The notes under the pieces are model-generated. The model was given only the letters and a program-made list of their open reading frames with translations, ran no database searches and had not been told where the DNA came from. This document shows, one piece after another, positions 1-62,891 of a stretch of DNA of 62,891 nucleotides. Numbering within the stretch: position 1 is the first letter of the stretch; every line of letters starts with the position of its first letter. The DNA is from Bacillota bacterium. Lineage in GTDB: Bacteria; Bacillota; Sulfobacillia; JAJYWN01. Location: the NCBI GenBank assembly GCA_021791495.1, contig JAJYWN010000048.1, positions 1 to 62,891 of the forward strand, in the 5' to 3' direction. A program made the position numbers and the translations under genes.

Positions 1-2
1 GG

Positions 3-413
3 CCGGTCACTATCGGCACCATCGGGGGTGGAGACATCAAGACCATCGCCAAACGCTGGCCCACAGCCACCACGGTGGCGGTGGGCATCATCGCCGGCCT
101 TTCCAGCGGGTTCCTCGGCATCGGGGGAGGTGTCTTCCTTGTGCCGGCGCTGGTTTTCCTGATCGGCCTTCCCGAGCACGAGGCCCATGCCACTTCGGTC
201 ACCACTATCGTACCGACCACCCTGGTATCCGCCCTCATCTACGCGGGCAATAAGCTTGTCAACCTGAATCTAGCCTGGCAGCTGGCGGTCGGCGGCGTCG
301 TAGGGGGCTACATCGGGGCCAGGCTGATGAACCGCTGTCCGCCTCTACTTTTGCGGCGTGCCTATGCGGTGTTCATCGCGGCGATAAGTTTGAAAATGCT
401 CCTGGGCAGCTAG
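3..413 (+). CDS. TSUP (TauE/SafE) family permease, N-terminal half protein, 5' end outside window
   Basis: Membrane protein of the sulfite exporter TauE/SafE family, which moves small anions such as sulfite or organosulfur acids across the cell membrane. The frame is open to the left edge, so the start lies outside the window; the internal GTG at 75 is less likely because in-frame coding continues upstream of it. The visible part has the family's glycine-rich signature (SGFLGIGGGVFLVPAL) followed by hydrophobic segments and ends near the usual half-protein point. The next gene, 19 bp downstream on the same strand, is a second half-size TSUP protein with the equivalent motif. The two probably form a heterodimer equal to one full-length transporter. 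The transported anion cannot be read from sequence. Confidence 0.8.
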   Translation, partial: PVTIGTIGGGDIKTIAKRWPTATTVAVGIIAGLSSGFLGIGGGVFLVPALVFLIGLPEHEAHATSVTTIVPTTLVSALIYAGNKLVNLNLAWQLAVGGVVGGYIGARLMNRCPPLLLRRAYAVFIAAISLKMLLGS

Positions 414-432
414 GGAGAGGAGGGGAGGACGC

Positions 433-792
433 GTGCTGGTCATACTGGTCGCGGTCGTGACGGGGGTCCTGGCGGGGATGGGGGCGGGAGGAGGAAGCGT
501 CCTCATTCCGGCCCTGGTGTTCCTTTTCGGCGTCAAACAGCACATGGCTCAAGGCGCCGTGCTGCTGGCCTTCGTGCCCACCGCCGGCATCGCTGCCTAC
601 GCCCACTGGCGGAACGGCTTGATCCGCTTTGACTACGTGGCCAAGCTGGCGACCGGCAGCGTGCTGGGCGCTTTGGGCGGCGCCGGACTGGCTGCGGTCA
701 CCTCCGCGACCGTCTTGAGAAAGGTGTTCGGAGTCTACCTGGCGGTCATCGCCGTCTACGCTTTCTTCTGCAAGGACCACCTGCACGACTGA
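433..792 (+). CDS. TSUP (TauE/SafE) family permease, second half protein
   Basis: A 119-residue hydrophobic protein with about four membrane segments. Its N-terminal signature (AGMGAGGGSVLIPALVF) is the same motif as in the preceding gene. Full-length TSUP proteins are about 250 residues with two repeats of this unit; here each repeat is a separate gene. The start is GTG, with a strong purine-rich ribosome site (AGGAGGGGAGG) just upstream, after the stop of the first half. Translational coupling and heterodimer formation are inferred. Role as an anion exporter follows from the family; the substrate is unknown. Confidence 0.8.
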   Translation: MLVILVAVVTGVLAGMGAGGGSVLIPALVFLFGVKQHMAQGAVLLAFVPTAGIAAYAHWRNGLIRFDYVAKLATGSVLGALGGAGLAAVTSATVLRKVFGVYLAVIAVYAFFCKDHLHD

Positions 793-964
793 CACCGCCG
801 TTTCCTGGTCCTCTCCCGGTGCTTCCTCGCGGCGCTTCCTCGGCGTTCTCCGGCGCTTTCGTGCCGTCTCCCAGAAGGTCTACTCTGTAGGGCGTGGAAT
901 ACGCTGTAACAGGCAGTTACAAAGCGGCTTTCCAGGGACGTTTGGGCAGGGTGGGGGTGTCACT

Positions 965-1822
965 CTGAACAAGGTCGTCGTCGTCGCCGACAGTGGTTGT
1001 GACTTGCCGCCCGCATGGGCCACCGAGCTTGACGTGCCCGTGGTTTCCGTGTACACCACCTTTGACGGTGTGGCGCTCCGTGACGGCGTGGACATCACTC
1101 CCGAGGGCGTGGTGGAGAAGCTTCGCGCCGGACAGATGCCCACTCTATCCCAGCCTTCCCCGGGCGATTTCTATCAGGTCTACCGCGGTATCGCCGAACG
1201 TGCGCCGGGCGGGAAGGCGCCGCCCATCGTCTCCATCCATGTCACCGCCAAGCTGTCGGGCACGCAGAACTCGGCCGCCCTGGCCAGGCGGATGTGCCCG
1301 GACCTGGACATCACCATCGTCGACAGCGGCACTGGGTCTATGGGAGCCGGCTTCATGGTCCTGAAGGCTGCCCGCGCGGCCCAGGCGGGGATGGACCGCG
1401 ACCAGGTCGTCGCCATCGCCCGCCGTGCCGCCGCGCAGGCCTGCTTCTACCTGCTGGTACCCGACCTGGCCTTCATCCACCATGCCGGAAGGCTCGGGAA
1501 AGCCGCCGTCTGGCTGGGTCAAAGCCTATCGCTGGCGCCCGTCCTGTCCGTCAGCGATGGCGTCGTCGTCCCATACCGCCTGTCGCGCAGCAAGGATCGG
1601 GCCCTTCACGCCCTGGCTACGGCGGCCGCCCGCAGGTACCGCCGCGACCAGCCCATGTGGGCCGCCGCCGTCCACGTGGATGCGGAGAATGATGCCCGGC
1701 TGGTCCTGGACGAGGTGGCCGGCCTATTCCAGTTGGAGGAAAAGCACCTCCGGCACGCCGGAGCGGCCGTCAGTGCCGTCCTCGGACCAGGGACCGTCGG
1801 CCTGTGCATGCTTCCCGCTTAG
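965..1822 (+). CDS. DegV family fatty-acid-binding protein
   Basis: DegV proteins bind a fatty acid and present it to fatty acid kinase (FakA/FakB system), feeding exogenous or recycled fatty acids into phospholipid synthesis. Family features are visible: an N-terminal strand VVVVADSGCDLP, DGVDIT, QPSPGDF, the acyl-binding segment VDSGTGSMGAG and LVPDLAFIHHAGRLGK. Length is about 285 residues, normal for DegV. The family-conserved first strand lies upstream of the first TTG (1004) and no ATG, GTG or TTG precedes it in frame, so CTG at 965 is the best start, behind a weak G-rich ribosome site. A paralogue lies at 2649-3536. No fatty acid kinase gene is in the window. Confidence 0.85.
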   Translation: MNKVVVVADSGCDLPPAWATELDVPVVSVYTTFDGVALRDGVDITPEGVVEKLRAGQMPTLSQPSPGDFYQVYRGIAERAPGGKAPPIVSIHVTAKLSGTQNSAALARRMCPDLDITIVDSGTGSMGAGFMVLKAARAAQAGMDRDQVVAIARRAAAQACFYLLVPDLAFIHHAGRLGKAAVWLGQSLSLAPVLSVSDGVVVPYRLSRSKDRALHALATAAARRYRRDQPMWAAAVHVDAENDARLVLDEVAGLFQLEEKHLRHAGAAVSAVLGPGTVGLCMLPA

Positions 1823-1915
1823 CGTGCTCATCGTCATCTGCCCGCCCAGTTTCCTCGGCCAGCAGTCGGTGGTAGACTAGAGTCTGCTGGAGATGGAGGG
1901 ATCGTCACGGGGGAC

Positions 1916-2524
1916 CTGGGCGGTTGGGATTACGCTCTTTTCAAATGGCTTAATGGCCTAGCCGGACGCAACCGCATCGCGGACAGACTTGCGGCGGCCT
2001 TTACTTCCTATTCCCCATGGGTCTTTGCGGGGCTGTTCGCGTGCTACTTCCTGGCGGCGGGGCCCCATCCGGAAACCCGCCTGCGCATGCGGCGAGCCGT
2101 CATCATGGCTGGGTTGGCCGGGACTTTGGCCGTGGTCCTGAGCGGCCTCTTGGCGATGGCCATCTACCGGCCCCGGCCTTTCGTGGCCTTGCCTCCCGGT
2201 CAGGTGACACTCCTGGTCCCCCACGACCCAAGCTCGTCTTTCCCTAGCGACCACGCCGCCGGGAGCGCGGCCTTCGCCGTGGGCATGTGGCTCCTGGCAC
2301 CGCCTTCATCGTCCGCCCGATGGGTCTTCGCCGGTGTAGCCCTGCTAGTAGGATTTTCGCGCTTGATGGCCGGTGTCCACTGGCCCTCGGACGTGCTGGG
2401 GTCTTTCGTTCTCGGAGGTTTGGCAGCGGGGGTCACGCCTTGGGTGTTGCGGCCGCTTTATCCGCTGATCGAGTCTGTCCTGGCGTGGTTCGAGAGGGCG
2501 GAAGGGTGGTTCCGGCTGCGATAA
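1916..2524 (+). CDS. PAP2 family phosphatase, BcrC-like undecaprenyl-diphosphatase candidate
   Basis: Integral membrane acid phosphatase of the PAP2 superfamily. The catalytic motifs are present: YRPRPF (motif 1), PSDHAAGSAAF (motif 2, in the PSDH form typical of BcrC-like enzymes) and SRLMAGVHWPSDV (motif 3, with catalytic His and Asp). BcrC-type enzymes dephosphorylate undecaprenyl diphosphate at the outer membrane face during cell-wall lipid recycling. The N-terminal segment DYALFKWLNGLAGRNR is a family hallmark and lies well before the first ATG (2087). The only plausible in-frame start before it is CTG at 1916, with GGAGATGGAGGG some 15 bases upstream. This gives about 202 residues. The gene sits between two DegV genes, suggesting a lipid-related group. 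Substrate is inferred. Confidence 0.8.
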   Translation: MGGWDYALFKWLNGLAGRNRIADRLAAAFTSYSPWVFAGLFACYFLAAGPHPETRLRMRRAVIMAGLAGTLAVVLSGLLAMAIYRPRPFVALPPGQVTLLVPHDPSSSFPSDHAAGSAAFAVGMWLLAPPSSSARWVFAGVALLVGFSRLMAGVHWPSDVLGSFVLGGLAAGVTPWVLRPLYPLIESVLAWFERAEGWFRLR

Positions 2525-2648
2525 TCCCCGCGAAGCCACATATCCATATCCAGTAGGTAGAAACAAGGGTACCCATGGCCATCGGACGGCGGCCTCTCCG
2601 GGTGCCGTGCGCCGCCGCCGCATCCTTCCATCGTAGCAGGTGATAGAG

Positions 2649-3536
2649 TTGCGGAAGGTCGCCATCGTCACCGACCGGGCCTGCGACATTCCCGATGACT
2701 TGGCCGCGGAGCTGCGGATTACCAGGGTCCCGCTGTACGTCTCGTTCCCGGACCGCACCTACCGCGACGATGTGGACATCACGTCCGCGGAAATCCTGGA
2801 ACGGCTGGCTGCCGGCCAGTTCCCAAAGTTATCCCAGCCATCCCCGGGCGATTTCGCCGCAGTCTACCGAAGGGCGGCGATGAGGGCGGCGACGGGCTGC
2901 AGTGGTGGTCGCGCACGCAGTACGGACCGGCCCCTGAGCCTCATGTCCATTCACGTGACGGCACGGCTGTCCGGCATCCAGAACGCCGCTCGTCTGGGAG
3001 CGGGCCTTTGCCCCGACCTGGACATCTCCATCATCGACAGCCGGACGGGCTCGATGGGTGCCGGCTGGGTGGCCATCGAGGCGGCACGGGCAGCCCTGTC
3101 GGGACTGGACCGCGATGGGGTGCTGCAAGTGGCACAAGCGGCCGTGGAGCGCACGGCCATCTACCTTGTGGTGCCCGATCTGATCTTTCTTCATCGCGCC
3201 GGCCGGCTGGGGAAGGTTTCCGCCTGGTTAGGGCGCACACTGGCAGTCACCCCAGTCGTGACGGCGGCGGAGGGTGTCGCCTTTCCCTACGCCTTGGTCC
3301 GGGGACGCCGCCGGGCGCTGGACACCCTGGTCGAGGCGGCTTTCCACCGTTTCGGCGCGGCGCGCCCCCTGCGGGTGGCTGTGGTCCACGTCGCGGCCGA
3401 GGACGACGCGCGCCGGGTCCTGGACGCTGCCCGGCGCACCTTCAACGTCGTGGAAAGCATCCTCACGCATGCGGGGGCGGCGGTCACCGGTGGACTGGGG
3501 CCAGGGGCCGTGGCCTTGTGCGTGCTGCAGGTCTGA
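2649..3536 (+). CDS. DegV family fatty-acid-binding protein (second copy)
   Basis: Second DegV paralogue, about 295 residues. It shares with the first copy the N-terminal strand KVAIVTDRACDIP, DDVDIT, QPSPGDF, the acyl-binding IDSRTGSMGAG and VVPDLIFLHRAGRLGK. It is expected to present fatty acids to fatty acid kinase. Start chosen at TTG 2649 because AGGTGAT lies just upstream; GTG at 2640 overlaps that ribosome site. An Arg/Gly/Ser-rich insertion around residues 77-95, not in the neighbour copy, separates the early DegV motifs from the central sheet. Two DegV copies are common in Firmicutes and may differ in saturated versus unsaturated acyl preference; which is which cannot be told here. 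Confidence 0.85.
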   Translation: MRKVAIVTDRACDIPDDLAAELRITRVPLYVSFPDRTYRDDVDITSAEILERLAAGQFPKLSQPSPGDFAAVYRRAAMRAATGCSGGRARSTDRPLSLMSIHVTARLSGIQNAARLGAGLCPDLDISIIDSRTGSMGAGWVAIEAARAALSGLDRDGVLQVAQAAVERTAIYLVVPDLIFLHRAGRLGKVSAWLGRTLAVTPVVTAAEGVAFPYALVRGRRRALDTLVEAAFHRFGAARPLRVAVVHVAAEDDARRVLDAARRTFNVVESILTHAGAAVTGGLGPGAVALCVLQV

Positions 3537-3549
3537 GCCCGCGGGAAGT

Positions 3550-4422
3550 TCAGGACTTCAGACGCGGGTCCAGGGCGTCCCGCAGGCCGTCCCCGAAAAG
3601 GTTGAACCCCAAGACGGAGAGCATGATGGCGACCCCGGGGAAAGTACCCACCCACCAGGCTGTCCGCATGTAGACGCGCGCCCGGTTAATCATGTCGCCC
3701 CAGTCGGGTGTGGGCGGTTGGGCGCCCAATCCCAGGAAGCTGAGCCCGGCGGCCGTCAGGATAGAAGTGGCGAACTGCAGCGTGGACATGACCAAGACAG
3801 GGGCAACGACGTTCGGCAGGATGTGCACCAGGAGGATCCGCCCGTTGGTGCAGCCCACGGCACGCGACGACTCAACGAATTCCTTTTCGCGCAGGGATAT
3901 GACCGAACCGCGCACCAGGCGCGTATATGTGGGCGCGGAACGCAGGCCCACGGCCACCATGACGTTGTACAGACCCGGACCGAGGACAGCCACCACCGCG
4001 ATAGCCAACAGAATTCCGGGAAAGGCCAGCACCACGTCGGTGAAGCCCATGATGATCTTGTCGAGGACGCCTCCGTAGTAACCGGAAATCAGTCCGGTGG
4101 AGACCCCCAGGACCAGACCGATGGCCACCGAAATGAGGCCTATCTGGAACGACACCCGTGTGCCGTAGATGATCCGCGACAGTGTGTCGCGGCCGAAGTC
4201 ATCGGTGCCCAGCCAGTGCCCGCGCTGGGGAGCCAGGAGACGGAGGTCCAGGTTCTGGGCCTTATAGTCGTAGGGGGTCAGGTACGGAGCGAGCAGGGCT
4301 ATCACGGTGAGGACCAGGACGATGCCAAGGCCGATCACTGCTCCCCGGTTCTTCTTGAGGCGCCGCCATACTTCGCGCAACCCCGTGGGGCTGGAGGACT
4401 TGGTCTGTTCAGGCTTGGCCAT
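3550..4422 (-). CDS. Peptide/nickel ABC transporter permease (DppC/OppC family)
   Basis: Inner-membrane permease of a peptide-class ABC importer, about 290 residues. It has the OppC-type N-terminal domain (LRLLAPQRGHWLGTDDFGRD), six hydrophobic segments and the EAA-like loop near residues 185-205 (REKEFVESSRAVG) that contacts the ATPase. Start placed at ATG 4422, because AGGAGGAGAG lies just upstream; an earlier ATG at 4443 overlaps the stop of the preceding permease gene. It is the last gene of a five-gene minus-strand operon (two ATPases, binding protein, two permeases). Short peptides are the usual substrate; nickel or modified peptides cannot be excluded. Confidence 0.9.
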   Translation of the reverse strand: MAKPEQTKSSSPTGLREVWRRLKKNRGAVIGLGIVLVLTVIALLAPYLTPYDYKAQNLDLRLLAPQRGHWLGTDDFGRDTLSRIIYGTRVSFQIGLISVAIGLVLGVSTGLISGYYGGVLDKIIMGFTDVVLAFPGILLAIAVVAVLGPGLYNVMVAVGLRSAPTYTRLVRGSVISLREKEFVESSRAVGCTNGRILLVHILPNVVAPVLVMSTLQFATSILTAAGLSFLGLGAQPPTPDWGDMINRARVYMRTAWWVGTFPGVAIMLSVLGFNLFGDGLRDALDPRLKS

Positions 4423-4435
4423 GGGCGCTCTCCTC

Positions 4436-5377
4436 CTACTCATACCGGACCCGCGGGTCGAACAGGGCGTAGGTCAGGTCCACCAATAGGTTTATCACCG
4501 TGAACGTGGTGGCGAAGAGCATGACCACACCTTGGACGATGGGGAAATCCCGGGACCAGATGGCGTTGACCACCAGCGTGCCCAGCCCGGGCCAGGCGAA
4601 GACCTGCTCGGTGATGACGGCCCCGCCCAGCAGGAAACCGAGGTGCAGGCCAGTCAAAGTCACCACCGGGATCATGGCGTTCTTCAGCGCGTGGGTATAG
4701 ACGACCACCCGCTCGGCCAGCCCTTTGGCCCGCGCGGTCCGCACGTAGTCCTGGCGCAGGACCTCCAGCATGCTGGACCGGGTCATGCGGGCGATGGAGG
4801 CGGCCGAGGAAACGCCCAGAGAAAGGGCGGGCAGGGCGATATAGCGCCACCCCGCCAAGGTGAGCAGGCCCCCGCCGCGTCCGGACGGGGGCAACAGGTG
4901 CAAATAGTAACTGAACACCAGCATAAGCATGAGGCCTAACCAAAAACCAGGGATGGATATGCCCAAGAGGGCCACCCCCATGGACGCGGTGTCGAAGAAC
5001 GAGTTCTGTTTGGTGGCGGCGATGATGCCGCTGATGAGTCCGATGACCAAAGAAACGGCGGTGGCCACCACAGCCAGTTCTACCGTAGCAGGAAAGCGGC
5101 TCTTGATCTCTGCCGACACCAGTCTCGTGGAGCGGATGGAGCGGCCGAAATCCCCGTGCACAGCGTGAGACAGGAAGATCCAGTACTGGACAGGCAGCGG
5201 CTTGTCCAGACCCAACTGGACCCGGAGCGCTTCGACGTCTTCCGGGAAAGCCTCGGGGCCGGCGATGATGCGGGCCGGGTCTCCCGGTATCAGGTGCATC
5301 ATCATGAATACCAGGACGGATACCCCGAGGAGCAGGGGGATCGCCAGGAGCACCTTCTTCACGGCGTAACTGAACAT
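4436..5377 (-). CDS. Peptide/nickel ABC transporter permease (DppB/OppB family)
   Basis: First permease of the peptide ABC importer, 313 residues. The N-terminus (VSVLVFMMMHLIPGDPA) is the OppB/DppB signature, and the ATPase-contact loop VRTARAKGLAERVV lies near residue 215. ATG start with GAGGTGA upstream. The stop nearly abuts the next permease gene, suggesting coupling. Upstream, between this gene and the binding-protein gene, lies a 187-bp spacer filled with two strong hairpins (5415-5449 and the 97-bp element at 5461-5557). Such hairpins inside transporter operons commonly protect the upstream message and lower expression of the permeases relative to the binding protein; that role is inferred here. 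Confidence 0.9.
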   Translation of the reverse strand: MFSYAVKKVLLAIPLLLGVSVLVFMMMHLIPGDPARIIAGPEAFPEDVEALRVQLGLDKPLPVQYWIFLSHAVHGDFGRSIRSTRLVSAEIKSRFPATVELAVVATAVSLVIGLISGIIAATKQNSFFDTASMGVALLGISIPGFWLGLMLMLVFSYYLHLLPPSGRGGGLLTLAGWRYIALPALSLGVSSAASIARMTRSSMLEVLRQDYVRTARAKGLAERVVVYTHALKNAMIPVVTLTGLHLGFLLGGAVITEQVFAWPGLGTLVVNAIWSRDFPIVQGVVMLFATTFTVINLLVDLTYALFDPRVRYE

Positions 5378-5414
5378 GTGTGGGGGTCACCTCGATGACG
5401 AGCGGTGGGGTAGA

Positions 5415-5449
5415 ACCCATCCGGCCCGGCCAGACCGGGCCGGACGGGT
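5415..5449. repeat. GC-rich intercistronic hairpin
   Basis: CCGGCCCGG (5421-5429) pairs perfectly with CCGGGCCGG (5435-5443) around a 5-base loop, and the flanks ACCC/GGGT extend the stem with one mismatch. It lies between the binding-protein and permease genes, next to the 97-bp palindromic element. There is no T-run, so it is more likely a message-stabilising or processing hairpin than a terminator. Confidence 0.6.
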
Positions 5450-5460
5450 CCTACCTGTCT

Positions 5461-5557
5461 GAACTTGGTGGGGGCCGCTCCCTGCGCTACCTGAACGCTC
5501 CGTCTGGTCCAGCCCGGCTGCGCTGGTAGCTTCAGGACCCCGGCCCCCACACCCCCT
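5461..5557. repeat. 97-bp palindromic element, copy A
   Basis: Starts GAACTTGGTGGGGGCCG and ends CCCCGGCCCCCACACCCCCT. It matches copies at 57999-58096 and 58165-58261, the latter also exactly 97 bp. The element is an imperfect inverted repeat: the GGTGGGGGCCG end pairs with the CGGCCCCCACA end, and GCCGGGC-type blocks pair near the middle, so the whole unit can fold into one long hairpin. This copy lies between the peptide-binding-protein gene and its permease gene. It resembles REP/BIME-type intergenic elements in size and shape, but I do not recognise the family. Confidence 0.8.
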
Positions 5558-5564
5558 CAGAGTC

Positions 5565-7148
5565 TTACTTCTTGACCCAGAGAGGCACGAAGTTGTTCAT
5601 GGCCGGACTATGGACATAGCCCTGAACATTGGCGGCCATGGCCACGACTTTGTTCTCATTGTAGATGTAGATGTAGGGGATGTCCTTGTCCATGAGGGTC
5701 ATGGCCTGTCCGTACAGATCCTTGCGCTTGGCTTGGTCGGTGGTGACGATGGCCTGCTTCAGCAGATCGTCAACAGCTTTGTTTCCATAGCTCGTGTAGT
5801 TCCCGCGGCCGCCGGTCATGACCAGCGCGTCGAGGAAGAGCGACGGTTCGGGGCTGGACTGGGCCCAGCCGAGGAAGGCCATCTGGTACTTCTTCCCCTG
5901 GACGTCGGCCAGGAAGGCGCCCCACTCCAGGACCTTGACGTTGACCTTCATGCCTACCTTCAGGAGTTCTTGCTGGACGACCTCGCAGATCTCCTTATCC
6001 ATGATGTACCGGCCGTTGGGGGAGTGGATGGTGATTTCGAGCTTCTTGCCGTCCTTGGTCCGGATGCCGTCTGGGCCAACCTTCCAGCCGGCCGCATCCA
6101 GAAGGGCTTTGGCCTTATCCAAGCTATACTCCCATCCCTGGACCTTAGCCGGGTGAGCCCAGCTGGTATTCGGGACGATGGCGTCGCCCGGCGACACCAG
6201 GCCCTTCAGCATCTTGTCCACGATGGACTTGAAATCCAGCGCATGGGCCATGGCCTCACGCACCTTGACATCGCTGAGGATGGGGTCGCTCGTGTTGATA
6301 CTCAGGTATCGGACGTTGTAGGCGCCGACATTGTAGACTTGGATCTTGGGGTTCTTGGACAGGCGCGCGATGTCTTCCTGGGTCAACTTGCTGATGTAGT
6401 TGACCCCACCTGTTTCGAGTTCCACGATCTGGGTGGCGGCTTCGGGGATGTTGCGGAACACGATGCCGTCGAGTCCAGGCTTGCCACCCCAGTACTGGTC
6501 GTTCCGGACTAGTTCGACCTTCTGGCCGGGCGTCCACTTGACGAACTTATAGGCGCCGGTGCCCACCGGCTCGAAGGCAAAGTTCTTGCCCTTCTCCTTA
6601 TAGGCCTTGGGGCTGGGAATCATGCCGGCGTTGGTCATCAAGGTGTACTCGATGAAGGCGGCGTTGGGCTGAGTCAGAACGAAGTCGACAGTGTAATTGT
6701 CGATAACTTTGACTTCCTTGATGACAGCGAACTGCTTCTTGAAACGGGGGACCGAGTCCTTAGCCTGGATACGATCGATGTGCCACTTCACCACATTGGC
6801 GTTGAATGGTTCGCCGTCGGTGAACTTGACGTTCTTCCGCAGCTCGAAGCGCCAGGTCAGGCCGTCCGGGGACGGGGTCCACTTGGTGGCCAGACCAGGG
6901 ATGAGGTTGCCGTCTTTGTCGCGTTTCACCAATGCATCGTAGATCTGGCTCGCCACGAAGCTGGACGGAGCGTCCCCGATATCGATCGGGTCAAGCTGAA
7001 CGATGTCGGTGACGTTGGCGATAGTCAGAGTACCGCCGGAGCCACCGCTGGCCGTCTTACCACCGCCACAGCCTGAGGTGAGCAGCAGGGCGACGATGGT
7101 CAGCGCGGTCAGAAGTACAAGTGCGCCTTTCTTCGAAGCTCTCTTCAT
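5565..7148 (-). CDS. Peptide ABC transporter substrate-binding lipoprotein (SBP_bac_5)
   Basis: Extracellular solute-binding protein of family 5, about 527 residues, feeding the adjacent Dpp/Opp permeases. It begins with a lipoprotein signal peptide: basic MKRASKK, a hydrophobic stretch, then the lipobox LTSGC, so it is anchored through Cys to membrane lipid. The mature part has family-5 landmarks: an early DPIDIGD segment, RFELRKNVKFTDGEPFNA, and late IYIYNENKVVAM. The start at 7148 follows a clear AGAGGAGGATC site; the open frame further upstream is not needed. Ligands are probably oligopeptides, given the peptidases and D-amino-acid enzymes nearby. Its gene lies between the ATPase and permease genes. 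Confidence 0.9.
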   Translation of the reverse strand: MKRASKKGALVLLTALTIVALLLTSGCGGGKTASGGSGGTLTIANVTDIVQLDPIDIGDAPSSFVASQIYDALVKRDKDGNLIPGLATKWTPSPDGLTWRFELRKNVKFTDGEPFNANVVKWHIDRIQAKDSVPRFKKQFAVIKEVKVIDNYTVDFVLTQPNAAFIEYTLMTNAGMIPSPKAYKEKGKNFAFEPVGTGAYKFVKWTPGQKVELVRNDQYWGGKPGLDGIVFRNIPEAATQIVELETGGVNYISKLTQEDIARLSKNPKIQVYNVGAYNVRYLSINTSDPILSDVKVREAMAHALDFKSIVDKMLKGLVSPGDAIVPNTSWAHPAKVQGWEYSLDKAKALLDAAGWKVGPDGIRTKDGKKLEITIHSPNGRYIMDKEICEVVQQELLKVGMKVNVKVLEWGAFLADVQGKKYQMAFLGWAQSSPEPSLFLDALVMTGGRGNYTSYGNKAVDDLLKQAIVTTDQAKRKDLYGQAMTLMDKDIPYIYIYNENKVVAMAANVQGYVHSPAMNNFVPLWVKK

Positions 7149-7259
7149 TGATTGATCCTCCTCTTTGGACACAGCCTTCCGCCGATTCCTATATGTTGGT
7201 AACTGATTGTGGCCGTTTGCTCTTGATGACGCTGCCGCCCCTACCACCCCTGCCGGTCC

Positions 7260-8258
7260 CTATCTCGCCAGATGGCAGGCTACGAAGTGGTCAGGCTCCA
7301 CTTCGCGCCACGCCGGTTCAGCCTCCGCACAGATGGGCTGGGCCGAACCGCAACGCGTCCGGAAGCGACACCCTGAGGGCAGGTGCACCGGGCTGGGGAC
7401 GTCGCCCTCGAGCACGATGCGCTCGCGCTCAAGCTTGGGGTCGGGAACGGGGATGGCGGACAGCAGGGCCTGAGTGTACGGGTGTTTGGGCGAGGAATAA
7501 AGGTCCTGCTTGCGCGTCATCTCCACGATCTTCCCCAAGTACATGACGGCGACCCGGTCCGACATGTGTTTGACCACACTGAGGTTGTGGGCGATGAAAA
7601 GGTAGGTCAGCCCAAAATGCTGTTGCAGGTCTTTCAGCAGGTTCAGGATCTGAGACTGGATGGAGACGTCCAGGGCGGAGACGGCCTCGTCGCAGACCAC
7701 GATCTTCGGCTGCAGAGCTAGCGCTCGGGCTATCCCGATACGCTGGCGCTGCCCGCCGCTGAACTCGTGGGGGTACCGGTGCATGTGGTAGGCCGAAAGC
7801 CCCACCAGTTCCAGGAGTTCAATGACCCGTTTCTCGCGGACCACCCGGTCTGTAACGCCGTGGACCAGCAGCGGCTCACCCACGATATCGCCGATGGACA
7901 TGCGCGGGCTGAGGGAAGCGTAGGGGTCCTGGAAAATAATCTGCATCTCGGCGCGGAGCTTTCGCATCTCCGGCTCAGACAGGGTGAGGATGTCCCGCCC
8001 CTCGAAGAACACCTGTCCTGAAGTGGGCTCGGCCAGCCGTAGGAGAGTCCGGCCCGCGGTGGTCTTCCCGCAGCCGCTTTCGCCTACCAGGCCCAGAGTC
8101 TCGCCGCGGCGGATGAAGAAGCTCACTCCGTCCACCGCCTTCACGTAGGTGCGGGGGCCGCCAAAGAGACCTTGTTTCCGCGGGAAGTACTTGACCAGGT
8201 TCACTACGTCGATGAGCTTCTCGGCAGTCGTCGCGGCCGCCGCCTCCTCCGTCGCCAT
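7260..8258 (-). CDS. Oligopeptide ABC transporter ATP-binding protein (OppF/DppF type)
   Basis: Cytoplasmic ATPase subunit, about 332 residues. Walker [10 protein letters not shown], signature SGGQRQR, Walker [12 protein letters not shown] (with A in place of the common P after the Glu) and switch-His IAHNLSVV are visible. The C-terminal extension with cysteines ([17 protein letters not shown]) is the Opp/Dpp domain, which can hold an iron-sulfur cluster in this family. Start placed at ATG 8258, since the upstream open frame is proline/glycine-rich and lies inside the preceding gene's end. It is two bases from the stop of the partner ATPase gene. The pair energises uptake through the two downstream permeases. 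Confidence 0.9.
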
Positions 8259-8260
8259 CG

Positions 8261-9253
8261 TCAGGCCACCCCCCTGTCCGCGGCCACCAGGGGATACCAG
8301 CAACTCACCTTGTGGCCCGGCTCCACCTCGGTCAGGACCGGCTGTTCCGCGCGGCAGCGGTCCTGTGCGAACTGGCAGCGGGGGTGGAAGCGGCAACCTT
8401 TCGGGAACTGGCTGGGGTTCGGCACCCCACCGTCAATGGCGTGCAGGCGGACCTGGTCGCGGTGGAGTTGCGGGATGGAATCCAGAAGACCGCGGGTGTA
8501 GGGATGAAGCGGACGCTCGAAGATGGGTTCCACCAGGCCTTCTTCCACGTTTTTCCCAGCATACATCACGCTGACGCGGTCCGCCATTTCGGCCACCACG
8601 CCCAGGTCGTGGGTGATCAGGAGAATGGCCATCCCCAGTTCGTTCCGCAGGCGCTTCATGAGTTCCAGCACTTGGGCCTGGATAGTTACATCCAGGGCGG
8701 TGGTGGGTTCATCGGCGATGAGGAGTTTCGGGTTACAGGAAAGAGCCATGGCGATCATGACACGCTGGCGCATCCCGCCCGACAGCTCGTGGGGATATTC
8801 GTAGACGCGCTTCTCCGGGAGAGGGATGCCCACCAGACGGAGCATCTCGACGGCCTTGGCCAGCGCGTCCCTGCGGTCGAGCTTCTGATGGAGGCGGATA
8901 GCCTCGGTGATCTGAAACCCGACGGTGAAAACCGGGTTCAGGCTGGTCATCGGCTCCTGAAAGATCATGGAGATCCGGTTCCCGCGGATGGTCCGCATCT
9001 CCGCCTCGGTCTTCGCCAGCAGGTTCTGTCCCTCGAAGAGGATGTCGCCGCCCATGATCTTGCCGGGCGGGTCGGCGATGAGGCGCATGACGGAGAGGGC
9101 GGTGACGCTCTTCCCGCAACCGCTTTCTCCGACCAGGCCGAGAGTCTCTCCTTTGTTGACCGAGAGGGAAACGTGGTCGACGGCCGGCACGACCCCGTCG
9201 GGAGTGAAAAAAGTGGTTTCGAGGTTCCTCACCTGAAGAAGCGGTTCAGCCAA
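8261..9253 (-). CDS. Oligopeptide ABC transporter ATP-binding protein (OppD/DppD type)
   Basis: First gene of the peptide transporter operon, about 330 residues. It has Walker A GESGCGKS, signature LSGGMRQR, Walker [12 protein letters not shown], switch region ITHDLGVV and the C-terminal Opp/Dpp extension [15 protein letters not shown]. Start is TTG at 9253, with GGAGG about ten bases upstream; family alignment begins at once ([15 protein letters not shown]). It forms a heterodimer with the following OppF-like subunit. The promoter should lie in the roughly 90 bp between this start and the terminator hairpin at 9336-9375; I see no clear consensus there. Confidence 0.9.
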
Positions 9254-9335
9254 CGGTAACAACCTCCATGGGTTTACGCCATGTTCTTCACTTCCTGGCA
9301 ATCTCCTGCTCCGTTAGGCCAACAATGGTCATGGT

Positions 9336-9375
9336 AAAAAGTGAGGGGCACTCCCACCGCACCAGGGAGTGCCCC
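9336..9375 (-). terminator. Rho-independent terminator after the NIF3-like gene
   Basis: GGGGCACTCCC (9345-9355) pairs perfectly with GGGAGTGCCCC (9365-9375). Read on the minus strand the 11-bp stem is followed by CTCACTTTTTACC, a T-run (complement of 9336-9340). It sits 28 bp past the stop of the 9403-10224 gene and separates it from the peptide transporter operon. Confidence 0.85.
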
Positions 9376-9402
9376 CAGTCAAAACCAAACGTCCGCCTCC
9401 CG

Positions 9403-10224
9403 TCAGGCGTCGACGATACCGCCCATCTTGATCACCTGCAGGCCACGTTGGGCCAGAGCGCTGGCGAACAGGTTGATGCCCACCGAGTCGCTGCGCATGT
9501 GCCCGGCGATCACGATGTTTCCGATGTTCTGATCTTTGACGGCCTTGAGGGAGTCCTCTGGGATGTGCATCAGCACCAGGGTCCCCGCGCCGGCCTCGAA
9601 GTAGGCCTTCATCACCGCCGGGCCGCCGTTGGTGCCACCCGCCATCCGGACATAGACCTTCCCGGCGTAATCGTCCTTGCCGCCGGCCCGGATGACAGGG
9701 GCGGCAGGCCCTTCGGCGGCGAATTCGGGCATCTCCTTCAGGGCATCCACGACGTCCGACACCCGGGACGTGGGCGACAGTCTATCGTCCAGGTGTTTCT
9801 GGACCGCGTTCTCGCTGATGATGTCCAGGGGCATGTGGATGTTCATAAGGGGCATGTTTAAGAGGCGCGCCGCCGCGCCGGTCTTGTCGTAGTTCCGGGC
9901 ATGCGAGCCTCGCTCGATGGACTCCACCCGTTCGCGCAGGGCTTTCTGGGCCCTGTTGATGGATACGCCGGCCCTGACCATCATTTCGACTTGGCGCTCC
10001 ATGACCTGGTAGAGGTGGACGGCCGGTCCGCCGGAGGCCGGATGGTGGGCCAGAACCAGGTCGGCGCCCAGCTCCCGCGCCAAGAGTAAGTCGGCCGTGT
10101 CGATGTCTACGCCGAAGAGCACCTTTTTGACTTGTTCGGAAGGGACGATGATGCCGGAGTCCGCCGGGGTTTCCTTCAGGCCCGCCATCTGCAGGGCCAG
10201 AGAGAGGATGTCTTGGGTGTTCAC
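9403..10224 (-). CDS. NIF3-like dinuclear-metal-centre protein
   Basis: 273-residue soluble protein. It resembles the NIF3 / DUF34 family, whose members form hexameric rings with two metal ions per subunit. Visible family-type signatures are the metal-binding segment ADLVLAHHPASGG near residue 60 and the second site IAGHMRSDSVGIN near residue 240. The start ATG (MNTQDILSLAL) follows GAAGGGAGC. The biochemical role of NIF3 proteins is unsettled; proposals include GTP cyclohydrolase-like or cofactor-repair activity. It lies downstream of a DsrE-like gene in the same direction, with a hairpin in the spacer, suggesting co-transcription. Family assignment rests on motifs only. Confidence 0.65.
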   Translation of the reverse strand: MNTQDILSLALQMAGLKETPADSGIIVPSEQVKKVLFGVDIDTADLLLARELGADLVLAHHPASGGPAVHLYQVMERQVEMMVRAGVSINRAQKALRERVESIERGSHARNYDKTGAAARLLNMPLMNIHMPLDIISENAVQKHLDDRLSPTSRVSDVVDALKEMPEFAAEGPAAPVIRAGGKDDYAGKVYVRMAGGTNGGPAVMKAYFEAGAGTLVLMHIPEDSLKAVKDQNIGNIVIAGHMRSDSVGINLFASALAQRGLQVIKMGGIVDA

Positions 10225-10250
10225 TCTGCGACAGCTCCCTTCGAGAACCG

Positions 10251-10284
10251 GAATGACCGGGAATGCCTTAGGCCTTGGTCATTC
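10251..10284. other. Intercistronic inverted repeat
   Basis: GAATGACC (10251-10258) pairs with GGTCATTC (10277-10284), with a further partly palindromic AGGCCT core in the loop. It lies in the 65-bp spacer between the DsrE-like and NIF3-like genes. No T-run is present. It could be a processing or attenuation hairpin. Confidence 0.4.
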
Positions 10285-10289
10285 GGGGT

Positions 10290-10625
10290 TCAGGGGCTGA
10301 TTACCTGGTTTCCCATAGCCAATTGGACGAAAGCGGCCATGGAAGAAATCCGGCCGACTTCGATTTTCTGCTCCAGGTCGAACCACTCCACGCAAGTGCG
10401 GCAGGAGAGCACCTCAACACCGGTTTCCTCCAGGTGCGCGAGGTGATCCAGGACCGGCGACCCCTCGGCGGCCAGCTTGACCCCGCCATTGATCAGGAAG
10501 ATGGCGACAGGTTTCTCGGCGGAGTCGCCCAAGGTGCGCAGGAAGTTGGCCATGAGGATGCCGCCGAGCCGCTCGTCACCCTTTCCGACGGTTTCCGAGT
10601 TGATGTAGACCACCTTGCCGGCCAA
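10290..10625 (-). CDS. DsrE/YedF-like sulfur-relay protein
   Basis: 111-residue protein with the DsrE fold pattern: KVVYINSETVGKG, then PVAIFLINGGVKLA, then GVEVLSCRTCVEWF, where the Cys pair CRTC sits at the position of the sulfur-carrying cysteine in DsrE and YedF C-terminal domains. Such proteins pass persulfide sulfur between carriers or take part in selenium metabolism. Start is TTG at 10625 with GGGGGATGGGG upstream. It has no TusA domain of its own; a TusA-like protein is encoded at 18713-19117. Upstream is an MFS exporter on the same strand about 110 bp away. The specific sulfur partner is unknown. Confidence 0.65.
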   Translation of the reverse strand: MAGKVVYINSETVGKGDERLGGILMANFLRTLGDSAEKPVAIFLINGGVKLAAEGSPVLDHLAHLEETGVEVLSCRTCVEWFDLEQKIEVGRISSMAAFVQLAMGNQVISP

Positions 10626-10737
10626 GACCCCATCCCCCTTCAGGCAGTTCTACCTCTTTCCATATCCGCTGGGGCATCGGGCCATGCCTGATTTGCACAC
10701 ACGCCGCCGCCGCCCGTCACCAACCTTGGGTCGGTCG

Positions 10738-12186
10738 CTAGCCTTGGGCCGGCCGCTCCGGTACGGAGGTTAACGCGGGCGCCTTGTCGCTCCGGATCAG
10801 GGAGGTGAAGGCACCGGCCGCCGCCAGGATGGCCGCCACAAGGTACGCGGCGCGCAGGCCGGCCATGAACGCGGTGGTGGCGTCGGCACCGGCCCGCCCC
10901 GATATCAAGCTCTGCTGCATGGCGAAGACGGTGCTGCTAACGGCGACACCCAGGACCATTCCAACGTTCCGCACGGTGGCCAACACACCAGAGCCCACGC
11001 CCAGGCGGTTGCGGGGCACGTTCCCCATGATGGCGCTGTTGTTTGGCGACTGGAACATCCCCACGCCCAGCCCGAAGATGGCCAGGCGCCAGGCGATATC
11101 CAGACCGGTGGAGGACGCGTTCAGCGTGTGGAGCAGGAGGAAGGCTACCGTGACGATAGACTGCCCGATGAAGGCCAGCCGGCGGGTCCCCAGTCTGTCC
11201 GAAAGAGCGCCGGATAACGGAGCCACGACGAACGTGACCGCGGGTGACGCTGTCAGGATCAGGCCGGTGTGTTGGGGGGTGAACCGCAGGACGGTCTCCA
11301 GGTAAAACGGCACCAGGAAGACGGCGGCCGACTGGGCGATGAAGTTCATCAGAGCGGCGAAGTTGGCGCCCGCGAACACCTTGTTGCGGAACAGGGTCAG
11401 GTCCAGCATGGGTTGGTCGACGCGGCGTTCCCAGGAGACGAATCCCCAGGTACCGACGAAGAAAAGGACCGTCAGAATGTAGACTAGCGGCGACCGCCAC
11501 CCGTATTCGCCGCCATAGCTGCCGGCCAGGAGCAACGAAGCCAGGGATACGAACCCGAGGATGGCGCCACGGGCGTCGAACTTCTGTCGCTTAAGGTCCT
11601 TCGGAAGAGGCAGGACCGACCGGGCGAAGAAGAAGGCGAAGATCCCGATGGGGATGTTGATCCAGAAAATGGCCCGCCAGCTGGAAACGGTTAATAGGAA
11701 GCCGCCAAGGCTCGGACCCAGGGCCAACCCCACGGCCACCACCATGCTGTTAGTCCCCAGGGCCCGGCCCCGTTCCTTCGTGGGGAAGACCGAGGTGACG
11801 ATGGCCTGGCCCATGGCCATGAACATTCCGGCGCCCAACGCCTGGAAGGCCCGGAACAGTATCAGAATCCAGATGTTGGGGGCGGAGGCGCTGATGGCTG
11901 ACGCTACCGTGAAAATCACCACGCCGGTCAGAAAGACGCGGCGGAAGCCGAACATGTCGCCCAACCGGCCGTAGGTCAGAATCAAACTTCCCAGAATAAG
12001 CAGGTACGCCATGGGCACCCAGCCCACCACGGCTACGCTCGCATTGAAGACCGTGCTGATGGTGGGTAGGGCGATATTAACGACCGTGCCGTCGATGGGG
12101 CCCATGATGCCGGCCGACATTACGGCCAACAGGATGATCCATCTTTTCGGATTCGGTGCTGCCTCGGTTTGTCCCCGTATTGCCAA
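10738..12186 (-). CDS. MFS transporter, DHA2 (14-TM, EmrB/QacA) family
   Basis: About 482 residues with some 14 hydrophobic segments. Motif D1-like region GTVVNIALPTI, motif A GRLGDMFGFRR and motif C-like ALGPSLGGFL identify the proton-driven drug:H+ antiporter 2 family in the cell membrane. Start is TTG at 12186 with AGGGAGGC upstream; the open frame continues 20 codons further but those residues do not resemble the family. Likely exports a toxic compound or metabolite. An inverted repeat (12546-12568) and a long spacer lie upstream, compatible with control by a local repressor, but no regulator gene is adjacent. Confidence 0.9.
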   Translation of the reverse strand: MAIRGQTEAAPNPKRWIILLAVMSAGIMGPIDGTVVNIALPTISTVFNASVAVVGWVPMAYLLILGSLILTYGRLGDMFGFRRVFLTGVVIFTVASAISASAPNIWILILFRAFQALGAGMFMAMGQAIVTSVFPTKERGRALGTNSMVVAVGLALGPSLGGFLLTVSSWRAIFWINIPIGIFAFFFARSVLPLPKDLKRQKFDARGAILGFVSLASLLLAGSYGGEYGWRSPLVYILTVLFFVGTWGFVSWERRVDQPMLDLTLFRNKVFAGANFAALMNFIAQSAAVFLVPFYLETVLRFTPQHTGLILTASPAVTFVVAPLSGALSDRLGTRRLAFIGQSIVTVAFLLLHTLNASSTGLDIAWRLAIFGLGVGMFQSPNNSAIMGNVPRNRLGVGSGVLATVRNVGMVLGVAVSSTVFAMQQSLISGRAGADATTAFMAGLRAAYLVAAILAAAGAFTSLIRSDKAPALTSVPERPAQG

Positions 12187-12545
12187 AGAAGAGCCTCCCT
12201 GCCCACACCATCCATAGCTTCCTACCGACGGCGGGCATACTTGCATTTCTGGCCGGGATCGGCACAGTTCTGCGCCTCGGTGTATCCCGACTCTGTTCCA
12301 GTTGCGGCAGGCTCTTTTCGACGCGGGGCTTGCGAATCCTTTGGGTTACGAAAGAAAGCGCTTCAGGTAAGCGGTCTGGCTAACCGGCAGGCAACAAAGA
12401 GGGTAGATGGGAACGGCAGGGAGGGTGGACGGGAGCGGCCACGAGGATGGGAGCATTTCTTGCATTTGGCCTCGGGCGAAAGAGCATTTTTTCCCCTTTG
12501 TATGGTGTTGGGTTGGGGTAACTTCCTTGCCAACTCCCAGAAGTC

Positions 12546-12568
12546 TACCATAAGTCGGGATTATGGTA
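12546..12568. promoter_or_regulatory. Perfect 8-bp inverted repeat, candidate operator
   Basis: TACCATAA (12546-12553), a 7-base spacer, then TTATGGTA (12561-12568). The arms are perfectly symmetrical and AT-rich in a GC-rich setting, as expected for a dimeric repressor site. It lies about 360 bp upstream of the MFS start, which is far for direct repression of that gene. Confidence 0.4.
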
Positions 12569-12649
12569 AACGAAGCCCTGTCCCGATAGCCGCCTGAAGC
12601 CATTCCTGTCCCCCGTTTCCTCCCGGCCCGCCCCAATCAGGCCGGCCGG

Positions 12650-12754
12650 AGCAAAAAATGCGCCTTCGGACGCGGGGTTTGGCAAGAATTACCATTCGGG
12701 TCCAGTTGCCGCGAAAGTCAGGAACAAGAGGGCGGCACGAAGATCGCGCCGCCC
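12650..12754 (-). terminator. Candidate terminator hairpins after D-cysteine desulfhydrase
   Basis: Two structures read on the minus strand. The first, at 12730-12754, has an 11-bp stem (GGGCGGC core, one G-T pair) followed by TCTTGTT. The second, near 12650-12673, has a short GCG-CC/GG-CGC stem followed by ATTTTTTG. Either could end transcription of the gene whose stop is at 12850. Confidence 0.45.
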
Positions 12755-12849
12755 CCCAAGTCGCTATCGTTTTCCCTTTCCGTGAAGCAGCCATTCCACT
12801 CTCAAGCCACAGGTATCCGCCCCACGGTCCAAGAGGCCTCCGCGAAACT

Positions 12850-13857
12850 CTATCTCTGGTAGTACTCCGGCATCGCGAACAGCGCCGGTGAACCGCCCGT
12901 GTGGAAGAACAGCACCGCTTCGGCATCATCCATCGCGCCCCGCCGCAACTGGTCGATCATGCCGGACATCGCCTTCCCAGTGTATACCGGGTCGAGGATG
13001 AGGCCTTCGGTACGGCCCGCCAGGCGGATGGCGTCGTTCCCGGCCTCTGTGGGTACTCCGTACTTGCCTCCGTAATACTGGTCGTGGACCAGGATATCAC
13101 TGGCCGTGACGGTCTTATCTATCCCAAGGAAGGCGTACGTCTCGTTCACCAGCTTGGCCACCTTCACACTCTGCGAGTCGGCGTCGCGGCTGACGGAGAC
13201 GCCGTGGATGCGCATCCCCGGGTCCGCCTCCCGCGCCCCAACCTCGGCGCCGCCCTGCGTACCGGCGGAACCGGTGGCCAGGAAACCGTGCTGGAAGCGC
13301 ACGCCGAGCTTCTTCCCCTGTTCCACGGCTTCCATGACGCTCTCCACATAACCAAGGGCTCCCAATGGCGTGGACGCCCCGATAGTGACGGTGTAGGGCG
13401 TGTGCCCTTTCTTCCTCAAATCGGCGGCGATGGCGGCCATCTCCGCCTCGGGATCGCGCCCGACCCCTTCGTCGCCGACGAAGTGGAGTTCAGCTCCAAG
13501 GATGGTGTAGATGAGGAGGTTACCTTGGCGGACCGCCGGTTCGTCGCCCGTGAGGATGAGGTGGCAGTCCATGCCCAGTTTCTTGGCGGCGCCCAGCGTC
13601 TGGCGGCAGTGGTTTGACTGCACGCCGGCCCAGGTGATGATCACATCGGCGCCTTGGGCCACCGCGTCGGCCATAACGAAATCGAGTTTGCGGGTCTTAT
13701 TGCCCCCCAGAGCTACCGTGGTCGTGTCGTCTCTCTTCACGAACAGGCGTGGCTTGCAGCCGATGGCTTGGCGCAGGCGGGGCATTTCCTCCAGGGGCGT
13801 GGGCCGGGGGAAGAGATTCAGCCGCGGATAGCGGGAAAGGTCGATGGAGTGTGTCAT
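12850..13857 (-). CDS. D-cysteine desulfhydrase / ACC-deaminase family PLP enzyme
   Basis: 335-residue pyridoxal-phosphate enzyme of the tryptophan-synthase-beta fold. It contains the PLP lysine motif LGGNKTRKLDF near residue 45, then TWAGVQSNHCRQTLGAAKKLG, and a late GLILDPVYTGKAMSGM segment, all typical of DcyD-type enzymes. These convert D-cysteine to pyruvate, sulfide and ammonia; related ACC deaminases open 1-aminocyclopropane-1-carboxylate. Start at ATG 13857 follows AGGAGGTCC; the open frame extends upstream without family similarity. It is transcribed away from an M81 / amidohydrolase / M20 operon. D-cysteine use fits the D-aminoacylase elsewhere in the window. Substrate choice between D-cysteine and other D-amino acids is not certain. 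Confidence 0.8.
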   Translation of the reverse strand: MTHSIDLSRYPRLNLFPRPTPLEEMPRLRQAIGCKPRLFVKRDDTTTVALGGNKTRKLDFVMADAVAQGADVIITWAGVQSNHCRQTLGAAKKLGMDCHLILTGDEPAVRQGNLLIYTILGAELHFVGDEGVGRDPEAEMAAIAADLRKKGHTPYTVTIGASTPLGALGYVESVMEAVEQGKKLGVRFQHGFLATGSAGTQGGAEVGAREADPGMRIHGVSVSRDADSQSVKVAKLVNETYAFLGIDKTVTASDILVHDQYYGGKYGVPTEAGNDAIRLAGRTEGLILDPVYTGKAMSGMIDQLRRGAMDDAEAVLFFHTGGSPALFAMPEYYQR

Positions 13858-13882
13858 AAAGTAGGACCTCCTTACCGAATTG

Positions 13883-13907
13883 GACTGCATTGACTGCATT
13901 GGACTGC
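13883..13907. repeat. Three GACTGC hexamers in the divergent upstream region
   Basis: GACTGC occurs at 13883, 13892 and 13902 (steps of 9 and 10 bases), between D-cysteine desulfhydrase and the M81 peptidase gene. An equivalent triple with 9-base steps lies at 41903-41926 upstream of the aminotransferase. Near-helical-turn spacing suggests a protein-binding array. Confidence 0.5.
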
Positions 13908-14114
13908 GTGTCGAGTTCCTCAGCCGCAGCTCTCTTTCGCTCTTCGCTAGGCAGGAGGGTGTTCCTGCCCCACTTTTTTGGGCCCTCGCCGGCGGCGCGG
14001 AAGGGATTGGCAAATCTCCCCGGCGAAAGGACTTACAGAGTTACGGAGACCGAAATATCATTCAGCCCATCGCCAGTAATGTTGTTCTGACCATCGCCTG
14101 GGAGGGCATGAGCC

Positions 14115-15698
14115 GTGCGCATCGGCATAGCCGGGTTCACCCACGAGACCCACACCTTCTACCCGACGCCTACCACTGTGGCCGACTTCGAAGTGGAGGG
14201 AGTGGCCCGCGGAGCGGAGGTGGTCCGCCGCTTCGCCGGCACGAACAGCTACATCGCGGGGTTCCTAAAGGTGTTGGAGCAGGCCGGCGCCACGTCGGTG
14301 CCCATTTTGGCGGCCTCCGCCGGCGTGGCCAACCGCCTCACCCGCGAGACCTACGAGAAGTTCGCCGGTGAAATTGTGGAGGGTTTGCGGGCGGCACATC
14401 TGGGAGGGGGAATAGTGGCGGACGCGGGGCTAGGCGGTGGCGGCGTGCCCCCCGGCTCTGGCCCCCTTGACGGTGTCCTCCTTTCCCTCCATGGGGCGAT
14501 GGCCGCCGAGGGTGTGGACAAGCCCGAGGCCGAACTGGTACGCCGCGTGCGCGCCGCGGTGGGCGCCATTCCCATCATGGTTTCCATGGACTTCCACGCT
14601 AACGAAGACCAGGAACTCACCGACGCGGCCGACGCCGTCTTCATTGGGAAACTCTACCCCCACACCGACACGGGTCTGACCGGCGAGGCCGCCGCCCGTT
14701 GCCTGCTGGACACCTTGGCGGGCCGCTTCCACCCGGTCATGGTCATCCGTAAGCCCGGCATCATCTCGCCCAGCGTCTTCCAGGGCACGGGAGTTTACCC
14801 CATGAAGGACATCCGCCAGAGGGCCGACGACTGGGAGCGCCGCGAGCCTAAGGTCCGCTACGTCTCGGTGGCCGCCGGTTTCGGCTACGCCGACGTGCCC
14901 GACGTGGGAGCGACGGTTATCGCCCTGACCGACGGCGACCGCGCGCTGGCCGAGAAGGTGGCCGACGACGTGGCCGGGTTCATGTGGGAGCACCGCGAGG
15001 GCCTGGCCAATAAGCACCTTCCCAAACCAGCCGAGGCCGTGACGCGGGCGCTGGAGCTGGTAGGCCGTGGAGTGCGTCCCGTCGTGCTGGCCGACCACAG
15101 TGACCGCACCGGAGACGCCCCCCACATCTTGGACGAACTGCTGCGCCGCGGGGCGAAAAACGTGGGCTGTTCTACTATCTGGGACCCGGCGGCGGTGGCC
15201 TCCCTGCAGGAGTCGGGCGCCAAGGTCGGCGACACCGTCACCGTTACCGCCGGCGGCCACGCGTCGCCCTACGCCGGACCGCGCCTCCGCCTGACGGGCA
15301 CCTTGACCTTCCTGGGGAACGGCGACTACGTGCGGACCGGTCCGAAGGATACGGGTCGCAAGGCTGTGTGCGGCGCCACGGCCGTGCTGCGGCTTGCTGG
15401 CGGCGGCGCTACAGCCGAGGGCGGCCCGGCCACGGAAGGTAATAACTACGTCGTTCTCACTTCCCTGAAGCACCAGGCTCAGGACGGCGCGGCTTTTCGC
15501 GCCTATGGCATCGACTTCGATGCCCTGGACATCATCCTTTTGAAATCCCGGGTCCACTTCCGCGCCTACTTCGACCGGGCCGCCGGAGCCATCATCGAGG
15601 TGGACGCTCCCGGCCTGGGCCCGGCCGATCTGCGGCAATTCGAGTACCGGCACATCCCGGACGATATCTACCCCATCGGGCCGAAATGCCACGCCTGA
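14115..15698 (+). CDS. M81 family metallopeptidase (MlrC/microcystinase C-like)
   Basis: 527-residue protein matching the M81 family, named after MlrC, the last enzyme of microcystin breakdown. The N-terminus RIGIAGFTHETHTF and the segments GVLLSLHGAMAAEG and VSMDFHANED carry the histidine/aspartate metal ligands; a C-terminal domain with LTSLKHQAQDGAAFR and LLKSRVHFRAYF is also typical. These zinc enzymes cleave small linear or unusual peptides in the cytoplasm. GTG start at 14115 with GGGAGGGC upstream. It opens a co-directional set with an amidohydrolase and an M20 peptidase, suggesting stepwise hydrolysis of an imported peptide or cyclic amide. The true substrate is unknown. Confidence 0.85.
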   Translation: MRIGIAGFTHETHTFYPTPTTVADFEVEGVARGAEVVRRFAGTNSYIAGFLKVLEQAGATSVPILAASAGVANRLTRETYEKFAGEIVEGLRAAHLGGGIVADAGLGGGGVPPGSGPLDGVLLSLHGAMAAEGVDKPEAELVRRVRAAVGAIPIMVSMDFHANEDQELTDAADAVFIGKLYPHTDTGLTGEAAARCLLDTLAGRFHPVMVIRKPGIISPSVFQGTGVYPMKDIRQRADDWERREPKVRYVSVAAGFGYADVPDVGATVIALTDGDRALAEKVADDVAGFMWEHREGLANKHLPKPAEAVTRALELVGRGVRPVVLADHSDRTGDAPHILDELLRRGAKNVGCSTIWDPAAVASLQESGAKVGDTVTVTAGGHASPYAGPRLRLTGTLTFLGNGDYVRTGPKDTGRKAVCGATAVLRLAGGGATAEGGPATEGNNYVVLTSLKHQAQDGAAFRAYGIDFDALDIILLKSRVHFRAYFDRAAGAIIEVDAPGLGPADLRQFEYRHIPDDIYPIGPKCHA

Positions 15699-15781
15699 CA
15701 GCCTTCTGACGCTGCCCCAGAGCGCCTAGGCCCGATCGATCGTCCGACACGCACGATGACGAAAGGAAAGGAGAGATAGAG

Positions 15782-17188
15782 ATGGCAAAATACCAACTCG
15801 TCCTGCACGGCGGTCGCGTGGTGGACCCCCTGAACAAGATCGACGGGGTCTACGATGTCGGCGTAGTCGACGGGAAGGTGGCGGAGGTGACTCCCGCCCT
15901 TTCCGGCGCGGAGGCCAAGGAGATCATCGACCTCCATGGCTATACCCTCATGCCCGGCGTCATCGACACCCACACTCACATCCGGGGCCCCGCCCAGCGC
16001 ATGATCGCCAAGGTAGGCGTGTGCACGGCGCTGGACATGGGCGCCGGAGAGCAGGTCGTCCAGGAGTTCCCCGAGCGCGGCGTCGGCCTGAACATTGTCT
16101 ATCTTAAGACGGTTGGCCCCTGGGCCGGCGAAATCCCCTCCGAAACCGAGGTGGCCAAGCACATCGACCAGGCCATGACCGGCGGCGCCATCGGCGTCAA
16201 GATCGTGGGCGGCCACAACCCCTCCACTCCGGCGGCCACCGCGCGCATCATCGAGATGGCCAACCGCACCAAGGCTTACGTCGCTTTCCACGTGGGTACC
16301 ACCGAGACCGGCAGCCACCTCAAAGGCCTGCTGGAGGCGGTGGAACTGGCCGGGGAGAACAGCCTGCACATCGCCCACGTGAACAGCTACCTGCGCGGCC
16401 TGATCAAGGACCCGCTGGACGAGGTGCGCGAGGGCCTGGCGGCCATCGAGGGCAAGAAGAACCTGGTCCACGAGTCCTACCTGGCCATTATCAATGGTAC
16501 CGGCGGCCGCTTCGGCCCTGACGGCTTGCCCACCAGTCACGTCACCCGCCTGAACCTGAAGATGGGTGGGTATTCCGTGGATATGAAGGGCATGGAGCAG
16601 GCCATCTTCGATGGGTGGGGCATGGTCCAGGGCCTTGAGGGCGGCGAGACCGTCATGCTGACCGGTCAGGCGGGCGTAGACCTCTGGAAGGCGCGCAATA
16701 CCAACGTCTCCATGAGTTTCCCGGTGAACCAGCCGCAGGCTACCTTCCTGACGGCGGTCCGGAAGCAGAAGAACGGCAAGTTCGTGGTGGACGCCATCTC
16801 CACGGACGGTGGCAGCACGCCGCGCAACGTGGCCGTCGAACACGGGTTGGCCCTTGTACGCTACAAGGCCCTCACGCTGAACGAGTTCATCTGGAAGCTA
16901 TCAACGGCTGGCGCGTCCATGCTGGATCTGAAGGATAAGGGCCACCTGGGAGTGGGCGCCGACGCCGACATCACCGTGCTCGATCTGGAGCGCGGCAAGG
17001 CGGCGATGACCATCGTCGGCGGCAAGGTCGTCATGGCCCACGGCGTCATCTACGGGAAGGGCGGCACCATCGTCACCACCCCGCGGGGCGAGGCCTATGT
17101 GAAGGCGGCGGCGGAGGCCAACGGCTTCAAGTATCAGGTCGTCCATCCCGAGGAGATGCTGATTTACACCAAGCGCCAGGGAGCCTAA
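15782..17188 (+). CDS. Amidohydrolase/deacetylase family metal enzyme (dihydroorotase-like)
   Basis: 468-residue member of the amidohydrolase superfamily. The metal site begins with PGVIDTHTHIRGP (HxH) near residue 60, a metal-bridging lysine is plausible in IGVKIVGGHN, further histidines lie in VAFHVGTTETG and LHIAHVNSY, and the late acid is in VDAISTDGG. It ends with the usual composite-domain strands (GADADITVLDLERGK, VVGGKVV-type). Relatives are annotated as deacetylases or dihydroorotase-like hydrolases acting on cyclic or N-acyl amides. ATG with AAAGGAGAG upstream. It lies 83 bp after the M81 gene and 117 bp before the M20 peptidase gene, so one operon is likely. Exact substrate unknown. 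Confidence 0.85.
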   Translation: MAKYQLVLHGGRVVDPLNKIDGVYDVGVVDGKVAEVTPALSGAEAKEIIDLHGYTLMPGVIDTHTHIRGPAQRMIAKVGVCTALDMGAGEQVVQEFPERGVGLNIVYLKTVGPWAGEIPSETEVAKHIDQAMTGGAIGVKIVGGHNPSTPAATARIIEMANRTKAYVAFHVGTTETGSHLKGLLEAVELAGENSLHIAHVNSYLRGLIKDPLDEVREGLAAIEGKKNLVHESYLAIINGTGGRFGPDGLPTSHVTRLNLKMGGYSVDMKGMEQAIFDGWGMVQGLEGGETVMLTGQAGVDLWKARNTNVSMSFPVNQPQATFLTAVRKQKNGKFVVDAISTDGGSTPRNVAVEHGLALVRYKALTLNEFIWKLSTAGASMLDLKDKGHLGVGADADITVLDLERGKAAMTIVGGKVVMAHGVIYGKGGTIVTTPRGEAYVKAAAEANGFKYQVVHPEEMLIYTKRQGA

Positions 17189-17305
17189 TCCCGGCGGTGG
17201 CGCCGAAGCTCTGAGTCTTTGGGAGGCGGGGTAGCCAGGCCGTGAGCCAGGCAGGATCCGCGGCCAAGCCGCCCCGCCGCTGTTCACGGTTGGGAGGGGT
17301 TACAC

Positions 17306-18583
17306 ATGTCTTTTCCCGGAGTGTCCACATCCGGCACGTCCAAACCTAGCCCGTGGCAGATAGACACGGCCGAGGCTCTGAGCCTGCTCACCGACCTCGT
17401 CGCCATAAACTCGGTCAACCCCGACCTCTTCCCGAGCGGGGCAGGGGAGCGGGATATCGCGGGGCATATCGCCTCGTTGATGAAGAGCTGGGGCCTGGAG
17501 GCCGAGGTGGTGCCCCTGAAAGGCGAGCAGCCCGGAGGGACCCGCGCCAACGTGGTGGGCCGGCTACGCGGCCGTAACGGCGGCACTGGTGGCGCCACCG
17601 GAGCCTCGGGCGCCACGGCACCCGCGCGTACCCTCATGCTCAACGGCCATCTGGACACCGTCGGCGCTGAAGGCATGAGCATCGACCCCTTTCGGGCACG
17701 CGTTGAAGGAGACCTGGTCTACGGACGCGGCGCGGGCGACATGAAGTGCGGGCTGACCTCCATCTTGCTGGCCCTGAAAGCGTTGAAGGCGGCGGCCGGC
17801 GCGGGGTCGCCCTTGGCCGGGGACGTCCTCTTTACCGGCGTGGCCGATGAAGAGTACAAGAGTATCGGGACCGAAGACGCGGCCCGCCGCTACAAGGCCG
17901 ACGCCGCGGTCATTTGCGAGTCCACGGGCGGTCGCATCGTCCATACCCACATGGGGTTCGCCTGGATCGACGTTGAGGTGCGGGGGCGGGCGGCCCACGG
18001 CAGCGATCCCGAAACCGGGGTGGACGCCATCGTCAACGCCGGCAAGTTCCTGGTGGCCATGGACCGTTTTGAGAGGAACGAACTCTTCCGTCGCCGCCAC
18101 CCCTTGATCGGTCCGGCCAGCATCCACGCGTCCCTCATCACCGGCGGGAAGGAGTTAAGCACCTATCCCGATTACTGCAAGGTCAGCCTGGAGCGGCGGA
18201 CCATCCCGGGGGAGACAGAGGCAGCCGTGAAAGCCGAGATCGAGGCCATCATCGCTTCCCTGAAGGCCACTGCCCCCGGGTTCGAGGCCTCCGCCGCGGT
18301 CACTTTCTTCCGGCCTGAGTTAGAGGTGCCGGCCGACGCCCCGATCATGGAAGCTCTGCGCGGCGCGGCGCGCCGCGTCACCGGTAACGACCCGATGCTC
18401 GTGGGAGGGCGCGGCTGGACGGACTGCGCCATTCTCCAGGCCGCCGGCATCCCGGCCGTGCTCTACGGCCCGGCGGGGCATGGCGCCCATTCGGCGGTGG
18501 AGTATTGTGAGCTGGCAAGCATAACCCAGGTGGCTGAAGTCCTGTGCCGGCTGGCGACCGATTTCTGCGGCTGGGCCGAATAG
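17306..18583 (+). CDS. M20 family peptidase/deacylase (ArgE/DapE type)
   Basis: 425-residue zinc hydrolase. The catalytic-domain motifs are LMLNGHLDTVGA (first metal His and Asp), GRGAGDMKCG (bridging Asp), VADEEYKSIG (general-base Glu and metal Glu) and late GPAGHGAHSAVEYC (metal His). A dimerisation lid begins at HMGFAWIDVEVRGRAAHG. Such enzymes remove acyl groups from N-acyl amino acids or cut dipeptides. There is a Gly/Ala/Thr-rich insert near residues 90-110. ATG follows GGGAGGGG. As third gene of the M81 / amidohydrolase set it probably does the final cleavage to free amino acids. A second, divergent M20 gene lies at 36130-37383. Confidence 0.88.
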   Translation: MSFPGVSTSGTSKPSPWQIDTAEALSLLTDLVAINSVNPDLFPSGAGERDIAGHIASLMKSWGLEAEVVPLKGEQPGGTRANVVGRLRGRNGGTGGATGASGATAPARTLMLNGHLDTVGAEGMSIDPFRARVEGDLVYGRGAGDMKCGLTSILLALKALKAAAGAGSPLAGDVLFTGVADEEYKSIGTEDAARRYKADAAVICESTGGRIVHTHMGFAWIDVEVRGRAAHGSDPETGVDAIVNAGKFLVAMDRFERNELFRRRHPLIGPASIHASLITGGKELSTYPDYCKVSLERRTIPGETEAAVKAEIEAIIASLKATAPGFEASAAVTFFRPELEVPADAPIMEALRGAARRVTGNDPMLVGGRGWTDCAILQAAGIPAVLYGPAGHGAHSAVEYCELASITQVAEVLCRLATDFCGWAE

Positions 18584-18593
18584 AAGCTACATC

Positions 18594-18660
18594 CAGCCTG
18601 CCACACCCCGCCGGCCACGCCACACCTCGCCGGTCAGACCTCGCCGGCCACACCTAATCT
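18594..18660. repeat. Degenerate short tandem repeat
   Basis: Three to four imperfect copies of a roughly 17-base unit built on CCTCGCCGGCCACAC follow the M20 stop. No stem with a T-run is evident. It occupies most of the gap before the TusA-like gene. Confidence 0.45.
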
Positions 18661-18712
18661 GCCTGCACGACAGGTCGTGGAAAGCGCATAAGCTGGGTCC
18701 GAGGTGACACCA

Positions 18713-19117
18713 TTGCCGGACCCGAGCCCCCTTCCCCTTCATGCTCAGCTACCGCCCCAGGCCAAAGCAATTCTCGGCGGCAGCTCCGCGCCACCGCACG
18801 ACTATGGCCCTGCCCCTGCCAGCCAGACCGTGCCTCCTCACGATCCTGCCGCTTACGACCAGAGCATCGACCTGCGCGGGGAGGTCTGCCCTTATATTCT
18901 CATGAAGACCCTCCTTGCCTTTGACGGCATGGACGGCGGGCAAGTCCTCCGTGTCCTGGTGAACTATCTACCGGCGCTGCGAGGCGTCCCCGCGGGTCTG
19001 ACCGCCTACGGCCATGCCGTCCTGCTCGTCATACCCCTGGAGGGCGGCCAGGACGAATGGCAGATATATGCTCGCAGAGCTGCCAGGCAGGTGGGCCCCG
19101 TCCGTCAAGGAGGATGA
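18713..19117 (+). CDS. TusA/SirA-like sulfurtransferase domain protein
   Basis: About 134 residues. The C-terminal two-thirds has the TusA fold pattern: SIDLRGEVCPYILMKTLLAF, then QVLRVLVNY, then AVLLVIPLEGG. TusA proteins carry persulfide sulfur on the Cys of a CPxP motif; here it reads CPYI, so the Cys and first Pro are kept but the second Pro is not. The N-terminal 45 residues are Pro/Ala-rich and look disordered. Start at TTG 18713 chosen because GAGGTGA lies just upstream; GTG at 18704 overlaps that site. The nearby MoaD-like protein and the DsrE-like protein at 10290 make a sulfur-relay role plausible. Function is inferred from fold. Confidence 0.65.
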   Translation: MPDPSPLPLHAQLPPQAKAILGGSSAPPHDYGPAPASQTVPPHDPAAYDQSIDLRGEVCPYILMKTLLAFDGMDGGQVLRVLVNYLPALRGVPAGLTAYGHAVLLVIPLEGGQDEWQIYARRAARQVGPVRQGG

Positions 19118-19232
19118 CCTCACTGCGGTGTGCCAAGAAGGATAAGCCCCTCACGGCGCGGTAAAGCTTTTCCGGGGTCCGCGGTTGTCCTGGTCTGGCC
19201 GCGGTCCGGTGAACGCTTGGGAGGGGTGGGCC

Positions 19233-19946
19233 ATGAACAAGGACGGTTCGGATGCGTCAAGACCAAGATCGGCCAAAGCGACACGGACCGGTGCGGCGGC
19301 GAAACCCGGCGCGGTAGGGCAGCCAGGCGTGGCGACGGGGCCAGACGCGCCGGCGGGGCGCCATGCGGTGGCTGGTCGACGAATGCCTAGCCCCAAGAAG
19401 TGCCGCGCCCTGCTTGAACAGTACGGACTTCCAGCCGGCATCATTGATCACTCCGAATTGGTCACAGAGATAGCTGGGTTTCTGGCGCAGAACGTGGCGG
19501 AACATGGGTCGGCCATCGACGTACCGAGGACCGTGGCCGGAGCCTTCCTGCACGACATCGGCAAGACACCCAAGGCCGAAACCGACTCCCGCCTGCAAGG
19601 GCTGAACCACGCCGAAGCCTCGGCGCGCATCGTCGTCTGGGAAGGGTACCCCGACCTGGCTCCCGTGGTTCTGCGGCATATGGCGGGGGACGTCCTGGAC
19701 CCGTCCACGGCGCCGGTGACCCTTGAGGAGAAAATCGTCCACTACGCGGACAAGGTGGCTACCAGGACTTTCATTAGTCTGGACGACCGTTTCTCCGACC
19801 TGTGCCGCCGCTACCCGAAGTATTGTCCTATCTTCGAACAGGCGCTGCCCTTGGTGAAGAAGATGGAGGAGGAGGTCCTAGCCGCCGCCGGCTTGTCCTT
19901 CCAGCAGCTGCGCCAGCGATTCGGCTATGCCAGCCGCTCCACATAG
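19233..19946 (+). CDS. HD-domain phosphohydrolase
   Basis: About 237 residues. An N-terminal region rich in Ala, Gly, Arg and Pro (residues 1-50) precedes an HD domain: first histidine in IIDHSELV, the HD pair in AFLHDIGKTPKAET, a later histidine in LNHAEASARIV and terminal aspartate in IVHYADKVATR. These four positions bind the metal pair in HD hydrolases, which act on nucleotides or phosphomonoesters. Start at ATG 19233 follows GGGAGGGGTGGG; the frame opens earlier without ribosome site. It is co-directional with the TusA-like gene and convergent with the MoaD-like gene 38 bp away. The substrate cannot be predicted. Confidence 0.8.
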   Translation: MNKDGSDASRPRSAKATRTGAAAKPGAVGQPGVATGPDAPAGRHAVAGRRMPSPKKCRALLEQYGLPAGIIDHSELVTEIAGFLAQNVAEHGSAIDVPRTVAGAFLHDIGKTPKAETDSRLQGLNHAEASARIVVWEGYPDLAPVVLRHMAGDVLDPSTAPVTLEEKIVHYADKVATRTFISLDDRFSDLCRRYPKYCPIFEQALPLVKKMEEEVLAAAGLSFQQLRQRFGYASRST

Positions 19947-19983
19947 GGGTTTGCCGACGGCCTTCCGGGGTCGGGCGGCGCGG

Positions 19984-20295
19984 CTAACCGCCGCTGACCG
20001 CCAACGCCAGCCAGATTTCCGAACCGTCCGCCACCGCCGGGTTCTGGCCGTAAGGGACGTCCGTCCGATTCACGGTAATCAGAAGGAAAGGCTGCGCGGC
20101 CCCAAGGTCGTCGGCGACTAACCGACCCACAGCCGGCCCGCGGGAAGCACGCACGGCCGAAAGCACATCGGAGAGGCTAGGCGTGTCCGGAAAACAGAAC
20201 TCCTCCGATACCAGGCCCGCTTCGGCCGCCAGGGCGCCCAGGTACGTGACAGATACCTTGATCTTTCGCCGGACCGCCGGAGTATCTCCCACCAT
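19984..20295 (-). CDS. MoaD/ThiS-like sulfur carrier protein
   Basis: 103-residue ubiquitin-fold protein. It starts with KIKVSVTYLGALA, has a middle LLITVNRTDVPYGQNPAVADGSEI as in MoaD, and ends in VSGG, the double-glycine tail that is adenylated and thiocarboxylated in sulfur carriers. It lies 21 bp after the aldehyde:ferredoxin oxidoreductase gene on the same strand with GGGGAGG before the ATG, so it is likely co-made with it. MoaD supplies the dithiolene sulfurs of the pterin cofactor, which in the neighbour enzyme binds tungsten. Dedicated MoaD-like proteins beside such oxidoreductases are common in anaerobes. No MoaE or MoeB gene is in the window. Confidence 0.75.
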   Translation of the reverse strand: MVGDTPAVRRKIKVSVTYLGALAAEAGLVSEEFCFPDTPSLSDVLSAVRASRGPAVGRLVADDLGAAQPFLLITVNRTDVPYGQNPAVADGSEIWLALAVSGG

Positions 20296-20316
20296 CCGGG
20301 CCTCCCCAGCCTTCCT

Positions 20317-22155
20317 TCAGGCCAAGCCGAGCTCTTTCAGCTTCTCGGCTCGCGGAACGCCGCGTTTATCCCAGCCCCGAAGCCGGTAGTAGTCTCCGCG
20401 CATGTAGTCAAGGTCCACCAGTGACGTGCGCTGGACTTCTCCCCGACCGCCGTCGGTGGCCACCACGGCCGGTTCTTTCGTGAACCTTTCGGGCAGCACG
20501 TCATCTTTCGCGTCCAGACCGCTCGCCACCGCGTACATTCGTTCCAGGTTGACAATTCGTTCTCCTGCTCGGAGCAGTTCCGCCTCGTCCATGGGCCAGC
20601 CCAGCGCTTTCAGTCCGGCGGCGAAATCCGACGGCATCAAGGCGAAAGTTTCGTTAGCCGTGAATTTGCAGACTCCCAGGGCATCAACCACGGCGCAGTA
20701 GTGTTCGGAAAAGACCAAGACGTTAGCCCGTAACCGCTCGTTACTGAACTCCAGGACCTCGGGGTAAAGATCGGGGAAGATGGCTTGGGCGGCGTCCTTC
20801 CAGCCGGCCAGGTCGATCGTGGGCAGACCGTAGAGGTGATCGGCCCCGCGGTTCGAGGTAGCATGGCCCAGTCCGAAAGTCTTGGCGATGCGTGGCTCTT
20901 GGCGGGGGATCTCCACCCCTTTTACCTGCATGGCGTACTTGATGGCATCGCCCCCCAGCTCGAGGGCGGCCCGTTTCACCCCCTGGGCCAGAAGGTTTCC
21001 CAGGTAGCCTTCCCGCCCGGCAATGGCTTTCGTCAGGCCGAGGATGGAGTCCACGTCACCCCACGTCAGGGCGAACTCGTCGCTTTGAAGGAGACCCCGT
21101 TGCTTAAGCTCCATCGCGAAGGCAATGGAAACGCCGGTGGAGATGGTGTCCAGACCGTACCGGTTGCACAGGAGGTTGGCGTACATGACCACGTCCAGGC
21201 GGTCGTTCCAGACCATGGGCCCGAAAGAGTCGATGGTCTCGTATTCCGGCCCCTCCAGGAGGCAGCGGTAGACGCCCTCCTGCACGCGGGTCACGCGGGA
21301 GCAGGCCATGGGGCAGGCGAAACAGGCCAGCTTCCGCAGCGTGACTCCATCCACGGCCTGGCCGTCCAGGTTCGCCGCGGCAGGGAACTGCACCAGTTGA
21401 TGATTCTTGGCCGGGAGGTCGCCGGTGGCATTCTTGGGAGCGATGATCCCGGGGGTACCGTATTTGCGTAGTAAACCGGTATTGGGGTGGGCAGCGAGCC
21501 GGCCGGCGGTCTCCTTGGCCAACTGGAGGAAACCCTCCGGCAGCTCCCGGGGATTGGTGCCCACCACCACCAAAGCTTTTAGGAGCTTCGAACCCATCAC
21601 CGCGCCCATGCCGCCGCGGCCGGCGGCGCGATTTAGGTCGTTAATGATACAGGCGAAGGTTACCAGGTTCTCCCCCGCCGGACCGATGGAGGCCACACTG
21701 GCGCCCGGGTGCCGCTCGATCAAGGCTGCCTCCGTGGTGTGGATCTCCTGGCCCCACAACCCATCGGCCGGCTCCAACCGGACCTTGTCGTTCTCCAGGA
21801 GCAGGTACACCGGGTGTCCCGCCCGTCCCCGCACTGCCACGGCATCGTACCCGGCCAGTTGCAGCGCCGGCCCGAAGTGTCCGCCCGAGTGGGCGTACCC
21901 GTAGGCGCCGGTGGCCGGAGACCTGGCGGTCACGCAGTATCGGGATCCCGCCGGCCAGCCCGAACCGGCCAATGGACCGGCGGAGAAAATGAGCCAGTTT
22001 TCAGGGGAAAGGGGGTCCACCTCCGGGCCTACGTTATCGGTCAGTAGTTTGGCCGCGTAGCCCCGGCCGCCCAGGTATTTGTGGAGGACTGCCGGGTCGG
22101 TCTGGCGAGCCTCAGACCGGCCGGTGGAAAGGTCCACGTATAATGTCTTTCCCAT
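20317..22155 (-). CDS. Aldehyde:ferredoxin oxidoreductase (tungsten-pterin)
   Basis: 612-residue enzyme that oxidises aldehydes to carboxylic acids with ferredoxin as acceptor, using a tungsten bis-pterin and one [4Fe-4S] cluster. The cluster ligands are visible: C278, C281 and C285 in CFACPMACS, and C496 in DALGVC, close to the family's usual numbering. The N-terminal domain has YLGGRGYAAKLL and GPLAGSGWPAGSR, and AGRGGMGAVMGSK follows near residue 180. ATG after GGAGGTGTC. It is preceded by a multi-cluster ferredoxin gene and followed by a MoaD-like gene. Likely substrates are aldehydes from amino-acid 2-oxo acid decarboxylation; a split ThDP decarboxylase lies elsewhere in the window. The subfamily is not resolved. 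Confidence 0.9.
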   Translation of the reverse strand: MGKTLYVDLSTGRSEARQTDPAVLHKYLGGRGYAAKLLTDNVGPEVDPLSPENWLIFSAGPLAGSGWPAGSRYCVTARSPATGAYGYAHSGGHFGPALQLAGYDAVAVRGRAGHPVYLLLENDKVRLEPADGLWGQEIHTTEAALIERHPGASVASIGPAGENLVTFACIINDLNRAAGRGGMGAVMGSKLLKALVVVGTNPRELPEGFLQLAKETAGRLAAHPNTGLLRKYGTPGIIAPKNATGDLPAKNHQLVQFPAAANLDGQAVDGVTLRKLACFACPMACSRVTRVQEGVYRCLLEGPEYETIDSFGPMVWNDRLDVVMYANLLCNRYGLDTISTGVSIAFAMELKQRGLLQSDEFALTWGDVDSILGLTKAIAGREGYLGNLLAQGVKRAALELGGDAIKYAMQVKGVEIPRQEPRIAKTFGLGHATSNRGADHLYGLPTIDLAGWKDAAQAIFPDLYPEVLEFSNERLRANVLVFSEHYCAVVDALGVCKFTANETFALMPSDFAAGLKALGWPMDEAELLRAGERIVNLERMYAVASGLDAKDDVLPERFTKEPAVVATDGGRGEVQRTSLVDLDYMRGDYYRLRGWDKRGVPRAEKLKELGLA

Positions 22156-22210
22156 TTCCCGACACCTCCGCGAGGGGCTTGGTAGACTCCGGCCTTAAGA
22201 ACCTAGACTT

Positions 22211-22699
22211 TCAAGGGAGGGGGGGCCGGTGTGGCACGCGCCCCAGGGCTTCCCGTGCCACCCGGGTGGCTTCGTCAATGTCTCCTTGGCTGTTTCGCCC
22301 GTCGGCCACACGGATGGCCCCAAAGGGGCAAACGGCGGCGCACTCCGGGGCTCCCTCGCAGAGGTCGCATTTCTGAGCGACCTGATCTTCAGGAAAGAGG
22401 AATATCGTTCCGTGCGGGCAGGCCTCTACACAGGCGCCACAGCCAACACATAGTTCTCCCCGGACGACCAGGGCGCCGGTGGCTTCATTCCTCTCAATGG
22501 CCTGGGTGGGGCAGGCATTGGCACAGGCGGCGTCGGGGCACTGAAAGCACGTGAAAGGGACCCGCCCATGGTCTTCAAGATTGGCATAGACCGCGATATT
22601 AGCGCGGGCCGGGTCCACCTTCGACCGGTGCTTGACTGAGCAGTAGATCACGCACAGACGGCAGCCGGTGCACTGAGAGGGGTCGATCCGAAGTAACAT
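22211..22699 (-). CDS. 4Fe-4S ferredoxin, four-cluster electron-transfer subunit
   Basis: About 162 residues with four cysteine groups: CTGCRLCVIYC, CFQCPDAACANAC, CVGCGACVEAC and CDLCEGAPECAAVC. This is the arrangement of polyferredoxin subunits that partner molybdo- or tungsto-pterin oxidoreductases. It should pass electrons from the aldehyde oxidoreductase encoded 55 bp downstream. Start at ATG 22699 with AGGAGG upstream; the long upstream open frame belongs to a pseudogene in another frame. The ribosome site of this gene lies directly after the pseudogene's stop codon, showing that the operon stayed intact when the threonine synthase gene decayed. Confidence 0.88.
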   Translation of the reverse strand: MLLRIDPSQCTGCRLCVIYCSVKHRSKVDPARANIAVYANLEDHGRVPFTCFQCPDAACANACPTQAIERNEATGALVVRGELCVGCGACVEACPHGTIFLFPEDQVAQKCDLCEGAPECAAVCPFGAIRVADGRNSQGDIDEATRVAREALGRVPHRPPLP

Positions 22700-22721
22700 G
22701 CCCGCTGGACCTCCTTCCGAC

Positions 22722-23080
22722 CTAGATAACGTTGGCCTTGGCCAGCCCCTGGGCGACCGCCCGGCGCAGACCGGCCACCCCGGCCACCCCGGCCACTCCG
22801 GCCGGTTCACCGAAAATGCCCATGGTCCGCCCCAGGGACCGCATGGCCTGGAGGTCGTCGGATCCACCTGACCTGAAGCAGGTCGAAGAAACCCTTATGG
22901 ACTCCGGCGATGGTGCGGGTTGGCGGCAAGGGCGTCACGGTCAGAACTCCGGGCTATGGCCGCATAGTCGTACTCGGCTTCCAGAAGTCCTCCCGGATTG
23001 CGGGATGGGCAGGTCAATTGGCTCTCGTCGGGCCGGAAGCTCCGACCGCATTTCAGGCAACGCAAGCGGGCTACGTTCAC
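22722..23080 (-). pseudogene. Threonine synthase remnant (internal deletions and frameshifts)
   Basis: Three fragments in three frames, in the order of a threonine synthase. The first, from GTG 23080, is the N-terminal zinc-ribbon region (LRCLKCGRSF, then CPSRNPGGLLEAEYDY) and stops at 22895. The second, around 22870-22930, reads TIAGVHKGFFDL, matching the middle of the enzyme after the PLP-phosphate loop. The third reads AMRSLGRTMGIFGEPAGVAG and ends near LAKANVI at the stop 22722. Most of a roughly 400-residue enzyme is missing, including the catalytic lysine. GTG 23080 still has a GGAGA ribosome site, so the loss may be fairly recent. A cysteate-synthase-type relative cannot be told apart from threonine synthase with so little left. 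Confidence 0.75.
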
Positions 23081-23115
23081 CGATCCGTTATCTCCTGTCG
23101 TTTAGGGCTGAAAGG

Positions 23116-24465
23116 TTAGGGAATCCACTGGCCAAGGTCCACCGGCGGATAGACCACGCGGCGGTAGTCGGCCGCTTTCTCCTTGGCCAGAGTGGCATCG
23201 ATGCCGACCTTGGTGTGCCGTCCCGAGGCATCGGTGGTGGGATCGTTTTCCATTCCCTGGGCGTACGGGACGGTGAAGACGTCCCGTGACCAATCGACCC
23301 TGGTGGAAAGGGCCCATAGGATGTCGGCCGGGTTATGGATGTCCACGTCCGGTCCCACGATGACCGCCATCTTGATGTTCACGTGGGTCATCAGTGCCGC
23401 CAGGGCCACATTCTTCGGCTCGCCCTCATTCTTCTTATCGACCTGGATCACAGCCATGAACCCGCCGGAATACGGCGTCAGGTGCACCGCTTTCACGTTC
23501 GGCGACACATGGCTTACGAACTGCCGCAGCATGGGTTCGCGCGGCACGATGTTACCAATGTACACGTGCTCGAAGGATGCCGGGATAATCGTCTGGAAGA
23601 TGGGGTTCTGGCGATGGCAGATAGCCGTCACTTCGATGACTGGGGTCCGGTATCCCTCGCCGTAGTGCCCGGTGAACTCGGCCAGAGGCCCTTCGTCCAC
23701 TCTCTCTCCCGGTACGACGAAGCCTTCGATGAGAATCTCGGCGAAAGCCGGCGCTTCCAGGGGCACGGTGGCGCAAGGAGCCACTTCCACGGGTTCGCCG
23801 CGCAACGCTCCGGCGATGCCGATTTCATCGTACTCCACGCGCACCCCCGCGGCGATCATGATGCGGGGGTCCAAACCAATGGCCATGCAGATCGGAAATG
23901 GCTGTCCGGCCTGCTCGGCTGCCTGGTGGAAGCGGTTGATGTGTCGCCAGGCGTTCATCATGAGAGCCAGGCGGTTGCGCCCCTGGACCTGCAGCCGGTT
24001 ATAGCCGTAGTTCTGCCGTCTCGTCTGGGGGTCTTTCGAAATCATCACGCCGCCGGTGATGTACTTCCCGCCATCTCCGGCGTTATGCATGGGGATGGGC
24101 AGGCGGCCCAGGTCTACTTGCTCTCCTGTCAGCACATGGTCCATGAACGCCCCCCGAGTCACCCGCGCCGATCCGACCGGGTTCGCCACGGCCTCCTCCA
24201 TCCGGTTGCTGATGTCCGGTATGGTGCATTCCATGGCCAGAGCGATGCGGGGCAGGGAACCCAGGATGCCTCCGACCAGGGGAATACCGGACGGATGGTC
24301 CGGGTTCGTGAAAATGGCCGTGGGACCACCTTTTACTAGAAGGGCCTGGACCACGGCGGGCGCTTCCAGATCCAGCTTGGCCGGGCGTTCGATCTGGATG
24401 ATCTGGTTGCTGGCCTTGAGCACGTCCAAGAAACCGCGCAGGTCTCGGAAAGACAAATCTCTCAC
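23116..24465 (-). CDS. UbiD family decarboxylase (prenyl-FMN dependent)
   Basis: About 449 residues, full length for UbiD. It begins DLSFRDLRGFLDVL, has KYITGGVMISKDP and NYGYNRLQVQGRNRLALMM (the Asn/Arg-rich metal and flavin region), then EFTGHYGEGYRTPVIEV carrying the conserved E-x-x-x-H-type acid region, and ends SRDVFTVPYAQGMENDPT. UbiD enzymes reversibly decarboxylate aromatic or unsaturated acids with prenylated FMN made by a UbiX partner, which is not in the window. Start set at GTG 24465; TTG 24456 behind GAGGTGAG is equally possible. It lies first in the minus-strand run that continues to the aldehyde oxidoreductase. Substrate unknown. Confidence 0.85.
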   Translation of the reverse strand: MRDLSFRDLRGFLDVLKASNQIIQIERPAKLDLEAPAVVQALLVKGGPTAIFTNPDHPSGIPLVGGILGSLPRIALAMECTIPDISNRMEEAVANPVGSARVTRGAFMDHVLTGEQVDLGRLPIPMHNAGDGGKYITGGVMISKDPQTRRQNYGYNRLQVQGRNRLALMMNAWRHINRFHQAAEQAGQPFPICMAIGLDPRIMIAAGVRVEYDEIGIAGALRGEPVEVAPCATVPLEAPAFAEILIEGFVVPGERVDEGPLAEFTGHYGEGYRTPVIEVTAICHRQNPIFQTIIPASFEHVYIGNIVPREPMLRQFVSHVSPNVKAVHLTPYSGGFMAVIQVDKKNEGEPKNVALAALMTHVNIKMAVIVGPDVDIHNPADILWALSTRVDWSRDVFTVPYAQGMENDPTTDASGRHTKVGIDATLAKEKAADYRRVVYPPVDLGQWIP

Positions 24466-24617
24466 CTCGACATTAGTCACCAAGTAAGTCGCAATATGTC
24501 GCAGATCGTCGCCGGCGGGCTCTTGCAGCCGCCCTGAATTATCGAATGCAAAGTTCAACAGAGGTGAACGCCAATCCTGCTATGAAGTCCTAATGCATGA
24601 TGTTCCCTGTTGCATAG

Positions 24618-24971
24618 AGGGCCGGCCTCCAGTCTGCCTTAACATCAAACAGGAGCGGCCCCGACTCCAAATGGGCCGTTCTCATTTATGCTGTTGCGGC
24701 GCTGGCCACCCCCAGAGTCATTCTGGGACACCATTTCTCCATTTTCCTAGAGTTCAGTGGCGGCAAAGGCCCGGGCGCCGGGGTCGGCGCCCTGCTCGCA
24801 ACCAATCCGTGGCTCACCGTCGCGGTGCTCGTTTCCACATCCGCATGGTTGGCCCTCTCCCGCAAGAACCGGGGCGGTAGTCCTTTATGCACTGGTGCCT
24901 TCATTGTGGTGCACCGGCGGAGCGGCAATCTCCACTGGCTTTGGCGCCACCGGACGACCGATGCGGCCTGA
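24618..24971 (+). pseudogene. plsY (glycerol-3-phosphate acyltransferase) remnant
   Basis: An open frame with no usable start, running from the stop at 24615 to 24969. It contains VILGHHFSIFLEFSGGKG followed by a hydrophobic stretch to WLALSRKN. This is the conserved GHxxSxFLxFxGGKG block and membrane segment of PlsY, the membrane enzyme that acylates glycerol-3-phosphate from acyl-phosphate. The N-terminal half, with the DxR and GSGN motifs, is missing, and after about residue 90 the frame loses membrane character. It fills the gap between the UbiD and corrinoid-activator genes. It is most likely a dead fragment and is on the opposite strand to its neighbours. Confidence 0.65.
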
Positions 24972-24989
24972 CCCGCTCGTCTTCCGTGG

Positions 24990-26849
24990 TCAAACGGCCA
25001 TGGGGAAGTCCACCTGCGCCAAGAAGAGGTCCTGGTAGTTTGGCAAGGTCACCAGCTCTACGTATTCCACGGCTTGGGCCAGATCGGCCGCAGCCCGTCG
25101 CTTCTCAAGGGAAACCAGGGACAGGCAGGCGCCCACACCTGCCGCGTTGCCGACCGGCAGGTATTTCTCCCGCGCCAGTCTTGGGAACATACCAATGTCC
25201 ATGGCGCTGTTGGGGTTGATGGCCACGCCAAAAGCACCGGCCATGTAGACCCGGTCGATATCTTCGGCGCGAGTGTCAGTGGTCAAGAGAAGACCTTCGA
25301 TGGCGGAGCGGATGGCTGCTTTGGCCAACTGTAGCTGGCGGATGTCTCGTTGGGTAAAGGGGACGCCGCCCACGGCGAATTCCGGTCCGTCTCGCCCGCC
25401 TGCACTTGCTGTCACACCGGGATGCTCTTTCCGGAGCCGGCCGCGATAGTCCATAGCCCCGATTCTCAGAAGGACCGCCAGCAGGTCGATGAGACCAGCA
25501 CCACAAAACCCCGTCGGCACCCGGCCTGGGCCGACCACGTCAAACTGCACCCGGTCGCTTCCACCGCCCTCACCACCTGCACCATCCATCTCGCCCTCCA
25601 CCCAAACGCGGTCGATGGCTCCGGACAAGGCCCGCATCCCGCGTGACACGTGGCCGCCCTCGAAAGCCGGACCCGACGCGGCCGAACAGGAAGTGATGTG
25701 GCCATTCTTCACGATTGATATCTCGGTGTTGGTGCCGACGTCCAGTAAGAGGGCCGTTCCTTTGAACAACGAGAAACTAGTGGCCAACAAAGCCGCCGTG
25801 TGATCTCCGCCCACATATCCGGCGATACAAGGCGAAAGGTAAACATAGGCGCCCGGTGCGAAAACCAGTCCCAACTCGCGGGCTTTCACCTCCACCGGGC
25901 CACTGAGGCCGGGGGTGTAAGGGGCTTGGGCCAGTCCCTGCACATCAAGGCCTAGGAACAAGTGATGCATGGCGGTGTTACCCACTACCACCGCCTCTTG
26001 AACGGCATCAAGCGAGCAATTCTCCTGGTGGCATAGATCATCCGCCAGGGTGGCGATTCCTTTCACCGCCGCCTCGCGCAGTCTCACCTTTTCGGCCTCC
26101 CCAGATAAGGCGTATCCCAGCCTGGAAACCACATCCTCTCCAAATGGGATCTGGGGGTTTGGCGTCGCCCCGGAGTGTAGGATCTCCCCCGTTTCCAGGT
26201 CAACCAGGTACCCCGCCATCTTGGTCGTACCCAAGTCCACCGCCAGCCCCAGAAGCCGATCCCGGTGGGCGGACAGAGCAGTCACTTCAGGACGTCCCGT
26301 ATCCCGCAAGACGGCCCACCCGTGAAACCCGTGCCTGCGCATGAAAGACGGTAACGCTCGCAATACCAGGTAGTCGAAAACGTCCGCTCCCCCATGGGCA
26401 CCCGTAACGGCCTCAGCCAATCTATCCGCGTCCCCACGGTCCTCACCCAACCGCGGAGGCCTCATCTCAAAGGGTACCCACTGTACGGGCGGCCACGGTT
26501 CTACCGACTCCCACACGCCGGCGGTCTGTAGCCGGTCTCCGCCAGCCACGCGCTCCAGCACCACCTGTACGTCACCCAAGACCCGCGTCCGGCAGGCCAG
26601 GCGCCACCCTTCCTCCCGCGCCCGCCCTTTCCTAGCTATGAGTTCATACTCGCCTTCGTCGGCACCCGACACACCACCATCCAGAACCCTGACCGCACAC
26701 TGACCGCAGGTGCCCCGGCTGCCGCAGACGGTGCGGATGCCCCACGCGCCCAGATCGTTGCCCAGGAGCTTGGCGGCGTCGAAGATGCTGGTCCCCTCTT
26801 CCACTTCGATCTTCAAGCCGATGGGATGAAACTTCACCGTCCGGCGCAT
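24990..26849 (-). CDS. Reductive activator of corrinoid proteins (RACo/DUF4445, ASKHA with 2Fe-2S domain)
   Basis: 619-residue ATP-dependent activator that re-reduces inactive Co(II) corrinoid proteins to Co(I). The N-terminal domain is a plant-type [2Fe-2S] ferredoxin: C42, C48 and C51 in VCGSRGTCGQC plus C86. After a linker, the ASKHA ATPase-like domain runs from about residue 200 to 600: LGLAVDLGTTKMAGYLVD (phosphate 1), VVVGNTAMHHLFLG, LLLDVGTNTEI (phosphate 2) and GAFGVAINPNSAMDIGMFP (adenosine-type). This architecture is that of RACo and of MtvD/DhaF-like activators in acetogens. It is the last gene of the cassette, nine bases after the UroD-like gene. Its target is almost certainly the corrinoid protein at 35322-36014. 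Confidence 0.88.
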   Translation of the reverse strand: MRRTVKFHPIGLKIEVEEGTSIFDAAKLLGNDLGAWGIRTVCGSRGTCGQCAVRVLDGGVSGADEGEYELIARKGRAREEGWRLACRTRVLGDVQVVLERVAGGDRLQTAGVWESVEPWPPVQWVPFEMRPPRLGEDRGDADRLAEAVTGAHGGADVFDYLVLRALPSFMRRHGFHGWAVLRDTGRPEVTALSAHRDRLLGLAVDLGTTKMAGYLVDLETGEILHSGATPNPQIPFGEDVVSRLGYALSGEAEKVRLREAAVKGIATLADDLCHQENCSLDAVQEAVVVGNTAMHHLFLGLDVQGLAQAPYTPGLSGPVEVKARELGLVFAPGAYVYLSPCIAGYVGGDHTAALLATSFSLFKGTALLLDVGTNTEISIVKNGHITSCSAASGPAFEGGHVSRGMRALSGAIDRVWVEGEMDGAGGEGGGSDRVQFDVVGPGRVPTGFCGAGLIDLLAVLLRIGAMDYRGRLRKEHPGVTASAGGRDGPEFAVGGVPFTQRDIRQLQLAKAAIRSAIEGLLLTTDTRAEDIDRVYMAGAFGVAINPNSAMDIGMFPRLAREKYLPVGNAAGVGACLSLVSLEKRRAAADLAQAVEYVELVTLPNYQDLFLAQVDFPMAV

Positions 26850-26858
26850 GGGGTTACT

Positions 26859-27806
26859 TCACGCCCTTTCCGCGGCACGATACGCCCGCAAAAGGTTTTC
26901 GATCGGCACCTCGTCGGGCACCACGCCCACGGTAGTCCCGATGACGAGACCGCCCTCAGCCGCCACGCGCGACAGCCTCTGGGCCGCGTCCTCAATGGTT
27001 TTCGCCTTGCCGGAAGTAACTAGCGGCAGTGACAGGCCTCCAAGGAAGGCTAGCCTTCCCCGCCACTCTTCCGTCAGCCGGGCGGCGTCCATGCCGGCCT
27101 CGGGCTCAAGGGAGTGGACTCCATCGAAGCCAGCCGCCTCCAGCATGGCCAGGAGTGAGCCGATGGTGCCATCGCTATGGAAAACCGCGTAACCGCGGAG
27201 AGGCCCCACATCGGCCAATGCGGTGCCACGCCTCACAGCCTTCACCAGACCGGCCAGCCGCGTCCACAAAGGGACCAGGTCCCTCTCCAAAGACCGTGGC
27301 GATAACATCAGACCACTGGCGTGGGCCACGTCTTCTCCGAGGACCACCCCGTCCACCCCAGCCGCCAATGCCACCGCCGCCTGCTGCCCCGCCCGTTCCG
27401 CCTGAACCGCCAACAGATCGGCGGCTCTTCTAGAGTCGGCCATGACTCTCAGCGCCTCTTCCCATCCCAGATCCACGGTCAGTCCTTGAAAAGGCCCGTC
27501 GATTACGGCCCATACGAACAGGTCGCTCCCCGCCAGGCGGCGGGCTTCTTCGAGCCAGGCTGGGCCGTGGCTCCCTGGGAGGCACTCTCCTACGCCGGGG
27601 TGGACGGCAATCATGTCTGAGCCGAGGGCGAGCATGGCGGCTTGGTGCCGCTCTCCCGCCGCCGTCTGCTCTGTCGACGGGGGCATGGACTCCATAGTAA
27701 GAAGTCGGCGAATCAACCCATCGGCCAGTCGGAACTCGCCTCTGGCCGGGCGGTCCGGTCGCCCGTGCCCGTCGAGAGCCGCGCGCACACGCTGTCGGCC
27801 CGTCAT
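26859..27806 (-). CDS. Uroporphyrinogen decarboxylase-family methyltransferase-like protein
   Basis: About 315 residues of the URO-D / MtaA-MtbA-CmuA barrel superfamily. The start MTGRQRVRAAL at 27806 is the family's usual N-terminus; earlier ATGs (27830, 27887) are possible. Core segments are GVDGVVLGEDVA, LVPLWTRLAGLVKAVRR, GYAVFHSDGTIGSLL and FLGGLSLPLV. In coenzyme-M methyltransferases the loop after the sixth strand carries a zinc-binding HxC; here it is HSDG with no Cys, so thiol methylation like that of MtbA is unlikely. UroD-like proteins of this kind occur in corrinoid methyltransferase clusters of acetogens, where their role is unclear. It sits directly before the activator gene. 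Confidence 0.7.
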   Translation of the reverse strand: MTGRQRVRAALDGHGRPDRPARGEFRLADGLIRRLLTMESMPPSTEQTAAGERHQAAMLALGSDMIAVHPGVGECLPGSHGPAWLEEARRLAGSDLFVWAVIDGPFQGLTVDLGWEEALRVMADSRRAADLLAVQAERAGQQAAVALAAGVDGVVLGEDVAHASGLMLSPRSLERDLVPLWTRLAGLVKAVRRGTALADVGPLRGYAVFHSDGTIGSLLAMLEAAGFDGVHSLEPEAGMDAARLTEEWRGRLAFLGGLSLPLVTSGKAKTIEDAAQRLSRVAAEGGLVIGTTVGVVPDEVPIENLLRAYRAAERA

Positions 27807-28047
27807 GGCCGCCACGTTGCCCTGAGCCATGGAGTTGTCCGGCTGGCAGCTTCTACTCATCCTATCTGAACTGTAGGTTCCCATCATGGAATGCCCTCAG
27901 GTAACTCCGGCAGCATGTGTCTCGGCCGAGAATAGCTTCCGTCGCCCGCCACAGGGCCATCACACGTCCATCCAGCAGGTGGAGGGTGGCGGTCGCCCGC
28001 CACCCGTCCAGCGCTTTGACCGTCTACTACTTGCTTTGACCGTTTTG

Positions 28048-29076
28048 CTACTTGATGTAGTCGTTCGTGTAGTAGTTGCTGGCATTCTCCGGATTCTTCA
28101 GGAAACCATTGTCCTTCAGGATCTTGATGGTGCGATCCCAGTCTTCTGCGGCCTGCCAGCCATAGGGCTTGTCCTTCGTAGCGTCGGTGTGGAACAGCTT
28201 GATAGTCTGCGCCACCTGAAGCCGAGTGACATCCTTCTTCAGTTTCTCCGGGAAAAGACCCTGGATGAGGTCTGCGGCCTCCTCGGGGTTCTTGACGGTA
28301 AAATCTACGCCCTTCTGAATAGCCCGGATCATTCCCTTTACGACATTGGGATTCTTCGCCACGTAGTCCTGCGAAGCCACCAAGCCATGTGCCAGAATGT
28401 TAAAGCCGAAATCGGCTATGGAGATAGTCGGGAACTTGTTTCCGGTCTGGGCCGTCAGAAGCGGAAGGTCGTTGGTTGCATAGGCCGACAGAAAGTCGAC
28501 ATCGCCTTTGAGAAAAGCGTTGTACTTGGCTCCTTGATCGGTGATGACCAACTTGACGGACTTGGGATCAACTCCATTGGCTTTCAGGAAGGGTCCCAGT
28601 ATTTGCCCGAGAGTCCCACCCGCGGTATCCACCATTGACTTGCCCGCCATATCCGCCGGTGAATCGAGTTTGGTGCCGGGCCGTGCCATCACTATTTGGG
28701 GCGACTTTTGCAGGAAGTCGGCCACCATGGTCAACTTCATTCCCTTATCTCGCGCGAGAACGTAGTCGTTAGCGGTAATGTAGGCAAACTGATCCTGGCC
28801 AGTGACCAATAACTGGGTGGGAATCGCCTTTTCTGACCCTTCCTCGATGTTTACGTCCAGCCCTTCGTCCTTGAAATACCCCTTCTGCTGTGCCACGAAA
28901 AGAGGCGCGTACTCTCCTTTGACGAGCCAACTGAGGCGCAGATTCACTTTGGTCAGTTCCTTGGTCGTCTTCTGGCTCTTGTTGTTGCTCGAGCAGCCCG
29001 CGATGGCAACGGAGAGAACAATCACCAACAAGCTCACGAATACCCGGTTCCGCCACTTCCTAGCGCTTCTCCTCAT
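28048..29076 (-). CDS. ABC transporter substrate-binding lipoprotein (NMT1/THI5-like, SsuA/TauA class)
   Basis: 342 residues. A basic N-terminus, a hydrophobic segment and the lipobox VAIAGC at residue 27 show a lipid-anchored surface protein. The mature part begins NLRLSWLVKGEYAPLFVAQQKGYFKDEGLDV, then EEGSEKAIPTQLL, typical of the NMT1-like domain that binds taurine, aliphatic sulfonates, or thiamine pyrimidine precursors. It is made with the permease and ATPase of the same operon, although an amidohydrolase and a flavoprotein gene lie between them. ATG with GGGAGGT upstream. The ligand is probably the compound metabolised by the cassette, a small organic molecule with an N-methyl group by hypothesis. 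A short near-duplicate of GCTTTGACCG lies just after the stop. Confidence 0.88.
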   Translation of the reverse strand: MRRSARKWRNRVFVSLLVIVLSVAIAGCSSNNKSQKTTKELTKVNLRLSWLVKGEYAPLFVAQQKGYFKDEGLDVNIEEGSEKAIPTQLLVTGQDQFAYITANDYVLARDKGMKLTMVADFLQKSPQIVMARPGTKLDSPADMAGKSMVDTAGGTLGQILGPFLKANGVDPKSVKLVITDQGAKYNAFLKGDVDFLSAYATNDLPLLTAQTGNKFPTISIADFGFNILAHGLVASQDYVAKNPNVVKGMIRAIQKGVDFTVKNPEEAADLIQGLFPEKLKKDVTRLQVAQTIKLFHTDATKDKPYGWQAAEDWDRTIKILKDNGFLKNPENASNYYTNDYIK

Positions 29077-29130
29077 TGCTCTCTACCTCCCTCACAAAGC
29101 ATTCTTCGATCGCCGATACCTGCTGCTCCA

Positions 29131-29820
29131 TCATGACCCTTCCTCCTCCACCAAATCGACCTCGCCCTTAGAAGCGCCAGAGCCTGCTGCTTCTTGTAGG
29201 CCCAGTGCCTCTTGCCCTTGCTTCATCCATGAAGCCACCTGAGCTACCCTGATACCCAACTTGCGGACCGAGTCCATGCCGATGAGATCTTCCTTCACAC
29301 CGTCGCCCGGTTTGTCGTGCGAAACCACGTAAGCTCCTGAATAGCAATCAAAGTCCCCGCCGCCCACCACCACCATCCCCCGGGCCATGAGGGAATGGAT
29401 CATGGCCGAGCATGTCAACTCCTGGCCCCCATTCCGGGAACCCCCAACAGCTATGACACCACCCACCCGGTTGCGCAGAAGGCCCCGGTACACATGGTGA
29501 AGTGGCCGCCAGCGGTTGAGGAAGGTCTGCAACTGACCGCTGAAGCTCATCCCGTACACCGGAGAGCCAATGATATATGCGTCTGCCCAGACGATGTGTT
29601 CATACAAGCCCTGCATGTCATCCTGGGTGTGACACAGGCTGTTGTTCCTCTTGCAGTAATCACAATGGATGCAAGGCCCTATGGTTTTGCCCCGTAGAGA
29701 CAGAAACCGGGTTTCGACTCCAGGTACTCCGGCTGCAGCAGCCAAAGCTTCCTTGACACTATACTCGGTGGCGCCTCGGCGAGGGCTGCCACTGATTCCC
29801 AATACCTTGACCAAACTCAT
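29131..29820 (-). CDS. Iron-sulfur flavoprotein (Isf-like, NADPH-dependent FMN reductase fold)
   Basis: 229-residue flavodoxin-fold protein. The phosphate-binding loop for FMN is GISGSPRRGATEYSV at the N-terminus. A compact cysteine motif follows: C50, C53, C56 and C63 (C-x2-C-x2-C-x6-C), as in the [4Fe-4S] iron-sulfur flavoproteins first described in methanogens. Further flavin contacts are SPVYGMSFSGQL and AVGGSRNGGQE. Such proteins shuttle single electrons between ferredoxin and other carriers. Inside this cassette it is the obvious candidate to supply low-potential electrons to the corrinoid activator. ATG 29820 abuts a G-run; TTG 29814 behind GGGGGGATGAG may be the real start. A truncated relative occurs at 38879. 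Confidence 0.8.
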   Translation of the reverse strand: MSLVKVLGISGSPRRGATEYSVKEALAAAAGVPGVETRFLSLRGKTIGPCIHCDYCKRNNSLCHTQDDMQGLYEHIVWADAYIIGSPVYGMSFSGQLQTFLNRWRPLHHVYRGLLRNRVGGVIAVGGSRNGGQELTCSAMIHSLMARGMVVVGGGDFDCYSGAYVVSHDKPGDGVKEDLIGMDSVRKLGIRVAQVASWMKQGQEALGLQEAAGSGASKGEVDLVEEEGS

Positions 29821-29870
29821 CCCCCCTGGACTTTGGCAAACTGAAACTGCGTCTAGCCTGGCAAGGACGG

Positions 29871-31301
29871 TCACTTCTTTTCGTCCAGGAAGAGGGACGG
29901 CCACGGCTCCTCCAGGAACGTCACCAGATGCCTGATCCGGTGCCGCCACCGAGAGTGGATTTCGTCCATCAGGCCCTGCTCGTCGAAAGCAATCATCTTG
30001 CCGTTTAGGAATATGGCCTTTCCATCGACGATGACGGTTCTAACGCAACTGCTGTCAGCCGAGTACGCAACCTGTTCGACAAGATTGTTTAGCGGCATCA
30101 ACGGCAAAGACGACCCGTCCAATAAGACGATATCGGCGCGAGCCCCAAGCTCAAGCCCCTTTGATTGGCCCCCTCGCGAGACGATCGCCGCGCCGCCCAG
30201 GGTCGCCATTCGGAAAGCCTCGGCAGCCGTCACCCATTTGCGGTAATCGGGGTCATTGCGGTGCAACAAGCTCGCCATTCTCAAGGGTCCAAACATGCTT
30301 TCCGAACCGCCGGTCCCCAACCCATCCGTCCCCAAGGCCACATTCACCCCGGCATCCAGCAGCCTCCTGACTGGTGCAGGCCCATTCCCCAGTCTCAAGT
30401 TGCTCACCGGGCAGTGAACGACGGATGCGCCGGCGGCGGCCACGGCATCAATTCCAGGGTCGTCGATGTGGACCGCGTGAACTAAGCTCAGGTTGAGGTC
30501 GGGGGATAGGAGTCCCGTGTCTTCCAACACCGCGACTGCCGAACGACCGTGGACCTTTCGGCACGAGTCGGAAGACCGCCGGCTTTCCACAAAATGCATG
30601 GTTATGCCCAGGGAATGCTTGTCGGCAAGTTCCTTGGTCTTTCGCAGCAGATCGGCAGAGCACCTATCCGGTGTTGACGGGCCGAGCATCATGCCGACGC
30701 GGGATGGTCTTCCCTTGAACCAACCCGCCATCTCATCAAGAGCGGACCCTATCTTGGCAGCTGAGAGGCGGCCGTCTTCCAGCTTCTCCTTGACCCAGGA
30801 CGGAACATCAAAAGGCAGGGTGCTGACGTAGGGGAGGTCACGAACCAGGGGCGCCACCTTAGCTCGTATGCCTGCCCGCTGATAGGCCTCGACCACCGGG
30901 ATGATACCTGCTGGTTCGGTTTGATTGGGCAGTCTCACATGGTCGACGACGGCAGTCACTCCCGACCGGATCATCTCTGCCGCGCCGGCAAGGACTACTA
31001 ACTTGCTGAGTTCGGCATCATCGGGGAGTGGCAGAAGCAGGGACTGCAGCATCCAAAGCTCCAGAGGAAGGTCGGCGGGCACACCTCGCAACAGACCATG
31101 CGTCGAGTGGGTGTGGGCATTGACCAGACCAGGGATGGCTATGAGTCCGGAGGCATTGATAATCTCCATGCCGGGAGCGGGCTCGATGGAGGACTCGACC
31201 CGGGTTACCAGGCCTTCCTCCACGAGGATGTCTTTGACTGACAGGTGATTCTCCCCGGCGGCGCTCCCTCTGTGGACAATCGCTCCCTTGATCAGCATCA
31301 C
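29871..31301 (-). CDS. Amidohydrolase, SsnA/TrzN/cytosine-deaminase-like
   Basis: 476-residue metal-dependent hydrolase. The metal site starts with GLVNAHTHSTHGLLRG (HxH) near residue 65; further ligands are in TMHFVESRR and LVHAVHID, and the catalytic Asp is in LGTDGLGTGGS. This is the subclass that deaminates or dechlorinates N-heterocycles (triazines, guanine, S-adenosylhomocysteine). ATG pair at 31301 with AGAAGGAGG upstream. It sits between the ABC ATPase and iron-sulfur flavoprotein genes of the corrinoid cassette. It may open or deaminate an N-methyl heterocycle to release the methylated amine for the MtmB-like enzyme. That pathway order is inference. Confidence 0.85.
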   Translation of the reverse strand: MMLIKGAIVHRGSAAGENHLSVKDILVEEGLVTRVESSIEPAPGMEIINASGLIAIPGLVNAHTHSTHGLLRGVPADLPLELWMLQSLLLPLPDDAELSKLVVLAGAAEMIRSGVTAVVDHVRLPNQTEPAGIIPVVEAYQRAGIRAKVAPLVRDLPYVSTLPFDVPSWVKEKLEDGRLSAAKIGSALDEMAGWFKGRPSRVGMMLGPSTPDRCSADLLRKTKELADKHSLGITMHFVESRRSSDSCRKVHGRSAVAVLEDTGLLSPDLNLSLVHAVHIDDPGIDAVAAAGASVVHCPVSNLRLGNGPAPVRRLLDAGVNVALGTDGLGTGGSESMFGPLRMASLLHRNDPDYRKWVTAAEAFRMATLGGAAIVSRGGQSKGLELGARADIVLLDGSSLPLMPLNNLVEQVAYSADSSCVRTVIVDGKAIFLNGKMIAFDEQGLMDEIHSRWRHRIRHLVTFLEEPWPSLFLDEKK

Positions 31302-31364
31302 AGCGGCGGACAGCCTCCTTCTACGCCACGCGACCCCACTGCCGGGCCTTCCCTGGACTTCGTT

Positions 31365-32168
31365 TCAGGAGAGGATCCCTTGGTTGACAAAAGTGTCCCT
31401 GACATTCGCCACGAACTTCTGAAACTCGGGTGTATCCTTGACCTTGAGGCTGCGGGGGCGGGGGATATCTTTGAGATCAAGCAGGCTAAGTATCCGTCCA
31501 GGCCTCTTTGACATCACCAGGACCCGGTCAGCCAGAAAGACCGCCTCATCGATGTTGTGGGTGATGAAGAGCACGGTATTTCGAGTCTGCTGCCAGATTT
31601 GGACGAGGTCGCTATTCATCTGCTCTCTCGTCAAGGCGTCCAAGGCTCCGAAGGGCTCATCCATCAGGAGCAGGGGAGGGCTGGTCACCAGGGCGCGGCA
31701 GATGGAAACTCGTTGCCTCATGCCCCCCGATAGTTCGTAGGGGTAGCGTTGTTCGAAACCCGACAACCCAGACATCTTCAGAAGGTCCAAGGCCTTTTGC
31801 CGGTAGAGCTCGACCGGCGCGAGATGCTTTATCTCCACAGGCAGGAGGACATTCTGCAGGACTGTGCGCCAATCAAGCAGCACATCCTGTTGGAAGACAA
31901 AGCCCAGCTTAGTATAGGGCTTTTGCACCTTCTCGTCTCCGACGAAGATCTGTCCGGAAGTCGCCGGCAACAAGCCGCTCACCATCATGACCAGCGTGCT
32001 CTTCCCGCAACCACTGGGGCCCACGATGGACAGGAACTCTCCTTCCCTGACCTGGAGAGATACGTCTTCCAGCGCACGCATCGGCCCGTTGGAGGTTTCA
32101 TAGGTCTTGCTGACCCCATCCAACCGGACAGGCAAACCGCTGCTCAGTTTACTCTCCACAGCACCCAC
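31365..32168 (-). CDS. ABC transporter ATP-binding protein (SsuB/TauB class)
   Basis: About 267 residues. Walker A GPSGCGKST, signature LSGGMRQR, Walker B LLLMDEPFGALD and switch ITHNIDEA are intact, and the family marker DALTREQM follows Walker B as in nitrate/sulfonate/taurine importers. GTG start at 32168 chosen because TTAGGAGGGG lies six bases upstream. It overlaps nothing and lies 33 bp after the permease gene, so the pair is co-transcribed. It powers the importer made of the permease at 32202 and the NMT1-like binding protein at 28048. A fragment of a paralogous ATPase survives in the chimeric pseudogene at 38879-39116. Confidence 0.9.
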   Translation of the reverse strand: MGAVESKLSSGLPVRLDGVSKTYETSNGPMRALEDVSLQVREGEFLSIVGPSGCGKSTLVMMVSGLLPATSGQIFVGDEKVQKPYTKLGFVFQQDVLLDWRTVLQNVLLPVEIKHLAPVELYRQKALDLLKMSGLSGFEQRYPYELSGGMRQRVSICRALVTSPPLLLMDEPFGALDALTREQMNSDLVQIWQQTRNTVLFITHNIDEAVFLADRVLVMSKRPGRILSLLDLKDIPRPRSLKVKDTPEFQKFVANVRDTFVNQGILS

Positions 32169-32201
32169 GACTACCCCTCCTAATCCGACCACGGTGCATC
32201 A

Positions 32202-33017
32202 TTACCTTGCGGCGGCCTGTCTGCGCTGCGCACGATTGGGATCTCCCTTGATAACCAGGCCCTCCAGGCCGTCGATCAGGTAGAACAGGATGATTCCCAT
32301 GACCGAGAGAAGCACCAAGATACTGAACACCATGGGCGTGTCAAGATTAGATGCAGCCACGACTTGCCAATAGCCAAGACCTTGGCCCGCCGCGACGTAT
32401 TCGCCAACCACGGCACCCACCACAGCCAGCGTGATCCCCACTTTGAATCCCCCGAAAATGGCGGGCAGCGCTTTTGGCAGGCGAAAACGCCAGAACTGCT
32501 GGGATCCGGTCGCTCCCAAGGAACGAGCCAGATACAGCATCTCCACGCTGACGGCCTGGAGCCCGATAACGGTGTTAATCACGATCGGGAAGAAGCACAC
32601 CAAGAAGGCCACCACCAGCTTCGGGAGCAATCCGTATCCGAACCAGGCAACCAGGATGGGAGCCAGGGCCACCTTGGGTACGGCCTGCGCGGAAACGAGA
32701 AAAGCGTAGAACGCTTTCTCCAAAGGAGGAATGTAGACGACCACAACAGCCAGAGGAACAGCCACGACAACGCCAAGGAGAAACCCGATCAGAACTTCAT
32801 AGAGAGTAACCCAGCTCTGAAACAGTAGCAGGTGAATCTTCTCGAGAGTGGTGCCAATGATGACAGAAGGCGCCGGCAAGAGGTAAGTGGGGGTTCTGAA
32901 AACGCGAACCAGGATTTCCCACAGCAATATGCCTATGACAGGCAGGAGTACGGTTATATAGTTGGATTTTAGCCATTTCCAGAGCCGTCCAGCTCCGTTC
33001 TCCTGGCGTTGTGACAA
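32202..33017 (-). CDS. ABC transporter permease (SsuC/TauC class)
   Basis: 271-residue membrane protein with about six hydrophobic segments. It has the BPD_transp_1 loop ARSLGATGSQQFWRFRLPKALPAI, which docks on the ATPase, and a late GEYVAAGQGLGYW segment seen in sulfonate/taurine/thiamine-precursor permeases. TTG start at 33017 behind GGAGGTG. Cell-membrane channel of the cassette importer. It directly follows the methyl-tetrahydrofolate methyltransferase gene (39 bp), tying uptake to corrinoid methyl transfer. Confidence 0.9.
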   Translation of the reverse strand: MSQRQENGAGRLWKWLKSNYITVLLPVIGILLWEILVRVFRTPTYLLPAPSVIIGTTLEKIHLLLFQSWVTLYEVLIGFLLGVVVAVPLAVVVVYIPPLEKAFYAFLVSAQAVPKVALAPILVAWFGYGLLPKLVVAFLVCFFPIVINTVIGLQAVSVEMLYLARSLGATGSQQFWRFRLPKALPAIFGGFKVGITLAVVGAVVGEYVAAGQGLGYWQVVAASNLDTPMVFSILVLLSVMGIILFYLIDGLEGLVIKGDPNRAQRRQAAAR

Positions 33018-33056
33018 CCTGGAACACCTCCAGTTTTCCGTCGTCCTAGGGCCTCT

Positions 33057-33905
33057 CTATTCCCGGCGCCTTTCTCTGACGAAGCTCAGGAATCGGCGAG
33101 TTGCACCCTTCCTGCCGGCAAGCATGTCCGACGAGCGTACAACATCCACGATACCCGCCTTCAAAGGATCGGCGATGCAAGCCGTGAGGCCGTAGGCGAT
33201 GGCCATCGCCAACAAATTCATGTTCAACTGATCGCGCTCCGGCAGGCCAAAGGATACGTTGCTTATGCCGGCCACGGTCCTTACCCGCAATTTCCTGCCC
33301 AGTTCCTCCAGAGTGTCCAGGAAAGCTCGCCCAGCCATGGGGTTCGACCCAACCGTCAGGACAAGAGGATCAACCAGGACTCTGTCTGCTCCAATCCCCA
33401 TCTTGGCGCAGGACTCGAGGATGCTTTCGGCGATCTCCACACGGGAACTCACATCATACTTGATGCCTCGCTGGTCGAGGCACAGGGCGACGACCATAGA
33501 GTCGTAGTCCCGGACCAGGGGTAGGATCTCGTTTCTTGACCTTTCCTCGCCGTTGACGGAGTTGACCAGCGCCCTGCCGTGCAAAACGGACAGCGCCTTT
33601 TCGATAGCCCTAGAGTTGCTGCTGTCCAGGCACAGGGGCACATCCAGTTCTGATTGTATCGCCTTCACCACGGCCGCCAGGGTCTCCACTTCATCGAGGC
33701 CGGGGAGGCCCGCGTTTACATCGATGACGTCCGCGCCTGACTCGGCCTGTTTCCGAGCCTGGGAAACTATGGTCTCGTAGTCATGACGACGCAAGGCGTC
33801 GGCGTACCGTTTATTCCCGGTGGGGTTCAACCGTTCCCCGATGACCACCATCGGGCCGCCGGGTTTGAACTCAACCTTGGCACTCTCAGTCCCTATCCAA
33901 TCCAT
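33057..33905 (-). CDS. Methyltetrahydrofolate:corrinoid methyltransferase (MtgA/AcsE-like, pterin-binding)
   Basis: 282-residue TIM-barrel enzyme of the pterin-binding family. Landmarks are VVIGERLNPTGNKRY, then SGADVIDVNAGLPG, then PLCLDSSNSRAIEKAL and LVNSVNGE, which form the tetrahydrofolate pocket with its conserved Asp and Asn residues. In acetogens and desulfitobacteria, such enzymes (AcsE, MtgA, MtvA) move the methyl group from the methylated corrinoid protein to tetrahydrofolate or back. Here it follows the MtmB-like gene by 30 bp, and shows that the methyl acceptor is probably tetrahydrofolate rather than coenzyme M. ATG after ATAGGAGTGAG. Confidence 0.88.
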   Translation of the reverse strand: MDWIGTESAKVEFKPGGPMVVIGERLNPTGNKRYADALRRHDYETIVSQARKQAESGADVIDVNAGLPGLDEVETLAAVVKAIQSELDVPLCLDSSNSRAIEKALSVLHGRALVNSVNGEERSRNEILPLVRDYDSMVVALCLDQRGIKYDVSSRVEIAESILESCAKMGIGADRVLVDPLVLTVGSNPMAGRAFLDTLEELGRKLRVRTVAGISNVSFGLPERDQLNMNLLAMAIAYGLTACIADPLKAGIVDVVRSSDMLAGRKGATRRFLSFVRERRRE

Positions 33906-33935
33906 GAACTCACTCCTATCAACTGCCGGCCGATA

Positions 33936-35306
33936 CTACATCTCGACCTTCAAACCCATTTGGGCCAACTCGCGGGTCACATTCCCCACCATGGCCTCCC
34001 ACTCGGGCTTAGGCTGGAGCTTCTCCACGTCGAACAACTCCTGGAAGCTTCCCCCCAAAGGTGGGTGCGGCAAGAGCTTCTCGTACTTCGGGATTAGCTG
34101 TTCCAGAATCTCATTGCCCTGCTCTCGGGTCATGCCGGCGGCAGCCTTGAACACCGCGGCCGAATACCAGCATTCCAACGGAGTCAAGTGGTTGATCACC
34201 TTGCCGCCAGCCGACCGGGGCCCGGTGCTGGCGGACGCCCCGGAGACGGTGAGCACGATGTGTCCGGCCGCGAGTTCGTACAGAAATGCCTCAGTACCTG
34301 GACCGCAGACAGACTCCACGATCTTGGAGATAACAACGTTGGTGTTTCTGGCCAGCGCTTGAGTGGATGTTCCTAGGGCCCACAGACCTTCACGCCCGCA
34401 GTTGCCGTTGTAGCGCAAGTCCATCATGCTGCCGGCGGCAAAGGCCGCACTGTGGACCGGGAACTGGAGCAGTGTGCTGGCAATGTTGGCGACGGCAGCT
34501 CCCTCGGGAGGCCCAGCATAGCCGCCTATCATGCTGGGAGTGCCACTGCGGATAAGTCCTCCGGCGTTAAGTGCTTGCACAGCCTTGTGCAAGGCGCTGT
34601 AACTGGTCTTTAACTCAAAGGGCGAAAGCACCAGCGCCACATCGGTGAAGGTGTTGCCCACGTTGAAGGCGCCCAGTTGCGCATGATAGGTGGTACTCGA
34701 CTGAATGCCCACAGTCGGCATGCCAGGTCGCGAGACCTTCCTCAGGACTTCATCTCGCTTGGCCACTTCTAGCGAGCCGACGAGAGTCTCCAGGGGCGTA
34801 TTGGCGAGAACTTTCTGCCCGTAGGCGGTGATCAGAGAAGGGGTCTCTAAGACATCGATCAATCTGTTGCTGGCGATACCTTCCAGAAGTCTGCTCCAGA
34901 TATCCTCGTCGGCGGCAATGGCGAGAGGTGATTGGTATAGTGGCTTGATCGAGTCCTCCGGTCTGCGGCTGTACATGGTGACCTGGTCCAGCCCGCGACC
35001 CAGGGTTATCTGAGACCGAGCGTTCATGAGGCTTTGTTGGAGCTCCTTCTCGCTCACTTGAACTATCCGTTCGGTATCCTGGCACAGCATCCCGACTTCG
35101 TGTGCCAGCTCGTACCCGGCCTGGAAATACCTGTCCAACAGGTCGTCATCGGTCGCTATGGGCTGAGCGGGATCACAGGTGCGCGTCAACCCATATTTTT
35201 TCAGTTTCTCGGCAATGGCCTTGGGCACGACCTTCGAGTCCCAATCCTTCACCTTGCAGACCGGGCCGTTGTGCGCTCGTTCAAGAATATCGAGTATACT
35301 GATCAT
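33936..35306 (-). CDS. MtmB-family (monomethylamine) methyltransferase homologue without pyrrolysine
   Basis: 456-residue protein whose whole length follows the MtmB family: ILDILERAHNGPVCKVKDWD at the N-terminus, YFQAGYELAHEVGM, RKVSRPGMPTVG, FELKTSYSALH, MIGGYAGPPEGAAV, and a C-terminal KYEKLLPHPPLGGSFQELFD. MtmB of methanogens transfers the methyl group of monomethylamine to a corrinoid protein with the help of pyrrolysine, encoded by in-frame UAG, in a segment MT-O-TDS. The equal-length segment here reads NTFTDV, so Phe220 takes that place and the frame has no internal UAG. Non-pyrrolysine relatives are well known for MttB (quaternary amines) but I know of little on MtmB. Substrate is therefore unlikely to be simple monomethylamine. 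Alignment is from memory of the family. Confidence 0.75.
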   Translation of the reverse strand: MISILDILERAHNGPVCKVKDWDSKVVPKAIAEKLKKYGLTRTCDPAQPIATDDDLLDRYFQAGYELAHEVGMLCQDTERIVQVSEKELQQSLMNARSQITLGRGLDQVTMYSRRPEDSIKPLYQSPLAIAADEDIWSRLLEGIASNRLIDVLETPSLITAYGQKVLANTPLETLVGSLEVAKRDEVLRKVSRPGMPTVGIQSSTTYHAQLGAFNVGNTFTDVALVLSPFELKTSYSALHKAVQALNAGGLIRSGTPSMIGGYAGPPEGAAVANIASTLLQFPVHSAAFAAGSMMDLRYNGNCGREGLWALGTSTQALARNTNVVISKIVESVCGPGTEAFLYELAAGHIVLTVSGASASTGPRSAGGKVINHLTPLECWYSAAVFKAAAGMTREQGNEILEQLIPKYEKLLPHPPLGGSFQELFDVEKLQPKPEWEAMVGNVTRELAQMGLKVEM

Positions 35307-35321
35307 CCGAGCCCCCCCCTT

Positions 35322-36014
35322 TCAAGCGAAGACCAAGGTCTGTTCCGGTTTGGACTGGGAACGCTTCAACCGCATCAGCTCTTCGCAGAGCTTCACCGCG
35401 TCCTGGGCTGTACGGCCATAGCCATCTGCCCCGATCTGTCGGGCCCATTCCGGTGTTACCGGGCCGCCCCCAACTACCACGAAATACTTCTCCCTCTGCC
35501 GGCTATCAACCAGATACTTGATGATCTCTTCCTGATAGTAGGCGGACGTAGACATCAGCGCGGACAGGGCAAGGATGTCCGCTTGGACCTTGTCCGCCTC
35601 ATCCAAAAACCTGTTCGAAGGGACGTTCACTCCTACGTCCACGACCTCAAAGCCATTGGCCGCCAGCAAAGCGGACACCAAGTTCTTTCCAATGTCGTGG
35701 ACGTCACCGGCAACCGTGCCGATAAGAATCCTGCCTTTCCTGGACTGGGGCGTGCCCTGTCTCTTCAGAACAGGAAGCAGAACGTTCATCATAGCCTTCA
35801 TTGCATCGGCGGAAAGCATCAACTCCGGCAGGTAGATCTCGAAGTTGGCAAACCGCTCCCCCACTAGTCTGATGGCTTTGGCGCCGCCCTCGTTGAGTAC
35901 CCGCATGGGATCCAAGCCCGCCTCCATGGCCGCGGTCGTGGCCTTCCCAGCGGCATCTTCCTCACCATCCAGGACTGCTTGATAGACGGCCCCAATGATG
36001 TCCTCTCCAGCCAT
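35322..36014 (-). CDS. Corrinoid (cobalamin-binding) protein, MtmC/MtbC-like
   Basis: About 230 residues. An N-terminal four-helix cap (residues 1-90, with LPELMLSADAMKAMMNVLLP) covers a Rossmann-type B12 domain. The lower-ligand motif GTVAGDVHDIGKN places H106 as the base-off axial ligand of cobalt; VDVGVNVPSNRF and VVGGGPVTPEWA form the rest of the corrinoid site. It carries the methyl group between the MtmB-like enzyme (gene 15 bp downstream) and the tetrahydrofolate methyltransferase. ATG 36014 follows AGAAGGAGG; the frame is open upstream but that part is not similar to the family. Reactivated by the RACo-like protein of the same operon. Confidence 0.9.
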   Translation of the reverse strand: MAGEDIIGAVYQAVLDGEEDAAGKATTAAMEAGLDPMRVLNEGGAKAIRLVGERFANFEIYLPELMLSADAMKAMMNVLLPVLKRQGTPQSRKGRILIGTVAGDVHDIGKNLVSALLAANGFEVVDVGVNVPSNRFLDEADKVQADILALSALMSTSAYYQEEIIKYLVDSRQREKYFVVVGGGPVTPEWARQIGADGYGRTAQDAVKLCEELMRLKRSQSKPEQTLVFA

Positions 36015-36129
36015 GCTCCAACCTCCTTCTCTAAGGTGCTCTTTCTGATGTCCCAGCGCCTGGTGGATCACAACTGCTCGGCCGACCCCGTCCCGTATCC
36101 TCAAGGAAGTGGGCCCAACCCCGTCTTCC

Positions 36130-37383
36130 TCACCCGCATAGCTCAAGTGCCGTCAGGGCATACACCTTCGTGGCGGCCAGCATGTCTTTTTTGGGAATCG
36201 GACAGCGCCTGGTGGGTCCGTACGTCACCGACGGGATACCCATCTCGTTAAAGGGGTTGGTGTCTCGCCACATGCTCGAAAAGGGCGCCTTTGTCGGAGG
36301 CAGCTCTCTTGCCAAGACCGTACGGTGTGCTCCCTTAATGGCCTTGATCATGGCCTCAGCTCCCACGGCCTCGTAGCCCCGACGGTACAGGAACAACTCG
36401 ACCCGGCCCTCCACTCCCAGACCACGCAACACGCTCTCGAGCTCAGTTCTGGGCTCTCTGGGGTCCAATCCAGGAGGCAGCCTGACGTCAAGATACAAGT
36501 GGCAGATTTCGGAACCCTTAGTTATGTAGTAAGGCTGTCCCCCCCTGACTGCTGAGATCTGGACTTTCGGTACCACCTCTCCCAAGGGGGAGTGGTACGT
36601 CCTCTGCGACTCGTACCGGGCCGCCCATCTTTCAATTTCCTGAATCAGGTATGAGGTCTTCACAAAAACGTTGGGGCTGTTGACCGACAGCTCACGTTCC
36701 AGCCATGGGGTGTAGGTGATCTTCCCATAGACGGTGATCTTGAAAAAGGCCTTTCCAGCTTCCATAGCCGCCAGAGCGAAATCAGTGCCCTCCGCCACCA
36801 GGGCGTAATCGGCTGCGATGCCTCCGTGAGTCAGAAGATATCGGGTACTGAAATCCTTGCTGTGGAAACTCGGACCCTGGAATTCGTCGACCGGCTCCAA
36901 GCCGGTTTCACCGCACGAGGCCGTCAGGCAGATGGAACCGCCAAGCCTGACCCCGCTCTCTTTGATGGCCTTTGCCGCCATCAGGAAGCAGGCCAATGGT
37001 CCCTTGTCGTTTTGCACCCCTTCACCCATGAAGCAATCCTTCTCGACCCAAGCGGAAGAGAAGAACCGCTCCTCCGGATGAACATGCATCAAGGCGTCAT
37101 CAGGTGACACGGCTGTATCCAAGTGCGCGTTAAAGACCAGGTCCTTCCCGCCCCCGGTGCCTCTCAAGGCACCCACCACATTCGGCCTATCGGGCGAGAA
37201 ACTCACCATACGCGGCTCAAACCCGTTTTCTTGCATCCAGGAGTAGACGAATTCGCCGGCCTGTCTTTCTTGGCGATAGTGACTAGCTATGTTCCCCAAG
37301 TCCAGGATCAGCTTGTACAGCTCGTCCGCATCGATCTTCTCAAGAACCCTCGCTGACCCGGTGCCTGAACTTGTCTGCCCCAA
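36130..37383 (-). CDS. M20 family peptidase/deacylase, first gene of the corrinoid cassette
   Basis: 417-residue zinc hydrolase. Motifs are LVFNAHLDTAVSPDD (metal His and Asp), GEGVQNDKGPLACFL (bridging Asp), TASCGETGLEP (general-base Glu) and late TKAPFSSMWRDTNPF. The central dimerisation domain is present. It differs from the ArgE/DapE-type copy at 17306 in having Asn (QNDKG) next to the bridging Asp. TTG start at 37383 behind GGGAGGG. As the promoter-proximal gene of the cassette it may cleave an amide or peptide bond in the imported substrate and release an N-methylated product. Catalytic class is clear; the role in the pathway is inference. Confidence 0.82.
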   Translation of the reverse strand: MGQTSSGTGSARVLEKIDADELYKLILDLGNIASHYRQERQAGEFVYSWMQENGFEPRMVSFSPDRPNVVGALRGTGGGKDLVFNAHLDTAVSPDDALMHVHPEERFFSSAWVEKDCFMGEGVQNDKGPLACFLMAAKAIKESGVRLGGSICLTASCGETGLEPVDEFQGPSFHSKDFSTRYLLTHGGIAADYALVAEGTDFALAAMEAGKAFFKITVYGKITYTPWLERELSVNSPNVFVKTSYLIQEIERWAARYESQRTYHSPLGEVVPKVQISAVRGGQPYYITKGSEICHLYLDVRLPPGLDPREPRTELESVLRGLGVEGRVELFLYRRGYEAVGAEAMIKAIKGAHRTVLARELPPTKAPFSSMWRDTNPFNEMGIPSVTYGPTRRCPIPKKDMLAATKVYALTALELCG

Positions 37384-37409
37384 ACGACACCCTCCCGCGA
37401 AGTTCCATT

Positions 37410-37430
37410 CAGATATCAGATATCAGATAA
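37410..37430. promoter_or_regulatory. Three tandem CAGATAT heptamers, candidate operator
   Basis: CAGATAT at 37410 and 37417 and CAGATAA at 37424 stand head to tail with no gaps. The block overlaps the -10 of the minus-strand promoter of the corrinoid cassette and extends downstream of it. A GntR/UTRA regulator is encoded divergently next door. Blocking RNA polymerase here would shut the cassette off until ligand binds the regulator. Confidence 0.5.
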
Positions 37431-37452
37431 CTTGAATATTTGATTGTTTCAA
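37425..37452 (-). promoter_or_regulatory. Sigma-A-type promoter of the corrinoid cassette
   Basis: Read on the minus strand: -35 TTGAAA (complement of 37447-37452), 16-bp spacer, -10 TTATCT (complement of 37425-37430). The region is AT-rich compared with its surroundings. Transcription would start about 35 bp before the M20 gene start. The spacer 37384-37807 otherwise holds only the upstream region of the GntR gene. Confidence 0.55.
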
Positions 37453-37807
37453 TGTGTTTCATCGATTCCCTTTAACACCAGATAAAAAACGTAGGTCCGG
37501 AATCACACCTTTCCGGCGGCTACGGTGGCCGCCTCGCCGATGCTCTTAGCACCAAAGGGTGACCCCGCAAGCCATGCCCTTGGCTCGAATCAGCCGCCTC
37601 TTCCCCGGCCCGGACCGCGATGAGACCGTCCCTGCGGCGGCGTCGGCAAGCCGTGCCATGAGCCGGGCCACTCGTTATGCAAACAAAACGGTACTTGACC
37701 TAATGGCCCGTTTGCTTTCAAACTGGAATGAGAGCAACCATCTACATCCGATTCTGGCAGTTCAATCCCGGGAGGATACCGCCATAACTGAGAAGACACT
37801 GCGTAGG

Positions 37808-38557
37808 ATGAAGTCCGTCAACTCTATGCCACTGCATCGGCAGGTTATCGAAGCTCTATCTGAGTATCTCGAGGCAGGTGGAGTCCCAGATGACAACCGG
37901 CTCCCATCAGAGAACGTGCTGGCGGCCCAGATCGGCGTGAGTCGATTGACCATCCGCGAGACTCTATTGGCCATGGAACGTGAGGGATACCTCACCAAGA
38001 AACACGGTGTCGGCACTTTCGTCCATCCAAGCGCCCTTCGAGCGAAAACGAGGATTGAACAGGTCGTTGGCTTTTCGGAGCTCCTTTCTCAGGGCGGCCA
38101 CAACCGCGTGAAGGTAATCGGTCACAGGTATACCGGAGTTGCCAACGAGTGCGCGGCTCTCCTCGGAATCCAGCCCGACGCTATATTGTTGTGTTACCGC
38201 CGGACGTTCCTCGTCGACGAGCAGCCGGCAATTTACACGACTATCCGGATTCCGGAAACGATTATCGGTAAAGAGATGACGGTTTCCGGTGACAATGAGT
38301 CGGTTTTCAGTCTCGTCAAGAGAGCTTCAGGGGAGGAAATCACTCACCGTGTCGCCTGGCTAAAAGCCAGGAAGGTTGATGAGGAAGTCGGCGAAGCTCT
38401 TGCAATGCCTGTTGGCGAACCGGTTCTGTCATGGGATTCGGTCCTATATAATTACAGGGATCGTCCGCTGGCACAGTCGTCGGTCTTTTTCAACACCGAT
38501 GTGATTCCCATCTGCACCGTCGGGATGACCGTAGTAGCTGATCGGTCCTCGACATAA
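37808..38557 (+). CDS. GntR family regulator with UTRA domain (HutC subfamily)
   Basis: About 249 residues. The N-terminal winged helix starts MPLHRQVIEALSEYLEAG and has LPSENVLAAQIGVSRLTIRE as recognition helix, then LTKKHGVGTFV as wing. The C-terminal UTRA ligand domain runs from ELLSQGGHNRVKVIG to AQSSVFFNTDV. Such repressors sense small metabolites or catabolic intermediates. Start set at ATG 37808; the frame is open to 37559 but the extra residues lack similarity. It is divergent from the corrinoid cassette, whose promoter carries heptamer repeats, so it is the likely pathway-specific regulator. A good terminator follows (38575-38610). Confidence 0.85.
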   Translation: MKSVNSMPLHRQVIEALSEYLEAGGVPDDNRLPSENVLAAQIGVSRLTIRETLLAMEREGYLTKKHGVGTFVHPSALRAKTRIEQVVGFSELLSQGGHNRVKVIGHRYTGVANECAALLGIQPDAILLCYRRTFLVDEQPAIYTTIRIPETIIGKEMTVSGDNESVFSLVKRASGEEITHRVAWLKARKVDEEVGEALAMPVGEPVLSWDSVLYNYRDRPLAQSSVFFNTDVIPICTVGMTVVADRSST

Positions 38558-38574
38558 GTTCTTCCCTCGTAATA

Positions 38575-38610
38575 AGACACGACCCGCCCAAACACGCGGG
38601 CCGTGTCTTT
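38575..38610 (+). terminator. Rho-independent terminator after the GntR gene
   Basis: AGACACGACCCGC (38575-38587) pairs with GCGGGCCGTGTCT (from 38596) with one mismatch, followed by TTTGTT. It lies 18 bp past the GntR stop. The stretch from here to 38878 holds nothing else I can recognise. Confidence 0.8.
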
Positions 38611-38878
38611 GTTGGCCGCCCTCATCTTGGAATGCACCCCCACTCGCTGGGCTCTAGCTGCGTCTCCTTCAGGTACTTCTTGATCGTAAGGCAACGATCC
38701 GGTTTCAAGCACATTTTCTCTGAGGCAACTCGGTATCTTGTCGGAAACAACAACGCAGTGCTAAACTCAAGTCATTAGACGTTTGATGTCTTACAACAGG
38801 TTTTTCCCTCAGCGACGATGCAGGCTACGCTCACTTCGGCGGTTGCGTGCACTCATTCTCTTGAAGGGGGAGAATCAT

Positions 38879-39116
38879 GGAGCGGTCAAGGTCCTGGGGA
38901 TCAGCGGCAGTCCGCATCGGGGGGCCACGGAGTACAGCGTTCAGCAGGCCCTGCCGCGCCCTCGTGCAGGAGCCGGGGCTCCTCCTGGTGGACGAACCTT
39001 TCGGCGCCCTCGACGCCCTCACCCGCGAGCCGATGGGTGTTGACCTCCCGCGCATGTGGTCGACGGCCGGGAACACGGTGATCTTCCAGGTCCGCGGCGT
39101 CCTTTCGGAGAACTAG
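38879..39116 (+). pseudogene. Chimeric remnant: flavoprotein N-terminus joined to ABC ATPase Walker B region
   Basis: The first part, frame 38879-38955, encodes VKVLGISGSPHRGATEYSVQ, close to the start of the iron-sulfur flavoprotein at 29820. In another frame from about 38955 to 39116 it encodes CRALVQEPGLLLVDEPFGAL followed by DALTREPMGVDLPRMW, matching the Walker B region of the SsuB-type ATPase at 31365. The join removes most of both genes. Both parents belong to the corrinoid cassette, but base-level divergence and higher GC show they came from a related rather than a freshly copied cassette. It directly precedes the CodA-like amidohydrolase gene. Confidence 0.75.
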
Positions 39117-39118
39117 GG

Positions 39119-40504
39119 ATGCCGCTGCGGAAAGCGCCGACGCAGCCCCTCCGGCCTGCCGTACCCACCCGGCCGGATCTGGTCCTGCGGGGCGCCGCCC
39201 TCGCCGGCCGCGAGGGAGAAGGAGAAGACCGGTTCGACCTTATCATCCAAGGAGGACGCTTGGCGGGTGTCGGTCTTGGTGCCGATGGCGGTATCGGCAC
39301 GGCGGCGGCAAGTGGGACTGGCGTCAGGGCCACGGCTGGAGCCGAGGCGGGGAGCGGGTTTCGGGAATACCAGTTGGAGGGGCGCTTGGTCCTGCCCGCT
39401 CTGGTGGACCTCCACCACCACCTGGACAAGGCCTACTCTCTCCCGGACGCCGGCGTAGCCGATGACTTGCCATCGGCCATCGCCGCGGCCGGCCGCTACC
39501 CGGCCCGCGTCGGCCGGGAGCGATTGGTCGAACGCGGTCTGCGCCTCTTGGGGCAGGCTGTTTCCTCAGGGGTGGGCATTCTAAGGACTCACGTCAACGT
39601 CGGTGGCCCCTATGGACTGCGCGGCCTGGAAGTTGCCCTGGAACTTCGGGAACGGGTGGGGGATCGCCTCGCGGTTCAGGTGGTGGCGATGGCCTCGGGT
39701 GGCGTGGTCCCGGGCAGCGCAGACTGGGCGTTGATGGAAGAGGCCGCCCGGCTGGGCTGTGACGCCTTAGGAGGCAGCGTTGGAGTACGGAGCGACCCCG
39801 CCCCGCTGCTGGACGGCCTGTTCGCCCTGGCCGTGCAGTACGACCTTCCCCTTGACCTGCACGTCGACGAGCACGACCAACCGCAGGCACCCGGCCTACG
39901 GGAGATTATCCCCCGCACCATCGCTTCCGGCTACCGGGGGCGGGTGACGGCCAGTCACTGCTGTGCCCTCGGGGTTGTTCCCGAGGGAGAACGGCGGAAA
40001 CTGATCGGAGGCCTGGTCGAGGCGGGCATCGCTGTGGTCGTCAACCCCCTGACCAACCTCTTTCTCCAGGGGCGAGGGACCGGTGATGTCCCGGGCCCAC
40101 GGGGAATCGCTCCGGTACGGGCGCTCCTGCGGGCGGGAGTTCAGGTGGCCTGCGCCTCCGATAATGTGCAGGACCCCTACCTGCCGTACGGGAACGCCGA
40201 CCCGCTCCTGGCGGCCCTGGTCCTCGGTGTCGCCGGCCACTTGACCACCGCTGCCGAACGGGACGCCCTGCTCGGAATGGTCACGGACCGGGCGGCAAGG
40301 GTGGCTGGGGTGGCAGACTATGGGCTGTCGCCCGGCCGTCCCGCCGACCTGGTCGTCCTTGATGTCCAGCCGCCAGACCATCCGGTAGCGTCACTGCCTC
40401 GTCGTTGGCTGGTCGTCCACGGTGGCCGTATCCAGGTCACGGCGGTCGACCAAGCCGGCCGGGCCGGGGAGTCGGCCGACAAAGACCCGGCCCTCAAATC
40501 CTAG
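39119..40504 (+). CDS. Amidohydrolase, cytosine deaminase (CodA)-like
   Basis: 461-residue metal hydrolase. Motifs are ALVDLHHHLDKAYSLP (HxH form HHHLDK), then LPLDLHVDEHDQPQAPG with catalytic Glu and metal His, ASHCCALG (His), and CASDNVQDPYLPYGNADP (catalytic Asp), the set seen in CodA and related N-heterocycle deaminases. An Ala/Gly-rich linker fills residues 45-85. ATG 39119 lies just after the pseudogene stop, with GGAG upstream. Immediately downstream are the two genes of a split ThDP decarboxylase, so the product may be handed on as an amino or oxo acid. Real substrate unknown; cytosine or isoguanine-like rings are possible. Confidence 0.82.
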   Translation: MPLRKAPTQPLRPAVPTRPDLVLRGAALAGREGEGEDRFDLIIQGGRLAGVGLGADGGIGTAAASGTGVRATAGAEAGSGFREYQLEGRLVLPALVDLHHHLDKAYSLPDAGVADDLPSAIAAAGRYPARVGRERLVERGLRLLGQAVSSGVGILRTHVNVGGPYGLRGLEVALELRERVGDRLAVQVVAMASGGVVPGSADWALMEEAARLGCDALGGSVGVRSDPAPLLDGLFALAVQYDLPLDLHVDEHDQPQAPGLREIIPRTIASGYRGRVTASHCCALGVVPEGERRKLIGGLVEAGIAVVVNPLTNLFLQGRGTGDVPGPRGIAPVRALLRAGVQVACASDNVQDPYLPYGNADPLLAALVLGVAGHLTTAAERDALLGMVTDRAARVAGVADYGLSPGRPADLVVLDVQPPDHPVASLPRRWLVVHGGRIQVTAVDQAGRAGESADKDPALKS

Positions 40505-40519
40505 GAGGTGTCCCCGCCC

Positions 40520-41134
40520 TTGCCATCACCCTTGCCTTTGTCCAGTCAGACAGATACCGCCGATAACTACGCCGCCATCCACGAAGCGGTCAAAGCCTGC
40601 GGCGTTACCTTGGCGGCCAGTCTTCCCGACGATTGGATGGCGCCGCTCGTCAACCGTCTGGCCGCCGACCCGTCCATAACTCACGTCCGGGTAGCCCGCG
40701 AATCCGAGGCCATTGCCATTGCCAGCGGCGCCTTCTTTACCGGTGCCCGATCCATCGCCGTCATGGGCGCCACCGGCCTCTTCACCTGCACAGGGGAACT
40801 GGCGACCCTTAACCTGCGCCACCAGATCCCGGTCTTCCTCCTTGTCAGCGAACGGGGCAGCCTCGACGATCATCGGATCTACCAGGAGGTCCAGGGGCGC
40901 CGGCTCAAGCCGATCCTCGACGCCTTGGACTTCCCCTATTTCCGGATCGCGTCGCCCGGAGATGTGGCCCGACTTCCCGAAGCCTACGAGTGGTGTCGGC
41001 TTCAGAAACGGCCGGTGGTTGCCTTCCTGGCCCGGACCCTGCTTAAGGGCAAGCTCAAGGGCAAACCCGTGGCCGCGCCTGCGCCCACGCGCGCCGATGG
41101 TGGCGCCGGCGCCGAAAGGGGGTCGTCCCGCTGA
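40520..41134 (+). CDS. ThDP-dependent decarboxylase, alpha (Pyr-domain) subunit, sulfopyruvate/phosphonopyruvate decarboxylase-like
   Basis: About 204 residues. It is the N-terminal (Pyr) half of a ThDP enzyme as a separate chain: AIHEAVKACGVTLAASLPDD, then VRVARESEAIAIASGAFFTG with the catalytic Glu that activates the cofactor, and GATGLFTCTGELATLNL. The order and size match ComD-type sulfopyruvate decarboxylase alpha. TTG start at 40520, eleven bases after AGGAGG; GTG 40508 overlaps that site. The stop overlaps the start of the beta gene by one base, showing translational coupling. Substrate may be sulfopyruvate, phosphonopyruvate or another 3-substituted pyruvate. Confidence 0.8.
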   Translation: MPSPLPLSSQTDTADNYAAIHEAVKACGVTLAASLPDDWMAPLVNRLAADPSITHVRVARESEAIAIASGAFFTGARSIAVMGATGLFTCTGELATLNLRHQIPVFLLVSERGSLDDHRIYQEVQGRRLKPILDALDFPYFRIASPGDVARLPEAYEWCRLQKRPVVAFLARTLLKGKLKGKPVAAPAPTRADGGAGAERGSSR

Positions 41135-41739
41135 TGAAAGTTAGGGAATGCTTTGAGCTCCTTGCCCCGCACGCCTCAGAAGCCGTGGTCATCTCGGCCC
41201 TCGGCATGGCGGCCAACGAGTGGTGGGCCGTGACGAGGAGCGACGAGACCTTCTACATGCATGGCGCGATGGGTTTCGCCTCGTCGTTTGCCCTGGGGGT
41301 TGCCCTGACGATGCCGAATCCCAGGACTCCGGTCTGGACCCTGAACGGCGACGGCTCCATGTGCATGAACCTCGGCAGTCTCCTCACCGAGGCCAGTCGC
41401 CAGCCGGACAACCTGAAGCATTTTGTGGTCGCCAACCGTTGCTACCAGACGGTCGGCGGCTTGCCAATGGCCGGGCGGGCGGATACGGATTACGCGGCCA
41501 TCGCCCGGGGGGCCGGGGTCCGGGACGCCATCACCATTCGCAGTCTGGACGAGATGCGTCAGGCCCTGCCGCGGATCCTGGCCCCAGGCTACCTCTTCAC
41601 CGTTCTGGAAGTGGACTGCGAGGCCGTTCCCGTAATACCCCCACCGCAGCCTTTCGAGGGGGCGGAGATGAAATACCGCTTTGGCCGCCACATGGAACGC
41701 CGGTTCGGCGTCACGGTCTTCGGGTCCCAAGGGTACTGA
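41134..41739 (+). CDS. ThDP-dependent decarboxylase, beta (PP-domain) subunit
   Basis: 201 residues, the C-terminal (PP) half of the split enzyme. The diphosphate/magnesium motif is TLNGDGSMCMNLGSL (GDGS with a following Asn), with MHGAMGFASSFALGVAL before it and VVANRCYQTVGGLP after it, as in ComE. It forms a complex with the alpha chain to decarboxylate a 2-oxo acid to an aldehyde. A PLP aminotransferase gene follows 271 bp downstream and could supply the oxo acid. The aldehyde could go to the tungsten aldehyde oxidoreductase. These links are inference from gene content. Confidence 0.82.
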   Translation: MKVRECFELLAPHASEAVVISALGMAANEWWAVTRSDETFYMHGAMGFASSFALGVALTMPNPRTPVWTLNGDGSMCMNLGSLLTEASRQPDNLKHFVVANRCYQTVGGLPMAGRADTDYAAIARGAGVRDAITIRSLDEMRQALPRILAPGYLFTVLEVDCEAVPVIPPPQPFEGAEMKYRFGRHMERRFGVTVFGSQGY

Positions 41740-41902
41740 TTGGGCTGAGTGTGTGAAGCAAGAGAAGCCAGAAAGGAATTGTAAAGAGTCAGGGCGAGCG
41801 ATCCAACATTGCACTCCCCCCTGGCCCACTTCTTGGAAGGAAAGGCCCGCAGTCCGGAAGAACTAAACACCTCAAAGACCTCCATTGAGCTTGGAGAGCC
41901 TA

Positions 41903-41926
41903 GACTGCACAGACTGCTGCGACTGC
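41903..41926. repeat. Three GACTGC hexamers with exact 9-base period
   Basis: GACTGC at 41903, 41912 and 41921, 85 bp before the aminotransferase start. The same hexamer triple is found at 13883-13907. The rest of the 271-bp spacer shows no T-box or riboswitch signature. Confidence 0.5.
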
Positions 41927-42010
41927 CTGGGCTGGGTTTGACCAGAGGCAGGCCAGCGGTTCGCCGCCATGAATGTCGCCTAAACGAACACGATCAGGAG
42001 GTAACCCCAA

Positions 42011-43207
42011 ATGTACCTGTCCCAACGAGTCCGGCAACTCGCCCCGTCGCCCACCCTGGCCATCGATGCGAAAGCCAAGCAAATGGCTGCGCAGGGCATC
42101 GACGTGGTGAACTACGGCGTCGGCGAGCCGGACTTCGACACGCCGCAGCACATCAAGGACGCCGGCATCAAGGCCATCCAGTCCGGTTTCACCAAGTACA
42201 CCGCCGCCGCCGGTATCCCCGACCTTCGCAAAGCCATCGCCGACAAGCTGAAGCGCGAGAACGGCCTGGACTATTCCCCCGACCAAATCGTAGTGTCTGT
42301 CGGCGGAAAAGGCGGCCTTTATAACGCCTTCCTGGCCGTCTGCGACGTCGGTGACGAGGTGATCCTGCAGGCCCCCTACTGGGTCAGCTACCCTGAAATC
42401 GTGAAGCTGGCGGGCGGCGTCCCGGTCATCATCGAGACCACCGAGAAAGACGGTTTCAAGATGACCCCGGAGGTCATCAAGGCCAAGCTAACGCCGCGCA
42501 CCCGCATCATTAACCTCAACTCACCCTCCAACCCCACCGGCGCCGTCTACAGCCGAAAGGAACTGGAGGCCATCGCCGAGATCGCCGTGAAGCATGACCT
42601 CTACGTAGTCTCGGACGAGATCTACGAGAAGATGGTCTACGACGGAGAAGAGCACGTTTCCATCGCCTCCTTCGGCCCGGAGATCAAGAAGCTCACAGTT
42701 CTCTGCAACGGTGCTTCGAAGGCCTACGCCATGACCGGCTGGCGCCTTGGCTACGTGGCCGCCGAACCGGAGATCACGAAAGCCATCACCGGCCTCCAGG
42801 GCCACCAGACCACCAACGTCCCCTCCATGGTCCAGAAGGCCGGTGTCGCCGCCTTCAGCACCGACTCGGACGCTTCCATAAAGACCATGGTGGCCGAGTT
42901 CGACAAGCGCCGCAAGTTCATGACCAAGCGGTGCAACGACATGCCCGGCTGGTACTGCCCTGAACCCAAAGGAGCCTTCTACTGCTTCCCCAATGTTTCG
43001 GGGCTTTTCGGAAAGACCATCCGGGGCCGGAAGGTCGAAAACGCCGATACCCTGGCCGAGATCATCCTGGCGGAAGCCCACGTTGCTTTGGTCTCCGGGA
43101 GCGGCTTCGGCGCGCCGAACAACGTGCGCCTCTCTTACGCCACCTCCATGGAGCGCATCGAAACCGGCATGGACCGCATCGAAGCGCTTTTGAAGGAAGC
43201 CAAGTAA
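42011..43207 (+). CDS. PLP-dependent aminotransferase class I/II (aspartate aminotransferase-like)
   Basis: 398-residue fold-type I aminotransferase of the AspC/Aat I-gamma group. Motifs are VVNYGVGEPDFDTP, NLNSPSNPTGAVYS (Asn-Pro-Thr-Gly contact to PLP), VVSDEIYEKMVYDG (Asp binding the PLP nitrogen), NGASKAYAMTGWRLGY (Schiff-base Lys) and NNVRLSYATSMERIE (substrate carboxylate Arg). ATG after a textbook CAGGAGGTAAC site. It transfers amino groups between an amino acid such as aspartate and 2-oxoglutarate. It follows a ThDP decarboxylase pair, and transamination followed by decarboxylation is a common pairing. A 12-bp GC hairpin follows its stop. Confidence 0.9.
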   Translation: MYLSQRVRQLAPSPTLAIDAKAKQMAAQGIDVVNYGVGEPDFDTPQHIKDAGIKAIQSGFTKYTAAAGIPDLRKAIADKLKRENGLDYSPDQIVVSVGGKGGLYNAFLAVCDVGDEVILQAPYWVSYPEIVKLAGGVPVIIETTEKDGFKMTPEVIKAKLTPRTRIINLNSPSNPTGAVYSRKELEAIAEIAVKHDLYVVSDEIYEKMVYDGEEHVSIASFGPEIKKLTVLCNGASKAYAMTGWRLGYVAAEPEITKAITGLQGHQTTNVPSMVQKAGVAAFSTDSDASIKTMVAEFDKRRKFMTKRCNDMPGWYCPEPKGAFYCFPNVSGLFGKTIRGRKVENADTLAEIILAEAHVALVSGSGFGAPNNVRLSYATSMERIETGMDRIEALLKEAK

Positions 43208-43279
43208 GACAGAGATTGATTGCCGCCGGCACCTAGGACATCACGATCGAGAACGAGCCCGGTGGCGAGAATGCTGGGT

Positions 43280-43310
43280 GGGCCCGGGCCGGCCACTGCG
43301 GCCCGGGCCC
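43280..43310 (+). terminator. 12-bp GC hairpin after the aminotransferase gene
   Basis: GGGCCCGGGCCG (43280-43291) pairs perfectly with CGGCCCGGGCCC (43299-43310) around a 7-base loop. It is 73 bp past the stop. There is no T-run, so termination would be imperfect; it may instead be a stabiliser. Confidence 0.5.
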
Positions 43311-43379
43311 GGCATATGTTGGGCATAAATATGAGGATGGGGCGTGGCCCGAACGCGAGGATTGCATTGGAGTGAGGCT

Positions 43380-45017
43380 ATGGACCCGGCGGAAAGTGAG
43401 GTCAACGGCAAGGCAAAGGGTGAGGCAACGGGTAAGGCAACGGTCGAGGTCACGGCCCGGGCCGGGGGTCGGAGCAATGGCCAGGGGCTCCTGGTCGGAC
43501 GCGGTGCCCTGACGCCCGAGAAGCTGGTGGAAAGGCTGAGAGGGCGGCGGCTGGCCGTCGTGGGCATCGGGGTGCAGAACCTGCCCCTCATCGAGTTTCT
43601 CTGCTCCCTTGGTCTTTCGGTTACCGCTTTCGACCAGAAGAGCCAGGAACAGCTGGGGGCACGCCTGACGCGGCTGGCCGGTCTTCCAGTGGAGTATGTC
43701 ACCGGGCCGTCGTACCTTGACTCCCTGCCGGGCCATGACGTCATCTTCCTCACTCCCGGTATCAAGAAGGATCTGCCGCAGTTGACCGAGGCCCGGCGGT
43801 GTGGGGCGGAGATCAGCTCAGAGGTGGGGCTATCCTTCGCCATGTGCCGCGCACCCATCTGGGGGGTCACCGGTAGCGCCGGCAAGACCACCACCACGAC
43901 GCTGGTCCACACCCTGCTGTCCACCAAGTACCGGACCTACGTGGGCGGAAACATCGGCCAACCCCTAATCAAGGAAGCGGCCGCCATCCCTCCCGACTCA
44001 CGGGTGGTCTTTGAACTCAGCAGCTTCCAACTGGAACTCATGGACACCAGCCCCGAGGTGGCGGGTGTTCTGAACATCAGCCCCAACCACCTGAACGTGC
44101 ATAACTCCATGTACGAATACGTCGAGGCAAAGAAGAACATCTACCGTTTTCAAAACCTCGGTGGGTGGGTGGTCCTGGGTGCAAGCAGCCCGGAAACCCG
44201 ACAGATGGCAGAGGAATGCCTGGCCGCGGGCTACGAGCGCGTCGCGGTCTTCGGCCTGGGTGTTAGGCCATCCGGCGGTCCGGCGGTTACCGCTCCGGCC
44301 GGGGCTGCCGTACTAGCCTGGTCACACCAGGGTTCAATCTACATAAGCGCCGACCCAGAGGCCGCCCCGAGTCTCACGAGGAACAACTCGCGGGATGCCG
44401 GTGGTATCTTCATCTGCCGCGAAGACGAACTCCAAATCCCCGGCGCGCATAACGTGGCCAACGTCTTGGGCGCCCTGTCACTGGCCGCCCCCGCGGGTCT
44501 GGACCAACGGGCCGTGCGCGACGCCATCACCTCTTTCCGGGGGGTGGAGCACCGTCTGGAGCCCGTCGCTACGGTGGATGGCGTCCTGTACATCAATGAC
44601 AGCATCGCCACCGCTCCGGACCGGACCATGGCCGCGCTCGACGCCATGGCGGGACGAGGCGACCTCATTTTCATCCTTGGCGGCTATGATAAGAAGATTC
44701 CCTTCGATGAGCTGGCCGAGAAGCTGGTAGATCCGCGCTATAGAGTGAAGGCGCTCATCCTCATCGGCGTCACGGCGGAGCAGATCGCCGATGCCGTACG
44801 GCACGCCGCCGAAAAGGCCGGGCCGGACGCGAACTTGCCACCCATGTATCCGGCGAAGGACTACCGCCAAGTGGTGGAACAGGCACGCCGCCTGGCGTCG
44901 CCGGGAGACGTCGTCCTCTTGTCACCCGCCTGTGCCAGCTACGATATGTTTAACAACTTCGAGGAGCGGGGCCAGCTATTCAAGGACTTGGTGCGGAAGC
45001 TGCCGAAACAAGGCTAG
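43380..45017 (+). CDS. murD: UDP-N-acetylmuramoyl-L-alanine:D-glutamate ligase (MurD-type Mur ligase)
   Basis: About 545 residues. MurD adds D-glutamate to the peptidoglycan precursor in the cytoplasm. Domains in order: N-terminal Rossmann UDP-binding (LAVVGIGVQNLPLIEFL), ATP loop IWGVTGSAGKTTTTTLV, central ELSSFQLELMDTSPEV and ISPNHLNVHNSM, then C-terminal YINDSIATAPDRTMAAL with ILGGYDKK. The P-loop reads GSAGKT rather than the usual GTNGKT. The first 55 residues are a repetitive Lys/Ala/Gly/Glu extension. Start placed at ATG 43380 behind GTGAGG; GTG 43344 is possible. It stands outside any cell-wall cluster, so it may be a second or the only copy. Endonuclease III follows at once. Confidence 0.82.
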   Translation: MDPAESEVNGKAKGEATGKATVEVTARAGGRSNGQGLLVGRGALTPEKLVERLRGRRLAVVGIGVQNLPLIEFLCSLGLSVTAFDQKSQEQLGARLTRLAGLPVEYVTGPSYLDSLPGHDVIFLTPGIKKDLPQLTEARRCGAEISSEVGLSFAMCRAPIWGVTGSAGKTTTTTLVHTLLSTKYRTYVGGNIGQPLIKEAAAIPPDSRVVFELSSFQLELMDTSPEVAGVLNISPNHLNVHNSMYEYVEAKKNIYRFQNLGGWVVLGASSPETRQMAEECLAAGYERVAVFGLGVRPSGGPAVTAPAGAAVLAWSHQGSIYISADPEAAPSLTRNNSRDAGGIFICREDELQIPGAHNVANVLGALSLAAPAGLDQRAVRDAITSFRGVEHRLEPVATVDGVLYINDSIATAPDRTMAALDAMAGRGDLIFILGGYDKKIPFDELAEKLVDPRYRVKALILIGVTAEQIADAVRHAAEKAGPDANLPPMYPAKDYRQVVEQARRLASPGDVVLLSPACASYDMFNNFEERGQLFKDLVRKLPKQG

Positions 45018-45018
45018 C

Positions 45019-45726
45019 GTGGAGCTGAACGCCGAAAACCTTAGGCAGATCAATGACTTACTCCGGCGCGAATACGGTGAGCGGAAGGACCCGCCCCACG
45101 GCGACCTGGTGGGTGAACTGGTGAACACCGTCCTTTCCCAGGCCACCAACGACCACAACCGCGACCGCGCTTACGCCAGTCTGCGCCGTTCGTTCCCCGA
45201 CTGGGCCCAGGTAACCGAGGCCCCCGCCGCCGACGTCGCCGCCGCCATCCGCATGGGCGGACTGGCTGACCAGAAAGCCCCCCGTATCAAAGAACTGCTG
45301 CACCGGCTGGGGTACGGGACGGCGGATGGGGATGGGGACGGGGATGGGGCGGGAGAGCGGGATCTCGTGAAACAGGCCTCCACTCTCCCGGTCGAAGAGG
45401 CCGTGTCGGCCCTGTGCGCTTTGCCGGGTGTAGGGCCGAAGACCGCCGCCTGCGCGCTTTTGTTCGCTCTCGGCCGCCCGGCTTTCCCCGTGGATACCCA
45501 CATCCACCGCATCGCCCTGCGCCTTGGCCTGGTCCCCCCGAAGAGCAGCGCCGTCAAGGCGCAGCACCTGATCCAGGCCGCCATGCCTCCTGAACTGGCC
45601 CTTCAGCTCCACCTGAACCTCATTGCCCACGGCCGCGGCGTCTGCCGGCCGGCCCACCCCCGCTGTGCCGTCTGTGTCCTCGCCCCGCACTGCCAGCAGA
45701 GGAGAAATCCTTCGGACGCCGAATAA
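45019..45726 (+). CDS. Endonuclease III family DNA glycosylase (Nth-like)
   Basis: 235 residues. It has the helix-hairpin-helix LCALPGVGPKTAACALL with catalytic Lys, followed by the catalytic Asp in FPVDTHIHRI, and the C-terminal [4Fe-4S] cluster motif C-x6-C-x2-C-x5-C (CRPAHPRC then CVLAPHC). Such enzymes remove oxidised pyrimidines and nick the abasic site in base excision repair. An unusual Gly/Asp repeat (GDGDGDG) sits before the hairpin, probably a surface loop. GTG start one base after the MurD stop suggests coupling. Close relatives annotated as endonuclease III-like proteins may differ in substrate. Confidence 0.85.
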   Translation: MELNAENLRQINDLLRREYGERKDPPHGDLVGELVNTVLSQATNDHNRDRAYASLRRSFPDWAQVTEAPAADVAAAIRMGGLADQKAPRIKELLHRLGYGTADGDGDGDGAGERDLVKQASTLPVEEAVSALCALPGVGPKTAACALLFALGRPAFPVDTHIHRIALRLGLVPPKSSAVKAQHLIQAAMPPELALQLHLNLIAHGRGVCRPAHPRCAVCVLAPHCQQRRNPSDAE

Positions 45727-45861
45727 TTCGCCAGTCGGTGCGTCGCCCGCCATGGCGCACGGCCGATGGCGCCGATTGCACCACCACCCGCTTCTGCCCG
45801 ACCATCGCCGGCAGGCGGCGACAGGCGGGGCAAGTTCACGGCAGTTGAAGGAGGGCCCCCT

Positions 45862-47544
45862 TTGGCTAGAACGCGGACAACTACCACATGGATTCGCAAT
45901 GGTTTGATCGTGGACGGCACCGGCCAGCCCGGCTTTCTTGGGGACGTGGTGATCAAGGACGGACGCGTGGCGGAGGTGCGCCGCCTGTCCAACGGTGGGC
46001 CGGCCGCCACCGGGACGCCTGCCGACGGCCCGGCCCCGGCCCCCGGCGACGTGGTGATCGACGCCACCGGGCGGGTCGTTTCCCCAGGCTTCGTGGACGT
46101 TCACTCTCACTCGGACCTTTCCATCCTGGCGAATCCGCGGGCCGAAAGCTCCCTCCGCCAGGGCATCACCACGGAGATCGCCGGGAACTGCGGTTGGTCC
46201 ATGGCGCCGGTGACCAAGGCCACCGCGGACACCGTCGGCAACCGCCTCATCGGCTCGCTGGTCGGTAAGGAGGCCGGCACGGCCATTCCCTGGACCTGGT
46301 CTACCATGGCCGAGTTCCTGGATTTCGTAGAGGACCGTGGCGCCGGTAACAACCAAGCCACCTACGTGGGCCAGAGCATGGTGCGCGCTTACGTCTTAGG
46401 CACTGACGACCGGCTGCCATCTTCGAAGGAACTGGCGAAAATGAAATCACTGGTCCGCCAAGCGATGGAGGAAGGGGCCTTCGGCCTTTCCACGGGGCGC
46501 TCGTACTTTCCCGGCCGCCTGGCGGGCACGCCCGAAATCATCGAACTGGCCCGGGAAATCGCGCCGTTCCACGGCCTTTATACTTCGCACATCCGAAACC
46601 AGGACCTTGACATCATGGGTGCCACCCAGGAGGTCATCGACATCGGCCGCGGCGCCGGATGCGCGGTGCAGGTGGCCCACCAGAAGGTTTGCTCGAAGAA
46701 GTGCTGGGGACAGGCCCCGCGGGTTCTGGAATTGATGGAGAAAGCCCGTGACCGCGGCGTGGACGTCTACTCCGACATCTACCCCTGGAACTACACCCAG
46801 ATCGGCAACATGGCCCGGATGCTCCCCGCCTTCATCACCGAAGGTACCACCGCCGAGGCTGTGGCCCGCCTCCGCGACCCGGCGAATCATCCGCGCATCC
46901 TTGAAGAAGCTACGGCCCGCGCCAGGGCTCGGGGTGGTGACGGCTCCGACCCGTTCGCCGGCATGGGCAAGACCGGCGTGGTCTACTGCCGGAAGACCAA
47001 GGAACTGGAAGGCCTAGACCTCGATGAAGTGGCCGCCCGTTACGGGTTACCGCTCTTTGAGACCGTTCTGGCGCTCCTCGCCGACAACGACCTGATGGTC
47101 AAGACCGCCGGCATCATGAGCGAGGAAGATACCAGCTACATCATCAAGCACCCGTTCAGCATGATCTCCACCGACGCTTTCGCTCTGGACCAGGAGATGG
47201 ACGAGGCGGCGGCCATCCACCCGCGGCATTACGCCACCTATCCACGGATCCTCGATTTCTACGTCCGGCAGAGGAAGCTGCTCACCCTGGAAGAGGCCGT
47301 CTGGAAGATGGCCGGGTTCCCGGCCTCGCGCGTTGGGCTTCTGGACCGCGGCGTGGTTAGGAAAGGAGCTTGGGCCGACATCCTCGTCTTCGATCCCGAT
47401 ACCGTGGCGGAAGCATCCACCATCGAGAAGCCGGCACAGTTCTCCCCAGGCTTCGACTACGTCCTGGTGAACGGGCAGGTCGTCCTGGACCACGGGACCT
47501 ATCGCGATGTCCGGGCCGGTCAGGTCTTGCGCAAAGGGTGCTAG
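45862..47544 (+). CDS. N-acyl-D-amino-acid deacylase (D-aminoacylase)
   Basis: About 560 residues of the D-aminoacylase branch of the amidohydrolase superfamily. The metal motif is GFVDVHSHSDLSILANP, followed by LRQGITTEIAGNCGWSMAP with the conserved Cys that bridges the metals in this group; HGLYTSHIRNQ and AVQVAHQKVC carry further ligands, and MISTDAFALD the catalytic Asp. It frees D-amino acids from N-acyl forms. TTG start at 45862 behind GAAGGAGG; the frame opens earlier at 45766 but lacks similarity. With D-cysteine desulfhydrase in the same window it indicates use of D-amino acids, perhaps from cell-wall debris. Confidence 0.88.
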   Translation: MARTRTTTTWIRNGLIVDGTGQPGFLGDVVIKDGRVAEVRRLSNGGPAATGTPADGPAPAPGDVVIDATGRVVSPGFVDVHSHSDLSILANPRAESSLRQGITTEIAGNCGWSMAPVTKATADTVGNRLIGSLVGKEAGTAIPWTWSTMAEFLDFVEDRGAGNNQATYVGQSMVRAYVLGTDDRLPSSKELAKMKSLVRQAMEEGAFGLSTGRSYFPGRLAGTPEIIELAREIAPFHGLYTSHIRNQDLDIMGATQEVIDIGRGAGCAVQVAHQKVCSKKCWGQAPRVLELMEKARDRGVDVYSDIYPWNYTQIGNMARMLPAFITEGTTAEAVARLRDPANHPRILEEATARARARGGDGSDPFAGMGKTGVVYCRKTKELEGLDLDEVAARYGLPLFETVLALLADNDLMVKTAGIMSEEDTSYIIKHPFSMISTDAFALDQEMDEAAAIHPRHYATYPRILDFYVRQRKLLTLEEAVWKMAGFPASRVGLLDRGVVRKGAWADILVFDPDTVAEASTIEKPAQFSPGFDYVLVNGQVVLDHGTYRDVRAGQVLRKGC

Positions 47545-47569
47545 AGCGCTAGAAACGGGGACGCTAAGT

Positions 47570-47604
47570 CTATCGGAAGGGACGATCGTAGGAAGTTCCG
47601 ATAG
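47570..47604. other. Hairpin after the D-aminoacylase gene
   Basis: CTATCGGAA (47570-47578) and TTCCGATAG (47596-47604) are perfect inverted copies with a 17-base loop. No T-run follows. It may be a weak terminator or a protein site. Confidence 0.4.
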
Positions 47605-47613
47605 GCGAAATAT

Positions 47614-47629
47614 CGCGCCCTAGGGCGCG
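47614..47629. other. 16-bp perfect palindrome
   Basis: CGCGCCCTAGGGCGCG is fully self-complementary with no spacer. It lies ten bases after the 47570-47604 hairpin, upstream of the promoter at 47689. Unspaced palindromes of this kind suit a dimeric protein site better than a terminator. Confidence 0.35.
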
Positions 47630-47688
47630 CGCCCGTCAAACTACCGTTTTACCCGCCTTTTCCAGGCCCAGAGCAGCTTTCACCAAAC

Positions 47689-47717
47689 TTGAGAGACCGC
47701 TGGCGAAGGGCTAGAAT
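47689..47717 (+). promoter_or_regulatory. Sigma-A-type promoter of the AbrB/ABC exporter operon
   Basis: -35 TTGAGA (47689-47694), 17-bp spacer, -10 TAGAAT (47712-47717). It fits the AbrB-type gene starting at 47784. An inverted repeat lies just downstream at 47734. Confidence 0.65.
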
Positions 47718-47733
47718 ACGAATGGCGTTCCAG

Positions 47734-47749
47734 GTATGACCAATCATAC
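47734..47749. promoter_or_regulatory. Inverted repeat downstream of the promoter, candidate operator
   Basis: GTATGA (47734-47739), four bases, TCATAC (47744-47749). It sits about 16 bp past the -10, in the expected 5' untranslated region, so a bound protein would block early elongation. Autoregulation by the AbrB-type protein is the simplest reading. Confidence 0.5.
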
Positions 47750-47783
47750 TTTTCATATCACGTTCAGATTGGTGTGATGACAC

Positions 47784-48137
47784 ATGTCCCATCTGTTCCG
47801 AGGGGGGTTCTACGGGACCACCACCTTGGGCGAGCGCGGGCAGATCGTCATTCCGGTCCAGGCCCGAAAAGAGCTGGGGCTGGGCATCGGTGACAAGGTC
47901 ATGGTCTTCGGCCGGCCCCAGAAGACGGGCCTGATGCTGATTAAGGCCGAGGACGTGACCCGCATGGTCAGCGAAAGCCTGGCCGAGCTGTCCGGAATGG
48001 CGGAGATACTGCGGTCGGCCGGAGTGGTGGAAGAGGGTAACGCGGACAGCGAGATGCCGGTTCCGGCGTCATCCGCCGCTCCCCGCCGGCGGCCTAAGCC
48101 CAAAACATCATCCCGCGCTCAGGCCAAGGAATCGTAG
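47784..48137 (+). CDS. AbrB/SpoVT-type swapped-hairpin transcription factor
   Basis: 117 residues. The N-terminal 55 residues form an AbrB/MazE swapped-hairpin DNA-binding domain: GTTTLGERGQIVIPVQARKE then LGIGDKVMVFGRP, as in SpoVT and AbrB. A helical middle (VTRMVSESLAELSGMAEILR) may dimerise, and the tail is Ala/Pro/Lys/Arg-rich. It is the first gene before a pair of ABC exporter genes, 41 bp away, and has an inverted repeat in its own leader. It most likely controls this operon. No toxin gene is adjacent, which argues against an antitoxin role. Confidence 0.82.
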   Translation: MSHLFRGGFYGTTTLGERGQIVIPVQARKELGLGIGDKVMVFGRPQKTGLMLIKAEDVTRMVSESLAELSGMAEILRSAGVVEEGNADSEMPVPASSAAPRRRPKPKTSSRAQAKES

Positions 48138-48178
48138 AAGCGTCCGACGTCCTCATCGTCTGCTGGAGGGAATGAAGC

Positions 48179-49966
48179 TTGCGAGTTCTGCGACGGATTT
48201 TCGGTTATGCCGTACCCTACTGGTACGTCATGACGGCCGGCCTGGTGACCGTGGCCGTGGTTTCACTCCTGGGACTGGTCACTCCGCAGATCACCCGGTG
48301 GGTGATCGACTACGTCATCGGTGGCAATCACTATTCCTTGTTGTTTATCGGCGCCATCGCCGTGGTGGCCGTCTCCGTGGTGCGCGGTATCCTCACCTAT
48401 GTGCAGCGGTATTCCATGGAATGGGTCTCCCAGAGAGTCATCTACGACCTGCGGAACCGCCTGTACCAGCACTTGCAACACTTGTCCTTCGGCTTCTACG
48501 ACAAGGCGCAGACCGGCCAACTCATGTCGCGTCTCACCATCGATGTGCAGACCACCGACCGGTTCCTGGGGTTCGGCGTCATACAGATGACCACGGCCTC
48601 GGTCACTTTTATCTCCATCTTGGTGATCCTTTTTTCGATGGATTGGCGTCTGACGCTGGTCTCCCTGATCCTGATACCTCTCCTTACACACGCGGTGATC
48701 GTCTTTGCCCAGAAGGTCCGGCCTCTGTATCAGGAGATTCAGCAACAGATGGCCGTGCTCACCATCGTGCTTCAAGAGAACATCACGGGAATGCGCGTGG
48801 TGAAGTCCTTCGCCCGCGAGAAGTTCGAGATCGACAAATTCGCGAAAGAGAACTGGATTTATCTCGAGAAGAACATCACCGCCGTTCGCCGGTCGGCCTT
48901 CTGGATGCCCTACATGAACTTTTTGTCCGGGCTGGCCACCACCTTGGTGCTGTGGTTCGGCGGCCGCGAAGTGATGTTCGGCCGCATGTCCCTGGGCCAG
49001 TTCGTGGCCTTCAACGCCTACATGGTCCAGCTTCTCCAGCCCATCCGCATGGCCGGTTTCCTGGTAAACTTGGCCACCCGAACCATCGCCTCCGGGCAGC
49101 GCATCTTCGAAGTGCTGGATACGCAGTCGGACGTCAAAGACAAACCCGGCGCCCGCGACATGGGACGGGTGCGGGGCAAGGTCGTGTTCGAAGAGGTCAC
49201 CTTCGGCTACGATCCACAGCACCCCGTGCTGGATAAGTTGAGCTTGGAGGCCGAGCCCGGCCAGGTCGTGGCCATCCTGGGCGGCACCGGTTCCGGCAAG
49301 AGCACGGTCATCAACCTGCTCCCCCGGTTCTACGACGTGACCAAGGGGCGCGTGACCATCGATGGTCAGGATGTGCGGGACGTGACCCTGGATTCCCTGC
49401 GAAAGCAGGTTGGCATCGTGTCTCAGGACATCTTCCTCTTCGCCACCACCATCCGGGAGAACATCGCCTACGGCAAGACGAACGCCACCCTTGATGAGAT
49501 CATCCGCGTGGCCAAGTTGGCCCAGATCCACGATTTCATCAACAGCCTACCGGACAAGTACGATACGCTCATCGGCGAACGCGGCATCGGCCTGTCCGGC
49601 GGCCAGAAACAGCGCGTGGCCATCGCCCGGGCCCTGCTCCTTGACTCGCCCATTCTGGTGCTGGACGAATCTACTTCCAGCGTGGACGTGGAGACCGAAC
49701 ACCAGATCCAGCAGGCCTTCGCCGAAGTCATGAAGGGCCGTACCTGCTTCATCATCGCCCAACGCCTCTCGACGGTCCGTAACGCCGACAAGATCATCGT
49801 CCTGGAGCACGGGCACATCGCCGAGGAAGGCACCCACGAGACGCTTCTGGAACGTGGCGGGATCTACAGCCAGATTTACGAGATGCAGTTCAAGGGCCAA
49901 GAAGCCATCCTGAACGGGAATGGGCACGGGCCCTTAGCCAAAGCAGTTGGGGGTGATGCCCGATGA
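48179..49966 (+). CDS. ABC exporter half-transporter (MsbA/LmrC-like), first subunit
   Basis: 595 residues: six membrane helices (residues 1-320) fused to a nucleotide-binding domain. Walker A is ILGGTGSGKST, Q-loop IVSQDIFLF, signature LSGGQKQR, Walker B ILVLDESTSSVD and switch IIAQRLSTV. After Walker B the catalytic position is Glu (DES), but the switch residue is Gln in AQRL instead of the usual His (AHRL), which suggests an asymmetric pair in which one ATP site is slower. TTG start behind GGAGGG. It overlaps the next half-transporter by four bases. Together they form a heterodimeric exporter of lipids, drugs or peptides. Confidence 0.9.
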   Translation: MRVLRRIFGYAVPYWYVMTAGLVTVAVVSLLGLVTPQITRWVIDYVIGGNHYSLLFIGAIAVVAVSVVRGILTYVQRYSMEWVSQRVIYDLRNRLYQHLQHLSFGFYDKAQTGQLMSRLTIDVQTTDRFLGFGVIQMTTASVTFISILVILFSMDWRLTLVSLILIPLLTHAVIVFAQKVRPLYQEIQQQMAVLTIVLQENITGMRVVKSFAREKFEIDKFAKENWIYLEKNITAVRRSAFWMPYMNFLSGLATTLVLWFGGREVMFGRMSLGQFVAFNAYMVQLLQPIRMAGFLVNLATRTIASGQRIFEVLDTQSDVKDKPGARDMGRVRGKVVFEEVTFGYDPQHPVLDKLSLEAEPGQVVAILGGTGSGKSTVINLLPRFYDVTKGRVTIDGQDVRDVTLDSLRKQVGIVSQDIFLFATTIRENIAYGKTNATLDEIIRVAKLAQIHDFINSLPDKYDTLIGERGIGLSGGQKQRVAIARALLLDSPILVLDESTSSVDVETEHQIQQAFAEVMKGRTCFIIAQRLSTVRNADKIIVLEHGHIAEEGTHETLLERGGIYSQIYEMQFKGQEAILNGNGHGPLAKAVGGDAR

Positions 49967-51885
49967 TGGGCATGGGCGGCGGCGGTTGGGGACGCGGAGG
50001 CGGGCACCACGGCTTTGATCAGGGTGAGGTGTCTCTGAAAGACCTGGACACCAAGGTCCTGACCCGTCTTTGGAAGTACATGCGGCCTTTCCGGTGGCAC
50101 GTCTTCACGGCGGCATTCTTGATGATCGTCGTTTCGGCTTCTAACCTGGCCGGACCCTATCTCCTGAAGGTGGCCATCGACGACTACATCACCAACAAGA
50201 ACCTGGCCGGGCTGAATATGATCACCCTACTCTACCTGGCCATCTACGTCGTCAACTGGCTGGGCCAATACTGGCAGCAGTATATCATCTCCTGGGCCGG
50301 CCAGAACATCATCTTCAACCTGCGGCGGGACCTGTTCAGCCACCTGCAGAAGCTGGGGCTGCGCTTCTACGATAAGCTGGAGGCCGGGCGCATCATGTCC
50401 CGCGTCACCAACGACGTGGACGCCTTGAATAACCTCCTGACCTCGGGCCTGGTCGGTCTGATCAACGACTTCTTCACCATCTTCGGGATCATCTTCATCA
50501 TGCTCCAGATGGACTTCCGGCTGGCGCTGGTGTCGTTCATCACCTTACCCATGCTGGTCTACGCCAGTATCTGGTTCCAGAACCGTATGCGTATGGCCTA
50601 CCATAACGTGCGCCGCCGCATCGCCGACGTCAACGCGAACCTGCAGGAAAGCATCTCCGGCATCCGGGTATCACAGGCTTTTACCCGCGAAGACATCAAC
50701 TCGCAGCGCTTTGACGAAACCAACCAGAGTAACCTTCAGGCGAACCTCCAGGCGGTTTCACTCCAATCCGCCTTCTTCCCGACGGTGGACATCATCGGCT
50801 CCATCGGGACGGCTGCCGTGCTGTGGTACGGGGGTCTGCAGATCGCCCGTGCCGCGGGGATCAGCGTCACGTCGTCGCCCACCGGCGCCTTGACTGTCGG
50901 TGTGCTGGTGGCGTTCCTAAACTACGTGACCCGGTTCTTCATGCCCATCCGCGACCTGACCCAGCTCTATAGCCAGTTCCTCTCAGCTACGGTCTCCACC
51001 GAGCGCATCTTCGAATTCCTGGACGAGAAGCCCGACGTGGCCGACGGGCCAAAAGCCCAGCCTCTGCCGTCCATTCAGGGCTACGTGAAGTTCGAAGACG
51101 TGACCTTCGCCTACGTGGAAGGCCAGCCGGTACTGCACGAGGTGAACATCGAAGCCACGCCGGGGCAGACCATCGCCTTGGTGGGGCCGACCGGGGCCGG
51201 CAAGAGCACGGTGATCAACCTGCTCTCCCGCTTCTATGAGGTTACCGGTGGACGCATCACCATTGACGGCCACGACATCCGCGACGTCACCCTGGAATCG
51301 CTCCGCAGTCAATTGGGTATCGTGCTGCAAGACACGTTCCTCTTCTCCGGCACCATCAAGGACAACATCCGTTACGGCCGTCTGGACGCGGCGGACGGGG
51401 ATATCCAGCGTGTCGCCCGCACGGTGAATGCCGACCCCTTCATCCAGCATATGCCGCAAGGGTACGACACCCAGGTGCAGGAGCGCGGCTCCAAGATCTC
51501 CGTAGGCCAGCGCCAACTGGTCTCCTTCGCCCGTGCCCTTCTGGCGGATCCCCGCATCTTGATTCTGGACGAGGCCACGTCCAGCGTGGACGCCTATACC
51601 GAGTTGTTGATCCAGAAGGCCTTGGATAAACTCCTCGAGGGGCGGACCGCTTTCATCATCGCCCACCGGTTGTCCACCATCCGCAACGCCGACCGTATCT
51701 ACGTCATTGACGGCGGGCGCGTGGTGGAGGAGGGTACCCACGATGAGCTGCTAGCTAAGGAAGGCAAGTACTACGAACTCTACGCGAAGCAGTTCGCCGG
51801 CCAGGAAGAGGCCCAGGCCAAGCTGCGCGAGACTGCGGAGCACATGCGGGCCAGGTTGGAGGCGGCCGGCGCCAGCTCAGATTAG
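49963..51885 (+). CDS. ABC exporter half-transporter, second subunit
   Basis: 640 residues with the same TM-NBD layout. The N-terminus is glycine- and histidine-rich (GMGGGGWGRGGGHHG) and precedes the first helix at about residue 45. Walker A GPTGAGKST, Q-loop IVLQDTFLF, signature ISVGQRQL (altered from LSGGQ), Walker B ILILDEATSSVD and switch IIAHRLSTI are visible. The altered signature here with the Gln switch in the partner points to one degenerate ATP site formed across the dimer. A C-terminal helix (EEAQAKLRETAEHMRARL) follows. ATG overlaps the stop of the first subunit, so production is coupled. Confidence 0.9.
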   Translation: MMGMGGGGWGRGGGHHGFDQGEVSLKDLDTKVLTRLWKYMRPFRWHVFTAAFLMIVVSASNLAGPYLLKVAIDDYITNKNLAGLNMITLLYLAIYVVNWLGQYWQQYIISWAGQNIIFNLRRDLFSHLQKLGLRFYDKLEAGRIMSRVTNDVDALNNLLTSGLVGLINDFFTIFGIIFIMLQMDFRLALVSFITLPMLVYASIWFQNRMRMAYHNVRRRIADVNANLQESISGIRVSQAFTREDINSQRFDETNQSNLQANLQAVSLQSAFFPTVDIIGSIGTAAVLWYGGLQIARAAGISVTSSPTGALTVGVLVAFLNYVTRFFMPIRDLTQLYSQFLSATVSTERIFEFLDEKPDVADGPKAQPLPSIQGYVKFEDVTFAYVEGQPVLHEVNIEATPGQTIALVGPTGAGKSTVINLLSRFYEVTGGRITIDGHDIRDVTLESLRSQLGIVLQDTFLFSGTIKDNIRYGRLDAADGDIQRVARTVNADPFIQHMPQGYDTQVQERGSKISVGQRQLVSFARALLADPRILILDEATSSVDAYTELLIQKALDKLLEGRTAFIIAHRLSTIRNADRIYVIDGGRVVEEGTHDELLAKEGKYYELYAKQFAGQEEAQAKLRETAEHMRARLEAAGASSD

Positions 51886-51956
51886 CCCGCATCACCGCCG
51901 GATCGAGGCACGGCGGAGCGGCGAACGCCACTGCCGCGGATGATCAGGAGAGAAAC

Positions 51957-51990
51957 GAGGACCCGCCGCCCAGTTGGGCGACGGGTCCTC
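51957..51990. terminator. Strong hairpin between convergent genes
   Basis: GAGGACCCG (51957-51965) pairs perfectly with CGGGTCCTC (51982-51990), with an inner GCCCA/TGGGC stem. On the minus strand it is followed by GTTTCTCTCC, so it best serves the DUF1540 gene, but it lies between convergent genes and may act for both. Confidence 0.7.
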
Positions 51991-52031
51991 AGGCTCCTCC
52001 GTGCCGTTCAGGGGCGCGGAGAAGCGACGCA

Positions 52032-52397
52032 CTACATCTTTGTCTGGTTGCCCTGGCCCCAGTTGCTCTTCTGCTGGCTTGACTGGCCGGAGCGGCCCGC
52101 CTGTCCATACTGAGACTGTCCCGCCTGGTTCTGGAACTGGTTGCCCACCTTGTACACGTCGTCGACCTTATACTCGTCCTTGTCTTCCTCGCGGATGAAG
52201 GTCTTGCAACAGGTCTCCTGGCACTGCTGCACGGGCGTGTTTACGCTGGTGATCGCCGAGTTGTCGATCCCGTGATAGGTTTGACTCGGGATGTCGTCGC
52301 TGGTGATCATGACGGAGGACGCCTCGCAGTAGTTGCCGTTCATCCAGTAGTGGCAGTTGTTCACGCTGCAGCGGATGCGTTCTTTCTCAGTGGTCAA
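52032..52397 (-). CDS. DUF1540-domain cysteine-rich protein
   Basis: About 121 residues. The N-terminal part ERIRCSVNNCHYWMNGNYC followed by EASSVMITSDD is the DUF1540 motif, a short cysteine-rich domain found in Firmicutes, often in spore-formers. A second cysteine pair (QQCQETCCKTF) follows; the C-terminal 50 residues are Gln/Gly/Ser/Asn-rich and look disordered. Start is TTG at 52397 behind GGGGGG. Function is not known; a metal-binding or spore-coat role is possible. It is convergent with the ABC exporter and divergent from the ArsB-type transporter. Confidence 0.75.
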   Translation of the reverse strand: MTTEKERIRCSVNNCHYWMNGNYCEASSVMITSDDIPSQTYHGIDNSAITSVNTPVQQCQETCCKTFIREEDKDEYKVDDVYKVGNQFQNQAGQSQYGQAGRSGQSSQQKSNWGQGNQTKM

Positions 52398-52504
52398 GAG
52401 ATAACCCCCCTTTCTCGAAAACTCGCCCTTAGTCTCTCTCGCGGCGGGCCGCGTTAAGCCACGACCGCCAACAAGGCCCATCGCGCCCACCGGCCGCGTC
52501 AGCC

Positions 52505-52532
52505 TTGACGGCCCCGGGAGCTGTGGTAGAAT
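52505..52532 (+). promoter_or_regulatory. Sigma-A-type promoter of the ArsB-type transporter gene
   Basis: -35 TTGACG (52505-52510), 16-bp spacer, -10 TAGAAT (52527-52532). It is 76 bp before the transporter ATG. A tandem heptamer repeat starts directly after the -10. Confidence 0.7.
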
Positions 52533-52576
52533 GCTAGCTAGCCGCTAGCCGCTAGCCGCTAGCCGCTAGCTGCTAG
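52533..52576. repeat. Tandem GCTAGCC heptanucleotide repeat
   Basis: Four perfect GCTAGCC units (52537-52564), one GCTAGCT unit and partial units at both ends. The array begins at the base after the -10 hexamer and covers the expected transcription start and leader of the ArsB-type gene. Unit length 7 means copy-number change alters spacing but not any reading frame of the downstream gene. Confidence 0.75.
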
Positions 52577-52607
52577 ATGCTGTGTCGATCGATCCGAAGG
52601 TGAGTCC

Positions 52608-53993
52608 ATGGCGCTGAACACCGTCGCCGCGCCCGCAGTTTTCGCCGTCACACTCTACTTGGTGATCTTCAGGCCGCGCCGGTTGAACCCGGGTCTCGGC
52701 GCCATGGCCGGGGCCGGTCTGGCTCTCCTGACAGGGCTGATCACGCCCGAGAACGTTCTGGCGGTGGGGCGCATCACTTGGAACGCCACGCTGTCCCTGG
52801 TCGGGATCATCCTGGTTTCACTCGTCCTGGATGAGGTGGGGTTCTTCCGGTGGGCGGCGTTGCACATGGCCCGCGCCGCGCGTGGGGACGGGCGGCGCGT
52901 GTTCTTCCTCACCCTTCTCCTTGGTACGGCCGTGTCGATCCTCTTCACCAACGACGCCGCGGTCCTGATCCTGACGCCCATCGTCTATGAGATGCTGGAG
53001 GCTCTGGCCTTTGATCCACGCGCGTCTCTACCGTTCATAATGGGGGCCGGCTTTATCGCCGATGCCTTGTCACTGCCCTTTTCCACCAGCAACCTGACGA
53101 ACATCATGACTGCCGACTTCTTCAAGGTTCCCTTCGCCTTCTACGCCGCGCGGATGGTGTGGCCGACCCTGGCCAGTCTCGTCGCCAGCCTGGCCGTGCT
53201 GTTCCTCTACTTCCGGCGGGACCTGCCGCGCCGCTACGACGCTAAGGCCCTGCCGTCGCCGGAGTCGGCCATCCGCGACCGCCCTTTGTTCCTTCTCGGG
53301 ATGCTGGTCTTCGCGGTGATGCTGGCCTCTTTCTTCGGCGGGCCGCTCTCGCGCTGGCCGGTCTCCTTCATCATCCTGGCGGCGGCGGCCGTGCTACTGG
53401 AGGAGGGGGCGCGACGCCGCAAGGTGAACGCGGCGGTGGTGGTCCGGACCGCTCCCTGGCCGGTGATCGTGTTCTCCATCGGCATGTACCTGGTGGTCTA
53501 CGGCCTGCAGAACGCCGGCTACGTGGCTGTCTTGACCAGGGCTCATCTGACCCTGGCGGCACGCGGGACGGTGGTGGCGGCGGTGGGGGCGGGAGTCATC
53601 GGAGCCGTCTTGTCGTCGGTGACCAACAACCTCCCGGCCCTGATGCTTGGAGCGCTGGCGCTGCGCGGGGCCGGGATCGCCACCCTGGGCGGTGCCGCGG
53701 CTGTTTCCGGTACGACAGCCGGCTCAGGTTTGTCTACGGCTGCCGGCTCAGGTGCCGTGGTCGGCGCCTTGCCCGCCCACACCCAGTCGGCCCTGGTCTT
53801 CGGGAACCTATTGGGCTGCGACATCGGTCCGAAGATGACTCCCCTGGGCAGCCTGGCGACCCTGCTCTGGATGGGCATCCTGGAGCGGAAAGGCGTGAAG
53901 ATAGGCTGGGGCTACTACCTGAAAGTGGGACTGGTCATCACCCCGCCAGTCCTTCTCGCCGCCTTGACGGCGCTGGGCTTGGCCCTCAGGTGA
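52608..53993 (+). CDS. ArsB/NhaD-type (ion transporter superfamily) permease
   Basis: 461 residues with 11-12 hydrophobic segments. It resembles ArsB: early FRPRRLNPGLGAMAGAGLAL, then ILFTNDAAVLILTPIVYE, then DALSLPFSTSNLTNI, with symmetrical late VTNNLPALMLGAL and NLLGCDIGPKMTPLGSLATL. The paired NDAA and TNNLP segments are the antiporter core. ArsB expels arsenite; relatives move sodium or other anions. No arsR, arsA or arsC is next to it, so the arsenic role is unproved. A Gly/Ser/Thr/Ala insertion (residues 355-385) precedes the last helices. ATG follows CGAAGGTGAG. Its promoter carries the heptamer repeat described above. Confidence 0.82.
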   Translation: MALNTVAAPAVFAVTLYLVIFRPRRLNPGLGAMAGAGLALLTGLITPENVLAVGRITWNATLSLVGIILVSLVLDEVGFFRWAALHMARAARGDGRRVFFLTLLLGTAVSILFTNDAAVLILTPIVYEMLEALAFDPRASLPFIMGAGFIADALSLPFSTSNLTNIMTADFFKVPFAFYAARMVWPTLASLVASLAVLFLYFRRDLPRRYDAKALPSPESAIRDRPLFLLGMLVFAVMLASFFGGPLSRWPVSFIILAAAAVLLEEGARRRKVNAAVVVRTAPWPVIVFSIGMYLVVYGLQNAGYVAVLTRAHLTLAARGTVVAAVGAGVIGAVLSSVTNNLPALMLGALALRGAGIATLGGAAAVSGTTAGSGLSTAAGSGAVVGALPAHTQSALVFGNLLGCDIGPKMTPLGSLATLLWMGILERKGVKIGWGYYLKVGLVITPPVLLAALTALGLALR

Positions 53994-54114
53994 TGCCCCA
54001 GGCGCTCCGACGCCCACGGTTGTAGTCACGCCCAACGGATGGGCCCAACCGCACAAGTACCCAACCGTCACCTCTCGCAGGGAACAATCACCTTGAAGCC
54101 GAAACACTACGCTC

Positions 54115-57100
54115 ATGACCAGACCCTTCGTCCACCTGCACACCCATTCGGAATACAGCCTGCTTGACGGGGCCGCGCGCATCGGCGGCATGGTCCAGCT
54201 GGCGAAAGAGCAGGGCGCGCCCGCTGTAGCCATCACCGACCACGGTTCTATGTACGGAGCGGTCCCGTTCTTCAAAGAAGCCAAGAAGTCCGGCGTCAAA
54301 CCCATCATCGGCTGCGAGATCTACGTCGCCCAGCGCACGCTGCGCGACCGGACCCCGAAGGTCGATGACGATCCCTATCACCTGGTCCTCCTTGCCACCA
54401 ATCCCGAGGGCTACCGTAATCTGGTGAAGATTGTCTCCGTGGCCAGCTTGGAAGGGTTCTACTACAAACCCCGTGCCGACCACGACCTCCTGGCGAAGTA
54501 CAGCAAGGGGCTCATCGCCCTCTCCGCCTGCCTGGGCGGCGCCCTGCCGCGCCACATCCTCTCCGGCCATCCCGGCGAGGCGCTGAACACAGCCGCCCTC
54601 TACCGGGACATTTTCGGCCGGGAGAACTTCTTCATCGAGTTGCAGAACCACCACCTGGAGGACCAGCGGCGTTCCAACCCCGAGCTCATCCGCATCGCCC
54701 GCGAGCTGGGTCTGGGCTTGGTGGCGACCAATGACTCGCATTACCTGCGGCGCGAGGATGCCCGCGCTCACGACGTCCTCCTCTGCATCCAGACGGCGAC
54801 GAACCTGGACGACCCTAACCGGATGCGGTTCGCGAACCAGGAGTTCTACATGAAGTCGGGCGACGAGATGGAAGCGCTTTTCCGCGACGTCCCCGAGGCC
54901 CTGGATAACACGGTGGCCATCGCCGAGCGTTGCGATTTCAAGTTCGAGACGGGCGAAGTCCACCTGCCCCATTACGAGATCCCCACGGGCGAGACGCCCG
55001 AGGACTACCTGGACCGCCTCTGCCGTGAAGGGTTCATCCGGCGCTACGGCACGGACGCCCCGCCGGGCCACCATGAGCGCCTGGACCGCGAACTGTCGCT
55101 CATCAAGAAGATGGGCTACTCCAGCTACTTCCTGGTGGTCTGGGACTTCATCCATTTCGCCCGCGGCAAGCACATCCCGGTGGGCCCCGGCCGCGGCTCG
55201 GCCGCCGGTTCCATGGTCGCCTACACCCTGGGCATCACCGACATCGATCCGATCCGGTACGGCCTGCTCTTCGACCGTTTCCTGAACCCGGAACGCATCG
55301 ACATGCCCGACATCGACACGGACATCTGCGAGCGCCGCCGCGATGAGGTCATCCAGTACGTGGTCGAAAAATACGGCGCCGACAAGGTGTCGCAGATCGC
55401 CGCCTTCTCCACCATCGCCGCCCGCGGCGCCATCCGCGACGTGGCCCGTGCCCTGGGCCTGGCCTACGGAGAAGGGGACCGTATCGCCAAAATGGTCCCG
55501 TTCCAGCTGGGAATCACTTTGGACAAGGCCCTTGAACAAAACCCGGACCTCCGGGCGGCCTATGAGTCTTCGTCCCAGGTAAAGGACCTCATCGACCTGG
55601 CCCGTTCGGTCGAAGGCATGCCGCGCCACGTCTCCGTCCACGCCGCCGGCGTCGTCATTTCGCGGTCGCCCATCGCCGACGTCGTCCCCCTGCAGCGCGG
55701 GAAGGACGAGGGCGTGGTCACCCAGTTCGGCATGAAACACCTGCAGGAGCTGGGTCTTATCAAGATGGACTTCCTGGGCCTGCGCACCTTGACGGTGCTG
55801 GACGAGGCTCTGAAGATCATCAAACGCACCCGACATCTGGACGTCGACCTCATGACCGTACCGCGCGAGGACCGCAAGGTCTTCCGCATGCTCTCCGACG
55901 GCAACACCGCCGGCTGCTTCCAACTGGAAAGCGGGGGCATGACCGATCTGGTGCGCCGGCTGCACCCCGACCGCTTCGAAGACCTTGTGGCCATCCTGGC
56001 CCTGTTTAGGCCCGGCCCGCTGGGCAGCGGCATGGTGGACGACTACGTCGAGCGCCGCCACGGGAAGAAGTTCGAGTACATCCACCCGACCCTGGAGCCA
56101 ATCCTGAAGGACACCTACGGCGTCATGATCTATCAGGAGCAGGTCATGCGGGTGGCCAACGTCATGGCCGGTTTCACCCTTGGTGGTGCCGACCTCCTGC
56201 GCCGTGCCATTTCTAAGAAGCAGCCCGACGTCATCGCCGCCCAGAAGGTGGCCTTCGTGGACGGTGCTAAGAAGCAGGGCATCGACCCCGCCGTGGCCGA
56301 GAAGGTCTTCCAACTCATCGAGTACTTTGCCGGCTATGGCTTTAACAAGTCGCACACCGCCCCCTACGCCTTACTGGCTTACCAGACCGCCTACTTGAAG
56401 GCGTACTACACGGTGGAGTTCATGGCGGCCGTGCTCACTTCCGAAATGGGTAACGCCGCCAAGGTCGCCACCTACGTCGAGGAATGCCGCCGGTTGGGCA
56501 TCAGGGTCCTGCCGCCGGACGTCAACGAGAGCCTGGTAGGGTTCACCGTGGTGGGGCACGAGATGAGCCAGGAGATCCGCTTCGGGCTGGCCGCCGTGAA
56601 GAACGTGGGCCTGGGGGCCATCCAGGCCATCATCGAGGAACGCAAGGCCGGCGGCCCCTTCCGTTCCTTCCAGGACTTCTGCGAGCGGGTGGACAGCAAA
56701 GTCTTGAACAAACGCGTGGTGGAAAGCCTCACGAAGGCCGGGGCCTTCGACTCCCTGGGTGCCAGACGGTCGCAGATGCTGGCCGTGCTGGACCAGGTCC
56801 TGGAAGCGGCGGCCGGGGCGCGTAAGCAGCGTAGCAGTGGCCAGTTGTCCTTCTTCGACCTGGGTGGCGCCCCCGGCACCACCGGCGCGGATTTCCAGAA
56901 GGTCCAGGTGAACCTGCCGGACGTACCCGAGTACCGCCAGGAAGCGGTCCTGGCGATGGAAAAGGAGCTTCTGGGCCTGTACATCTCCGGCCACCCCTTG
57001 GGGCAATACGAGGCCGCCATCCGCCGGTACGCCACCCATTCCATCAGCCAGTTGGGGGACTTGGAGGAAGGCACCAAGGTGGTCGTGTGCGGCATGATCA

Positions 57101-58110
57101 CCGGTGAGCGGCGCATCGCCACGAAGAAGGGCGAGCCCATGAGTTTCCTGGCCATCGAGGATCTGGCCGCCTCTCTGGAAGTGGTGGTGTTCCCGCGCGT
57201 CTTCGAGAAGTGCCGTAAGTGGCTGGCCCCCGACAAGGTGGTCATCGTCCGGGGCCGTGTGAACGTGGTGGAGCGGCGCGCCGCGACGGGGGCTGGGGCG
57301 GGCGCGCCGGGCGGCGGGGGCGGCGCGGGCGCGCCGGACGCCGACGAGGACGACAGCGAGCCCCAGGCCTTGACCGAGGACCAGGGCGATGAAGAGGGTG
57401 GGGCGGGGGCCGCTGGGGCGGCCGGGCCGGCCGGGCGCGCCGAGCGGCGCGCGACGGAAGTTAAGATCATTGCCGAGGACGTCTCGGTCATTACCGCCGA
57501 GGAGGCTCAAGCCGCGGCGCGCTTTGGGACGGCGAGTTCGTCCAGCAGCCCTGGTTACGGGAGCGGCGGCGCCAACAGCGGCAACGGCGGCAGCGGTGCC
57601 AACGGCACCGACGGCGGCAGAGGTGCCAACGGCGGCAAGACCCGGCCGTCGGCGGAGGCCGAAGTCCCGGCCGCGGTCGGCGTGTCCAATCCGGTCGGCG
57701 TGCCTAAGGCAGCTGCCTCGTCCAATGCGACTGCCCCGGCCGTTGACGGCGAACGCCGCCTCTACGTGAACCTGGCCAACATCGAGGGCAAGAGCTTCCT
57801 CCTGGATGTCCTAAAGCAGACCCTGGCCGAACACAATGGTCCAACTCCGGTCTACCTGTGCTTTTCAGACAAGCGGATGATCCGGACCAATGAGCGGTAC
57901 TGGGTGGACCTTTCCGATAAGCTTCTCGGGGAAATCGAAGAAGTGGCCGGCCCGGGCTCGGCTAAGGTGCGCCAAGTCGAACTTGGTGGTGGCCGCTTGA
58001 ACTTAGTGGGGGCCGCACCCTCCGCCGCCCCTAACGCTCCGCCGGGCTCTGGCCCGGCTGCGCTGGCGGCTACGGGGCCCCGGCCCCCAACCCCCGGACG
58101 CCGCCCCTAA
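54115..58110 (+). CDS. dnaE: DNA polymerase III alpha subunit
   Basis: 1331 residues; usual DnaE is 1100-1200. Domains: PHP at residues 1-210 (FVHLHTHSEYSLLDG, AITDHGSMYG), palm with catalytic aspartates in DMPDIDTDICERRRDEV near residue 400, fingers, then tandem helix-hairpin-helix near residues 830-900, and an OB domain from about 985 (VVVCGMITGERRI, VVVFPRVFEKCRKWL). Two low-complexity Ala/Gly/Asp/Glu inserts (about 1059-1110 and 1137-1215) interrupt the part after the OB core. A folded C-terminal block (RRLYVNLANIEGKSFLLD) ends near 1285. The last 43 residues are encoded by the 97-bp palindromic repeat. Replicative polymerase; core intact. ATG chosen by family start. Confidence 0.92.
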   Translation: MTRPFVHLHTHSEYSLLDGAARIGGMVQLAKEQGAPAVAITDHGSMYGAVPFFKEAKKSGVKPIIGCEIYVAQRTLRDRTPKVDDDPYHLVLLATNPEGYRNLVKIVSVASLEGFYYKPRADHDLLAKYSKGLIALSACLGGALPRHILSGHPGEALNTAALYRDIFGRENFFIELQNHHLEDQRRSNPELIRIARELGLGLVATNDSHYLRREDARAHDVLLCIQTATNLDDPNRMRFANQEFYMKSGDEMEALFRDVPEALDNTVAIAERCDFKFETGEVHLPHYEIPTGETPEDYLDRLCREGFIRRYGTDAPPGHHERLDRELSLIKKMGYSSYFLVVWDFIHFARGKHIPVGPGRGSAAGSMVAYTLGITDIDPIRYGLLFDRFLNPERIDMPDIDTDICERRRDEVIQYVVEKYGADKVSQIAAFSTIAARGAIRDVARALGLAYGEGDRIAKMVPFQLGITLDKALEQNPDLRAAYESSSQVKDLIDLARSVEGMPRHVSVHAAGVVISRSPIADVVPLQRGKDEGVVTQFGMKHLQELGLIKMDFLGLRTLTVLDEALKIIKRTRHLDVDLMTVPREDRKVFRMLSDGNTAGCFQLESGGMTDLVRRLHPDRFEDLVAILALFRPGPLGSGMVDDYVERRHGKKFEYIHPTLEPILKDTYGVMIYQEQVMRVANVMAGFTLGGADLLRRAISKKQPDVIAAQKVAFVDGAKKQGIDPAVAEKVFQLIEYFAGYGFNKSHTAPYALLAYQTAYLKAYYTVEFMAAVLTSEMGNAAKVATYVEECRRLGIRVLPPDVNESLVGFTVVGHEMSQEIRFGLAAVKNVGLGAIQAIIEERKAGGPFRSFQDFCERVDSKVLNKRVVESLTKAGAFDSLGARRSQMLAVLDQVLEAAAGARKQRSSGQLSFFDLGGAPGTTGADFQKVQVNLPDVPEYRQEAVLAMEKELLGLYISGHPLGQYEAAIRRYATHSISQLGDLEEGTKVVVCGMITGERRIATKKGEPMSFLAIEDLAASLEVVVFPRVFEKCRKWLAPDKVVIVRGRVNVVERRAATGAGAGAPGGGGGAGAPDADEDDSEPQALTEDQGDEEGGAGAAGAAGPAGRAERRATEVKIIAEDVSVITAEEAQAAARFGTASSSSSPGYGSGGANSGNGGSGANGTDGGRGANGGKTRPSAEAEVPAAVGVSNPVGVPKAAASSNATAPAVDGERRLYVNLANIEGKSFLLDVLKQTLAEHNGPTPVYLCFSDKRMIRTNERYWVDLSDKLLGEIEEVAGPGSAKVRQVELGGGRLNLVGAAPSAAPNAPPGSGPAALAATGPRPPTPGRRP
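57999..58096. repeat. 97-bp palindromic element, copy B (inside dnaE 3' end)
   Basis: Starts GAACTTAGTGGGGGCCG and ends near CGGCCCCCAACCCCCGG. It matches copies A and D but is read through in frame by dnaE, giving a Pro/Ala/Gly tail (GAAPSAAPNAPPGSGP). A 20-bp partial head (GAACTTGGTGGTGGCCGCTT) precedes it at 57979. Confidence 0.75.
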
Positions 58111-58162
58111 CGCTGCGCCGGGCGAGGCCCGGCTGCGCGGGCGGCTGCGGGACCCCGGCCCT
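58098..58162. repeat. Partial palindromic element, copy C
   Basis: Contains the middle and part of the end of the element (CCGCCCCTAACGCTGCGCCG to GGGACCCCGGCCC) but lacks the GAACTTGGTG head and the CCCACACCCC end. It lies directly between copies B and D and includes the dnaE stop codon at 58108-58110. Confidence 0.65.
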
Positions 58163-58164
58163 TT

Positions 58165-58261
58165 GAACTTGGTGGGGGCCGTCCCCTCCGCCGCTTGAAC
58201 GCTCCGCCGGGCTGGGCCCGGCTGCGCTGGCGGCTGCAGGACCCCGGCCCCCACACCCCCT
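58165..58261. repeat. 97-bp palindromic element, copy D
   Basis: Exactly 97 bp and nearly the same as copy A, from GAACTTGGTGGGGGCCG to CCCCGGCCCCCACACCCCCT. The two ends pair as an inverted repeat. It lies 55 bp after the dnaE stop. The remaining bases to 58439 hold no recognised feature. Confidence 0.8.
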
Positions 58262-58439
58262 GGAAGTCTGGTGCTTCGCTGGGCGCCGCAATAAGCCCAT
58301 TCCGGAAGGAAAATGCTATGGGCTGAAGAAGATTGCGGCTAGCTCGCTCTTTCGGGCATCAATATTGGCAAAGAGCCGCGAGCGTCGCCCGTGTCCCAGA
58401 AAGGGGCGGACGGCACCTCGAGATTTTGGGGGCTTGAAC

Positions 58440-58640
58440 TTGTGGACGGTGGTCTACATCGCTCCAAACATGGCGGTTGCCGAGATGCTGAAAGAAATGC
58501 TGACTCAAGAAGGCCTTCTGGTCATGCTCCGGTCGGCCGGCATTCCTCATTTCGGCCCCTCGGGCCCGGTGGAGATCATGGTCCCCGAAGCTGAGGCTGA
58601 GGAGGCGCATGAGCTTCTGTGTACGGCCTTGGGCGAGTGA
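58440..58640 (+). CDS. Small DUF2007-like protein
   Basis: 66 residues: WTVVYIAPNMAVAEMLKEML, then LVMLRSAGIPHFG, then PVEIMVPEAEAEEAHELLC. The pattern is that of the DUF2007-type ferredoxin-fold proteins that sit between dnaE and pfkA in several Firmicutes; some are misnamed glutamate decarboxylase. Start at TTG 58440 behind GGGGGC; the open frame from 58365 adds an Arg-rich stretch with no similarity. Function unknown, possibly a signal-binding protein linked to glycolysis. It is followed 49 bp later by pfkA. Confidence 0.65.
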   Translation: MWTVVYIAPNMAVAEMLKEMLTQEGLLVMLRSAGIPHFGPSGPVEIMVPEAEAEEAHELLCTALGE

Positions 58641-58689
58641 GTGAGACCCCGCTAGGGCGCTGCCGCCCCTGTGGAGGCGTCCCGGTCCT

Positions 58690-59649
58690 ATGAGAAGAAT
58701 CGCCGTATTGACCAGCGGCGGTGACGCTCCCGGCATGAATGCCGCGGTTCGCGCCGTAGTCCGCCGTGCCCTGTTCCTGGGTCTTGAACCCTGGGGCGTC
58801 TACCGAGGCTACGAAGGCCTCATCGATGGCGACATGAAACCATTCCTCCCGTCTTCGGTGGCGGATATCATCCACCGTGGCGGAACAGTCCTCCGCACCG
58901 CCCGCAGCCGGCGTTTCATGGAACCCGAAGGTCAACGGGCCGCCTTGGCCTCAGCGCGACACGCCGGTATTGAAGGGCTGGTGGTCATCGGCGGCGACGG
59001 ATCTTTCCGGGGCGTCGTCGCTCTCCATAAACAAGGGTTTCCCACCATCGGCGTGCCTGCTTCCATCGACAATGACATCTACGGGACCGACTATACGATC
59101 GGTTTTGACACCGCCGTCAACACGGCCACGGAGGCCATCAACCGTGTTCGCGACACGGCCCTGTCCCTTGAACGCATCTTCGTCATCGAAGTGATGGGTC
59201 GCCAGAGCGGTTTTATCGCCCTGGCCGCCGGCCTGGCCTGCGGCGCCGAATCTATCCTTATCCCGGAGTTCCCCGCCGACATGGACCAGGTCTGCCGGCG
59301 TCTCACCGAAAGCGCCCAGCGTGGCAAGAGACACTCCATCATCGTCACTGCCGAAGGGGCCCACAGTGGGCCCGACGTGGCCAGGGAGATCACCACCCGG
59401 ACCGGGCTGGATACGAGAGTCACGGTCCTCGGCTACGCCCAGCGGGGTGGTTCGCCCACGGCTCTGGACGCCATGCTGGCCGGCCGGATGGGCGGCGCGG
59501 CGGTAGATCTGCTACTCGAGGGGCGTTCCGGCGTGATGACCGGGGTGAAAGGGGCCGAACTGGTCTTTCCTGATCTGGAGGATGTGCTGCGCCAGCGACC
59601 GGTCCCCGACCGCCGCCTGTACGAACTGGCCCTTTCGTTAGCTATTTAG
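58690..59649 (+). CDS. pfkA: ATP-dependent 6-phosphofructokinase
   Basis: 319 residues, standard length. It phosphorylates fructose 6-phosphate in glycolysis. Motifs are AVLTSGGDAPGMNAAVRA, VIGGDGSFRG with Gly104 as in ATP-using enzymes, PASIDNDIYGTD with catalytic Asp127, EVMGRQSGFIAL and TVLGYAQRGGSP. The residue at 124 is Ala (PAS) where most ATP enzymes have Gly and PPi enzymes Lys, and Thr125 is Ser; the ATP type remains likely. ATG follows AGGCGTCCC. The order dnaE, DUF2007-like, pfkA, pyk is a conserved Firmicutes arrangement and implies a common transcript for pfkA and pyk. Confidence 0.92.
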   Translation: MRRIAVLTSGGDAPGMNAAVRAVVRRALFLGLEPWGVYRGYEGLIDGDMKPFLPSSVADIIHRGGTVLRTARSRRFMEPEGQRAALASARHAGIEGLVVIGGDGSFRGVVALHKQGFPTIGVPASIDNDIYGTDYTIGFDTAVNTATEAINRVRDTALSLERIFVIEVMGRQSGFIALAAGLACGAESILIPEFPADMDQVCRRLTESAQRGKRHSIIVTAEGAHSGPDVAREITTRTGLDTRVTVLGYAQRGGSPTALDAMLAGRMGGAAVDLLLEGRSGVMTGVKGAELVFPDLEDVLRQRPVPDRRLYELALSLAI

Positions 59650-59757
59650 ACCTATCTCCAGTCTCCGGGCCGCACCGGGACTTGTCCTACATCGGAGGTC
59701 GCCGTATCATCTGAAGAAGAAGCCGGGCCGGCTGCTGCCCGGGGGAGGCCTTGCGCT

Positions 59758-61515
59758 TTGCGTCATACAAAAATCGTCTGCACCTTGGGACCGGCCACGG
59801 ACCGGCCGGGAGTCTTGGAGAAGATGATCGCCGCCGGGATGGACGCCGCCCGGCTGAATTTCTCCCACGGCTCTACCGAAGAGCACGGGCGCCGTATCGA
59901 GCAGGCGCGGCGTGTTGCCCTGGCCGCCGGGCGGCACATCGCCATCATGGTGGATACCAAGGGCCCCGAAGTCCGGCTGGGGCTTTTTGAGGGTGGCAGG
60001 GCCCGCCTGCGCGCTGGGTCCACCTTCACCCTCACCACACGACAGGTGAAAGGAGACGCGGCCGGCGCCACGGTGGACTTCGATGGCTTCCCAGAATGCG
60101 TCCACCCTGGTTCGCGCGTCTTAATCGATGACGGTAACATCATCCTCACCGTCCGGGCCATCGCTGCCGACGAGGTGGTCTGCTGGGTGGAGTCGGGCGG
60201 CGTAGTCTCCGACCGCAAGAAGGTCAATGTCCCCGAGGCCGACCTGCCCCTTCCCGTGGTGACGGAGAAGGACCGCGAGGATATCCGCTTTGCCGTGACT
60301 TCCAGGGCCGACTTCATTGCCGCCAGCTTCATCCGCCAGGCCTCGAATGTCCTGGAAATCCGCCGGACCATCGAAGAGGCCGGTGGAGACTTGGCCATCA
60401 TCGCCAAGGTGGAGAACGGGCAAGGAGTCCGCCACCTGGACGAGATCCTGAAGGTCGCCGACGGGTTGATGGTGGCCCGCGGCGATTTGGGTGTGGAGAT
60501 GCCGGCCGAGGAAGTACCGCTCCTCCAGAAGATGATGATCAGCAAGTGCCTCTCCCTGGGCAAGCCGGTCATCACCGCCACCCAGATGCTGGAGTCCATG
60601 GTGGAAAGCCCCCGCCCGACGCGGGCGGAAGCCAGCGACGTGGCCAACGCTATCCTGGACGGAACCGACGCGGTGATGCTGTCCGCCGAGTCGGCCGTGG
60701 GGCACCACCCCGTGGAAGCGGTGGAGACCCTGGTGCGCATCGCCTTGCGCACTGAAAAAGCCCTAGACCATGAGGATATCCTGGCCCGCCGCCGCTCCGC
60801 GGCGCGCCGTTCGGTCACCGAAGCCATCAGCTACGCCACCTGCGCCAGCGCCCACGACCTGGGGGCGGCGGCCATCGTCACGGCCACGACCTCCGGTCAC
60901 ACCGCCCGCATGGTGGCGCGCTATCGCCCGCGACCGCCGGTTATCGCCGTGACCACCAGCGACAGGGTGGCGCGCAAGCTCGCTCTGGTGTGGGGGGTCA
61001 TGCCGGTGACCTCGGAGACCACCACCGACGCCGACCTCTTGTTCGAGAAGGCCATCGATGCGGCCCTGCAGAGCGGCGTCGTCCGGAACGGCGATCTGGT
61101 GGCCATCACGGCCGGAGTGCCGGTGGGGGTGCCGGGTACGACGAACCTGCTGAAAGTCCAGGTGGTCGGCGACGTGGCCCTGCGCGGTACGGGTATCGGT
61201 CAGCAATCGGCCACCGGGAGGGTCTGCGTGGCCCGGACCGCCAAGGAAGCCGCCGCGAAGCTGCGGGCAGGCGATATCCTAGTCACCACCGCCACCGACC
61301 GCGACGTCGTCCCCTACCTCAGCGGGGCTGCCGGGATCGTGGCCGAAGAGGGCGGCCTCACTTCGCACGCCGCCATCATCGCCTTGAACCTGGCTATCCC
61401 GGCCATCGTGGGCGCCGGCGGGGCCACAGGAATTCTGGCCGACGGTGAGACGGTCACCATCGACGCCTCGCGCGGGCTGGTCTACCGCGGCAAGGCCCAG
61501 ACCGGCAGCAGCTAG
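59758..61515 (+). CDS. pyk: Pyruvate kinase with C-terminal PEP-mobile domain
   Basis: 585 residues. It converts PEP and ADP to pyruvate and ATP. The N-terminal barrel starts TKIVCTLGPATDRPGVLE, with DAARLNFSHGS, then IIAKVENGQG, MVARGDLGVEMP and VITATQMLESM (catalytic Lys and metal sites). The allosteric domain follows, and a C-terminal extension (residues 475-580) is a PEP-mobile phosphohistidine-type domain with LTSHAAIIALNLAIPAIVG; this extension is characteristic of Bacilli and Clostridia. TTG start behind GGGGGAGG. It follows pfkA by about 108 bp. A weak hairpin (61519-61549) lies after the stop. Confidence 0.93.
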   Translation: MRHTKIVCTLGPATDRPGVLEKMIAAGMDAARLNFSHGSTEEHGRRIEQARRVALAAGRHIAIMVDTKGPEVRLGLFEGGRARLRAGSTFTLTTRQVKGDAAGATVDFDGFPECVHPGSRVLIDDGNIILTVRAIAADEVVCWVESGGVVSDRKKVNVPEADLPLPVVTEKDREDIRFAVTSRADFIAASFIRQASNVLEIRRTIEEAGGDLAIIAKVENGQGVRHLDEILKVADGLMVARGDLGVEMPAEEVPLLQKMMISKCLSLGKPVITATQMLESMVESPRPTRAEASDVANAILDGTDAVMLSAESAVGHHPVEAVETLVRIALRTEKALDHEDILARRRSAARRSVTEAISYATCASAHDLGAAAIVTATTSGHTARMVARYRPRPPVIAVTTSDRVARKLALVWGVMPVTSETTTDADLLFEKAIDAALQSGVVRNGDLVAITAGVPVGVPGTTNLLKVQVVGDVALRGTGIGQQSATGRVCVARTAKEAAAKLRAGDILVTTATDRDVVPYLSGAAGIVAEEGGLTSHAAIIALNLAIPAIVGAGGATGILADGETVTIDASRGLVYRGKAQTGSS

Positions 61516-61707
61516 AACGCATCGGCCGGGCGGCCTCCACCCCCGATGCCGGCTGCGGCGCGCCGCTTGGAATGTCCCAGCCACCTCTGGAAAAGATATC
61601 CCCAAGGTTTCGAGACGTAGGTACTTAGACCAGGGTGCCGGCGCCTCGGTTTCGGGACGGCTCCTGGGCCCGGGCCCAAGAAATCTCTTCCAGCGAGGTG
61701 GAGTCGG

Positions 61708-62217
61708 TTGTCAGTGGCGGCGAAATTGGCGTGGATCATTCTGGCGTTGGTGGTCTGGGCTCTGGCGTTCGTCCTCATTCCCAGACAGAGGTTCGTCAAG
61801 CTGCTGCCCTACGGCCTGTACGGCGGTTTTCTCGTGGCGCTGGCCATCCAACTGATGGGCGTTCCCCTCCTGAAGCTTTGGGCTTTCCGCAACGTGGTGG
61901 CCCCCCTTTTCGGCATCCCGCTTTTCCTGCTTCTGGCCTACGCCGCTGAGGCCATGTTGTTCGCCAATTTCCTACCGTCCGGCCCGGTATCGGTCGCGGT
62001 GTACATCCTTGTCTTCGCCCTCATCAACATCCTGGTGAATTACGGAGTGCTGCAGACGGGCCTGCAGGTCTATGTCCGGTGGAACATGGTCTACACCACT
62101 CTGGTGGCCATTCTCTCGCACGTGGTCCTATACTCGCTGTACTTGTTGCTCTTGGAGCCGGACCTCGGACAGACCCAGCCCGCGCGGACCACGCAGCCGA
62201 GCCGTCGGGAGAGGTGA
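61708..62217 (+). CDS. Membrane protein of unknown function
   Basis: 169 residues with five likely membrane helices: IILALVVWALAFVLIP, then VALAIQLMGVPLL, LFGIPLFLLLAYAAEAM, VAVYILVFALINILVN, and AILSHVVLYSLYLLLL. The C-terminus is Gln/Thr/Pro/Arg-rich and probably cytoplasmic. TTG start with GCGAGGTGGAG upstream. I do not recognise a family with certainty; the overall look is of small membrane proteins found in spore-forming Firmicutes. The final codons and stop coincide with the edge of an inserted TnpB element, so the true C-terminus may have been changed by the insertion. Confidence 0.6.
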   Translation: MSVAAKLAWIILALVVWALAFVLIPRQRFVKLLPYGLYGGFLVALAIQLMGVPLLKLWAFRNVVAPLFGIPLFLLLAYAAEAMLFANFLPSGPVSVAVYILVFALINILVNYGVLQTGLQVYVRWNMVYTTLVAILSHVVLYSLYLLLLEPDLGQTQPARTTQPSRRER

Positions 62218-62251
62218 CGTACTCCGCTGACTGAAAGTCAGCGGCGGCATC
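62215..62251. mobile_element. Right end (3' end) of an IS200/IS605-type TnpB element with hairpin
   Basis: CCGCTGACT (62224-62232) and AGTCAGCGG (62236-62244) form a perfect 9-bp stem with GAA loop, just past the tnpB stop. Read on the tnpB strand this is the CTGACTTTCAGTCAG-type hairpin typical of right ends of these elements. The 3' part of TnpB elements also encodes the guide (omega) RNA scaffold. The boundary appears to fall at about 62215-62220, on the stop codon of the neighbouring gene. Confidence 0.7.
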
Positions 62252-62891
62252 TCAGGCAGCAAGAGCCACCTTCGACCTGGTTTCGTGGACCGTATACCAT
62301 CCGAGGCGGACCGGCAAGACCACGGGCCGCGCCACACGGCCACTACTCCGCTCGATGAGGGGAGATACCTTATAGGCATTCTGGAAGATGTTAGCGACGC
62401 CGTTCACGTCGGCGTGGACCCGCCAGCCGCAGGCGCAGGCGTACAAGCCACGGTGCCCGCGGTTGGACTTCCTGACTTCGCCGCAGGAGTGGCAGGCTTG
62501 GGAGGTGTAGGCTTCGCCGACCTCCATCACCCGGATACCGTACAGGCCGGCCTTGTAGGTGATCATCTCGATGATCTTGCGGAACGGCCAGGCGTGCAAC
62601 CGCTGGTTTAGTTCGTCGGTGTAGTCGATGCGCTCCCGGATGCCCGTCAGGTCGCCGATGGCGATGGTGTCGACACCCGCCAGCCAAGAGCGATGCACAA
62701 AGTCGGCCGTCAAGATGTGGAGCAGGTGTTCCACCTGCCGGGACTCCTTCCGCTCGATCTGCCGGAAGCGGCGGCTCTTCCGCTTGTTCTCAGCGGTCGG
62801 GGGCTTCACCCTGGACCGAACCTTGTTCCAATAACGGCGGATGGACTTGATCAGCCTGCCGCTGTACAGGAGGGTGGCGCCATTGTCGAAG
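62252..62891 (-). CDS. tnpB: TnpB (IS200/IS605 OrfB) RNA-guided nuclease, 5' part outside window
   Basis: The frame is open to the right edge, so the N-terminal part is cut off; GTG at 62809 is only an internal codon. Visible are the helical region (SGRLIKSIRRYWNKVRSRV), LAGVDTIAIGDLTGIRE, the RuvC-II glutamate in GIRVMEVGEAYTSQACHSCG, the zinc finger CHSCGE with CACGW, and the last RuvC aspartate in HADVNGVANIFQNA. The two visible RuvC acids and all four zinc cysteines are intact; the first Asp lies outside. TnpB is the guide-RNA nuclease ancestor of Cas12 that keeps the element in place. No TnpA is visible in the window. Confidence 0.88.
   Translation of the reverse strand, partial: FDNGATLLYSGRLIKSIRRYWNKVRSRVKPPTAENKRKSRRFRQIERKESRQVEHLLHILTADFVHRSWLAGVDTIAIGDLTGIRERIDYTDELNQRLHAWPFRKIIEMITYKAGLYGIRVMEVGEAYTSQACHSCGEVRKSNRGHRGLYACACGWRVHADVNGVANIFQNAYKVSPLIERSSGRVARPVVLPVRLGWYTVHETRSKVALAA

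Follow-up and report, generated by a model that had tools for sequence, protein, structure and literature searches.

Analysis of a corrinoid methyltransferase cassette with a non-pyrrolysine MtmB homologue, proposed to act on methylated N-heterocycles, in a Sulfobacillia bacterium

Which compound would be demethylated by a corrinoid system whose methyltransferase belongs to the MtmB family and yet lacks pyrrolysine? A 2026 survey lists a single non-pyrrolysine MtmB with a demonstrated function and describes the remainder of about a thousand sequences as being of unknown function (PMC13044021). Our study addresses this question for a locus of an anaerobic bacterium, in contig JAJYWN010000048.1, referred to here as the window, that is, the whole stretch of 62,891 nucleotides that was analysed.

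Gene content and extent of the cassette

The list of open reading frames of the window, together with profile searches, places 11 genes on the minus strand between positions 24990 and 37383, with a GntR-type regulator that diverges from them on the plus strand (Table 1); the original prediction had described this arrangement correctly. Judging from family matches, the core encodes every part of a three-component corrinoid methyltransferase, namely an MtmB-family methyltransferase (MT1), a corrinoid protein (CoP), an MtgA-type methyltransferase (MT2), and a RACo activator. The four genes are colinear, and the core is accompanied by its own ABC importer; the three-component system, its activator, and the importer (permease, ATPase, and a binding protein) had all been anticipated. 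We infer the catalytic roles of these four proteins from homology.

The overlaps between open reading frames are only apparent, because the CoP, whose frame is open to 36146, likely starts at an ATG near 36014 (230 aa) with a perfect AGGAGG upstream, and the flavoprotein likely starts near 29820 (229 aa). In the regulator, model matches begin at about residue 85, and the probable start lies at about 37808.

Table 1. Features of the locus, with coordinates in the window and supporting matches.
Feature	Position	Strand	Evidence
GntR/UTRA-type regulator, divergent	37559..38557	+	GntR-family models 82 bits
NaaA-like (5-nitroanthranilate aminohydrolase) deaminase, M20 fold, first gene of unit	36130..37383	-	
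Corrinoid protein (CoP)	35322..36014	-	PF02310/PF02607; MtgC-like 203 bits; base-off DxHxxG motif, as DVHDIG
MtmB-family methyltransferase (MT1) without pyrrolysine	33936..35306	-	PF05369 242 bits (cut-off 25)
Methyl-THF:corrinoid methyltransferase, pterin-binding (MT2, MtgA type)	33057..33905	-	NF005719 272 bits (cut-off 259)
ABC transporter permease, SsuC/SaoP class	32202..33017	-	PF00528
ABC transporter ATPase, SsuB/SaoA class	31365..32168	-	PF00005; SaoA 236 bits; start after AGGAGG
TRZ/ATZ-type amidohydrolase, probable ring deaminase	29871..31301	-	PF01979 (Amidohydro_1)
Iron-sulfur flavoprotein	29131..29820	-	FMN_red; CIHCDYCKRNNSLC cluster motif in sequence
NMT1/THI5-type substrate-binding lipoprotein	28048..29076	-	PF09084 164 bits
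Divergent UroD/MtaA-CmuA-like protein	26859..27887	-	TIGR01463 E 6e-4 only
RACo-type ATP-dependent reductive corrinoid activator with 2Fe-2S domain	24990..26849	-	PF14574 212 bits; PF17651; Fer2
UbiD-family decarboxylase, probably same pathway	23116..24558	-	TIGR00148 312 bits, over cut-off
4Fe-4S ferredoxin-like electron carrier	22211..22699	-	ATG with AAGGAGG
Aldehyde:ferredoxin oxidoreductase (AOR, tungsten type), possibly in pathway	20317..22155	-	1aor E 2e-118
Small MoaD/ThiS-like protein adjoining AOR	19984..20295	-	ORF; assigned from sequence reading only

The 11 genes had been taken as the whole unit; in our analysis, the cassette very probably runs on downstream to the UbiD decarboxylase. 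We include it because, in genome G286, a UbiD 56% identical to that of the window directly precedes a NaaA-like gene 65% identical to the first gene of our run. The ferredoxin, AOR, and MoaD genes may extend the cassette further, the MoaD/ThiS-like frame lying 21 bp from AOR. Homologues of this AOR are found beside MtmBs of the same clade at two loci (L043, 49%; L051, 42%) and in a purine locus (L104, 39%); a benzoyl-CoA-reductase-like reading of the protein was ruled out, its nearest solved structure being a true AOR. The exact eleven-gene set was not found among the genomes sampled; only parts of it occur elsewhere, in recurring combinations.

The MtmB-like enzyme and its clade

The MtmB-like gene has neither an in-frame stop nor a TAG in frame. 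Val199 of its product aligns with Pyl202 of MtmB, and Glu229, Glu259, Gln333, and Tyr335 are replaced by Leu, Gly, Ile, and Glu, respectively. The structural model (mean pLDDT 64.5) matched MtmB 1tv2 in Foldseek (E 5.5e-26, TM 0.82), and the protein is predicted to keep the MtmB fold. Because the pyrrolysine and its surrounding polar residues have been replaced, we rejected the reading of this protein as a methylamine methyltransferase. In a tree that took in no MtqB sequence, it falls, with a branch support of 100/100, in a 27-sequence clade of non-pyrrolysine MtmBs that have lost Pyl202, Glu229, Gln333, Tyr335, and, in most members, Glu259, and that have an invariant residue set of their own. 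Some genomes hold several MtmB copies of this clade. The window protein lies on a long branch (0.7) and shares at best 46-47% identity with its relatives, and its substrate may consequently differ from that of the rest of the clade. A genome-wide scan using one protein alone gave four relatives, and the orders and classes around the other matches were too small to add much.

Members of the clade are often encoded close to genes of purine catabolism. Core purine genes were found within 10 kb of 14 of the 26 clade loci and of 2 of the 22 other MtmB loci (Fisher p = 0.0017, relatedness ignored), using marker proteins that were drawn from the clade loci themselves, which may bias detection; with a distance of 8 kb, the counts were 13/26 and 2/22 (p = 0.004). 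The short length of some contigs accounts in part for the 12 clade loci without a core purine gene. The genes present at clade loci encode SsnA, xanthine dehydrogenase (XDH), PucR, xanthine/uracil and purine permeases, BMP nucleoside-type ABC proteins, hydantoinase, YgeW-like proteins, and AllFGH. In G402, which contains a clade member and belongs to the same taxonomic class as the window, XDH, AllH, AllF, AllG, a purine permease, CoP, and MtmB form a single run. Inside the cassette of the window there is no XDH, PucR, or purine permease; two XDH large-subunit matches occur elsewhere in its genome, and the amidohydrolase is the only cassette member with relatives in purine loci.

Ring-processing and accessory proteins

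The nearest solved relative of the first gene product is 5-nitroanthranilate aminohydrolase, NaaA (5k8m; phmmer E 4e-113, full length, 46.9% identity), and, like NaaA, it has lost the canonical metal ligands of M20 peptidases (Asp is changed to Asn, and the C-terminal His is absent). On this evidence, the protein is a relative of an aromatic-amine deaminase, and its homology to NaaA and the lost ligands rule out a peptidase or a DapE-like deacylase. The earlier label of M20 hydrolase is thus right as to the fold superfamily and misleading as to the peptidase ligands. Models of the carbamoylase-type M20 proteins AllC/HyuC were absent from the matches to 36130-37383. Plasmid-borne relatives of NaaA type sit with genes for an LLM monooxygenase, an isochorismatase, and a flavin reductase, which constitute a rut-like set.

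The amidohydrolase is a probable ring deaminase. Among solved structures it comes closest to MTA/SAH, 8-oxoguanine, and triazine hydrolases, and its nearest relatives among the sampled genomes are encoded beside XDH or beside PucR, AllC, hydantoinase-like, PreA, or AOR genes. It had been called SsnA-like, a loose label: the Amidohydro_1 family is confirmed, and a score of 120 bits against TIGR03314 (SsnA), far below the cut-off of 455.5, rules out SsnA itself. The nearest solved relative of the binding protein is ThiY, a thiamin-pyrimidine binder (3ix1, E 3e-22). In L051, a 51% identical copy of the flavoprotein adjoins AOR and is encoded close to MtmB.

The UroD-like designation proved very weak, with no Pfam match and a marginal similarity to MtaA/CmuA. 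This protein contains two cysteines and has HSDG instead of the zinc motif HxC, which leaves a role as a zinc MT2 unsupported; it showed no measurable kinship to the UroD proteins adjoining other clade MtmBs, and a single-sequence AlphaFold model gave no informative fold.

Proposed pathway, alternatives, and comparison with known systems

We consider it moderately likely that the cassette serves the import, O2-independent N-demethylation, and ring processing of a methylated, amino-substituted N-heterocycle of the purine, pyrimidine, or imidazole type. The compound would be taken in by the ThiY-like binding protein and the ABC importer. The MtmB-like enzyme, with a pocket re-made after the loss of pyrrolysine, would present the N-methyl group to the Co(I) of the corrinoid protein, from which the MtgA-type MT2 would pass it to tetrahydrofolate, and RACo would repair Co(II) with electrons from an iron-sulfur carrier. 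Since an acetyl-CoA synthase (ACS) is encoded in the genome, the methyl-THF may feed acetyl-CoA synthesis, in agreement with the predicted transfer to C1 metabolism. The NaaA-like and TRZ/ATZ-type hydrolases would remove ring amino groups with water, and UbiD would remove a ring carboxylate. The original guess of a small N-methyl heterocycle gains support from the purine-locus association of the clade and from the ThiY-like binding protein. Within this class, the leading candidate, on which we are more tentative, is a purine-derived substrate (a methylxanthine, a methylguanine, or a methylated aminoimidazolecarboxylate). Other clade members are probably N-methylpurine demethylases, and several copies in one genome could serve different ring positions. 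A broader proposal, which we put forward more speculatively still, is that the non-pyrrolysine clade consists of corrinoid-dependent enzymes that remove N-methyl groups from purines (methylxanthines, methylguanines) without O2, several copies in a genome being dedicated to different ring nitrogens. To these the window would add the NaaA-like protein and UbiD as candidates for the reactions of aminoimidazolecarboxylates in the purine pathway classically described in clostridia.

The only known substrate of NaaA is a nitro-benzoate, and for this reason the compound taken up may instead be an N-methylated carbocyclic aminoaromatic acid (e.g. of the N-methylanthranilate type), degraded anaerobically through corrinoid demethylation, NaaA-like deamination, and UbiD decarboxylation. 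NaaA acts on 5-nitroanthranilate (PMC10306065), the window protein is 47% identical to it, the UbiD-NaaA neighbourhood is conserved, and AOR lies nearby. We nevertheless regard this route as unlikely: no benzoyl-CoA-type genes were seen in the window, the importer protein resembles pyrimidine binders, and the MtmB clade and the relatives of the amidohydrolase lie in purine loci. Sarcosine, creatinine, and simple amines had also been suggested; compounds of the purine or pyrimidine type are a better match. Demethylation of a quaternary amine or a simple methylamine, as by MtqB or MtmB, would agree with the layout of MT1, CoP, MT2, and RACo, which is that of glycine betaine systems, and with MtqB, the only characterised non-pyrrolysine MtmB, which uses tetramethylammonium and choline (PMC13044021). 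With the pyrrolysine network lost, the clade linked to purine genes, no betaine-type transporter, and the ring-processing enzymes left unexplained, we consider it quite improbable.

Slightly less probable again is that the run combines two or more independent operons, one for a corrinoid methyltransferase and another for an unrelated heteroaromatic acid. The UroD-like gene is preceded by a gap of 160 bp, UbiD by one of 431 bp, and the ferredoxin gene by one of 248 bp, the full set was found in no other sampled genome, and the NaaA-UbiD pair and the clade MtmB of G286 lie on different contigs. Against this separation, the NaaA-like gene and UbiD, which in the window stand at opposite ends (the former as first gene of the run, the latter beyond its last), are direct neighbours in G286, and the pair of flavoprotein and AOR also accompanies a clade MtmB in L051. 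The least probable alternative is a creatinine pathway, in which a deaminase would yield N-methylhydantoin for demethylation and hydrolysis. It draws on the two deaminase-type hydrolases of the cassette, a cytosine-deaminase-like one next door, and the hydantoinases near clade MtmBs, but the cassette contains no hydantoinase or AllC/HyuC carbamoylase-type M20 protein, and the NaaA-like protein and UbiD would have no role.

If the link between the clade and purines is true, a testable substrate class becomes available for a large part of the non-pyrrolysine MtmB family. It would also explain how, without O2, anaerobes could N-demethylate both caffeine-like purines and those derived from nucleic acids and retain the methyl group as methyl-THF. 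The NaaA/UbiD pair provides candidates for the aminoimidazole steps in the anaerobic breakdown of purines, which had been measured in the 1950s and whose genes were unassigned in the 2012 genome study of C. acidurici (PMC3519856).

In the open literature searched, we found no described counterpart of this cassette and no described system for the corrinoid-dependent demethylation of caffeine, methylxanthine, or N-methylhydantoin. The MtgB-MtgC-MtgA systems for glycine betaine and quaternary amines of acetogens and desulfitobacteria are organised in the same three-component way, methyl-THF serving as the acceptor and activation being of the RACo type, and the MT2 and corrinoid protein of the window are likewise of the MtgA/MtgC kind. 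The window differs in that its MT1 belongs to the MtmB and not the MttB family, its importer is of the SsuABC/ThiY type, and it adds ring deaminases and, probably, a decarboxylase. With the monomethylamine methyltransferase MtmB of methanogens (1nth, 1l2q, 1tv2) it shares the PF05369 family and the fold, whereas its catalytic-site residues are replaced and its clade is separate. MtqB of Methanococcoides (tetramethylammonium/choline; PMC13044021) likewise belongs to the MtmB homologues without pyrrolysine and has a corrinoid protein of its own. In contrast to the window, its setting is archaeal and methanogenic. To our knowledge, no ring-processing enzymes accompany it. NaaA belongs to aerobic nitroaromatic catabolism, whereas its homologue here is encoded next to a corrinoid methyltransferase, and the genome has an acetyl-CoA synthase. 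Finally, the methylxanthine N-demethylases NdmA/B/C of Pseudomonas putida are O2-dependent Rieske oxygenases that release formaldehyde. The overall job would be the same in the proposed system, the N-demethylation of purine-type rings, but the window system would work without O2 and keep the methyl group as methyl-THF.

MtmB-family methyltransferase and cassette layout

The family matches of the eleven ORFs agree with the names in the original prediction, and the divergent GntR-type regulator is present beside them. Intergenic gaps are mostly 9-160 bp; with starts placed by Shine-Dalgarno sequences, two apparent ORF overlaps disappear. The source assembly (4.2 Mb, 81 contigs) carries one MtmB-family gene and also encodes acetyl-CoA synthase, an outlet for methyl-THF.

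Positions of the features discussed
Feature	Position	Strand	Remark
Cassette, eleven genes	37383 down to 24990	minus
MtmB-family MT1	33936-35306	minus	PF05369 match end to end
Corrinoid protein start	~36014	minus
Iron-sulfur flavoprotein start	~29820	minus
UbiD	23116-24558
True M20 gene	17306-18583		retains canonical ligands
Cytosine-deaminase-class amidohydrolase	39056-40504	plus	directly after GntR regulator
Sulfopyruvate decarboxylase alpha- and beta-like subunits, aspartate aminotransferase-like gene, D-cysteate sulfo-lyase/XcbE-like PLP enzyme	40508-43207 and 12850-14013
Row of MlrC/M81 metallopeptidase-like, amidohydrolase and canonical M20 genes	14115-18583		oligopeptide-type ABC transporter and MFS permease nearby

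The only solved relatives of the substrate:corrinoid methyltransferase (MT1) are M. barkeri MtmB, which our model, built from six sequences, matches with a TM of 0.82; it was used for fold only, since confidence in the barrel core is low. Val199 aligns with Pyl202, and Glu229, Glu259, Gln333 and Tyr335 of MtmB are replaced by Leu, Gly, Ile and Glu. None of its 26 relatives has a pyrrolysine codon, and four of the five pyrrolysine-site positions are altered in all of them (Glu259 is retained in five). With Pyl202 and the polar positions replaced, monomethylamine chemistry is, judging from these residues, not open to this enzyme.

In a tree of 50 MtmB-family proteins, it falls inside a clade of 27 (support 100/100); the pyrrolysine MtmBs group elsewhere (100/100), as do several further clades that lack pyrrolysine. 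Its members come from the window's own phylum, from Synergistota, from one MAG of the Coriobacteriales and from an archaeon, Ca. Hecatella; some genomes hold two to four, which would suit position-specific demethylases. Across the family, one genome (G213; loci L050, L051, L059, L066-L071, L084) shows an unusual expansion to eleven genes from several non-pyrrolysine clades, two genomes (L073, L074) have near-identical tandem copies of pyrrolysine MtmB and its corrinoid protein, and broken fragments with several stops near 999000 of G060:C1 have the appearance of gene decay.

Purine genes around the clade

We compared up to 20 kb of DNA around each MtmB locus, naming recurrent neighbours by profile search. 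Those of the clade are SsnA (over the cut-off), xanthine dehydrogenase (XDH) subunits, PucR, xanthine/uracil permease, PnrA-type binding protein, D-hydantoinase, YgeW-like carbamoyltransferase and PreA-like dehydrogenase. At 14 of the 26 clade loci, core purine genes occur no more than 10 kb away; the corresponding counts are 0 of 7 for pyrrolysine loci and 2 of 15 for the remainder. These counts may be biased towards the clade, from whose loci the marker proteins were drawn. The Fisher test of clade against the rest (p = 0.0017) overstates the evidence because the rows are related; on the MtmB tree the purine-gene label needs eight changes. A clade member from the window's own class has the run XDH-AllH-nitrilase-AllF-AllG-PF02133 permease-corrinoid protein-MtmB.

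The nearest sampled relatives of the window's TRZ/ATZ-type hydrolase (34-37%) adjoin XDH, or PucR, AllC, hydantoinase-like and PreA genes. The nearest solved relative of the binding protein is ThiY, a formylamino-pyrimidine binder, and a clade MtmB of Ca. Hecatella has a related importer beside it (ATPase 52%). In Ca. Hecatella orcuttiae (Bathyarchaeia; L034), two clade MtmBs are accompanied by an ABC importer of this class and by a binding protein of the PnrA type. Two loci of a different non-pyrrolysine clade (L054, L072) parallel the window's layout: GntR comes first, then corrinoid protein, MtmB and a TRZ/ATZ amidohydrolase; a BMP protein is encoded nearby, as is MtgA in L054.

Ring enzymes and extent of the unit

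The first gene had been called an M20 hydrolase; instead, it is 46.9% identical over its full length to 5-nitroanthranilate aminohydrolase (NaaA), which converts an aromatic amino group to hydroxyl using a divalent metal (PMC9814641). Both lack the canonical M20 ligands, which the window's true M20 retains. In another genome (G286), UbiD directly precedes a NaaA-like gene, the two being 56% and 65% identical to their window counterparts. This adjacency ties the first cassette gene to one beyond the predicted end; the eleven genes stand, but the unit very probably reaches UbiD. Past UbiD, on the same strand, are ferredoxin, AOR and a MoaD-like ORF; L043 and L051 also have an AOR homologue next to their clade MtmB, and another lies in a purine locus (L104).

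More distant NaaA-like genes on plasmids (L097, L098, L099) have genes for LLM monooxygenase, isochorismatase and flavin reductase as neighbours in Acinetobacter and Paraburkholderia, and partly so in Kozakia; the grouping is similar to the uracil rut cluster and suggests a rut-like heterocycle pathway. A second heteroaromatic locus lies in the window's own genome: in L106 (C62:128000-147999), XDH-like genes adjoin TctC/TctA transporter genes, and the UbiD and amidohydrolase found there are 32% and 30% identical, respectively, to those of the window. The amidohydrolase following the GntR regulator could be part of the cassette pathway, and the sulfopyruvate decarboxylase-like and PLP-enzyme genes suggest sulfonate (cysteate or coenzyme M-like) metabolism nearby.

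Candidate substrate and known systems

The sequences show complete methyltransferase machinery, a lost pyrrolysine site, purine association at clade level, a NaaA-type deaminase and conserved NaaA-UbiD adjacency. We infer that the substrate would be an N-heterocycle carrying a methyl group, whose amino and carboxyl groups are reached in the course of its breakdown, and that THF would receive the methyl group. The leading candidate is a compound derived from a purine. One intermediate of purine fermentation in clostridia, 4-amino-5-imidazolecarboxylate, shares anthranilate's ortho amino-acid arrangement, so that the NaaA-like enzyme followed by UbiD would give imidazolone. A pyrimidine such as 4-amino-2-methylpyrimidine-5-carboxylate matches the ring enzymes equally well. 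For the purine route, the C. acidurici genome paper did not identify genes for the clostridial aminoimidazole steps (PMC3519856).

Our search of the open literature found nothing relevant on corrinoid systems for caffeine or methylxanthine; most subscription papers lay outside it, so an earlier report is possible. The 2026 study of MtqB, a tetramethylammonium/choline methyltransferase, does not mention purines; it describes the remaining non-pyrrolysine MtmBs as of unknown function and MtqB as the first with a demonstrated one (PMC13044021).
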